Of a stretch of 59,236 bases of DNA, positions 1 through 59,236 are shown in pieces. The DNA is taken from assembly GCA_009869945.1 (NCBI GenBank), contig WIXG01000422.1:1-59236 (forward strand), read 5' to 3'. Every line of letters begins with the position of its first letter. Position 1 is the first letter of the stretch. The DNA comes from Mesaphorura yosii. Taxonomy: Eukaryota > Arthropoda > Collembola > Poduromorpha > Tullbergiidae. A program made the translations under genes and the position numbers. Under the pieces are notes generated by a model. It was not told the DNA's origin, did no database searches, and saw only the letters and a program-made list of their open reading frames with translations.

Positions 1-3000
1 AACTATGACAGTGCTAAATTCACTCTGCAAAAAGATTATTTTTGCCGATTTTTTGAATGCCGTATCTCCGCACAAAAACAAAGATACGGCAAGGAACTTT
101 ACTTCTGCTACACCCTTTAGAAGAAGAAAATCTCGTCTTTGAGACACTGTACTTTTGCACTGTGTAATGCAAATGCAACGCAAATCCTGCTCACGCACAA
201 TCGCAATAAAAATCCGGAAACCTTTCGCAATGCGCATTCTTTTGCATTTGCTGTTGCTTTCGATAAGCCTCTTCAGAAAGTGAATCGGAATATCCGAAAT
301 AAGTCTTGAGTCGCATTTGCGTTCACATTTTCATTGTGGAGGAATAAATACTACGATTTACTCGCATTTATCAGCAAGAGGAAGTGTCATTGTTTCCCAG
401 GTTCACAGAGTAGAGAGTCGTGCTCTCCCAGGCGCAGGCAGAAGAATGTCAATAGTGCATTGTGGTCGTCTTCATAGTCATATGTTTATTGTTACAAATG
501 GGTGTCATTATGTATTATTTAATACCAATTATCACAGTTTCACCGGAAGCGCAGTGGCACGCATCAATTGGAAAACGTACGGTTCAAGCATGGGCAAGGT
601 TTAACGAGTTCTCATTCGCTTACGCAACGAATTTCTAAGAAAATGCAAATTTCTACTCAAAGGCAAAGGATTCAAGATCAGCAATGCTCAAATGAGTATT
701 TTACAATTATGGGGGCCGGGAGAACTTTAAGCTCTTGCTTTCCATGACAGTTAAATGTACCATCTTTTAGTGGCTTGGCAAATTGCTCTGCTCAGCTGCG
801 TGTGTGAAGTGTGAAGAATTGTTCCATAAAACACGTACGCGGCCGCGGAACTTGGCAGTTTTGACACTCAGCCGGGTTCCGCAATTCTCAACGTGTGATG
901 TTATTGTTGTAGCATATTTATTAAGGCCACTTACTCGGCGTTTGCGTCTTGGCGTTTGGACACTCCGTGTCAGTATTGTTCATTACACTCGAAGAATTAG
1001 CCACGACAAGGCATGGCATGGCATCCCGGCATGAAAATCCCTACGAGGCAGAGCTCGCACTCGCCAGGCCATGGCATGGCATTGTGTGTCCGTGCCGGTT
1101 ATTGATAATATAGTTTTAAGGTTAGACGCACACACACGCATTGATGTATTGGTACGATAGACACATCCATCAAGTCACTGCAGCGGAGCATTATTGTGTG
1201 TCCGCGAGTCTCTAATATCTAATCGACATCTACTGGCATGCCAATTAATTGATTGCTCATTGTTCAGCCCGTGTTTCTTTTGTGCTGCCTATCTGTAACT
1301 CCATCACTTCCATCTTCTCAAACACTTTTCACTGCGTATTTCTGAATGCGTGCTAGCCATGGCCATATCACAATTCGCAAGCACGCACGCCGAGATTGCT
1401 GCAGATTGCCCATTTGCTTGCTTTACCCCGCCGAGTCGTCATTGTTGCGCCGTCGTTATTGTCTCCGCATTGCCTCTGCCTCATTTTCTCCCTCACTTCT
1501 TTATTATCAACTTTTTATATTGCACATTTGTGTTAATTAACGTTTCGGAAGTTGTACGACTAAAAATGTATGTTATCAATTTACAAAATTAGGAACATGA
1601 AGCCCGTTAATGTTAATGTATTCATACAACACAATGCTAATGGCCGAGAAGATTCAGCGACAGACGCCTGGCAGGGCCGTGCAAGATCGCAACAATGCAG
1701 CAGCAACCCAGTTGCATATTTCGTCTTCATTCATTTTCGCAGTGGTATAGCAGTTTGCATTGCAGCCGTAAAGTCCGAATGAAATCTGCAGCAGTAGGCC
1801 GTGATCGCGAATCGCGATATCCGTTTCACGTTTACGCTTACAATTCGTTAGACGTTCTGTTTACATTAAATTAAGACTAGACCAATCAATACTCAATAAT
1901 TGCCAAATGCCAATTGCATTCGGTCATTATGGCGAAGAATGTCATTTTAAATCAGCTTTCATTTATTATGTGCGGTGTGTTTAGCCGAGTGACGATAACA
2001 AGAAAGGTTAACTTACACTTGGCGTGGAGTGGTGTCTGAAGACAAAGATTCGTTTTAAAGAGGCAGCACAGAGAGACGCCAATTCAAGAATCCGGATCTC
2101 GGCTGCATATTTTAAGAATAAACAATGCGTACTTAGTCGCGACTAATTGTACAATAATTGGCATTACAAGGGAATGCCGGAATGCGGCACAAGTGAGTCA
2201 CTGTCCGGACGGACGCACAGTGCAGCGCACGTTTGCGTTTGGTCAAATCTCTCAATGAATGAACCCATACAGCATTCGCGAATTTGTACGAAAGTTTCAT
2301 GGATGCCAAGTCGGCGTGCTCGCCGAATAGCGAGCGAATCGTGGTTGAATTGAGTATCAATTTGGTCGGCCGGTAATGAATCATGAGAACCTTGTACAAT
2401 GACGAGTTCCATTATTTGAAAAATGAGAAATTAATTTTGTCAATTGAAACATGAAGTGAAGGAGAAGAATAAGAACTAATTTGACATTTTGCGAATCTTC
2501 ACTGTGCTTTGCTTTGTTTGCTCGAACGCGACTGCAAATTCGAATACGACGGTCGGGTACATGATACTGATACGGTCTTTGGTGTGAATGTGACTGCCGC
2601 TTCTTCAAAAACGCGAACACCCAATGAATCAACTTTCACTCATTATGCGCCTAAAAGGGAATTCTGTACTTTTGTGCGCGGTGCGCAGTGATTTTCCTTT
2701 TGGTTGCTAATTCCGAGCCATGTTGTTGCCTAAACAGCCATGTAATTTCTATTATGAGCTCGGTCGCTTGGTGTAATAACTGCGCGTCGCCCGTCGCATT
2801 CTGATGAATGATATTATATTGTTGCACTCGTGATTAAAACACGCGTATGGCTCAGGGATTTGCGCGGAGTAGAGCCCAGATGCAGCAGGAAAGTTTCATT
2901 CAACCGCTACTCCCATTGTTGGCAGACGATGAGAAGCCAAATTGCGAAAAGCAGCGGCTGAGTAGGTGAAATGTAAACAGCCTAATCGATACAATTGAGT

Positions 3001-6000
3001 CCAATGAAATTTGAAATTGATAACATAATTGCACAGCCAATTTCGAGGCATGACCACTCACATATACGCGTAGGTTTCATCACCCAAGTGTTGAAGTGGA
3101 CGTTTTGAAGAGTACCAATTCACAGCGGCAGCGGCCAATATCGATGGCTGCTGCTGGTATGCATAAATCGGCCGCGCCGAGTGAAAGTTGACGAATCGAA
3201 CAATGGTGAATCAGATCAGAGCGGCCAGAAACTTTGCGATCGCGGCTACTACGGACGAAGATGAGGCAAGGCAAGGGAGGATTCGCAGATCCATTTAATT
3301 GCTCGTCGCCCCGTAATTAAATGCCTTTTGGTTTGATTAGTGCACTTATTCAGAGAGATATTAATGCGCTCTGCAGTGCAAAATGCAAAATGTGCGTATC
3401 AAGTGGAACACCACTTTTGGCTCCGCTCGTCGGCCCGCACAAAGCTGAAGATAGCGACTCGGCGCGGCGGCGGCATTCGCAATGAGCACGGATACGGCAA
3501 AGGCAAGACAATCTTCGCCGTGCCGCCAGTGAAGAGGGTTTATAATTAATGTTTGTGGTTTACGCGCATTGTTTCAACACAGTCAAACAAGCCGGCATCA
3601 AATATCAAATTGGATTCGGCATCTTTTTGAGCGCTGCGCTGCGGATGAGCACGAGAGGATTCTCCAAATAGGCACACTCTCATTAGTTACCCTTTTTTGT
3701 CGCTCACAGTGTGACTCTTTTGTCCCTGCCGTCTATTCTTGAACCACATCACAAGTGTTTATGAATTCAATTAAATACGCGAACGCGTTTCGCATCAGCT
3801 TGCTATCGACGAAGATAATATGCGTAAGAACTTGAATGTCATTGCAAACGCGTTCATAAATCATTTCCCATGTGTGCAGCGCCCTGAAATAAATCGTACA
3901 ACGTGCGCACTCCCAATTAAAGCATGCATTTATGTATACGTAAATCATGTTTCCCGTGCTACAAAATTTTAAACAAATACAACCCTGCTCCAAATAATCG
4001 AAAGTGCAACTCAACACGAAGATCAGTCGCCCTGCACTGAAATTTCGCCCTTCAAACTCAAACGCAGTCAAGACAAGTTCAGGAACAAATTAAGCTTGTT
4101 AGCGAGCCTGCAATTAACTGGGCACATGCATGCACTTCCATAAATTCAATTTTACATTCGTCGTGTCGTAAGCTGCAACAAGTACTGAGAACACAAAAGT
4201 CATTAAATAAACATTAACGCAGTTGCTTTGCTACAAGCAGCATTAAGGTGTAACGTAAAGTTTGAGATATTGAGAACCTCTTCGGAAAGCTTTACCGTAG
4301 AGTTTGGGAACATTTTTTAAAGAAAACAAAAGCGAACTTGTTCGTCGTTTGTATCTGTGCTATATACTTTTCGTGCTCATCTTCTTCATGAAAGCCGGAT
4401 TTTATTTACTTTTCCTCTTTTTAAGCTCAGAAATGAGATAAAACGATGCAGATGAAGGAGAAATGCATCATTTTGGATGCGTAAATCCAAATCTCATACT
4501 TTAAAAGTTTAAGCAACCACTGAATACTCTTGCTTATTGCTGCTGGCTATTTCATCTTGACATACGCACACACGCACGTTTAGCGCGGTCAGTTTGGTGT
4601 CTTTGGGACGACTACGACAGCGCATAATAATTGTAATTATTTGAGCTGTCAAATGGACTCCTCATGCAAATGGTAACGGACGCAAAAAGAAAAGAAATTG
4701 AAAGGAAATGCAAAATGCAAATCGGAGGGATTCCAACCTCACAACAATGCGAAAGATAAACGCTGCTCGTCTTCACTCTTCACAATGTCCTGTGACTCAG
4801 TTTTCTCACACTTTTCATGCAAATTTTTATCTGTCAGGTACGAAATTCACACATGCAAGCGTTCTTATGTTTGCTTGTGTTGATGCGTACTGCGGTCAGT
4901 TTCCATTTTCTCTTATGCCATTGTGTATTGCACCTTGGATGAGCATCACCAAACGCGTATGATTAAAGCTTCAGTTCTCCGTTTTAAATGAATCATTTGC
5001 AAACACAGTCCAAGCAAAACTCGAGCAGCAGTTTGCAGTTTAAAGTTTCAACTATTACGAATTCAAATTAATGCATTGTTTGAATGGAATGGAAGTTAAG
5101 AGCAAGACGGAAGGTAAACTGCTGACTGCTTTGGTCACGGCTTCGACGATGTTGAAATCAAAACCAAGTAGATCGTGGATTGAGCAGCCTAGTCAGTCAT
5201 AATTCATTCAGGAATTCCTGGCACATACGACACACAGCGATTGCGATTTATTATTATTTTGTTCTGAATGTGTCTTCGGTGCAGCAGGCCGCCGTGCATG
5301 CCTGAAATACATTATTCGATTAGACGAGCATGGAGCAGCCTGCGTTTACCGCACAAAGCACAAATCATAATCATCATTGTAGTACTGCAGCGACTGCGAG
5401 TCAATGGTTCTCTAAATAGAATGAAAGCCTTCATTGGAATGTGGAATTCATGAGATGAAGTGAGAAGTAGAGAAATACGTACTATTGAAATCTCATTTCA
5501 ATTGAATGGCCCGACCAGAAGAAGAAGAATGGAGACGATTGAATTTGTGTGTGTTGTGTTGCGCATTGGCTGATGCTGCACTTGTGAGTTCAAGTGCACA
5601 CGAAGCAATAAGAATAAGCATGATTGAGATTGAATTGATTCTGGCACGAGTTCGAGTTCGAGTTTGAAGTTATCAAAATGCAATGCGATGTGATGCAGCT
5701 GCGATGAAACGTGCAATCCGTGTTTTTGGTCAATGAACAATATTTACTTTGGAATTCAAAATCCAGGCAGGCCATACCATTGAAGCCGAAGAATTGGAAA
5801 AACAGAACTGCCAAATCAATTATTCGATGAAGATCTCGGAGCAAAAGAAGCAGAAACGTGAAACGTCATGAACGCAAGCCAAAATAATTTCGGTCTGGTA
5901 AACAGCATGATGAAACCGATGGTGCGGTAGGAAGAAAAGACAAAATATTTAGCGTGCGACGGGACGCGTTATCAGCGTTCCACGCATGAATAAATGCGTA

Positions 6001-9000
6001 TAATGCAGACAACGAGTTGAATTCGGATTTCGTGGGCTTGAATCCTGCACGAAGACGCTTGAATTCCAAAGACCTACTCAAAGCGATTGAATTTAATTGA
6101 TTTTATCGAGATTTATTTCTTGCATGCTAAATCAAATAGGTCTCAAGTTTAGTTTCGGAATTTTGAATTCCTCTACGGCTTAGGGCTCAAGCTAAGCCGG
6201 TGAATTTGATTCAGTGCTTTATTTGATTGCGAGAAAAATAATCTACATTTTGCAGAGAAAGCGGCTGTGAAGGTGACAAAATACGAATATCACTTCGGTC
6301 ACATTGAGATGCGATGGAAAAGAATCCCACAAGGCCGAGGGCAGCAATGCCTTGCCAGGTTCTGAGAGAATACTTGAATCCATTTCAATATCTCATTATT
6401 CCCACATTATTCAGATACTTTACTGCTTTGAGACTCCACAGGGTGCTTGCTGCTTTACGCTTAAGACGAATCGCGTAGTGAGACGTCTCATATTTTTCTC
6501 GTTTTCTCAATTTCATAACGAAAATTGAGATGAAGACATTTTTATTGTACTTAACGAGCACTCTCTGAGAATCGTACAACACTCAAGGCAATGCAATGCA
6601 TGGCTCTTCGTTTGCTATTCACTTACTTCACTCCGAAAACCGCAGCAGAGATGCGGAACTAATTCCATAATTTGATGGGTGCAAACGCCTTGGACGATAT
6701 TTGTTCTACTCGGTGGATTAGAATAATTTCATGTATGTTTATAAATTAAGGATTTATTTGCAAAGTTGCTTGTGCTTTGGGTGAATGAGTTTCACCTTCA
6801 ATCGCACCGTGCACACAAGCTAATCGTTTTCTGCGTGTGCAAAGGCGTCTCGCAATTGCAATTTACAAGGATTAGTCACATCTCTTGTCAGCTCTCAGCT
6901 CGTAATTAGGCATCGGATGTAATTGGTAGTTTGACACAATTTGGGAACGAATTCTCTCCTCGGCTCGGGTTTGGTTTAGAAACTGAAATTTGTTTACGCT
7001 TGAGTTTCATGTTCTTAGAATTTTGCAAACGTGCTGAAACGTACACGCAATTCGTTAACTGTGATGAACAATAAGGCAAAGTGGATTTGTACGTTTTCAT
7101 CCGACATTTCTCATAATGTCTTCTTCGAAAGATGACCGAAGCATTCGGCGAGCAGCGTTTCCTTGAAAAGGCAATCAAAAACATTGCCAACCGAGCCGAG
7201 TATTGACACAAGTCGATGCTTAGCATGCTAATGTTATGTATGAACAAATGCGAACGTACAAGAAATGATGCCAGGAAAATATCCCTCACAATACGCCGAC
7301 TATGAAATATTGTCAACTTTTTGTTTTGTCATTGTCATGTCTCCATTTTTTCTTCAATCAAAGTCAGCTTTTATTATCGCGCACTGAGATCGGTCGTGAG
7401 CACGCATCATGCCGAATCTGTAGTAAGTTTCTTATTAGAGACAGGCATACTTTGGTACGAGTAATTTTGGCTTGATTTGGTTCCTCTCGCCTGCAATGCA
7501 GGCAGGCCTCACCTTCATAACATTTACCATTTGCGAGTACTGAGCGCCGGCTCATCAAATTCTGCGACTTGGAGATAAGTTTCTCGACGTGGTGATGGTG
7601 ATATTAATAGCCAGCAATAAATATCAACACGTCTTTAATGTTGCGTGTAATCAAGTTAATTACAAAACTCTTGTACGCCTCGCCTTGCATTGTAATTAAT
7701 TGACGACGCTACATGTGTAAGAACAATGTACACGAATGTGAATTCGAATGCGACGTTGTAACCTACAACTCTGCAGCTTCTTTGTTCCAAATTGTCGTTG
7801 ACATTGCAAATTCGCATTGCTTGCACTTGATGGTCACGGTAGCTATTCTTGTTCTTAATTAGTAAGTTGACTTTAATAAGAATCATGGCTCTTCCGTTCC
7901 GACCCGAAAAAGAAGTTTGTCATTTTTCATGTCTCGGTTTGAAGTTGCGGTGACAATAATCGCGAGATTGGCTTCACAAATAATCCATTAAGGACACTGA
8001 CACTGATGCTGAAACCGAAAACAATGCGGGCTCGCATGCATAGCGATTCGCGATGCAGAAGGAAGCTGCAAGAGTGATAATGAGAAGTAGACTGCCAGCA
8101 TGATTAATCTTGCCCCAAAAGATGCAAATTTGGCGGAGTGACGGATACTCAAATACTACAACTACAACTGCTTTCCATATTCGACAACAATGGATGTACT
8201 ACAAGTTGGATTGAAGGAGAAATTAAGGTGACACATATGCATTGCTTATTTTTAAAACCCATGCAACGCAACAATATCTGCAATACTGTTCACACCATAG
8301 CAGAAATTCGCAAGCATGTACGCGGACGCGCATAATGTGATAATTTGAAATGGTGTCGGTCAATGCCAAATACCGTTGACGTCGATCAGATATTCTCGTC
8401 TCGCACTTTGCAATTGCATTTTGTGTCCGAGACTGACAACGCGGCGGAGTGATACGATGCCTAACCTAGCCTTATTTGAATGGCATGAAATTATGTGTTC
8501 AATACATTTCAAGCCTAATTTCAGAATAACTAAAGTTGGAGTTAGGCTGGGGCTTGCACTGAGAAAGAGAACGAGAACGAAACGATGACGGCCGAGGATA
8601 TCATTTATGAAAACAATGCTTTGGCTTTGTCACAATACGAATACGGCTCGAACGCCAGAAAGCGAACAGAAAATCTTACGCGTCAAATTGCGCGATGATT
8701 GCTAGTTAGCAATATCATTACTCGTCGCTTGTTAAACCCATTATCTTGCTATGCGTACACACAGCTGATAAATTGATTGCCACTGAAATCAGGCTCATTA
8801 GACCGGTCGGCCGTAAGATTTACACTACGCTGCATATTTTATTGAAGAGGTTCAAGTTGGGGGTTTTCAAGGCGCACTCGGGCAAGCAAGGAATCTGTTT
8901 TGATTTGTCAACAGCAAACAAACTACCGTCAGCGTCATCACTTGACACTTTGGGATGCGAGCTCGCAGTTTTGTTTTTGACAGACGTCGTTATTAAAGTA

Positions 9001-9350
9001 ATGCATCCGAATGCAATTGTCGCATTGTTGACTCAACTTGAGAGGAATTCGATGCTTTGCATTTCATTAGCTCAGTTGACGATGGCAGAAATAAGTTGAT
9101 CGTGTTTGCCGATGTGACAGACGGAATCGACAAGCACAGGGGTACAGCCATATTGGGCGCACATTTGCGTATTCGAATTTTGTTGACTTACTCTTCGCTT
9201 TGAAGTGAAGAAGAATCTATTTGCTAATCATCATTTTTAATATCGCGCTAGCTTACTGTATGCTTGTTTACCAGTCAAGTGTGCAAATCAAAAAAATATC
9301 AATCAGACTCCTGTGCTGTGCTGAATTCTCCGTAAATTAAATGTGCCTGT

Positions 9351-9359
9351 TATAAATAG
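9351..9359 (+). promoter_or_regulatory. TATA-like box, candidate promoter
   Basis: TATAAATAG matches the metazoan TATA consensus on the plus strand upstream of the Pro/Gln-rich gene. No first exon is visible downstream, so this is only a candidate. Confidence 0.15.
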
Positions 9360-11081
9360 GAACAAGAGTGCTTTTCGATGTAAGTTGCTTTACATACTTG
9401 CTTGCGCGTCGTGACGCAGATGGAATGTTTAATCAGCTAAATCAGCTTGCATGCGGTACAATTTGAATGCTTTACAAGCTTTAATGGCGAAAGTGAAGGA
9501 TAAATCTCCATGATTTCAGAAACCGGCAATATTTTTCATATTTAGGCAAACTTTTGCCGATCTTCAGTGTGGGTGTTTCAAGTTTGAAGGGATGTTGATT
9601 CTTTTGCACATAAAAAGTCTAACTCTAGCCGACACAATGCTAAAAGCATGTCTTTGCAGTCTGCGTTTTGTAGCCTGCCCTATTAAAATATTTAATTTCA
9701 TCATTGAAGAAATCGAATTCCATAAATCATTATCTCTTGTGCTTGTACGAAGTTAATCCTTTAACAGAAGTGAATAACAGCAGAAAGTATGCTTTTGTGG
9801 ATGAAGATGAGACCAACCAGCTCAATCAAGGAAGAACGAGCAATGTGTTCACCGTACGCGTGCACAAATCAGATTCAGTTTGCCTAATCCGTCTGAGCTC
9901 CTGCCCCGTTGGAATTATTTTGAGCATTCATTTTCAATGTAGTAGCAGGAGATTAATTCAGAATTCTCCAAACTCTCTGAGTGTAAGCTTACCATTAGTC
10001 TGCTCATTCATGTCGTCATTCACTCTGAACTGAGTCACAGTTCACGTTCGGGTTTCTCGATGCAGCTGGGTAAATTGTTAAGGAAGAGGCGCAGGTCAAA
10101 GTCAAAATAATCATGACGATGAGATTTGGAGTGAGCAGTGAAAGAAAAATGAAAACGATCTTCATCAAGGAAGCGCGTAGAGAATGCATGCATGACGGCT
10201 TGTGCGTGCGCTTTGCTGTACACAGGAACTCTTTCATTCAGAAGAAAACTGTGTCATTGAAAAGTGCAAACGAGCCAGCCCGTTGGCTTTGAAGTCAAAA
10301 TCTACTTAGCTACGTATAAAGTATAACCATAGAACAAGCAAATAACAAGCGCATTCTTTGTTCAGGCACCTCCTCATACGTTTGCGGTTAAAATTAATGC
10401 ATGATGTTAGGATAGTGATCATGAAAACTCCAATTGTAGTTGAACCAGACAGGCGCAGAACGAACTTTCTCTGCCAGAAAATACTAGTTGCTATTTTTAT
10501 CTGGGCATGGATGAAACGAGGTACGGAAACTTTTCTGGATCCGGAATTTGTGGAAGGGTAGCTAGGTGTATGAAGAACACGAGACGGTGCATGCATGGCA
10601 TATTTTTTCCGACAGCTCAGGACAGGACAGAAGTGTGCATTTTTTTCGAGTCGGGTGTAGTTCGTGATCGAATAAGTATACGATCAAATGAAAACGTGAC
10701 AATATTTTCTTCTCTTTTCTTTGATCAATGACCACAATTCTGTGCATTTCGTTCTCTTTCACAGTCACAGTCACTCGCAACTCATTTTCAGACAGACCGG
10801 GCAAAGAATCTTGTAAAAATAAATTCGTCGTGTATTACACGCATACACGATTTACTGTGAGTATGACGTTGACTTCATGCACTTGAGCCACGGCTGGCTG
10901 TACTGAACAATAACGTCTCATTTGTTAGATAAATGCAGGCACTCGCATTGCATAGCATTGGCGATGCCTGCCTGAGTCACGAGATGAAAAGTTGTATTTT
11001 GATTTGTGAGAGAAATTAGACGCGTACAGTGACGAGGTGTTGTCGTTGTCCTGCTTGCGGCGGCCAGACTATGGCTGTGGC

Positions 11082-11089
11082 TATAAATA
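11082..11089 (+). promoter_or_regulatory. TATA-like box, candidate promoter
   Basis: TATAAATA on the plus strand about 3.5 kb upstream of the first visible exon of the Pro/Gln-rich gene. It could mark that gene's start or be a chance match in A+T-rich DNA. Confidence 0.15.
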
Positions 11090-14000
11090 TGTAGACGCAG
11101 GAAAGAATAAGAATGACAACCCCCGTGGATCCACGATTCGCCTGCACTGCACGGCACTCAACGCTATTACTATTGCTAAATCATTACGTACTCACCGTGG
11201 AGTCGAGCCGAGCTTTGGGAGAGGAATCAATCACACTTGGGCTCCGCAGTGCAGAGCCTCCTACGAACGCGTAGCTAAATAATTGCGATTTATTGCAACT
11301 TGTAATCTCGCATAATCACTTCATAATTCTTGTATCATGAATATGTACACTACGGAAGGATACGGCGAAGAATCACTCACGAAGCAGGAACAATGCAATG
11401 GTTTGTGCATGCAGTAAATTCCTTGTACGATGTACTCGGTAGCATTTTCTTGCTTGTAAATCGCTTGTCGATGAACAGATTAGTTCCTTCTTCAGAAATG
11501 GCACGCATTTTAATACGTATTTTAACATTGACCCAATAGCAGAAGAATCGCAGAACGATTCATATGCAGCAAATGCAAATGTGGCACTTTCCCATAAAAT
11601 TCGCAAATCGCAACAGCAGTAAACCGCAAGTAAACGTAGCGAAATTCGGGCGGCCCAGACGGCAGCCTCAGCTTGATTGACTTGCTGTAAATTGGAAATT
11701 ACGAGTGAATGGATGTCAGCAAGGGAGAGAAACGAGATTAGCATTTACATTTGCTTTAATTCACAAGTTTGTGACTCGTCATCGCGCTGCTAATTTCGCA
11801 TTCAGTCTGAATGCTCTGCTGGGCCCATGAAAAAGGCCAGGCCAGGCCACCTTCAAGACGTATACGAAGCGAATGTCAAGAGGAATGTCAGTCAGTCATT
11901 CGTCAGCGCTAATCGCTGGTTTCGGTTACGTTTCATTTCGCATTTCACCAAAGTGTATTTATATCCGTGTGCGATGTGAGAGAAGAAAAAGGGTTAAGTT
12001 CAGTGGGTCAGTTATTCATGAGCACAACGCGAATTGCGAATTGCGAGAGAGACGCGATGAGAGAATGAGAAGGGCAGGCAAGGTGATGAATGGATAAAAC
12101 GACGATGATGACGATGTTGTGTATTCACATAATGATAAATATAATATTATTAAGATTCGCATTGTTGCAAAGACTCCTGGCTGCGGAGCACAATTACGCT
12201 GACGCTGGCCTGGCTGGGCTGGGATTCTTTTCTCTTTTTGATTCAATAAATAACTCGACAGGCGCGTTTCGTCCGCCGATCCGGCCCGCGTATTGGGTTA
12301 TAATGAGCTGCAAATAGCAGTGTAAATATTGTGCCATTTCATTGTTGACATTTCCCATTGCTTGCTGATTGATTATGATTAGTATCCTAAATCAATACTC
12401 GATAGTGTGTTGATGCTCGCTGCGATAACGTCCACCAATCTCGATCTCTGCCTGCCCTAGTACAATGAGCATTCATATTGTTTCGAGCTCAGGAGCTCCT
12501 TCGGTTGACAAGTGATACGCAAACCTTAATGCGATCGTGCAGACGAACGAGCGGACGATTGGTGCACAGTCGAGAGCGGAGATTACAAATGTCCATGACG
12601 AGCGAATGTCATGCACATGTGGAAAACTGCCAGTCGAAATGAGCGAATTAGAAAGACTGTCAATACACGGCGCGGTTGCGATTTAGATTAGAATTTCTCT
12701 TTTAGGAGCGCGTCTCAAATGATCCACTTTCCTTGTCACGTCTCTCTAATACGACCGTCTTAATTAGCAAATCGGAACCACACCAAAACAGTTGAGTCTT
12801 GGCTTTCTGACATGTAGCAATTAATTGGTGCTTCGTTTCACTAATTTCATTAACTACCACCAGGCAAGTCTTCCGAAACCCTGCACCCAATAAATAAGCA
12901 TGCTTGAACTTTCCTGACGTTCTATTTCATCGCGTGCAAAATTCTTCCATCACAAATTAGATCGTAAAACACGGAAATTATTTCCATGCCAAATACAGTA
13001 AAAAAAATTACTCGACTCATCCTTTACTCTTTATGTAATGGTGTAATGAATTATAAAGGGAAAGTCAGATTTACGAGATGCGGAAGGCAGGCTGAATTTC
13101 AGCACTCACAGCTTAACAATTTTGATACTTCGGGCAAAAACAATGGCGACTCCTCCTCATTCCTAATTTTGTTCAATTCAAGCGAGAAAAGGGAAAACGA
13201 GATGCAGAATACCGGCGAAATTTGTTCGCGACATGAACAATGGCACGAAATTTGTCTGTGGATCACGAGATGAGGGTTTCTGGTTACGAAACCTTGCGTT
13301 TCGTGTTCGTTAAAGACGCTCAGGTATGATGCAAGCTTCCGATTTTACTTTCATCAGCCTGATTCACTCATTCACTGGCGAATAAATCGCGACCCGTCAT
13401 TATAATTTAATTCCGGGGAATCACGAACGCGAATGTGTAACATAATTGCATGTATTATAGTGCATTCATCCTACCCTTTCGTATTCATTCTTGTCCGACT
13501 GACATAATACTACAATTTCGTTTGTGTGATTTTGAGCGTAGGAGTTCCCAGCCAAAGGAAGGCTCTAGGCTCCTTAGGCCCATCGCATCGTAGTATAATT
13601 AATTGAACAGAGGAACGGTTGATTGGATCTCCATTCAGCTTCTGTATATAGATTTCACTGATGGCATCGCAGATGCGGACGATAGCATTTATGATCACAA
13701 TTATTTATTTTATGGGTGGAGAATCCATCAGCAGTTTTACTGTCAGCAGAGAGCATCCATAAATCTTGATCCTGTTCAAACAGATGCAGATGCAAATGAA
13801 AGATCTTCTCTTTCTCTATCGCTCAGTCTCAAGACTTCTGCTGTCTTTTATGGGCCACTTACCGCAACCAGCATAAATATCGATGCAAATGCAAGAAATG
13901 AATGAGCAGGGCAAAGAGATCATGTTCGTATTCGTTCGTGAGCCGAACATTTATGCACGTATTTCATTTAGAGCAGCGCTTAAAATAAATGATTGCTTGT

Positions 14001-14562
14001 CATATTCACGTGAAAATATCATTGATATGCGATCTGGCCCCAAGAGAATCAAGCATCGCGTATCGCGGGCGAGGAAAGCAATAAGCAGCCGCGCACGAGG
14101 TCAACCCGAGCGAAAATATTTGCTATTTGCGTATAGATGAGATGTGGAGAAGATGGGAAAGTGCGATAATTTCATTTTGTACATGCAAACGCGAGTGGCC
14201 ATAACATTTTTATGCGCTGCAAGTAATACGACTGTACTGTGAAATTTGATGGAAAAGTAAAAACCCACGCTCACTCGCAAATGAAGCGTCTGTGACCATG
14301 CGAGACATAAATATTTTGAGAGATCAGATCCGTCTCATCTCATCTCGAGCAAACGTCATACGTACACAGTAAATTGATTTATCGCATGCCTGCACTCGTC
14401 GCTGATACTCGCATTAAGCAAATCACATTTCCTGCCTGCACATAAAGTCGTGCACGAGGTCATAAATTGGAATTGGGATGAAAGAGAAACTCAGGAATTG
14501 AATTGACGAGTTGAGATACAGCAATTAAATCTGACGTTCGCTCTCTTTTCTTTTTCTTTCAG

Positions 14563-17500
14563 AATTTCAAGACTCGAATAACCCTCCTGTTCGTCACACT
14601 GAGCCTGCTTCAGTGCGTCCCTCCTTCGGAGAGCTTCTTCCTCCCGCGATTCATGCGCAGGCAAGCCACGTCGCCCCCGCAACAACAGAAACTGAACCCT
14701 GCGTCGTCGAGGGGGCAGCACGGAGAAGCGACGCAGCAGCAGCAAGCCGCCTTCCGAGCAATTAACAATAACCCGGCCCCTCCACGCCCCCTCTCAAACT
14801 TCGGGTTCAGGCAGCAGGGAGACTCGTCGAGTAGCAACAGCAACGGCAACAATCAAAACAACTTTCAGGTGCCCGATGCTCTCTGCCTGGCCTGCGAGAA
14901 GTTTCCCTGGACCCCGGTGCAGAGCTCCGCGCCCTCGGTGGGTACCCCGAGCGTCATCGTGATTGGCGGAGGAGGGAGCGAAAATAACATTGATGAGCCG
15001 GCAAAGCCTGTAGTGGCCTCGTCTGAGTCCAAACCACAGCACTACGAAGTACAGATTCACAAAGACCGAGGCATTGGGGCGGACGGGACGACCGTAGTTA
15101 TCAACGACCTGGGCACCAACCCACTGTCTGGGGACGCGACTCAACAGCAAAACACGTTTGTTACGCCGACGGGAAGTTCGTACGGCGGCCCTTCTCCACA
15201 GGCCTACAACGGACCGAGACAGCAAACTTTATTGCAGCCGGTACCCCAGAGCCAGAACTCGGCCCAGCAGTACGGGCAACCAAACCAGGTCCAATTCGGC
15301 GGCCAAAATCAGTACGGATCGGTGGTACAGCCAACACCGACAATTCTGCAGCCGAACCCCAACTCTATAAATCAGTATGCGCCACCTCAACCATTCAAAA
15401 CGTACTCCAAAATTCCTCTCATGAATGTGGGCACGATAATTGCCGCGTCGCACAACGCCAAGCCGCACGACATTCAGCCTGGGAAGCTTGTTTACCAGGA
15501 GCATATGCAGATTTACGGGGCTCCGACCCAGCAGTCTCCTAACTACGGCCAACCACCACCGAAACCTCAAGGTCAATACACTCCTCAGCAGAATTTCCCA
15601 CAGAGCTACAAGCTCCCGATCGTCAGCAACAGGCCCAACACGGGAAGCATTTCCATGAACCACATCCCGCTTGAGAATGTTCCAAACTACGTCCCAATCA
15701 AGCCTCAAGGCCATGGGAACTATGGCGCACCTCCTCCACAGCAGGGACCGCAAATGCCAACAGGGTTCATGCAACCACCAGGCCCACCGCCGGGTTACAA
15801 TCCACCGCAGCAAGGATACGCTCCGGCACAATCGGGATACTTGCCCCCACCACCACCTCAGCATGGGTATCGCCAGCCTCGGCCGCTTCCACCGGCACCG
15901 CCACAGCAGCAGCAGTACAGGCAGTCACAGCCAGTGCCACCACCGCCTCCGCCACAACAAAGCTATCAGCCTCAGGCACCGAGGCCACAGCAAAACTATG
16001 GAAACTTTGCACCTCTGCCACCACCACAACCACCACAACCACCGCAGCAGCAGGGCTACAACCAGTTCCCGGTACAACAGGCCGCACAACCCTCGCAGCA
16101 ATTCTTCAACCAGCAGCCGCAGGACAAACCAGCCGCACCTCCACCGCCTTCGTCCGTTCCACGGCCGACGCCACCAAACAACCTGTACGGAACGCCATTC
16201 AACCCGCCCATGCCGCAGCTGGAAATGAGGCCACCACCAGAGCACTACTTCACGCCTGAAATCAAAATGATGCCTCCACTGCCACCGGAGCCGTCGCCAC
16301 CACCAGGATACCAGAGCCCGTCGCTGGAGCCGGACAACAGTTTTAACCCAACAGTCGACATCAGAATCCCAACGCAAAGCGTGCCCGTACCGCAATCCGA
16401 AGTGACGCCGCTCTCAGGGCCAAACGCCGAGTATAGCCTTCAGTCGGTTACAAACCAAGTCGTCTTCCGAGACCAGTTCGACAAGAGGCCTTCCCTCTTC
16501 CCGTCTCCGCCGACAATTCCTTTTGGTCGCCCGTCCGAGGGGACAAAGCATGGGTCGGAGTTTGTCAAGAACCCGCATCTGCAGAGTCTCGATCAAGTAC
16601 GCGGACGAGAAAAGCCTGTTCAGCCAGATGCTACCCAACAACCATCGCCTTCTCCTCAGTCCCTGCCTGCGTCAGGAGGCGGTCGCTGGGAAATCGTGCC
16701 CGCCACGCAGTACGACATCACGCACCTCTTCAACAAGAACAAAGGAAAGTCCGTCGACCAGCAGCAGACGCGCAAGCGACCACTGCCAATTCCCGTGCCG
16801 GTTCCAATCTCAGAATCGCACGTGGCCAATTCGCAGAATCCTGTCTTTGTCGTAGGTCCACACCGTCCGGGGGCGGGTCAGCCGGAAGATCAGCGGCAGG
16901 AGGGCCAAGGCAACACTGGCATTCGGTATCAACCCGTGCAGCTTGAGACTACGATTTACACGACAACAGGACCAGCTCCGAATCAGAATGGTCAATCACA
17001 GCAGCAGCAGCAACAACAATACGGCGGTCACCAAGCACAATTCGACCCGCTTCCGCCTGCAGTGGTTCGCGCTCTGTACAACTCGCAAAGGACCTCGTTT
17101 TTGACCCATCAGCATTTGACTCCGGAACAGAACAGAGACCACAACAGTCCCATTTTCGTCAACAGCGTGACGGTCTCCGAGTCCCCGCCAGAGGAGACGA
17201 GAAGCTCGGCGAGCCATGTCGATCCGAGCAAGTTGGCCTCCGTGCAGCAAATCATCGATTCGCCGGTGCGTTACGGGCACGGCCATGGCCACAGCCACAA
17301 CGCACAAGGTCAACACATTGACCAAGATCAGACGGTTGTAAACTGCCAAAACAGTCCGCAGTGGGTGATCCCGAACGCTGCTGGCAGACAGCCAGCATAC
17401 GTTAGACAGCCAATTACGGAGTCCAACGCACAGCAGCAGCAACTTGAACAGCAGCCAAGTAAGCCATATGTGTACTATTACCCATCACCAATGTCATCAG

Positions 17501-20066
17501 TGTACTGGGTCGAGAAACCAGCATCAGGTGCATCCAACCAACAGCAACACCAGCAGCAGCAGCCGAGCCAGCAGGATTACGGGCATCGCGTGCCTGTGAC
17601 GACCATTATCCAGCCGCAGTACGGGTCCGAGTTGGAAGCCAATGAAGCGGCTCAGCAAACAAAGCCATCGTACGTAAAGTTGTCGACGGTTGTTTCATCC
17701 TCTTCGGAAGGCGAGAACAACGTGGACAACAATTCGATTGCGGCGGATGCAGCGGGCTACGAGAATTACTCGAGCCAGCGCCAGCCGAGTCAGGAGCGGA
17801 GCAAGGAGCAGAGTGGGAGCGAGAAGAATGGGCATGGCAATGGCAAACAGGTGGTAGAGGACGACGAGTCAGACGAGTCGTCTTCAATTATCCAACAAGT
17901 GTCCACTCAGGCTCCGTATGACATTCTGGCATTCGCGAAGGAACCCGTCTACGGTTCACAAAGCATAGGTGAGGGAAACACGAATGGCTGGAATTCTGAC
18001 GCTGAGGAATTTGAGTTCGAAACTTTTCATGCTTTCAAAGTAGCAATAAATTTGGTCTCACGTTTTTTGCCACAGAACTTTTTCCCAGACATCTTTTGCC
18101 ACAGAACTTTTTCCCAGACGTCTTTTGCCACAGAACTTTTTCCCAGACGTCTTTTGCCACAATCGTTCTTACACAATGACCGAATTCCATAATATACTTT
18201 TTGCCACAAGTGTCGGGCACTCACTTTATCATTTTCCAAAGAATACATAAAAAATTATATGAACTTGATAATACTTAACATTCATAGACAAAACGCGTAG
18301 ACAATCAGTCATGCTGGGCATCCTTTTTGAGGGTTTAACAATCAAAATACCTCCATATGTGCACTTAATTTAAGAATTGTGGGAAAAGGATTATGGCAAT
18401 GAGACATTGTGGCAAGAAGTATTTTTGAGGGGAAAAATTGTGGTGAAGTGTATTGAGGAAAAAGGTATTCTGGAAAACGACGGTAGACGATAAATTTTAC
18501 ACGGAACCGTATGATGAATCGGGAGCCTGCTGTGCCTTAATTAACTATGCCTAAACTTTGCCCTGCGTATTTTCAGACGACGTGGTCGACGCAGATGGTT
18601 ACGAACAAAGTTCGACGGGCTCAGTCACGTCGGAGTACACCTCGACGCCCGAGTACGGCGACGACGACGAGGCCAGCTCGAGGACGGAGGTGCGACCAAG
18701 CATTTCGTACAACAGCTTCTCGTCGCATCTGGCCCCGAAGCAGCAGCAGGAGCAGAGCAGCACGATGTCCCCGTTCTACTTCATTCACAACCATCGGCAG
18801 GTGCAAAATTCGGATAAAATGAAGACGCCAAAGTATGTTGCTGGAGATGACAACTCTTACCGCGTGGTTTACGATACCAAAGTGGGAGCGCAGAGCCACA
18901 ATTACGAAGTTGTAGGACCAACCACTCTTGCAGAGTGTTTTACGACTCCGGAACCAACAACAGTCATTACGACGACAGACACCGCAGCCTCCACAGATGT
19001 TTATGCAGCAGGAACGTCGACCACTGGATCCGTTGATGATTACACAAATTACGACATCATTAGCACGACTTTCAGCCCGTACCGCGTCAACACACAAAAC
19101 AGAATTCGACTGCACTCAAGTACGTTACATCTTCCTCTTGACTCTTGAGTAAAGTATTTCAATCTTGAGATGCGTCTTTGCCTGATTACTGTCGACGTTA
19201 AGGAGCTAATAAATGTTCAAACGTCAAAAGTTGAACCCGATTAGAAGTGCCAACCGCTGGCGCTGGCCTTTACCCGCTAGCTAGAAAGAAGTAGAAGAAA
19301 TGCTTTGTAGTCGCGGTGTTTTTCCGCCGCTGTTGCTGCTTTACTGATGACTTGTTGTGTAGCAGGTTCGCGATTCCCATCGGGACGCCCATCACCGACC
19401 ACTCCAGTTCCCCTGTCAGAAACAACTGCGTTGGATCATGACACGAGCCCAGGCTCCGCGTCTGTACACGTACCAATTTATCGACCGGCCGTAACATTTC
19501 AAGGAGAATCGCTCCTGGCCTCCTCGACGGAGCGCTCAGAGTCCATCGCTGACGGAAAGGACGAGCAGCCACCGAGCCCACCATTCAATCGGATTTCCAG
19601 CACATCCAGAAAAGTGCCGGCCTTCACTCCTTCAAAACGAATTCCAAACCAAGTCGAGCGCGAGCGCGAGCGCGAGCGTGAGCCGATCATAGTTGAGTCA
19701 GTTCCAGTGCTCAGCGCTCAAGGCTCAGACCAGCAAGCTCACAACGCGTTGAGTTCGAGTGGTTCCACGTCCACAACCACTCCGTCGAGTTCATCGAATA
19801 TGACTACCAAGATTGTAAAGACTGTTCGTGTGCGGCAGCGAATGCGAGCGGGAAGCCCGTTTGGAGGCTCCGGAGTGTTTCGGACAAGACTGGCAGCAGC
19901 AACAGGTCAAGGAATGCCTTCCAGAATCAAAGTCGTTCAGCGACCTGCGTCTCAAGACTACGTGAAAACCTTCCCCGAGTATGCGGCGCCGGAAGGAGAC
20001 ATGCTGCCCGACGAGGAACAGACGGAAGTCAAGAACGCTCTCATTGAAATCAAGAAAGTTAAATAG
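14563..20066 (+). CDS. large Pro/Gln-rich disordered secreted protein, 5' exon missing
   Basis: Three exons are supported: 14563-17968, 18577-19119 and 19366-20066, joined by GT-AG introns that all split codons in phase 1. Together they give about 1,549 residues ending in TAG. The first exon opens at a strong acceptor (pyrimidine tract then cag) and in frame encodes a basic N-region, a Leu/Val/Thr-rich core and a Pro/Ser cleavage region, so a signal peptide starts here or in an upstream exon. The body is low complexity. It is rich in Pro, Gln, Tyr, Gly and Ser, with poly-Pro and poly-Gln runs, YGAPPPQQ-like segments, a His/Gly patch and an Arg-Glu repeat. Cysteine is rare, with one C-x2-C pair near 14,884. 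No catalytic domain is visible. Composition resembles structural extracellular proteins (cuticle, chorion or mucin type), but I do not recognise the family. It converges on TBC1D19. Confidence 0.85.
18065..18161 (+). repeat. 29-bp minisatellite in an intron
   Basis: Three full tandem copies plus a partial fourth of a 29-bp unit beginning TTTTGCCACAG start at 18065, 18094, 18123 and 18152 with almost no divergence. A further isolated copy of the first ten bases lies near 18197. It begins about 95 bp after the donor at 17968/17969. The period is not a multiple of three, but the exon frame happens to stay open through it if the intron is retained. Confidence 0.9.
19656..19681 (+). repeat. GAGCGC hexamer repeat in coding exon
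   Basis: Tandem GAGCGC hexamers encode an alternating Arg-Glu run in the last exon of the Pro/Gln-rich gene. Hexamer length keeps the frame, so copy number may vary between alleles. Confidence 0.85.
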
Positions 20067-20276
20067 AAATTGATAATTATAAAATCTAGCGTAAGAGAAT
20101 CCACTCAAGAAGTGTCCAAGAGGGGTTTTGCACCAGTTTGTTATAACTTTGTTCGAGCACCAGTTTTCATTTGCACTCAACGGCGAGGTGTGGTGACGTT
20201 GGACGTTAGAGTACAACTCTGGAATTGCATTGTTCGTGACTTCCCACTAATTTATTTATTCATAGCACGACGTCAT

Positions 20277-20282
20277 AATAAA
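20277..20282 (+). terminator. AATAAA polyadenylation signal
   Basis: Canonical AATAAA 211 bp after the stop codon of the Pro/Gln-rich gene. Another AATAAA follows about 400 bp further on. Confidence 0.5.
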
Positions 20283-20724
20283 TATGAGGAAGAGCACACG
20301 GTTTAACTGTTTGGCTTTAACTAGATCTTAAGAAAGCACATTTTTAACTTTATTGTTAACATATTTTAGTGTTTGCATGAACTTGTTTTTATTGATGTAC
20401 TGAATAATAGATTTATTAGCCCACGCTCACAGCCGCTGAACAAATTAAAGTGCACGCACGGTAGCAATTTGAATGAATTTTGAAGCTATATTTTTGTTTG
20501 GCAAAGTTTCTCTTGTTCATATTTTGCCATAATTCATGATGTGCTTACGTCTGCCTATTTTGCATACATTCTTTTGCGTACACTTTAATATTAAATGCAT
20601 TTTAGCTGATTGACATCACCAAACAAAGCAGTAATCAGTAATCAGTACTCAAGTGTTTCTTAGTAATTTGTTTGTATCAAAGGAAATAAATCGGATATTT
20701 AAATTGAAATGCGAGCGCTGTGAT

Positions 20725-20730
20725 TTTATT
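20725..20730 (-). terminator. AATAAA polyadenylation signal for TBC1D19
   Basis: TTTATT on the plus strand (AATAAA on the minus strand), about 310 bp past the TBC1D19 stop codon. Confidence 0.4.
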
Positions 20731-21040
20731 CGAGTTTTGGCGTCGGTTTCGAAGTTGTGAATCGGTGCGTTAATTCTACTGATTTAAGTATCGGGGGAAA
20801 ATAATAAATTACAGGACACAAACAAATACGCGATTACAATATGCGCATTACATTTACGCGTACGTGAAGAAACTAGAAATTGGCTAATTGGACTGGAAAA
20901 TGGGCCAATATCAATTGCGCGGTTCGATACAAATAACACGGTTCGGTAGACCTGACCTTCCTCCAGCGTGATGCAGCGGCAGTAGCATGGAAAGAATTCC
21001 ACAACAATAGGCCACATAAATCAGTTCGTATGAACCAAAT

Positions 21041-24000
21041 TTAGAAAGTCTCTTTGTAGAGCACCAACTGCAAGACGGGGAGCACGGCGACTGATGACAA
21101 GTCTGCGAGCACGGCCTGAAACCAAATACGGGCATTAGAGCAGCGTATACAAACTGTATAAATCATTCTGATTAGGGCACACGGAACCGAGTCAGGCCAG
21201 GCGGCGAGTGACTTGAATATACATTAGAGAATTGTGCGGCTCACTCGGGCTGGCTCCGCGAACGCTTTGGAGTACGTAAAAATACAAAACTTTCGCTTTA
21301 GCTTCTGAAGAAGGCAAGAAACTATCGGTAATTGCGAATAGAAAAGAGTGTGCCAGAATTACACAAGTACCACGCCATTATCGGCTTGTCAATGTCTCTG
21401 CGAATGGCGAATTGGTGTCCAAATGTGGTCTGCACAAGGCAACGGCAAAATCGTTCAAAGAAGCTTATGCGAGAGTGAAACAAGAGGGTGATATATTTAC
21501 TTGCGCTAGCTAACCAGTAAATATGTGTACAATCGAAGAGTGTCGCCATGCTCCGCTCTGCAGTTTTCTCTTGCAAAGCCTTAGCCTGGTCCAACTTTCG
21601 CCTGGCCAAATTTTTCCTTGTTCATGTCCACAACGACTTTCACAGTTGATCGTGAAATGTAGTCGAAAGAGTTAACAAGGCAGTAAATAAATTTGCAAAT
21701 CCGGAAGGATCGCGGACATTTTTATATTTACAAGCTTGCAACCTGCTAACGCTAATATTACAACTTATTTTAGACAACAAGACGAGAAAATTCCCTCCAC
21801 TAAATTGACATGGAACACATTGCTAATTTACACGAGGTTAAAAAAAAGAATGGATGAATTCGTTTTGAAATACACACGGTTTTTGCAACGTGACACGAAT
21901 TTCCTGGAATCAGTAAATTCAATTGTCAGAAACATAACAAAGGCTTGTTACTTGTAAACTTTGTAATTCACTTAAACTTGAGAAAAAGTATGAGCACTAA
22001 ACTTGGAGTGAATGCGATTCGACAAAATCTCCTTAACATGGCACATGGTCTGAAACAAAGGACTCACAAGATTTGAAAGCTTTTCCCGGAAACTTTACTT
22101 TAAATGTCGCATCCGGTTTTAAAGACGATTTAAAATGTACAACCTTGGTGAAGGCGTTGGCCAAAGGGCGCTGCTGAAGTTCACACTTGTATGAGCTACA
22201 TTCACGTGGAAGCAAGGACAGAAGAAGTATTTGAGGGTACTTCCTCTTTAGTAAATGGTTGATGCCTTTCATTAATCTATGAAAGAAAGCTACTCACATC
22301 GACTGTTTGTGGCTGTTGTGCTCGAATCAGATTTTCCTTTCGTATGCTCAGGATTCCCAGAGCGAAGAAAGAGAGCAATTGTATGGAGTTGTAGCCCAGA
22401 ATTAAATCCCACAGTTGAAGTACTTGCTCGGCGGGTAAGTATCCGCTGAATCCTTTCATCAGCCATTTGAAGACCACGCGGAGACTGAAGAAGGAAGGAA
22501 TTAAGCATTTAGTACTATTGGCGGGTAAACAATATGCAAGAGCTATGCTGGCAAGACGATGAGCAATTAGCCAAAAAATTAAGCAAAAGCGAACTCATTC
22601 ATTCAAGCAAGTTCTAAAATTAAATTCACTGGAGGAATTCTTTTGTTGAACCACCCGAGTGACCGAACTGTTACACGTTTCAACAGGAAATATTTTAACT
22701 TATTTAAGAGGTTTCTTCCTTCTCATATTCTCATTTAAATAATTAAACGAATTACGATTGAGCTGGAATGCAAGCGCGTGGGAGTAAGAGTAAACAATCT
22801 CCGGTGTCGGGCTGCAACTTAGCATATGAGGTAATATTTAGTGGTAGTAATATTTCATACTTTTGTCGTAGTGGGACGCAAATCGCATTTGAATTTAAAT
22901 TCCAGGAAAGGAACTGTTGTGCGTTTAAATGCAGCACAGTGAGCAAAAAGAAAAATTTAGAAAATGCCGTAGCAATTTTCCCACAGAGAATCTGCTGTAA
23001 ATGCAGTTCTCAGGTCGAATGAAAGAGGATAGTCCGGATAAGGAACTAGCCGCATTATTAAAGCATGAAGAAAGCACAGCTGAAGATGAAATAAACCAGC
23101 CCAATTGTAGCTTCTAGACTTCGACTTTTCTCAAAACTTTCCACTGCTTTACTGTAAGCGTCTGCATTGGCTGCTGATGCTTGTGCTTGTGCTCATACAA
23201 TTCGGTCGTATTTTTCTTTTATTTTCTCAAGAGAATAAAATATCGCTCTGCTCTTCAGTTTGTACATCTTTTTCCACTGCGCTTGACGAAAGAGGGTATG
23301 GCAGGAATGGATGACATCGCAGCACTTTGCCATTACGCAACAGCAACACGCAACGCAACAACTCTCAAATAAGCAGAATATAAGCTGAAGATTTTCTCTC
23401 TTTTAAAGTTATATTGAGATTGCTTCTTCTTTTCTTCGTCCGCCGTCTCTTCGTCAAGTGCTCTTTAGCGTGGAATGCGAGGAGCTTTCGCAATAAAAAA
23501 GAAATTGTGTCTGTCTGCAAATTTTGTTTGGTCTCCGAAGGAAATTATCACGCCGGCCGGGCCGGACTCAAGTTCCCTGATTTTCTGCGATTGCTTTAAT
23601 GTAAGGTTTAGTCGACTGCAAAAACGCATGACACGGACTCTGCTCTGAATGAAATTAGAAAATCGTACACGTCACTCGTAGACGTTGACTTTGGTCAGGA
23701 ACACGGACACGGATAGATTCAATTTGAATGCAAAGTTGGTAGTCAGAGTCAGAGACGACGTAGTTGGTTGTAAAAGCACGCTTAAATTTAAATTAAGGAG
23801 TAGACATCAATGCATTGTAGATTCGTGGCTGTGGCAGGAAGCTGACGCGGCGGCGTCCGATGAGCCTTGAGGTCCCAGTGCAATCTGGCCTGAATTTGCA
23901 AATGTGGGCTTGAGTACAAATTGAAAGTCAATATTATTCATGTGCTCGTGCTCATCTAAATATGAAAGACGCTATGAATATAAATAACAATATTCAAAAT

Positions 24001-27000
24001 AGAGAAAGCCACACTTTTGTTTGTGGTTTCCAGATTGAGATTAAATGATGTTACCGTAACTGACGTCTGTGAGCTGAGCCGCAGCGAAGCACATTTTTAT
24101 TTAGTGGCTAAACAGAGAGCTTCGACTTCGACCAATTCTTTCGCCAGATAAATGGAAATTGTTATTAGTAATAGAAATCACGAGCGAGGTTGCTGTCGCT
24201 GCCTGCCACTACCGCCAAGATAAAGTGAGTTCGAGCAAAGTGCAATGCACGGAAAGAAAAGCGAAGCTGCGCACGCGTACACGCTAATTATTTCCTTGCT
24301 CAAATGTGCGAAAACGAAAGGCGAAAACGGAGAAGCGAACTAGTAGAAAAAAGAACATACGGCGAGATTCTGAGTCCACGAAAATGGAACCAAAGTTGTG
24401 TTTCGTGTCGATGCAAAAGTTTCTCAAAGAGAATACAAAGAGCTACGATTCCATTCTCGTGCGAAGAAATTTCATGAAGTCGGTACCAGTAGCGAGTGTA
24501 CATACTTTTGAATGTAAAGTACAGACTCTCGGGTTCATCGAACAGATAACAGATCGGAGCAACTGCGAGCAGAGAGAAGAAATTGGCGATGAGAGGTGGA
24601 TGGAAAGTTGGACGGGAGTGGGGATCATTATTATGTGGGGCCTCAACTCTCAAATGTAATTATGCCCGACAATTGCGGAGTGCATTCATTCCCAAATCAG
24701 CGCCGTTCGGTGCAGTAAAATCTTCAAAGAATTGCGACAGCTTCCTTCATTTCCAATTGATGCACTGCGGGCAGAGTGCAAACTGCAAAATAACTGAGAA
24801 TTTCACTGCATTTTACGTATTCATAAAGTACATCGCACTTTCTTCCTTTTCTTTTTTGACCCGGTAATTGTGTCTCAAAACGTCGCAGTTACTTAGAAAG
24901 CTTCAAGACCTCGAGTTTCTTCATTCAAGTGTAACCGACAACGAACTTTTATCAATCGAACTGGAAGCGAGAAAAGATCCTTCCAGAAGTATTCATTTAA
25001 ATGAAAAAGTTGAGATTTGTTCGCCATTCTAATTATATTCCTTTCGCTTGTTAGCAGTTTGCTCCCTCGCCCACCAGGGCATTCACTTCAATTCACTGCT
25101 GACGCGGAAAATATGGTGTGCAAAATTTGATTTTATGCCTTGCTTATTGCTTGCAGAATTCTTAGCCAGCATCATATCTGTGGGCTCACGCAGTATTTCC
25201 TTACCGTACATGGTGAATCCGTGGAAGGGAATGATCCCATTTGGAGGGTAAATGACGGATCCCTCAGTCAGCCTGCCTTTGTTTCTCTTGATGCTGGCTG
25301 TGAGCGGATTTTTGCTGCTCCTCTCAAACAGGTCAAGAAGAGACACGTCTCTGCTGAAGCACAGCAGCACTTTGTACAACGAGTCCTCAAACACAAAGTA
25401 CTGGTCATCATTCGCCGCTGTGAGCTGGACGTCCTGTAAACATAAAAACACGCTGCATTCGGCAATAATCATAACAAAAGCTTAGAAATTGACTGATAAA
25501 AATGCTGCGCCTTTCCCACAAGCGTGGCGAGCATTCCTGAAGTCGAACGAAAGTCAGCCATAAATTTCGGTTATGGAACCGCCGTTTCGCCTCAAACTTT
25601 CCTTCTCCTATGTTTGCCCTGTGTCCTAATTTTTTCGCTGGCAGCGAGGAAATGAGAAACATAATTTTGTCCTTTCTATGCGGAGCACATTTAATGGCTG
25701 TCAATTGCGATCACAGGCTGGCTTATTCATGTGTAAGTTGAGAAGGTTGAAACTGGGTTCAATATTCGCTGAACCGGATTCTGCCGTTACATATTTTAAT
25801 ATAAATTGGGTTCGCTGTGGTTCGCCACCGCGTAAAATAGGCCTTGAGTCGTTGCACGACGTTGCGTGATACAAAATAAAAGTAATCCATGTCGAACGTT
25901 CACACATTAAGCACGAATGCTCTGCAAGCATTCGATCTACGTACTGTGAATCTCCACACAACTAGTTTAATGGTTCGGCACGTCCCACTAAATCTCCTTG
26001 CTCTAAATCCTAAAACCCGAGCTACAGCGTAGCCCGTAACCACGGTGAACAAAGAAAGATTTAACCTAGATCAAAATCCTCAGTTTGGCATTCGAATTCG
26101 AATTAAAAATTGACGTAAATGTATTGTGCGAAATGTGCAGCTCAATTCTACATATCACAACTGTCGTCATCCTCGAGTGGATGCTGATTTTGATGTGTTG
26201 ATGTTCAATAACCTTGTTGGTGCGTACGTTTCACTTCACTCTCATGTGATATTTATATCTCCCCTGAATTATCAGGTCCATATCGCATTGGCATCGGCAC
26301 TCGAAACTTTTCCAATTAAAAAAAAACATTTTCAAAATGCCCACGAAATTGTCAAATTCAGGCAACAAACAGCAAATTGAGGCAAGTGTTTTCTCATGAG
26401 ATACTGCTTGCATACCAGACAGAAAACTTGTGAACGCTGAATTCGGATGGACAGCTCACGGAGTGTAAAATGAATAAAGTTTGCAATGTGTTTACAAAAA
26501 AACAGAAGCCATGCCATTTAACAGCAAGAAATCTTGAAATGTGAATGATTCGGTTGCAATTTCGACCAAAGTTTATTGCCACACGTGGAGTGCCTTGCCC
26601 GCACAATTGAATTTGAAATTCCGGCGTCGTTGAGAAAGCGAGCGCGATTTTATGGGGCAAGAAACTTGAAAGTGCCCGTCCGCGTTGCACTCGTATTTGG
26701 AACGCAGGTGTCGGTGCTGTGCATGACAAAACGGACAAGGCAAAGCATGACTGGCATGCATGATTGATAGCACAATGAAGCTATTTAATTCGATTTCACG
26801 CATGGATCCGTATATAAAGACTGCTCGGGCTGGAAAAGATACGGGATTATTGTTTCCTGGAATCTCGCTTGCGCACGATTACGATTACATTTCAGAAGTA
26901 CAAATTCGTGAATCTAAAGGTAAATCAACTTCTAGCAAAATATTTACAGAAAACACTTACGTATGAAGCATTCTCAAATATTTGCAGATGTCCCGCAACA

Positions 27001-30000
27001 TTTTCTTTCTGCTCGCCTTTCTGGCGTTTTTGGGCTTGGTCGCAGGTCGAGTTGACGCTCGTGACGTGAACGAGCCGACCAGCGACGAGGTAACCATTAC
27101 AAAATTTAGAGACACACGGGGCAAATGATTCCATGCTCTCAATTTAAAAGTGTCTTCCATTGAACGCTGATTGTGAATGGGACGACTCTCTTGGAGTTTG
27201 CTGCACTGGACACTGCGAACAAACGCGATTCGACATGCCCGGATACTGCGCTGTTCCTCGTCATTCGTAAGTTCGGACACCGTTTTCGCTGGTTCAATTG
27301 AGATTGATAAAGATCCAAGTCGATTTCTTCCCATAATTACTATTCACGTGGCGTGTTTATTTTTGCCATATATTTTGTCTTAATTTTCTCCTGAAATATT
27401 CCGTTCGTGAAATAAATCTATTGCATTCAAACCTTCCACCGCTTATTTCATTGCGAATGTTCGAAGTTGTAAATCTGTGCATCACGTAATAAACGTAAGC
27501 CATACACAGCACATGCCTTACGTATGGCCTGTATTTGATTTTATAGCGCAGTAATGTCTGATCTCGGCCATGAGTCAGATTAAAGTATGCAATAAAGAAA
27601 GAAATATTAGTCAATTCTAAATAGGAAATGGGTTCAAGAATGCACGTCCTTTTCTCGAGAATGCGACCAGCCGTAACGCGCCTGGTGACAAAATGTGCTG
27701 TAAAAGGAATGCACTTCTTCAAGAATCTTACTGTTGGCGACCCCTCAGTGGAGCATTTTTCGGAGGATGGCAAAAGCGAAGAGGTAAATTGCATTGCCGA
27801 AGATTGCATTGACAGTCCTTCCAAATATGGAATTATATAAACTAATACATATATAGACGGAAATAATTCGACTAAAAATGATCTGCACGCAATAACGCTT
27901 GACAACGCCCTCGGCGGAAACGCGGTTGACGGTTCATCTCAGCCCAAACCAGCATATCCTGGAATCATTGAACCGTTTCCCAGGAGCCAAGAGCCAATGC
28001 GTTAGTTAACGTGATATTACCTTCAAGATTAGTCGGTCTACCAGCAGATCCGATTTTACCACAGCCTGCTTCAGCGTTTGATAATAGTCTCGATGCTGTG
28101 AAACAAAAGCAAGAATTTTGGGTTATGAGGGTACATAATTTTGTCGAGGCAAATCAAACGTTGGTTGGTAGAATACATGAATGTGAAAGAGATTATCATT
28201 TACTCTCAGCTGTATATGCAGGATGTTCGTTCATGGACATTAAACGCACGTCGTGAATCGTGAACCTGATTTGTCCCAAGAGTCATTCAATTGTATCAGT
28301 TGGAATTGTTATGTAAATTATTATAGGCTTGTTGTTGGCCTTTGACATTTGCACTGAAACAAACTGTATTTCAGAATACTGATGTTCGAGCATAGAAAAA
28401 TGGCAAGTTGGAAAAAAAGAAAACGCTTTTGATTTTGAGCTAAAAATAAGAAGTTGTATGAACTGCTATTCTTGGATAAGAATAGTGAAAGAGAAAAGAA
28501 TCAAAGAATGGAAACGCTTCAAGTGTGAGTGTATCTAAACACAGTACAGCCTATCCACACACTTTCATGGTTAATTGAGTGCGTTTAATTGCAAATGGAG
28601 TTGACGAAGCGTGGCCAAGCCAAGCGGATTGCAGAGCGTACCTCCTGCGTTATATTTGATCCCAGCACTTGCTGCCACAGTCTGCCTCGAAGCGCCGGAG
28701 GACAGCCTTTCTTTAGAAATTCTTGAGCGACGACGGCGGATCCTCGCGCATCCACTGAAATCGAACAAAAGAAGAGGTAAGCGTCAGGAAGAAGTATTGA
28801 TTCGCCACTAGTAATTGAAACGGGATAAATATCTAACGAGAAGGAGGAATAATAAACCAAGAAACTGAAACTGAAATGCATTGCGATAAAATTCCTTTCG
28901 ACGTCCCGCTTATTTCAATGCCGTGACTTGCGGGTCCAGAGAAAGCCTGAAGAAAGAGATTATTGCGAGTTCTTTTCAACTTAAGTACAGCACAGCAGAA
29001 AGCATGAACAATAAGCAAGCAGGCTACATTCGCACTGCACTCTACAGAAACTAAAGCCGAAGTCGACGCCTAAGTAAGTTTTCCATACAATCGATTTCAA
29101 GTACAATTCTCACAAAGCCAGTTTTTCCAACTTCAACTTTACTTTGATACTTGTATCTGTATCTATCTTTGTGTCTCTGCTGTGTTATTTGTTGCTGTCT
29201 TTCGGTAATGGAAATGTAATAAATGTAATGTCGTTGGAGAAAGCATCACTGTTGCGACTGTTGCTTGTCATTTCGTAGGATTTGCCGGAGTTTACTTGTA
29301 TCTTTGTCTCACGAGTCACAAGTCAAGTCAGTCGCCCATTCCATGTGACAAATTAGAACATGACTCTAGTTATCAGTTCTGTCATCGTTGTCGTCTGTCT
29401 CGTCTTTCTCAAGCCATACCGGGACGAGCGCGCGCATAAAGACGCACAAGCACCAAGATTGCAAAACTTACCCGCCTCTCCCAGTCTACATCTTTGATGC
29501 TGAATTACTTTCGGAAGCCCAGTGCTCAAGTAACTGCCATAAAACTCTGCACGCGAATCCAGATGCCTGATTAGTCCGTAGTGCGGTTCGCCGGTTGTTA
29601 AATCTCCGAATAGACACTTCTGCAAGAAAGGAAACCAAAGCTATATATCACATAAATGGCTTTTAGCCTACATTCAGGCTGTGCCGTGTGCTTTCGAAAA
29701 GGCACCAGAAATAGGCAAGTGAGATTTATCCTTGCAATACATGACAACGTCGTTGTCCTATACGGTTTTCGTTGCCCGCAGGTAATTTGAATTAATGCGA
29801 ATTTATTTGACTATTCCGCGTCGCGAAGTATGAAAATACTGGAACACATTTCCTTCTGTCTGCGAATGAGACAGTCGCAGTCGCAGAATTAACCACTCTG
29901 GGGCCGTGATTTTCGTCCATCTTCATCAGGCTTACCTTTACTTGCTCATTGGACGGCTACAATTTCTAGTTTGTGCATTACAGCCCATATCTAGACGTAG

Positions 30001-33000
30001 GCATACGCTATGATGGCTATACTATGATTTGACGCCCACACTGCAGCGCTCGTCAATGCATTATTTTTGTCTGCCGCAGAGTGTACGGTTTTTCATTCAA
30101 AGTTGCTGCACTTTCCTAAGTCACAGACGCATTCATTCATTAAGGATTTAATCAGTGTATCATTATCCGTACAGGAAAGAGCTGCAGTAAACCCGCATCA
30201 TCTCTTCTCATGAAATTGTTTCATTGATGATGATGATGAATAACCCCGGTCCCTCGGACACTATTTATCGAGTCTTATGAATGAATGAATGGATCGCCAT
30301 GGCATGCGAGCGGGTGCGAGTGAAATTATTGATCCGAACTTGAACCAAGAGTGCATGCATCAGCAGAAGGAATACACGAGTTGCATGTCCTCGGATGAGA
30401 CTAATTGGCTTGGCTTTGAAATATTGCAATTGGTGTAGTGTTCTCCAACACATAATGGCAATAATGAGCATTCTACACCGGGAAACACGAGTTATGCGCG
30501 TGTTTTGTGACGCGAAATCTGTTTCCGTGTTACATTTTTGGACGATTTTGAACTCATTGTCGTCAGAAAATAATGGGTAAGCAGATAAACTTGATCACAC
30601 CAGAAAGCAAAATACGAGAAAAAGCAGACTCACCAGCTCGCGTAATGTCTTCACCTTGAGTGGAACATTTGCCAATGAACCCCAGCATTTCTCAACTCTG
30701 TAACATTTCATCAAACGTGCAAAATTCCTATTAACTGTATAATGCCCATCCAATCAAAGTGTTGTCTAATTTTCAAGCTAAATTTGTAGTACCCTTTGTA
30801 ATTTGGACTCGCAATGTGTAGTAGACAATCCAGAAAATCTTTCGGCGAGTAAACAGGCTTGAACTTTGACAAATCTGGAATTACAAACGAGAAGAAAGCA
30901 TTAATTTATAAATTTATAACCAATACGCACGGTAATTGCTTATATCTTATTTTAAGGCTGCTTTTTATGGTTCAACTGCCTGAAGACTGTCTGCGATTTG
31001 TTGTCTCGTCTCATACAGACGAACGTGAAGTTCAAAATTCCTCTTAAAGAGTATCTTAATACATTCCGTTAAAGTCAAATTTAAATCCGCTGCATGAGCC
31101 CAGACAAATTATTTTGCATAATCATGCGATTATTATACCAGACAGCACGGGACGATGCGAAGCGGACAAAAGTAAGAAAGCGTTCATGCAAAAATGCAGA
31201 ACTCTCCTGCAGTCGTCTGAAGATTTCATGGAACACTGCATCATGGACCGACTCCGAATATAAAGAGGAACAGAAACTGGCCCGAGCGTAGCCTAGAAAC
31301 CTGTGTTCCATTTGCCTGCCTTGTTTTGCCAAATAGGTACAATCGGCCTTGACTTGGCTGACCTTAATGCGCTATAATTTCATTTGTAGGTGCACCTGCA
31401 CTCATTCAATTATCGAAAATTGCATTTCTACGGAATTGAAGCCATCGTTTCGTTTGAACGATGTTGTATCTATCTAATGAGGTCTGGGTAAGGTTTCATT
31501 TCAGGCTTCATACTTTTCTTATTTCATTGAAACTTACAACATTCACCTTATCTTGCGTTACGTTAAACAAAGAGGAAGATCCCCAAACTGTGAAGAATTA
31601 TGGCTGCCTCGCTTAACAAAGACAAGTCTATAATTCATAGCCAGAAAGTTTGTAACCGAGCAATTCCATGTACAATTGCTGAAGAGTCTCACGCCTTACC
31701 AACGTCCCACTGACTCAATTCCGACCAGTTCTCTTCGACCGCTTCCTGTTCAGACACGAGTCGGCCACACGCCAGTGGTGTCTTCAGTTCGTGTGCCATT
31801 GTGGTAAGGGATTTCCAGATTCTGCTTTCCCAAGTTTCCTGAGAAGCGAATCACGTCGCAAATTAGTAATCGATCACGAGGCACGTGCAGTGGTAATATT
31901 TACTAATGTTCTTAATCAATATTTCTTCATTATATTGCCAGGCAGGAAATAATGAGCAAATTATTCATGAGAAGGAAGCACCAGCGAGCGGATGCTTGCG
32001 AGAATTAGGCGGGATGACGTTCATCACATTATACGTCAATTTCTATGGACATTTCTGACTTAACGAGCCACACCACGCCAAAAAGAAACTGGAAAAGAAA
32101 GTATTTCATAATTTCACATGCTCTCATGTAACAGAATCCGGAGAGATTATGCCTGCACTGCCAAACAAACCATCCGTCCCCTTGCTGACTTTATTCTTTT
32201 CTTTCAGCGGCTGCTTTGCCGGTGCCAAAGTTCTTGGCCTCACATTGTGAATTGAAGAAGTAAAAGTTACATAATATATCTCATTATCTCACTCGCGACT
32301 TGCAGTGAATAGGATTAAAGAATATCTTGAGATATCCCGAGTGGGAACCTGGGGCGCCGAATAAATTAATTATCAACTTTGCCGACGGACGCATTTTTCA
32401 ACGATTAAGTGTGTGGGTTGGCAGGAATTCGTCCAAATTCGAGGCAAAATTACGAGAACCGTGACAATGGCATTGCAAACTGTTAACGCGAATTAGCAAT
32501 GCAAATATGTGAACCATAGCCGAATGCGTACTCTTCGTTAATGATGTAATGAACATAGCGAATAAAATATAATTCTCATTTCAATAGTGTAAAAGTGTAA
32601 TGGAAATGAGATTCAGTATTTTAGTAGACATTCGCTATGAAAGTCTTCCTACCGCGCCGCCAGCTGCCTTGCATTGAAGTTGCATAATTTATTAAAGCCA
32701 AAGAGCAGTCGCGTCGTTACGAAAGACAAGCAAAGAGGAAGGGCTTACTTGGGCTTTCTTCATGTAATCCAGCGGCTCGGCGTACGCTGGCTTAAAGCCT
32801 ATACATCTTTCACGAAGCCAGTGATAGACCATGTTTCTCAATTTGACGTTTAAAAATCCTGTCTTCACTGATTTCAACAGCGTGCTCTGGAAATCCTTTG
32901 CGCTGACTTCTTCCGAGGCCGTGACTTTCTACTCGAACAACAGAGTATTTTAAAGAAATGGAATGATACGAGCACGCCTCCATAATTTATTTCTGTGCTC

Positions 33001-33312
33001 TTTCGCTAAACCAAAGCGTAATTAAATTAAACCAATATTGACTGGAGCCACCAAACCGAAACCGAGTGCATACAAACATGAGAATGTGCGTGGCACTTGT
33101 CAGAATGAAACTTTTACATTTAGCAGTAAAAAGGAAAAATGCAGAGACGAAACGTGAATTATAGATGACAAAATCTACTGGAGACTAAAAAGTTTAAAAA
33201 TAACCTGAAGTTCATAGAAGAAGGACGAATACTCCAACATGTCCTTTATCTCGGTCGAGATTCTTGCTGCCAACAGATGCTGATTTACTTCTTTTGTAGT
33301 TCCTCCATCCAT
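21041..33312 (-). CDS. TBC1D19: TBC1 domain family member 19 homologue, 12 exons
   Basis: Exons in transcription order: 33205-33312, 32749-32928, 31700-31838, 30793-30874, 30634-30697, 29472-29619, 28642-28754, 28021-28095, 25205-25433, 24361-24562, 22298-22484 and 21041-21115. All introns are GT-AG and all phases agree, giving 533 residues (human TBC1D19 is about 526). Recognisable segments are the N-terminal LDYMKKAQ, KPVYSPKDFLD and ANVPLKVKTL; the TBC opening GCPPALRGRLW (around residues 255-265); YPPNGIIPFHGFTMY; the helix around LLWD-like QLWDLILGYNS; and the C-terminal AVLADLSS. The start is the first ATG after an in-frame stop. I see neither the IxxDxxR arginine finger nor the YxQ glutamine finger of active Rab-GAPs, so catalysis is doubtful; I believe the vertebrate protein is the same. 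Intron 8 hosts a nested gene on the opposite strand. Confidence 0.93.
26811..26819 (+). promoter_or_regulatory. TATA box of nested cystine-knot gene
   Basis: TATATAAAG on the plus strand inside TBC1D19 intron 8. Transcription would begin about 30 bp downstream, near 26,840. From there to the donor at 26,919 there is no ATG, so the initiator at 26,988 would be the first start codon of the spliced message. Confidence 0.55.
26840..26919 (+). other. 5' UTR exon of nested cystine-knot gene
   Basis: Predicted untranslated leader from the expected start site (5' end approximate) to a good donor (AAAG|GTAAAT). It is followed by a 68-bp intron (26920-26987) ending in TTTGCAG directly before the ATG. 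No ATG occurs in the leader. Confidence 0.5.
26988..27270 (+). CDS. secreted inhibitor-cystine-knot-like peptide precursor
   Basis: Two coding exons, 26988-27089 and 27151-27270, are joined in phase 0 across a 61-bp intron, giving 73 residues. Residues 1-24 form a textbook signal peptide (MSRN, a Phe/Leu/Ala core, then small residues). A short acidic linker follows. Exon 2 starts on the first cysteine and has the spacing C-x6-C-x8-CC-x3-C-x10-C (residues 35, 42, 51, 52, 56, 67), the classic knottin order. This fold occurs in arthropod neuropeptide-like, antimicrobial, channel-modulating and venom peptides. The sequence alone does not say which, and I recognise no named family. The stop TAA (27268-27270) overlaps a strong splice donor (C|GTAAGT at 27267), so a longer spliced form is possible. 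An AATAAA lies 141 bp downstream. The gene is nested antisense within TBC1D19. Confidence 0.72.
27411..27416 (+). terminator. AATAAA polyadenylation signal, nested gene
   Basis: First AATAAA downstream of the 27270 stop. It supports a short transcript that ends before the possible downstream exons. Confidence 0.45.
27671..28005 (+). CDS. possible alternative 3' exons of the nested peptide gene
   Basis: If the donor at 27267 is used, a phase-2 acceptor at 27670/27671 (pyrimidine-rich, accag) opens an exon to 27783 (GAG|GTAAAT). A 73-bp intron with an ideal ACTAAT branch-like motif leads to exon 27857-28005 with a natural TAG stop. All phases agree and the precursor would be about 159 residues, adding three more cysteines, a KRR basic site and a hydrophilic tail. 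A rival acceptor at 27624/27625 instead gives a short tail with two more cysteines and a stop at 27674-27676. The extension ends 15 bp before the antisense TBC1D19 exon 8. Neither form can be settled without transcripts. Confidence 0.35.
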
Positions 33313-36073
33313 TCTTTTAGTTTCCTGTTTCAACCACAACGCTAAAAAGAATTCTTACGTGTATCTCGTTCAAAACTGAAGAAAAGGATTAAAAGTGAGT
33401 GAGTTTTATTGCTTGTTTTTACTACTTGGCAAATAAAAATCTGCGGTTTTGTCCTTGCAAAACTAAACACTTCTTTACTCATCAACTTCTTCGTTAACTT
33501 ATTTATGGCAAAATAAAATTAGACCATGTCTACATTTAGTTCGCCTTACAGAGCATTCTTTGAATGGCCGAACTCCACATAATGAAAGACTCAGCCGTTC
33601 GCCCTTATGACCAAGTTTCATTATTGACAAAACAAATAAGTCGATGCAAAATCCTTGATATTAGACCGCAGCAAACAAGGAGAAACCATGTTCGTTATTT
33701 ACGGCATGAGACGATGAAAGTGGCATACAACCGAAGGCAAAGCTTTGGAAATGTTATGCTCGTTTCAATTTATAGATGCGAACTGCATTTATTATGATCT
33801 TCGGCTTCGCTGCTAATAAATTCTAATAGAATCCGAAATCTGGATATTCGTACAACTGAAAGACGTCAATTCCTAAACCAAGTTCGCGTGCACCAAAGAA
33901 TCCAGACAGTTGGGCGTTCCGAAAGATGTCTGCCAGTCGCTGGTGGCGTAGAAAAGGAGCCACATGGATTTTACTTGCGCCTGAATTCGGCTATCTTCTG
34001 ATGGAGAAAGCGTTGACGCAATTAGCGAAGCCAATCGCCAGGCAGAACCGATGATTGACGCAAATCGACGCGATACTTCCTAAAATACAGGTAAGACTCT
34101 GACGCCCAAAGGGCGGGTCGGCAGGCCAGTCAGCATCTGGATTTCTTAATGGAAGGCATTAGTTTTATGAGAAAATGAGGATTTCACGACTTTCGACGAG
34201 TCTGCCCCTCTTTACTTTCTTTCTTCTCTGACGCCTTCCGCGCTTTCGCCTTGGCCAAAGTGCAGTCGTACCTGTGATTTAATTGCTTTCACTTGTGCCT
34301 GAGATCTGCCTTCATTCGTCATAAAATGTGTCAAAAGATTTATTGACTTGCGTACATGGGTTTTGATAGCCGGAGGGCGAATGGCGGCGCTCCCGCCATA
34401 AAATTTAGAACACTAAGATCCACATTTCCACAATTGAAACTTCAACAATAAAGACGAAGAACTTGATAGTTAACCTGTCGCTTGATGCTCGTCTTGTTAA
34501 TTTATTGGAACATCCAAGATCAATGTCATAGTTCTGCGGGCAGTTGTTCAGCTTACTTGTTACGTACAGAATTGAACAACGCATTTTGTTTGTTGCACAA
34601 AGTTTCCATAAAAACAACCGACTTATTTGGTGATCCATTCCACTCCGGGTCATGTTCGCTTCTGAATTATTCTCTTCTTCTTGGACAAAGAGTAGAGGAG
34701 AGGGATAATTTTCATAACTTTGTGACTCTCTCGCGAAATGAGAAAGCACTTTCCCGCATATTTTTACCGGCATTGCGCTAATAAACAACAAATAAAAGGA
34801 AAAGTATGAGAGAAGCATATTAAATCCATACTTCAACAAACTGACAAAAAATTCAAGTTTAAGTTTGAGTATGCATAACAAAACTTTCGTCCAAACTTTG
34901 TCCATTCCGCCATTGCTATTCCGTCGTTCCTTACAAATGCAATATCGTCGAGCAAAGGGCTGACGTTCTCGGAATTTTTCCGGGTGTTTGTAATGAAAAA
35001 ATGCGCATCTTCGAAGAAATTTGTTTGTTATGCAAGCGACAGCTTCTTCTTCAGCCTCAGCATCGTCGTTGATCCGTCATTCGCTCTTGTTCCTTTCAGC
35101 TCCTGACTTTATTCTTGCACAACGTACACGTTGATAAAAGGAAGTGAAAATTGAGACGTGGATTCTCTTGCTTTGTCGCACGGGTTCGGAAGGCCATTCT
35201 GGCGCTACTGTTGCTCATCATTTTACTGGGTCTCTTCCGCTTTTAAATCTTCTATCTCCAGTTGTAGGATTTCGTAAAGACACCCGTCCGTTCGGAGGCT
35301 GGCCGCTTGTTATTTCTTATCAGCTCTCTTGCGAAACAACGAGTGCATACATGAAGCAGCAACAGAAGACGGCTGGGTTACGATTCGCCGACTGTGACAT
35401 TGAATGAAGTAGTTGAGTTGGTTGACCACTCGCATTGCATTACATTCGCATTGAAAAATTTTAATTTCTTTCGTGTTCGATTTAAGTAAGTGGAAACGAT
35501 AAACAGACGAAGGCGCTTTTTACGAGTCGTGTCTTCCAGTTGCATGCGCGTATTTGTGAATGAATTTCCAAGTCGTTTCCATAAAATGGATTTACTTTTT
35601 GTTCTCTTCAAGGACGCATATTTATGTGCTCTAAATGCTACAAATGGCATAATGGAGTCTTCAGAGATAAAATCACCAGAGCGATGCAGCATGCAGCAGC
35701 AAAAAAGAGAAAGGGCGCCGCAAAACGAAAAATTCGGCGACAAAACGAGACATTTAATTTCACAAGTCCTCAAATACTGGGCAGGCACATAGAAGCAAAA
35801 GTAATGGAGAGAATTGAAGTCAGCCACCGGAAAGAAAAATTTCTTTTGTATCGCATTCTTTGCAGTGCATTCGTCTTTTTCGCTTTCCTTCATAAACTTC
35901 CATCTGCGCATTAACTCACTCCGGCCTGCAATTTATGATGTATTAACACCACGCCAGGAATAAAGCATGCAGTGGAAGGGAGAACGCTTAGTTGTTTATA
36001 CAGCATAGCAGCAGTTAGAAGAATGATAAGCGAGTTGGTGACTTCTGACTTGCGGGTTGCTCCTTCTGTGACT
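33313..36073. other. intergenic or 5' flank of TBC1D19, nothing recognised
   Basis: Upstream flank of TBC1D19 (minus strand). Open frames of 166-177 codons exist on the minus strand near 34.4-34.9 and 35.4-35.9 kb. They lack recognisable domains, and several ORFs of that length are expected by chance in a window this size. Confidence 0.5.
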
Positions 36074-36203
36074 TACCGTATTTATCCATTTAATCCGGTA
36101 GCCGGCTTATTGTTTCAATGCTCCAATTTCTGAGGAATCAGAACGAAATGAACCGACATGCCGGTTTATACCGACCTGCCGGATTAAACTGATAAATACG
36201 GTA
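36074..36203. mobile_element. MITE-like palindromic element
   Basis: About 130 bp bounded by inverted repeats of 25 bp, left 36074-36098 and right 36179-36203, starting TACCGTATTTATC and matching at 23 of 25 positions. The interior carries further CCGG-containing partial palindromes. There is no coding capacity. The size and structure fit a non-autonomous DNA transposon remnant. I could not establish a clear target-site duplication. Confidence 0.55.
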
Positions 36204-37203
36204 TTTTAGTCGCAGTCGCCCGCAGCAGGGCACGAATGAATTCAGGTTCAGGCTGTCGTCCGTCGCACAGCACGAGGACATGCCAACATGTGAAAATAAT
36301 GAGCACGGTTGCTCGCTCTTAAAGTCCGCCCGCATTGTGTGCCACATGTATACATGAAGTTAGTGATTAATTAAATGCTTCTGGCAAGGGAGAAGAAAAA
36401 CTCAAAAACTCGAGCGGCAATGGCAACATATACGGGAGCGGGAAGTTTTGAAGGCCTTTGAGCACAGAGGCTTTGCTTAGGAGACAGTGATACAGCTTCA
36501 AGGAATATACATTGCGTGCACAGGGGAAATGTAAGCCCAAAATACAGCAATACTGGCACATGTGGGTTAAGTGCATGCAAAAGCGATTATTTTATTCTCG
36601 TGCGAGTGCGGGTGAGATTCAAACGATCTGCACTTCGCCAAGATTTCTAGCGTCGAGTTACGGATGCGTTCAGCACATCCGTCTCAAGTGGTATGTAAAT
36701 TCGAGTTAAGTGATGAAAACTTCCGCTACGTTGAACGAAAAAACTTATGATGACTTTTGACCTACAAAGAAAAAGTCGAGGAAGACAGTCCCTTTTGTTT
36801 CCCTTTCCATTAACAACTTCATTTGTGAGTGACTCTAATTCTCAGTGAGACTTTTTACTTCTTACTGTGGGAAGCTACTTGAAAACCCTTCTTGTAACCC
36901 GTTCAAGATTTGCGATTACATTTGTCAAAATATACTAGCGAAGCAGCGGCGGGCTAAAGCCCGCGTTGACAATCAAATTTTTTCGCAAGTCAGACTCACT
37001 CCCCGTCTCGACACGTCTCCCAGACACGACGTAAAACTGTCTTTTCGGCCCTCAGTACGACTCTAAACTGCTTCGTCCAAGACACGACGTAAACCTCCTG
37101 GTGGCCGTGCCACACCACGCTGCATGCTTTATGCGTGATGAGGACGGCGTTGAAAAGTTCAATTCCGCATTTATTATTTAAAATGTTTTTAAAAAATGAA
37201 GTC

Positions 37204-37244
37204 CTTGCCCGTTATCTTGTGCTGCGCGCAAGATAACGGGCAAG
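37204..37244. repeat. perfect 16-bp inverted repeat hairpin
   Basis: CTTGCCCGTTATCTTG at 37204-37219 is repeated exactly inverted at 37229-37244 around a 9-base G+C-rich loop. About 100-200 bp upstream (36,950-37,110) are a smaller hairpin (GCGGGCT/AGCCCGC) and two copies of GACACGACGTAAA, so this is probably a decayed mobile element. Confidence 0.8.
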
Positions 37245-39439
37245 ATTTGTTGTGTTTAAAAGAAAGAAGATGTAGAATTCCTTCCGCATTTGTTTAAACC
37301 TTCCACCGTGCACTCAATCAGATGCTTTTGAGTCTTCGTAGCAGGTGAATGATAAGGAATAGAAGAAAAATTTAAGTGAAAGACAGGCGCTCCACATAAA
37401 AGCATTGAAGGAAAGGCAATATTTAACTTGAGCTCGGCTCTTCCGTACAAATGCCGGAATTGCGTTCAGTTTTAAACAAAAGATGTTATACGCGGTGCTA
37501 CGCTTTCAAGGTAGTAACCTGTTTTAGGCATAAAATGGAACGTGCATAGGGCAGCTAAGGTGAGGTGCTGAAATTCGAAAGCTGCCGAGTCGAATCAAGC
37601 CAACTTTCCACATTCAAATATTGCATACGTGATCATTTTTACATATGATGTAATTTGCGACTTCGACTTGTGACCTGGTGCAATTTACAGCGTACTTTCA
37701 AAGAAGGAGATACTTTTACAAAGTGTTTTATATTATAGCTTACGACATCATCACTTTTCGCCAGTACGTTTTACTCCGGTACTCGACACGGCACTATCAT
37801 CGAGGAAGGATACTTCGATTAATGGCCGAGGGCATTTCGTGAAACTTGAATCCGATTGTCACTGCATTAGAAAACGAGATTCCGTGCAAATGCTTTTCGC
37901 TCTACGCGGTACGATAAGTCAGCGGGCCGTATCTCACTGGAACGAGACACTTCACACTTGCAGCAGGGGAGCGAAAACTGTCCTCCAGCTGGTGCCGTTG
38001 GCTGTTTCATTCATTTATTTGTGAGGCAGCATGTCGCCTGATTTCGCATTGCGTACTTGACCTGCATTTGGAATAATAAAAAGTGAAAAATCACGAACAG
38101 CCTCCTCCAGACACATTTTGGTCCGCATGACTTTTCAAATGCAACTTGTGGCTGTATTGACTTCAGATTCGTCATGTCCATTCCCGTAAGTTTACTGTTT
38201 AAAAGGTACGTAGCCAGTCGTTTGACTGATCCACCGTGAAAATGGGACCTGCATTCAGGATCTTTCAAAGGAAATCTCTCACTCGTGCATGTCTTACGTA
38301 AATTGGGGCAATTAACGCTAACGCCAGACGGCTCGACTTTGAACTTGAACGCCATGCTTCGTTGTAAAAAAAATCTTGTACTGCGACGCCAAGCCTTGTG
38401 ATATACATACTAAAGTATTCTGACCGAATTTCGTGGTGTGAAATTGATGAATTTATGCCACAGACATTTGAAACAATGAAAAATTGCAAAGGATTCACGG
38501 AAGCGAAGCAAATGCGCACGCGGTTACATAACGAATGCCCCCTCGTATTCAAGCAGGCAATGTCATTTGCATAATTAAGAGTCAGGCTGTAGTTAGGAAT
38601 AATTGGAGCGGAAAATGTTAATCCCTCCTGACTAACTTTTAAAATTCCTTTCACTGTGGTGGGTCGTCTTTGCACATGTTCATTCGGAACAGAAAGGCGA
38701 AGGCGAGCAGCGGCGAAAACACTCTTCTGCAATTTACAAAGTATTATTTCACTCACTTCATTGTGCTCAACACGCAACATTAAACTATTACGACTGTCCC
38801 AGTTCGCTTGTCTACAAAAAAGGGTTTCACGGCGGCGGAGAAAGAGAAATCGCGAATGAAACGAGGCTCAAGTGCTATTCAATTTATGGGGAAAGAAAGC
38901 CGCGATCTTTGATGGGATTTATGAGAAAAGTCGCAGTAACTTGTTTCAGCAGTCTCCTAGTCGTCGTAGTCGTCGTTTACTTTTCTTTCGTGTTTCGTTT
39001 CTTGTTTTGAACTTTGAATTTGCCAGATTTTCGTACGGAAACTTTCCAAAGTCCCATCCAAGTTCAAAGTAACAAATGAGTTTGCCAAAACGGGATCTGA
39101 GGATCACATTGCAGGCGGGCCTTTCGATTTTCAAAAGCTAAATTCAATTGTGTGTTTGAAGTACACGCTCTCGATGTCAAGTCAAACAGATCCGCTTATC
39201 AAATTACTAAATTCAATATTATCGCCGCACAAGAACAGAATTGTGAACCAAGTGAAATGCGGGCACGAATTAACTACCATATTCGATACTGCACAACCTG
39301 CGGGGGACAGGTTCTCTACTTGAGTTTATTAAAGTTCAACAGCTTGACACCTTCCATTTCTCACCCGCCCAGAAGCTAGCAGTTGCAGTTGGCATAATTT
39401 GCGTAATTCAATTCCAACTTTTCCTACAAATTGCGTGGT
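37245..39439. other. intergenic, nothing recognised
   Basis: No exon, RNA gene or clear repeat is visible. The longest open frame (minus, 38265-38780, 171 codons) has no recognisable domain and is within chance expectation. Confidence 0.5.
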
Positions 39440-40737
39440 TCAAAGAACTTCTTCATTTTTACGGCCGCGAAAGCCGAAAAACAAATGAGAAAACTTTTGC
39501 AATGTATTACATGACGGATTTGCACTGCAGGGAAATCCGGACTTTCCCTTTCCGGTAGATGGTTTTAATTGCGTACAAAATGATATTATTACCGCAAATG
39601 CACTCGTTGTTCCAGGTAAGGAAGTCGGCCGCATTCCAATTCGAACAGCATGAAAATAGTAGAATGATTTCTGCTGGGAAAGTTCCCACTGGCCATTTTC
39701 AATGAATGCTCGAAGAATCTGACGTATTTCCGGGTTCCTAGTTAATAAGGAAATGTTATTTATAATAAATCAAAGGATTAACTTAGTCAATTTTACGGGG
39801 ATTTATTTTGGTTTTTGTCCTTTGAAATTCCAGAACGCTCGTACTGGAAAAGTTGACCTGGATAAATTTGTACGGCCAATAAGGATGAGATTTACATTCA
39901 GAAAATGATGGAAACCCACAAAGAACTCTTGTCTGCATCACACACGCGATTAACAAATCCGTACTCGAATAAAAGATTTTTTAATGATCCTTGAACTTGG
40001 CAGACATTTAAATTGGCAATCCTTTCTATGTCCTTACAAACACAATCTCCGTTCTCGCTAGTCATGCTACCATTTCTGAGCAATTTCCCGGTTTTGAAGT
40101 TGAAGCCTTCAACTCCTGTGCCCTCAAAAGTTTCAAGGCCGAGTTCGGCACGCCAAGCCGGGGTCATCCCTACCTCTTTCATTTTTCTGGAATTTGAACC
40201 ATCTTTGCATGGCATTCTGAAAACTTAAAGTGCTTTCCTGGCGACATCAAGAAGCATTACTCAAACAAAGGAGTTTATTTATTTCCACGAGAAGTTTAAA
40301 TAAGGACAGCTCAACTTGACAGCTCTATCAAACAGAAAGTTATGCACCTTGAACTTCGAGAAAGGCAAATGCAGTGACACTGGCGTCTAGAATATTGAGC
40401 CAACGCCGTTTCATATCAATATACTACAAATGATGGCGTTATCATTGCGTGAAAGTTGCCTGTCGGAAAATTTAAAGAAAAACAATTCATCTTGGGAAGC
40501 ATTTCCATAAACTCCAAGCCATAAGTCCATTTTGAGTAAATTTTGATTTGTATGCAATTTCATTTCCGCTCGAATGTAATCAATTGCAAGTTTAAGGGAA
40601 GGAAAATTCCAAGTTAAAGCAGCAAGCCTCAAGAAGCCCTTTGCGGTCCTAAAACGTCCGAATCTCTGCCGTAACCGAGCTTCCCAGAAGTGGCGAATTG
40701 CGATCACAACAAGCAAACCAAAGCAAACCAGATGCAT
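39440..40737 (-). CDS. possible C-type-lectin-like gene or pseudogene, exons unresolved
   Basis: Three minus-strand open segments look coding but cannot be joined confidently. Segment A (about 40425-40737) begins with an ATG and a hydrophobic signal-like stretch, then has DLWLGVYGNAS and a Phe-rich strand. Segment B (39898-40215, after an acceptor cag at about 40216) has GVEGFNFKTGKLL followed by GDCVCKDIERIANLNVC. Segment C (about 39440-39737, after an acceptor at 39738) has IRQILRAFIENG and FYYFHAVRIGM. These patterns resemble the W-x-G / EGxFxFxTGxPL / CVCM...LxxxxC order of C-type lectin-like domains, perhaps as decayed tandem copies. The 38-bp gap between candidate sites and a phase mismatch between A and B argue for a pseudogene or missing exons. 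Function unknown. Confidence 0.3.
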
Positions 40738-43633
40738 ATCTGTTCGCTTGGTGTCACACGTAGTTGAGTAGTCAGTTGGAGTTTGTACACGAGAAGAATG
40801 CAAACGTGCATACTCGCGCTACCCGAAAAGACAGGGAGTAGAGCGCAAATCAGGAGCATGCACGAAAGCGAACGCTCCCGTTTTTCGGTTCAGCTGCGAA
40901 ACTGAGAGCTTGCCGAACGTGTGCAGTGCACGAAGAACCATAACGTGGAGAGCAGCGAGTGATAAGATTTGAGAAGAAAACTCTCTGCGTTTTATTCAGA
41001 ATGAAACATTACTCGACCGCCCGACCTAGACAGGAGGTGGTCTTCGAGACTTTCTCTCTGCTCTGCACTTCCACGACACTCGACACCCAGCCGTCTCAGC
41101 TCGTCCCGCAGGCAACAACGCGACGGACGGAGACAAAAGAATTCAGCGTCATCCGCCGTATCCTCGATTGGGACGAGAATCAAGCGATCTGGAACTGAAA
41201 CTTCACAAGTTTGTGCCAACATCAAGCCAATTTGACAAGTGTTCGAAGTCAAGCTTTTATTGCACCAAGCGAAACTTTGACTTTGAATAAATTTGGATCT
41301 GAATTTTATTTCAAAGCTGATTTGTTTTGCGCAGATTGTCAGAGTCATAAAAGCCAGTATTTCGCGTGTTGAGACCTTTTTGTGGTTACAAATATATCGA
41401 TATTACTATTTCGTCACTTGAGTTTGGCAGATTTGATTTCATCACATTCGGCTATATCTTTTTGTGTAAGTGCGCTGCTTCTTGAAGACATTGAAAAACT
41501 AAGATGCAGCTGAATCTCGATTTCAACTTCAAAATCAACGTTAACCACTACAATCACGTGTAAGTTCTATTCATTTGTTACAATTCGATTTCTAGGAGCA
41601 AAACAAACCTTGCCGTTGCCCATGGAATTTTATTTGGCATCCGCTCTGATGATAAGAGTCACTTTTGGGCACTTTAGCAAGACTGAAATCACTGCATAAA
41701 GATCAAGTGTATAAAGAAGTCCAAGTCAAAAGATAATCTGTACATTATTACGGCTTGATGTGTGTGCGGGAGTTTTATTTATTTTAAAATAATGGCAAGA
41801 CACTCGTCCTGAGCCGTTTCGCCGTAAACATTTGTCAATCTTTTTCCTGTACTCGGGCCAAATTTTTAGGACAAGAAACAGAATGCGCGAGCGACCCATT
41901 CAGGCGTCTCGGACTAAAGGAACAATCTTGAGGAAGTCGTGAGCAAAAATCTGGTCTCGGAAATACGCGAGAGACGAAAAATTAAATACGAGAAATATTC
42001 GCCTGACGAATTTACAGCGCGTAATTCTATGAGCGCTGCACAACCCTGCCAATGTTTGGACGCATAATTCAGAGTTGTGCAAATGTTTGCTTAGTTGACA
42101 GCCGGAGCGTTGAGGCGCACGTATGCCACTTTACAAGAGCAAACCAAATGTGGCAGGTTACATAAGATTATGTCGCGTCCGGCTCGAAATAGAAATTCCA
42201 TTGGAGTGTGAACCTCAAATGCAAACGGATTCTTACAACGCTAACGATGCTTCAGACGGGTTTCTTCACGAATTAAATTTGCAAGGATTACGGCGAAATG
42301 TAAGAATTATAAGCCTTGTGGGCTTTCTCTTCTCAGCAGCTGTTTGCATCGAATATTAAATGAATTAACGCTGTGCACACAATAAAGGAAAAAATAGCAT
42401 GTCTCGTTACTAAAAAGGGATTAAATGAGCTCTGTGAGCATGGCTCTGTTCGATTCAAATTTTAGCTTAGCATTCGCGTCAGTCTTTTACCGAGCACAAG
42501 CAGATATGATACGCGATACAGGAAAAGAGCAGACAAGATCATCTGCATTGTATAAACCAAGAGCGAAGAGTAATAATTCTTTGATCATGTTGCTCTTATC
42601 TTTTATGGTCTCTTATGCACTACACTTCTAGTGCAGTCCTCACTAAGAATTCTATTTCTGGATCAGGCAACCGGGATACCGATAAAAGTCCGCAAACACA
42701 CGACACAATGTTTATTCAACAAACTGAATTCATGTGCTTAGTGCATGTTACGTACATTCAGCTCTCAGCTGCTGCTGAGAAGAGTACAATCTCTGGTTTA
42801 TATTACGGTTTGCAAGTATCAGCAGCTGATTTAGCCAAGCAGAGCGCGGAACGTGGAAGGTCAGTGAAGGCTAAATTAATAGTCTTGGGACCCAAACCAG
42901 GATGACGTGCCTGAGATGGAATTATTTCGAAGCGCATCCAACGATTTCATTCTTATTGGCTCAATAAGTAATCACACTTTTTTCAGGTGCCAAACGAGTT
43001 CAAAGTTCAGCCAAAATTCTAAAACTTAATTTGGAACGGTGAACAGAGAACAAACTGACTCTGGTCTCAAGATCGGGATGCATTGGTGGGTCAATTAAAC
43101 GAGTATTCTCACAGCACCGTTTATTACACTTATTAATCGCCACGCCGTATTTAATTAACGTGCGCCCTCAGCGTGCACAGATCTTACAAAGAATCTAAGA
43201 AGCAAGGATCAACTGCGCGCAACACACCGAGAAATGCGCACGGAATGTGATTATGTTCATTAATTAAAAACGAGCAGAAGAAAAGTCAAAATAGCGTGAA
43301 CTGCAAGAATTCGGGAAGCATGCAAATATTGGGACAAAAATAATAATGGACTAACAAACGGCGGCGCTGTTCCGTGAATTGCCGATGATCAGAAGAATCA
43401 CAAAACATGTCTCAGCCTTCTGAAATTTCTTTGAAGATGAGGTTATTAATTAAGCCCCAGTAAACTTTGTTTGCTCTTTTGTGTCAAGACAAACAACGTG
43501 CGACTGTCAGTTTCCATTTAATCCCACAAGCTCAACTTGGCTCAAGTTGGAGTCGTGACTCGTGAATGAATGGGACAGAAGCAAAACAAATTGTCCCTCA
43601 GTCGAAATAATTGCTGAGTTCTATATCTCGAAT
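40738..43633. other. intergenic region and 5' flank of CCK-like receptor
   Basis: No supported exon. It includes the probable promoter of the lectin-like segments (minus) and of the receptor (plus). A 19-codon ORF at about 41504 ends next to a GTAAGT donor and could be an exon, but nothing else supports it. Confidence 0.45.
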
Positions 43634-43708
43634 ATGACGTACTCCAATTACCACAATGAAGGAATCAAGACAACTTTCTTTTCTGCCGAGTTCAAATACC
43701 CACAATGA
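43634..43708 (+). promoter_or_regulatory. upstream ORF overlapping the receptor start
   Basis: An ATG 22 bp before the receptor ATG opens a 24-codon frame in the +1 register. It ends at TGA 43706-43708, inside the receptor coding sequence. If both ATGs are in the mature leader, ribosomes using the first one would bypass the receptor start, a common way to lower translation. Confidence 0.45.
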
Positions 43709-46700
43709 CTTGATGAGAGAACCCGCCACCTTAGGTTTCAAGCAGGGCGGTGAACACGACCACACGACCTACGCCACCACCGCCCACACGCCCTCGTCGA
43801 CGTCCCTCTGGAACTCCGATAATTACGGCGGTAGTGGTCATGGCACGACAGATTTTGCACCGCGCCTTGGTGAAAGTAGCAGCATCCGGGCATTCAACGA
43901 CTCTGTGTACAACTATATGACCTCATTCCTGGTAGGAGTCAACGTCGCGGAGCAGAATGACCGACTCTACGGGCACTCCACTGGAAGAGCGGGCCTCTTC
44001 CTGTCCAATAGCAGCACTTCGGCGGCTTTTGTCGCCAACACAACATCGCACTTTAGTTCCTCTGTCGCTCAGGACATGAGCTCGTCGTCCGAGTCCTCTT
44101 CGGTGAGTCGTGCTGCCGTAATTCCCACCGCCACTAATGAACCTGCCGGAGTCTCAGCTGAATTCCCTGGAAAAAACATCATAATTCCGCTCTACACTCT
44201 CATCTTCTTTCTCTCCTTCGTCGGAAATCTCCTCGTCATACTCACGCTCGCGAGGAATCGAAGAATGCGAACAGTCACAAACGTCTTTCTCCTCAATCTC
44301 GTAAGTTCATTCATAAAAATTAATTTGCAGTTCTCAATTGGAGTTCCAAGTCTCAGATTCTTCGAAGACGATCGGGCCCACTCGAGATAATCAAAGAGTT
44401 TCTAAAATAAACGAATCGCCTGGTAACGTTTCAATCACTTCTATTTCTATCTAAAATCCCTTTTGTCATCACATTCTGTTCAATCAAGCACAAAGTAAAT
44501 TCGCAAGTCGCACTTCGCGTTTCGCACTACTGCAGTTGACAAAAATTCAATTACGCAGTCATTCGACAGGATTGGAATACATAAATACATTGAATTTCGT
44601 ATCCTATTGCGTCATTCTCAGAATCACGCCTTAACCAACTGCATTATTTTGTTTGTTGTGTGGCCTGAGTGGATTTCAAAGGTGTGAGCCTGACAAATCA
44701 TGGGACTTGTTAGCATTATGTGAATGAAGTGCCTGGTTGCACTCGGCACTGTGAGAAGTGTTGTAATGTCCCACAAACGAGCCCAAGAGGAAATGGAAAG
44801 GAAGGAAGTCTGAGGCGAGGCGACTGGAGGAGCCGTGGTAATTGAGCCACGTGCGACTTGCGAGCGCAGCGTCATTTTGTGAGTGAAGTGACATGGCTGT
44901 GGAAAGGAAAGGCAGGCAGACATCTTGATAATTGACTCTGTGCAACATAGCATAAACGGTCTCATAATGCTCAATTCTGTGTCCTCTGCCCATGATATTG
45001 CTTTGACAAGTTGACATTTTAATATAAATATTAAATAGCATAGTCGACTGTCTGCTGAGATTCGAGACACATGTCAAACACACGACTGGGCGCACTGCGA
45101 GAGTAGTAACTCATGAGCCCGCTTCTATTTTTCGGCAAACTCGCTCGCGATTGCCACAATGAAGGAAAATATTTATGACGTACAAAGCGAGATGCGAGAT
45201 CAAAATTTGCTCATGTGAAATACAGCATGTGGAAGGAAAGGGCTGAGTAATTGTTTCAGTTGGACCTTTCTTATTCCGGTTCTTGGAAACGATTATTGTG
45301 GCAATTTCTTTGAATAAATTGGACCTTTGCAGCCTGAGCATCTCGCCGTGCCCCAACGCAGGAAGAAAGTTGCTGCTCCTTTCACAATCAAGTTGGAAAC
45401 CCCTCGTGAGCCATAAAGAATAAATCTTGACTTTGATACAAACTACAGACTACTAGAGCTCACGGCCATTAGAGCTTTGTTGCTGCTGTGCTGCAATAAC
45501 AAAACAGGGACGCGAACTCAGATTCGAATTTCTTCGAAGGAATCGAAGCCACTGAATCAGAATAATCGCAAATACTAGCAGATTTTTCGTGAATCCACTA
45601 ACGATGTTCTGTAGAATGCAAAATTTGACACTGGGCCCGTTGGCCTACTAAGTTGAAAGGAGAAACCTTTCTTTAATTCACTGCTCTGCTGCTTTTTGCC
45701 ATTGCATGTAAAGTTCTTAGCAAATGCCTTCATTTGTAGGCAGTGCATATTGAAGTCAGGACACTCTGTATGAATGGTCGCAAATAAGTAATTTTATTAG
45801 AGCATTCTTCCCGGAATAGTTTGACCAAACTTAAGGCAAAGCCCTAGGGAAAGTTGCTTCGACAAAGAATGTCAGTTCAAATATTGTCAGTCATTCATTC
45901 ATTGGCGAATGTAAGTTTCACAAATGCATGCACCTGCAGCGGAGCAGTCCGTATCATGGCTGCGATTGCGAAATATCATGGACAAAGGAATTTGAATTGA
46001 AACACGTTCGCTAATATAGAAGGAATTCGAACAAACGAATAAATTTCCTATGGTTTCCTGCAGAACGGAGTTGTAGCTGGAATTGATCAATACTCCAAAT
46101 CGTGTTATTCGCTTCGCTTGTTGTTTGGGTCCGAGCCTAAAATTTGATTCAAAAGTTTCCCTTTGGCCCAGTTTCCAATTTCTCCCGAGTGACGATCACA
46201 GAAAAAGGTCGCTGCTTCCGCACAGTTGGTTGATAATCTTGAATTCTATTACAGGCAATTGCGGACCTACTTCTCGGAGTTTTCTGTATGCCGGTGACCC
46301 TCATTGGACAGCTGTTGCGACATTTCATATTTGGAGAATTCATGTGCAAAATTATTCCATATTTTCAGGGTAAGCTAAAGAGCGTTAGTTGCCAACCTCG
46401 AAACGTGACTACAAAATACTGAAACGTGCTTACGCATTACGTCGTCGTGTGAAAAATAATTAACTTGAAAGCACATGTGCTGCGTTTTATGTGCTTAGAG
46501 GCAGGAAGAGGGCATTAAAAAGAAAGACCGACTCGTGCATTGTCACATTTAGCGTGGAGACTAGCTCGTTAGCTCCTTTCTTCCTTCAGGTGATTATGGT
46601 TTTCAGGAGAAATTGGCAGGTGGAGTTGACCATGAAAAGTAGGACCATGACGCGCAAACTTAGTATCATTTTCAAGTATTTTTGTTGTCGAGGCAGACTT

Positions 46701-49700
46701 GTAAAAACTTCTTATCATAGAAAAGGTGTGTCCCATCTCTTTATGAATGGCGGCGGTAACAAAATTCCTCGTACTTGTTTATCAAATCCTCCCCTACAGT
46801 AGCAGCATGGCCCGCCGAAAAGAACTCCTTCGGCTGTTTGTTGAAGAAATGGCAGAGTACCCATGGAAAAATCGCCAAATAGCCGAAACTAAAGAAATCC
46901 ACAATGATCGAAGTTTGGAAGTCGCATTTATTTGAGTTCATTGACAAACCTCCTCAGCGCCTCTAAACCTAGCAAGACTACGGGAACGCCCAATCCATGG
47001 GTTAGATTGTCAAATCTTTCTAAATCTGCCTCGGGAGGGGGGTTCAATAGCAATTGTTCGAACATGTCAACCAAACTTAAAGTGCTGGTGAGATTTTCCT
47101 GCCTCATAACTGCTGGTTTAGCGGCCACTGCTAAATCCCGTACGGGAGGCTCCTCTTACACAACGCGTTCTAGACCGTGGGCGAGCTTGGCCGACTCCCC
47201 TGCGGAAGAAACGGTTCAGACGGTGTGAAACCACAATGGCTAATTACAAAGACCGGTCCCAAAACCTCCCCAATTTACCCTCCACTAATGAAATAAGTAG
47301 AGTAACACTACTAGTCTTCCTCCTCCCCAGCTCCAATTCTAACCAAATCGCCTTCACCTTCTCCCTCAATAGGTTTCCCTCGTTCTTGGCCTTGGCCTAT
47401 TGAAATCTAAAAGCACGGGGTAAGGTGAACTGGTTGCTTTGGAGTGGCCGCTCACCTTCTCAGCATTCCTCCTAATAAACTAGCGTTCAGGCACTCTGGC
47501 GGGGAGAGCCTCCTCCTCAACTCCCCAACTATGACTTTGTGTCTGGGTGTGGAGGATAGTAAAGACAACCGCTCCGGGACGGTGCAGAAGACTTGGGAGT
47601 CGATCCCTCGAGATGGAGCTTCGCTGCAGAGCTCCTGCTTCACCGGCTGCGCTACAGCCTGACTCAGTGCCGGAAGCGGTTACTTGCTCCAAGGGTCTGC
47701 GAGAAATGCTGTATGGAAACAACTCTGCAAACAAGTGCTACGTTTCAGTAGAGTTGAGAACATTTCCTTACGGAGATCAATCAGCCCCTCCTCCTCCTGT
47801 ACATACTCCTTGACGTCCTCGTCCAGCTCCTCCAAATCCAAAATTTGTGTATGAAGCACACTGTCTTTCTAATAAGCTCACGAGTCCTTCACTCCCCTTC
47901 GTCTCGGCTTGCCATCGTGAGTACTTTAATCTCAACTTGCCCCGGTGAATGCCGCCAGAGCTGAAAGCGTACGTAAATGAATGGCGGCGGAATTAATTTT
48001 GCGCACTAACCTAAAAAGCAAAGTTCATAAAAGTGTGTTACGAGGTACTTAAAATTTTTAATGAAATCAGGGTCCCTCTTACACCACTCAAATCCCACGC
48101 CAGTCATTAGAATTCTGTGGCGTTGGCTTGTTTGCGAGGAGATTCAGGTGAGTTTGCGTACGGAATGACTGCTTAAAGCAGTTTCGAGTGCACAAACGCC
48201 GAGAAAAGCTTACAGAAGCCTCCGTTTGTTTGTCGGTAAACGGAAATGCTTGTTGTTCAAGGCCATTTACTATTATTACTTCGTAATCTCTCGGGAATTA
48301 AGAACGTCGTGTCACATTAAATGAGAAACTTTTATCCAGCTGTAATTACTCTGGGTCATTATAATAAAAGTTATCGTTGAAGAAGGATGTATTTTAAGCC
48401 CAGTGGCATTGTTTTATGACTCCTGACAAGTGAACGTAAACACGAACTTGAGACTTGAACTTCAATTCGACTCCAATCTCGCTCGTCTCTTCTTCCGTAG
48501 CAAATAGAACCTTATCATAATGCACTTCGATGTGCTATGCTCCAAGAATTAGGAAAGTGACGCGAGTTAAATCGTAACAAGACGCTCTAAAATGCTTTAC
48601 GTGTTTATGTCTGTTCCTTTCATAATTAATGAGATCAGCATAAAAAGGAAAAGTTCCGAAACTATTCCAAAGTGCTCGCGAAAGCTCGGCACGTGTGTAC
48701 GGTCTTGATGGTACAACTCAAAGGCTCGTCTTCTCGACTTCACTTTCATTCCAGTAGTATCGACGGAGTGTGAGCATATCCGCTGGCAAAATGAGACACA
48801 ACTTCCAGAATTCAGAATTCGAGTTAATGGGATATGCAAAGTCGCAAAATATCGTCGTTGCTCGTCTTACGCGCGATTCGCAACTCAAAACAGGTTGCAA
48901 TTAGGTAATTACAAATTAAAATGGTTGAATGCACAAGGAAGGAAGATTTCAACAGGAAATGAAAGGAGCAGGAGCATTTATCAAAGTCTTCACTGCTTTG
49001 AGTGATGCATGGCGAACTTGAGTCCGTGAAAGTTGAATTTCCCAAAGGAACTCTGTTAGATTTCTGCATATCGGCAAGGCAGCGAAAGTGTGAGTCGGGT
49101 CGGCTGGAATTGTTGCATTCAACTGCAGGAATTCAGTTTCATTCTCCAGATTTCCTGGAATGCATGAGAAGGGTAAACTAAATACTAAAGAGTAAACAAG
49201 ACGGCGTCATACAAACGCTAAGCAAGTGATTGATGAGCCAGATTAGCGTAAGTTAATGGTTTTTTTCGAATAAGGGACTAATTTCTCATTCGCTTTAATA
49301 AAATGCATTGCTTCGTTTCATTCACAGCCATTTCAATCTCTGTCGGTGTTTGGACGCTCGTTGCCATTTCCCTCGAACGCTACTTTGCCATTTGTCGTCC
49401 TCTGCAGTCACGTAAATGGCAAACCACGTCGCATGCATACAAAATGATTGCTGGGGTATGGATTGCCACACTGCTGTGGAACCTCCCCATCACAATTGTC
49501 TCGGAACTTCAACCGGTACTCAACAACCAGAACGTCACCACAGGTAAGCTGCCAGCTTAACTGCTGCGTGGGGAATACAAATGAGAAACGAAACGTCCGA
49601 CCTTATTAACTTTTGTGTTTGAGCTATCCACAAACGAAGCTTGTCCCTACTTTCGCTATTCGTCATTCTTGAAGTTCTAATCTTGAAATTTATTCAAATT

Positions 49701-52700
49701 CTCGAAGGTCGTTTCCGATGCCGTGAAGTTTGGCCAAATCAGGAGAGCGAAAAAGTTTTCAACTTGGCGCTAGGGTTTCTGCTTCTGCTGACTCCACTCT
49801 GTATCATAGGACTCGCCTACAGTCTCATCGCGACGAAACTCTGGAAGGGACTCAAGAGCGAAATGCACCACACCAAGGCGTTTCATCAAAATCAGAAAGG
49901 TTAGTTGCAAGTTAAACTAGAATCACACCATCAAAAAGCTCGTGGACATGTCAAGTAAAATTTAAATAATATCATTACAAATTCAGCGGATGTACGCAAG
50001 GGCTTTTGAAAGAAATCAGGAAATGCTAAATACGGTGTTTGCGAACTTTGTCCTGAATCACAAAGAGTTCTTACCTTTCTCCTAGTTCTTATTGTCAACG
50101 CGAAAGCTCAGGTGGAAGAAAATATTTGATTAGATTGTTCCAAATGCATCCAACGCAAATAAATACAGGTCAGTCCATGAAGCCTTGCAAGGCTCTGACT
50201 CTGAACTGCTCGCAGCAATCGAGTTAAGTGTTTACCACTTTGTGTGGACTCAATTTGTTCCGATTTTATTCGGGCACGATCTATGAATGAATTTCCCGGA
50301 ATCAATCTCTCTGCCTGCCATATTCCATTCCATTCATACGTGAGTGTGAGGGAAGTAAGCACTTTCGCTCTGCGTTCCAACGACGCGCCACGCTGCGCCC
50401 TATTTTCTGTGGTCGATAGATACTCGGTGTATGAAAGTATGAATGAAGTGCTGAGCTATCAGTTCATGGCATTGTGCATTCAAGCACGTAGCGCACTGAA
50501 GCCCAAACTCTTATCTGATAAGCATGAGTTATGCACGAAAAGTTTAATTAGCCGTGACCGCACTGCGCATTTGGTTATAATGCGTCTTATTAGAAATCAA
50601 TACCGTTACGGTTTGAAGTACGGCACCGTCGCTTCGATAATTTCCGCCGTCCTGAAAGACAAGGGTGCAATTTATGGTGACACTTTACAGGGAATCTCAT
50701 ACTTTCAATATCAAAAAGCATGCATGATGCGCTGCTGCTTGTCCCTTTCTCAGAGATCATGTTGCGATTTTAGGCGTCTAGCGTTCGAAAAAGCAAAACT
50801 CGGAAGGCGGAAGTGGTGCGTTGCATCTCGCGAGGTTGAATTCTATAGCAAACATATGGGCAATAGAGCAATGAGCTAAAACGGGCTGGAATCATACCCT
50901 TTGCCATCTGTAGATTTTATATTCACCATCCAACTCGACCTGTTTCTAGCTACTTCACCCTATCGTAAAATTGTGGAAATGCCAAAAGCGATGGAGATGT
51001 TCACCTGGGAAAATTACTTTAACTCTGGTTTATTGCGCGCTCCGTCCAGATGGAGAGTTGAGATCAAAGATGTTTTTATCATGTTTCTGTGCCTATCAGG
51101 TATTCAGTGACCTTTGTGTAATTTCAAAGGAAATGGGCAATACAACAAAAGTCGAGTGAGTACTCTTGAAAGTCTCAAATGTTGGCCCAGAAAAACGAAT
51201 TTATCCCCGGTAAAACCGCTCCAAGTTGGATGAAACAGTTCAGGGAGTTGAATACCACAGCAAACTGATGGGCGTGAAAAATATGTGCAATTATATGCGC
51301 TGTGCATATTTCTTAAATGTGGTTAAATCAGTTTGGCATTTAGCGTAGTCAGACCAGAGGAACGGGTTCAATGGAACCGCGAATCAATAAAGGGTTCAGT
51401 GTTATTTATATTCGAGTAAATTCAAAATTCTGGGCGTACGCGTGCAAACAAACAGAATCCATCGTCATTTGTTCATTTTCAAGAGCTTTAAGCCCTTTAA
51501 AATAATGAAGTGTTTGTGTTTTGCTTTACCACAAACTTTTGTTTTGACTTGCAGGATCTCCGATGCTGCCCTCGGAACACTCGATGGAGTTGAGCACTCA
51601 CAGTCATTACTCGACCTGCAAAAAACTCCCAACCAACTCAGCAGCCGGCCATTCAACCGTCGAGCCGGCTGGAATCATACGAAAATCGGCGTCCAGAGAT
51701 TTTGTTCCAAATGAAATTATGACACTTCGTGGAGGAAAAGGCGTCGTGGTGCGCTGGAAGCGGAAGGACGCGGTCGAAGTGGCTGAAGTTTCTGACGGGG
51801 CAAAGAAGACGACTGACTTGTACCCGAAAGGAGCAGGCCACCATCACCAGAACCATTTGATCGTGTCCAACAAGAACGGAGCGGGGAGCCGGGATTTGTT
51901 GAAGGCGTCTCGTGGTCTCCACTTCTCGCGGGCTATCAGAAGCACGTACACGGGAAAGAGCATCGAGTCGAAGAAGAAAGTGATTCGCATGTTGTTCGTG
52001 CTCGTTATGGAGTTCTTCGTGTGCTGGGCGCCCTTATACGTCATGCACACTTGGTGGCTCTTTAATCCCAAAGCAGTCTATGAGCTCTTGAGTCCGCTGG
52101 GAGTGACACTCATTCAACTTCTCGCATATGTCTCTTCATGTTGCAACCCAGTGACCTACTGCTTCATGAACAGGAAATTCCGTCAAGCATTTCTGAAACT
52201 CTTCAAATGCATCGTTCCATTTGGGAGGAAGCCTGGACCACCGACCATCGGACGAGGCTCGGACCTGTCTGCAAACGACAGCTTAGTCTTCGGCGTTCGT
52301 GGGACAACCATGAACAAGTCTGGTGAGTGCTTTCCTGACGTGCACGTACGCGCGCATCAAATGTAAAACACCAATGCCCAGGCCCATTTATGACAATCTG
52401 CTTTAAAGCTGACAAGCGCCAGAGCCCGACGCTTTGTTTTCGTGTCCGTCAGGCTTGTCAAATGAATTCCAAGTTGATAACACTGCTGGGCTTTGAATTC
52501 CAATGAAACACATTACGACACATTAGCTGATTTCCTAAGTGTAAGTACAAGTAAGCAGGTAAATTTTCTAGGAACATACAGCCAAGGCCACACACTTTAA
52601 GATGAATCAATTTGCGACACACGGTAGTGAATTATCCCATTGCTTGTCTACTTAACCTTTCGTCTTTTGAATTCTATAGAACTGTCGCTATTAAGTCTAA

Positions 52701-54187
52701 GCTGTCTTGATTGAAAGTTGTTGTTGCAAATAATAAGTATTCAATGCTTTAGAAACTTGAGACTGATCCAATCAGAAAGCTTAGGGATTTGCAACGTCAA
52801 ATTTTCCAATTTTTTCTCATTAGGAATCGCTCCTTCTACGCGATGTTAATCAAATTCAGTTATGGTAGTTCATAGTGAATCGTAGTTCATCGCCTTCTCG
52901 TCAACAAATGGCTCAAACTCTTTTCGGCCCATTTATTAGCCGGTGCGGATTCGGTTCATTGATTTGGTTTCTGCTCGGAAATGGAGATTAGCAAGGCGAG
53001 GCGAAAAGAAGTGTTTACGAGTTCAAAGCTTACAGTTGATTTAATCCATTTACGAAGTGTTCAAGTATCGCTGGTAGGCAAGTTTACATTCTCCGGCACC
53101 GCTAATTTATCTTTCCACCTAAGTTTTATTTATCCCTGCCAAACAATAATGCTTTATTTTCCAACACTCGTCTCTCTTCATTCTCACATTTTGGCGTGGT
53201 ACGGTTCCCGCCATGTAAACAAAGCAGGAGCCATTGTCCTAATCATTTCGGCAGCCACTCACAGGAGCAAGCATTGTGACTGCGAGCACTCGCAAGTGCT
53301 TATAAGCAAAACAAATAAATTACGACGGTTTTTACAAGCAGCAACCTCGACATGCGTTCCAAACGCTGTCTTTTGTTTCCGGTACAGTGCCATTTAAAAA
53401 GTGAAAGCAAGCGAATGGCTGGGCACTGAAATTATTAATCTTCGCTTAACACGACAAGCTGTGCTGGCCAGGATTGCGAAGGGCGAAAGGCCGTTGAGTG
53501 GTCGAGTCGAGGAACGAGAGTGTGCTTGAATGAGACAGCAGCTTTCATTGAATTTATTGGCTGCGCTGACTGAAGTGAATATTACAGCACGCACGCAAGG
53601 AAATGGCAAAGTCATATTGCGAATTTATTGAGGGAGTGGAGGCAGAAATTCCCTTCTCGCGGCACTTCCCAATAGCAGAATGTTGGTGAAATAATGGAGA
53701 ACTAATCTATTGCACACTTTTGTCCTAGAAGTAGTCGTCCTGGAATGCGAGGAACGTGTTTAGCGTTGGCTTTTGGGAATCGTTCATGCAACCAGCGAGT
53801 CATAGCGATTCCCAACACCGGACGGCAGCAACCAACCTGCATTCCTCCTCGTCCCGCTCCAACGGCCTCACCGATCAGAAGTCGCTGTCGGCACTCAACG
53901 CCAACGAGGATGAGGACGCCGTTACTGCCGTGGACTCTGGAACCAATTTCTTGAGCAAAGATTCAAGCAATTTCGGAAGACGAACGTGCAACTGCGACGA
54001 AGACGTCTACAGAAGCTGTGAAGACGGAACCGACAACGAAGATGATGACGATGATGACGATGCGGAGACAGAATCCCTTTTCTTGTACCGAATTTCCTGG
54101 AAACCTAGCAATGGCGGCGGCACCGACGCCGGAACACGACAGAAGACGTCCAAAACCCATTCACGAAGAGATTCTCTTTACTCATAA
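43656..54187 (+). CDS. cholecystokinin/sulfakinin-type receptor (class A GPCR), six exons
   Basis: Exons 43656-44300, 46255-46369, 49328-49543, 49708-49899, 51555-52322 and 53796-54187 (last acceptor less certain) give 775 residues. The long N-terminus has N-glycosylation sites at N81, N118 and N128. TM1 spans residues 174-198. TM2 carries D219 of the LAIAD-type motif. C246 and C330 (CREVWPN) form the conserved extracellular disulfide pair. The E-R-Y motif is at 270-272 in [16 protein letters not shown]6 has CWAP at 546-549 and TM7 has [11 protein letters not shown] with N587-P588. These sequences are diagnostic of CCK/gastrin and insect sulfakinin receptors, which couple to G proteins at the plasma membrane. 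The third intracellular loop is long. The last exon encodes a Ser-rich tail with a seven-Asp run. It is about 100-200 residues longer than typical family members. Reading past 52322 gives a short retained-intron tail. Confidence 0.93.
44301..46254 (+). other. intron 1 of the CCK-like receptor
   Basis: Phase-0 intron with GTAAGT donor and TTACAG acceptor. No nested gene is recognised. Only short ORFs are present. Confidence 0.85.
46743..47990. mobile_element. retroposon-like insertion in receptor intron 2
   Basis: A segment more G+C-rich than its surroundings is flanked by exact 14-bp direct repeats (ATGAATGGCGGCGG at 46743-46756 and 47977-47990), the length of a LINE/SINE target-site duplication. 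It contains a tRNA-derived piece on the minus strand and fragmented open frames on both strands, such as minus 46928-47128. No intact transposase or reverse transcriptase is visible. It may be one element or a nest of several. Confidence 0.4.
47585..47661 (-). repeat. tRNA-derived SINE head or degenerate tRNA
   Basis: On the minus strand, TAGCGCAGCCGG (47654-47643) matches the RNA polymerase III A box. GGGATCGACTCCC (47607-47595) matches the B box apart from one base of the usual GGTTCGA. The spacing is about 47 nt between their starts, as in a tRNA. Between them is an anticodon-arm-like stem GGAGCT/AGCTCC. The acceptor ends do not pair and the anticodon loop is irregular, so it is a SINE head or tRNA relic rather than a working tRNA. 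Confidence 0.5.
50244..50879 (+). other. unexplained 211-codon ORF in receptor intron 4
   Basis: Open frame of 636 bp within the intron between 49899 and 51555, on the same strand as the receptor. No domain is recognised. Its C-terminal [13 protein letters not shown] is echoed downstream by [13 protein letters not shown] (near 51245-51283) and more weakly by ISKEMGNTT (near 51120), with codons that keep the protein similarity better than the third bases. It may be a decayed repeat family of coding origin, or chance. Confidence 0.2.
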
Positions 54188-54798
54188 CCATAATTAATGC
54201 ACAATGCAACGCACCGACGAGAGAGACCCGGCAGCTGAGACTCCGATCCCCAAATGTCAAATGTTCAATGTCCAATGCTTGTTAATTAGCATAGGCTGAT
54301 GTTTACTGTTTAAAATGTCCGTTTTTAGTTTCATGAGAAATAGGAGATAGCAAATAGACGGCACATAGAATGTGACGCAGCCACACTTTCCAAGAATTGT
54401 CGTTATGCCAATCGCAATCACACACAAAGGCGATCACAATGCACCATAGTACTATAAATTACTAGTATAGAAATATGCGTACCATGTTAGAGCGTAGAAA
54501 TTAGTGTATCTATATCTGTACGTAGAGTTCATGAATTGTAAAGCGAGAAAGACAAAATATCATTGACAGATTGGAAGTTGCACTGGCGGCAACGACAACG
54601 ACATTATTTTTACGAGCTTATTGTCCAAAGAATGACCTAAACCTGGTTCCTGTACCTTAAGATCGATATAGTTTGGTGGAAGCACATTTACCTTGATTGT
54701 TAAAGCCAACGATAGTAGTTTGTTATTTTGTACTATTAATTTGCTTCATGTCTCACATGCATATTTTGGAGTCTAATATTTTCACTTTAAATGGTTGT

Positions 54799-54804
54799 AA
54801 TAAA
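54799..54804 (+). terminator. AATAAA polyadenylation signal, CCK-like receptor
   Basis: Canonical signal 612 bp after the receptor stop at 54185-54187, giving a plausible 3' UTR of about 630 bp. Confidence 0.5.
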
Positions 54805-55472
54805 TGTTGAGCTTATAATGTAAGATTGACATGGGATTGAACGCGGTAAATCATTACGTGAATTCGCACTCTCGACCAAACACCAAACTTATTTGGCAAA
54901 GGCAAACTAACTTCGTCCGATGCAATAAATTTACTCATGCTGAACAAATGATTAGTGACTAGTCAAGCCAAAGCCGTACAACAAACGGCTCCACCACGAC
55001 GGCTTGACCCAGAGTAAAAGGGAGAATGAGTTCCTAATAGTGTCATATTTCGACGGCAGATAGCTTTCACTATGTACTTTCACCAGCGATGCTATGGTTC
55101 AAGGAGAAAGCTAGACCCCAACCGATTCCAAGCTCGCTACTGAGAGTTTCAAAACTGCGTGCTTCTTGGTTAGTTGAGATGAAATCAGAGAATTCAATGC
55201 TCGTTTACATACATTCCCACCCCGGTGTGTAAAGACAGAAGTGCGAGTGTGAAATACGAAAGACTGAGATCGATATCAAGAAGAAGCAGCAGACAAGCGT
55301 AACTAAGTTTTAATTGCGAATAATCAGTCAATTCATATTCTCCAAAAATTAATCAGTTGATTGCCCAAATATTTGGCCACTTTAGCTAACCTGGACTTGG
55401 TCAATTTGGATTACATGAAGAAGGACAAGAAGAAATGAATAAGCAAATGTTTATCCGGTGGTGACTATTTAG

Positions 55473-55675
55473 TACCAAGAGTCTGCATGATGGGAATCTA
55501 TAAACATAAACATCGAAAATATCATCAGGATCGTCATAATCGTCCTTCCTCTCAAATGTCTTCGGATTATAACGCAACCCGTGAGAGTGAGGCAGAAGAG
55601 AGTGACGCTGAAAGAGTGGTGAATTGTCAGAAGGATACTGTGTCAGAAGGACTCGACCCAATGGATTCAGTTTGA
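55473..55675 (+). CDS. candidate alternative last exon of the CCK-like receptor
   Basis: After an acceptor (CTATTTAG|TA) the frame that fits the phase-1 donor at 52322 stays open for 67 codons to TGA. It encodes a His/Lys/Arg-rich then Ser/Glu/Asp-rich cytoplasmic-type tail (SEAEESDAERVV). An AATAAA follows at 55969-55974. The composition resembles a GPCR C-terminus and the phase fits, but no homology is visible and it lies beyond the first polyadenylation signal. Confidence 0.3.
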
Positions 55676-57529
55676 AGGCCGACCGATAATTTGCGCTTGA
55701 TTATGAATGTGATGCAGGTAAAAGTTGTTACCAAATTCCCACTTGTGGTAATTCAGTTTTTAATTTCTTGCGCCTTTCTTGTTTAGAGACATGACCTTCG
55801 CGAAGTGCTTTTAGGAACCAAATTTTCGAGGTATTTTCCGCTGGACAACGTTAAATTAGATCGTTAAGGATCAAGTTTTAATGAGAAACTACAACCAACG
55901 GACGTATATTGGATGGGGTCAAGTCGGTCAAGTAATTTTGACACCAAATTTTCAAATGATGGCTTGACAATAAATCGATGACACCAGAAGTAACTTATAT
56001 GAAGAATTGAAATTTTAGAAACCCACGAGAGACGAATTTTTTGACGATTCAAATTTCGGCGTTATTGCAAATCCTCACTATGATTCGTTCTGCAATACGC
56101 AGTTGCTGACACCTTCAAGCGAAGAAATTAGAATTCATACATGCTGCGTTTTGATCCACTGGGATCAAAACACCGTCTTGAAGTTTTGAAGTTGGAGCCG
56201 GGAGAGATAAACAATAACGAGTTAAGCAAAGTTCGGTAAAGGCTTCGGGTTTATTTTGCGCAAAAATAAGTGAATTTGGAAAGTATTGGTTTTCAGAGCG
56301 TGTTTCTCTTTTTATGCCCGTTGCCCTCCGCCAGGAAGCGAGGGGATGCCTGAAAAATGACGATCACGTGCGTCGAATGCGAAAGAGCAAACTTCCAGAC
56401 GGCGAAAAACGAGAATATGCAACCCAAGAATGGATCAGCCACTCCTGCATTATTGTTTCGAATTTCATTCCACGGCAGCCCGAAATTTTAAGTGGAGACT
56501 GCATTTGTGGATTTCATGCAATTTTTCACGCTTCAAAATACTTTTATTCTAACATTTTATTTTGGTTCAACATCACATCAATATCAAGTTGTGACACTGC
56601 CATATGTAATTGCAGTTGCATGGTTACATTTAGTCCCTGGGGATTGTTCTGTACACGGAAATAAGAAACGGCGGAGGCTAGACTACGATCGAGTAAACTA
56701 ACTTATCTTGGTCTTGGTTCCTGCTACCTTGCAGCTCATGTCACGAATTTCTCACGCAACTGCCTACACGTCCCTGCTTAATTAGTACAACGATCTAGTC
56801 CTAGAAACGTGCATTCAATTAACGGATGCATGCGTGCCAGTCAGTCTAAAATACACATTTTGTATAAATAAACGTCGTTTGGCTCCGTCCACTTTGACGA
56901 GGAGGTCAATTTGAGAATTCGATAAATTGATACAATCGTGAGAAAAATAAGTACAGACATTTTGTGATAATTTACATGTTCATCAAATCCACTTATTATC
57001 ACGCTGTGACAACAGCAACGACCTATAATACACGTGTTAGAATACATAAAGTTACCCTGTACGAGATCCAACATTATCAAGTCTGGATTCTTAGCTTACA
57101 ATAATACTAGTCTACCATCAAGAACTTAATTAAATACGTACGTAATGTTAGTGCCTTCCACCTTCTATCATTTTGTCTCAATTACAGATTCTGTGCAGAA
57201 CGAAACCACAAACTTTGTCAATGATATTTTTCAATCAGGTACCCGAGTCTTTTCACAACGCATTTTGCAATATGTAACACTGGAATTCAATTCAACCGTG
57301 ATAAGCTTTCTTGTTTCTCCAAATAATCATCCGATACGAACTGGACATCTTTCAAAATTAAGGTGAAGAGTCTTAAGCATTCGATTAGACTTCACGTTAC
57401 ATTACACAGATCACATTTCTGACTTCTACGGACAATAACGAACAACTTATACAGAAAGGTCTAAGTACCATGTATGGATAACATGCATCATGTTTCCGTG
57501 GGCATGTCCCGATTCGAGTGCGGTCGAAA
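55676..57529. other. spacer between two convergent receptor genes
   Basis: No further exon is recognised. It probably contains the 3' UTR of the minus-strand receptor. TTTATT (minus AATAAA) motifs occur near 56,540-56,570, nearly 1 kb past its stop. A 116-codon plus-strand ORF at 56314 has no recognisable domain. Confidence 0.5.
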
Positions 57530-58251
57530 TTAAACGTCCTCCGACACCTTACAATTTGAGTTGTACACGCTTCTATTTCTCGGAAACCTGACCGAGTCGG
57601 CCCGGTTGGAATTTTGTCTCCTAATTCCGCAATTACAACCGAATACATGACAAAATGCGATGCGGAATCCGCGGTTCATGAATCCGTACGTGATTGGATT
57701 CGAGCACGAGGAGAAGTAAGCCAGGAGCTGAATGAGTGAAATTCCTGGGCCTCCGATAGTCTCGTACATGTGTCGAGGATCAAACATGGACCACGTATTT
57801 ATGACGTACAGCGGCGTCCAAAACACGAAAAACTCGACCACAATTAAGAAGAGCATTTGTATCACTCGCTTCTTGCTTCGGAATGATTTGGCCATGTTTG
57901 TCCGTCGCAGCCCGAGTGGCTGAGAAGCTCCGTTGTGCTGCACGAGGCCCGTCGAGTAGTGGACGTGCAGGGTGGGCGCTGTAGTCGTCGTGGTCACCGT
58001 TCCGGTCCCCGTTGAAGTGGTCGTCAACGTGTTTGGGGTCGGTGTTTCGTGATTCACAACCGAGTTGCACTTCTGACTCAGTTTAGTCGAGTTATTTCTC
58101 CGAAAAGACGCTTTGAATGATCCAAAATGGCTTCGAAACGAGTTTCGTGCGTTGTTCGAATGTGAGTTGTTGTCTAGCGGCTTGGACGGTGATGCTGAAG
58201 GTGTGTTGGTCGAGTCTCCAGTTGCACTTGCCGGCAGAGCGAAAGTTTGTC
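57530..58251 (-). CDS. second CCK/sulfakinin-type receptor, last exon only
   Basis: One terminal exon on the minus strand begins at acceptor cttgcag|GA in phase 1, the same phase as exon 5 of the plus-strand receptor, and runs 239 complete codons to a stop. It encodes most of the third intracellular loop (Ser/Asn-rich with a Thr/Gly repeat), the basic SKKRVIQMLF entry to TM6, VVEFFVFWTPLYVINTW, TM7 with SSCSNPITYGFMNRGFR, and a short Cys-containing tail. It aligns closely with the first receptor but has FWTP in place of CWAP and CSNP in place of CCNP. Upstream exons must lie beyond base 59,236, since none is seen in 58,252-59,236. The tail is not split by a further intron, unlike the other gene. 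Confidence 0.88.
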
Positions 58252-59236
58252 CTGCAAGACACAAAAATTGATTAAAAAAGTCGTCGACGCTGGAAAAATG
58301 CAGTTTCAATTTTAGCAGTTAAGCTGCTCGCGTCTTGACGAAGGCACGCGTGTAGGAAACGAGGAGTTGTATCGGCGCGTGTGAAATCAATCCACTCAAT
58401 CTTTGTAAAGATTGCGAATGAAGGGAGTTAGCTAAACTTTCTTTCGCATACTCACTTATTTTTGAAACGAAACGCATATTGAAGAGACGCTTTTTATTTG
58501 TTTCAACGTTTCAACTTTTTCCATGCCCCACTTTTGTATTCATATTCAAAATTTTCTCAGTCGACAAACTCACTTTTTACACATTATGGCTGGTTGAGCT
58601 GAACTATTTCTTTACGCATTGTCGAAACGAGTTACTGTTTCCACTGTACATTAACTGTCTTCCAATTTATTCGCAGTATTGAACCGTGAATGAAGTTCCA
58701 TGCGTGCGTTTATATAGTCAGCTCAGAGTTGCTTTGTTGCTGATGAATGTTTCGCTATTTCCCAGCCTTGGACATTCAACACGTGCCTGGCCAAGACTGA
58801 CTGACCATTTGCGTCGTTTGTTATTCTACCTTTCGCGTGTGTCTTGTCTGCAATTTTTTAAGGGCGTATGGAATCATTCGGCGGCAATGCAATGGAGGCA
58901 ACAGCTGACAGCAATCAATTTGCAGAATTGCTCTGCTCAGCCCTTCGAGCGTCATCCACGACTCGTCTTGCTCTAAATTTACATGTGAGTGGGCATCGTT
59001 TTCAACACCAATCGGGTACATCATTATTTTGAGGCCTTATCGGGAACGATATAACCTTTACACTCCGAAGTACATGAATGCCATGGAATTCAAAGCTAGT
59101 CCCTAAGTCCGGGATACATGATTGCTATGTATCTTGAACTTTACAGACGGCTTACATCTATGTCATGTAGTTCAGCGCTCCGCTGCAGGAGACGAAATAC
59201 ATGACTGTCATGTAATTCAAAAGCAATACGATGAAG
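58252..59236 (-). other. intron of the second CCK-like receptor
   Basis: Sequence upstream of the last exon of the minus-strand receptor. No further transmembrane-coding exon is visible before the window ends. Confidence 0.6.
59071..59220. repeat. degenerate tandem palindromic repeats
   Basis: Four diverged copies of a TACATGA-TG-CATGTAATTC-like unit start near 59071, 59115, 59153 and 59198. The last contains the near-perfect palindrome ACATGACTGTCATGT. The array probably continues past the window edge. Confidence 0.5.

Follow-up and report, generated by a model that had tools for sequence, protein, structure and literature searches.

A nested antisense gene in a TBC1D19 intron of Mesaphorura yosii, predicted to encode a divergent, acidic Alo-type knottin

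What does a small gene encode that can be read antisense within an intron of TBC1D19 in the collembolan Mesaphorura yosii, and is its product a defence peptide or something else? The window analysed here is the whole stretch of 59,236 nucleotides from contig WIXG01000422.1. The initial annotation had proposed a gene with a TATA box, a leader without ATG, introns of 68 and 61 bp, an exon starting at the first cysteine and an AATAAA signal. All of these elements were read at the positions below, and the predicted gene model is confirmed at the level of sequence.

26811..26819, + strand: TATA box, TATATAAAG, a 9-mer found nowhere else on the + strand of the window
26840..26919, + strand: 5' UTR exon, ATG-free, with a start inferred about 30 bp 3' of the TATA box
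26920..26987, + strand: 5' UTR intron, 68 bp, GT-AG (GTAAAT...TTGCAG), from the sequence
26988..27089, + strand: leader coding exon of 34 codons, taking in the start codon, the hydrophobic leader and a short acidic spacer, from hydropathy and codon score
27090..27150, + strand: phase-0 intron, 61 bp, GT-AG (GTAACC...AAAAG), from the sequence
27151..27270, + strand: knottin exon, C-x6-C-x8-CC-x3-C-x10-C, then 6 residues and the stop codon (PF11410 24.3 bits; model pLDDT 86.8)
27411..27416, + strand: AATAAA polyadenylation signal, from the sequence
28021..28116, - strand: TBC1D19 exon 5' of the host intron, human residues ~264-297 (tblastn 53% identity, E 0.006; coordinates are the extent of the match)
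25434..28020, - strand: TBC1D19 intron enclosing the peptide gene, donor at 28020 (AAG/GTAATA), acceptor at 25434 (TTACAG/GACG)
25206..25433, - strand: TBC1D19 exon 3' of the host intron, human residues ~298-372 (tblastn match 25445-25206, 61% identity, E 1e-24)

No ATG was read between the TATA box and the first donor, and the ATG of the peptide gene, at 26988, lies directly 3' of the 68-bp intron. The leader, judged to be a secretion leader by hydropathy alone, reaches an 11-residue hydropathy maximum of 3.14. The knottin exon opens with TGT, the codon of Cys1, at 27151 and closes with TAA at 27268-27270, giving a predicted product of 73 aa; a second AATAAA is found on the same strand at 27488. 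The acceptor of the 61-bp intron has a weak pyrimidine tract. Introns of similar length occur elsewhere in the genome: one of 59 bp in locus L021 (4071-4129) and one of 55 bp in locus L022 (4560-4614), the latter separating two knottin exons.

The identity of the host gene rests on tblastn with human TBC1D19. Ordered - strand pieces cover residues 62 to 297 between 32844 and 28021 and, beyond the intron, residues 294 to 522 between 25445 and 21056, with E < 1e-5 in 6 of 11 rows. The exons for human residues 1-61 and for part of 188-233 were not resolved, and the row covering residues 183-252 contains a stop. The Pfam TBC model scored 18 bits, below its cut-off of 25.2, in a scan that covered 20501-35500 in two of the three - strand frames, and a genome-wide search for TBC domains found 29 places, none on the contig of the window; the domain is here spread over several exons. 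One further - strand row, with E 0.62, fell within the peptide gene and was dropped as out of order. The flanking - strand exons and the donor and acceptor of the intron bear out the nested antisense position, the whole peptide gene lying inside the intron on the opposite strand. Such a location is ordinary. Nested genes are common in insects; in D. melanogaster, ~6% of all genes are stated to be intronic (PMC3786989).

Elsewhere in the window, an open frame at 14515-18192 (+) of 1225 aa is Gln- and Pro-rich with a hydrophobic start, and its G+C content is 53-57% compared with 39-48% in the adjoining 2-kb bins. Open frames at 43638-44390 (+), 51548-52366 (+) and 57530-58318 (-) bear, as judged by eye, a resemblance to portions of peptide-hormone GPCRs.

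Does the peptide belong to a known family? The initial annotation had recognised none, which suggested an undescribed peptide; that view is not supported. The Pfam model PF11410 (Antifungal_pept, the Alo family; curated cut-off 22 bits) scores 22.1 bits on the spliced product, 24.3 bits on the knottin exon alone and 22.4 bits on the window peptide in a genome-wide scan; membership passes the cut-off by a thin margin. The spacing of x6, x8, CC, x3 and x10 fits the motif C-X6-C-X7-9-CC-X3-C-X10-C, which is given for 12 springtail Alo peptides (PMC10051947). A PDB sequence search up to E 10 returned ALO3 as its sole match (E 0.09), and the AlphaFold model (pLDDT 86.8) has ALO3 as its top Foldseek match. 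A database search with the single 73-aa product alone found no match. A profile search with an E limit of 1 recovered 14 proteins, all but one of them (13 of 14) at E 1.3e-15 to 2.0e-4, including Acrocinus Alo-1 and Alo-2, a Leptopilina Alo-2-like protein, an Agrilus 'antimicrobial peptide 1-like' protein and proteins of Callosobruchus and Beauveria; PF11410 is annotated in the database for 10 of the 14. Because Alo-3 was among the eight rows of the search profile, this result is no independent proof of the family place of the peptide. The knottin character first proposed is upheld, and the earlier interpretation as a whole is partly supported. Judged by its sequence, the peptide belongs to the Alo family, previously recorded in beetles, wasps and springtails, as a divergent and unusually acidic member. 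It is very probable that the gene is real and of Alo type.

Are there other knottin domains in this genome? The PF11410 scan found 13 places at E up to 10 on 5 contigs, 7 of them over the cut-off. On contig C634, a single open frame of 443 aa (L021:5002-6330) carries, besides a hydrophobic segment, a knottin (27.4 bits) and a tyrosine kinase (201 bits) with the motifs HSDLATRN and DFGL. On C280 (L022:4440-5930), two knottins and a hydrophobic segment are followed by a kinase frame (226.9 bits) that starts 44 bases further on in a different frame; the two frames are inferred to be joined by an intron. On C647 (L024), a knottin (25.4 bits) is followed by broken-looking kinase-like pieces, and no Pfam kinase domain was found in the 161-aa piece scanned. 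The knottin-bearing kinases have the appearance of receptor tyrosine kinases in which the knottin would form the outside part. A double knottin on C508 (L023:4751-5717), which lies immediately 5' of kelch repeats, resembles the double knottin of C634, and both contigs carry a nearby TBC-domain match, suggesting a duplicated block.

The boundary of the knottin exon recurs in these loci. An AG stands directly 5' of the Cys1 codon in all six knottin domains that match the loose cysteine pattern, the window peptide included; this count does not take in the cysteine-rich domain at L021:4777, the C647 domain or, in the double knottins of L021 and L023, the second half of each. Those second halves have no Cys1, and the L021:4777 domain has neither an AG directly before its first cysteine nor a Pfam match in frame. 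The first knottin of L021 (K1) repeats the plan of the window gene, with a leader exon, a short phase-0 intron (59 bp) and a knottin exon that begins at Cys1; in the C508 copy (L023), the equivalent leader has no canonical donor at this point. Since the intron ends just before Cys1 in 6 of 6 cases, the nested gene and the knottin receptors seem to have an exon module in common, and the common boundary supports their common descent. The window peptide is only 23-36% identical to the receptor knottins.

The kinases belong to a larger set. In a genome search (132 of 308 candidates scored), at least 86 places match the C280 kinase with an E of 1e-20 or lower; these places are not gene counts and may include other tyrosine kinases. 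The longest frame was viewed in each of 30 loci, and eight hand-chosen frames were scanned with Pfam: a kinase domain was found in all eight, a kelch propeller in four, a subtilase in one and no recognised in-frame ectodomain in three. A hydrophobic segment separates ectodomain and kinase in all five frames with an ectodomain, being weaker in the subtilase one. Single frames with kelch repeats, hydrophobic segment and tyrosine kinase are found at L034:223-2367, L035:193-2466, L038:160-2460 and L039:757-2451, while L041:1-2463 (C789) combines a subtilase (98 bits) with a tyrosine kinase (256 bits). Among database proteins, one from the springtail Orchesella dallaii is the best match to a kinase frame of the genome, with 39% identity over 71%. 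The N-terminus of a relative of the kinases from this species, P0001 (734 aa), is weakly similar to glycosyl hydrolase family 17, with a score of 14.9 bits that does not reach the cut-off. Among the matches listed from an incomplete body of literature, none describes such receptors.

What might the peptide do? We favour, with a probability of about 0.6, a real and independently transcribed nested antisense gene for a secreted Alo-type knottin, the likeliest role being that of an extracellular host-defence peptide. Transcription would start from its own promoter at ~26840, two introns would be removed and the leader cleaved off; by analogy with Alo-3, the six cysteines would form disulfides 1-4, 2-5 and 3-6, and the resulting stable mini-protein would act extracellularly. 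The defence role, taken separately, is tentative, at somewhat under even odds. The core from Cys1 to Cys6 holds a single basic residue against six acidic ones, a net charge of -5, compared with 0 to +4 in 11 homologues (a count that leaves out the second Beauveria domain, P0125, P0126, P0133 and P0134); it therefore lacks the neutral-to-cationic core that is typical of the homologues but does not define them. With such an acidic surface, it is uncertain whether it could kill directly in the manner of the cationic Alo peptides.

Could the gene be a chance frame or a decayed copy? The strict cysteine motif, in which Cys2 and Cys3 may be x7-9 apart, has a single occurrence in the window and none in 300 windows (17.8 Mb in all) simulated with a first-order Markov model; the loose motif is found once in the window and 8 times across the 300. 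The leader exon has a higher codon score than all 2366 stop-free intronic stretches, which overlap and have 39 codons each against 34 in the exon, the training set comprising ten coding pieces only. On the same measure the knottin exon is unremarkable, its score being reached by 8% of the stretches, and this, together with the decayed look of the relative in C647 and perhaps also of that in C508, speaks for a non-working gene. The splice sites, frame, cysteines, TATA box and poly(A) signal are all intact, however, and the intron boundary common to the nested gene and the receptor knottins makes a chance frame less likely; a non-working gene is highly improbable.

The knottin receptors raise another possibility, that the peptide is a ligand or soluble decoy of these kinases and the source or an offshoot of their knottin exon. 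The C634 frame with both domains, the order of frames in L022 and the acceptor AG before Cys1 all fit this idea, as do the five other knottins of the same genome, which are also not cationic (core charge 0 to -8). A common exon module is evidence of descent and not of binding, and the identity to the receptor knottins is low. A signalling partner is considered unlikely. A more elaborate proposal, which must be considered quite unlikely, would make the nested gene a soluble form of the receptor exon module, in a kinase set that has swapped in knottin, kelch and subtilase ectodomains; the acidic knottin would then be a ligand or decoy, perhaps immune, and not a direct antimicrobial. By analogy with other knottins, the peptide might instead block ion channels or proteases as an endogenous or secreted inhibitor, which is rather improbable.

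On the preferred reading, that of a secreted Alo-type peptide, the nested gene adds a divergent acidic member to an 'antifungal' family and suggests that this family need not be cationic. The context is more important: what seems to be one and the same kind of phase-0 knottin exon is also present in this genome within apparent receptor tyrosine kinases. In an arthropod, secreted knottins of the defence type can in this way be connected with the evolution of receptors, a link open to testing, and the receptor-ectodomain link is the part most worth following.

How does the peptide compare with known members of the family? With Alo-1, Alo-2 and Alo-3 of Acrocinus longimanus it shares six cysteines in equal order and spacing and the PF11410 match, and Alo-3 (1q3j) is its nearest solved structure. 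It differs from the three in its core charge (-5 compared with 0 to +2), and is 32-35% identical to them; 34 residues precede Cys1, compared with 23-26 in the Alo precursors P0122 and P0127-P0130. LhKNOT and the Leptopilina Alo-2-like protein are likewise PF11410 knottins with a leader. LhKNOT is described with a cation-polar-cation clip, a feature reported for many knottins and thought to aid antimicrobial activity (PMC9865768). Because the window core has a single basic residue between Cys1 and Cys6, such a clip is unlikely here. Collembolan Alo peptides share the cysteine motif with the window peptide; compared by description only, their two full models have 61-62 aa with a mature peptide of 34 aa, compared with 73 aa for the product predicted here (PMC10051947).
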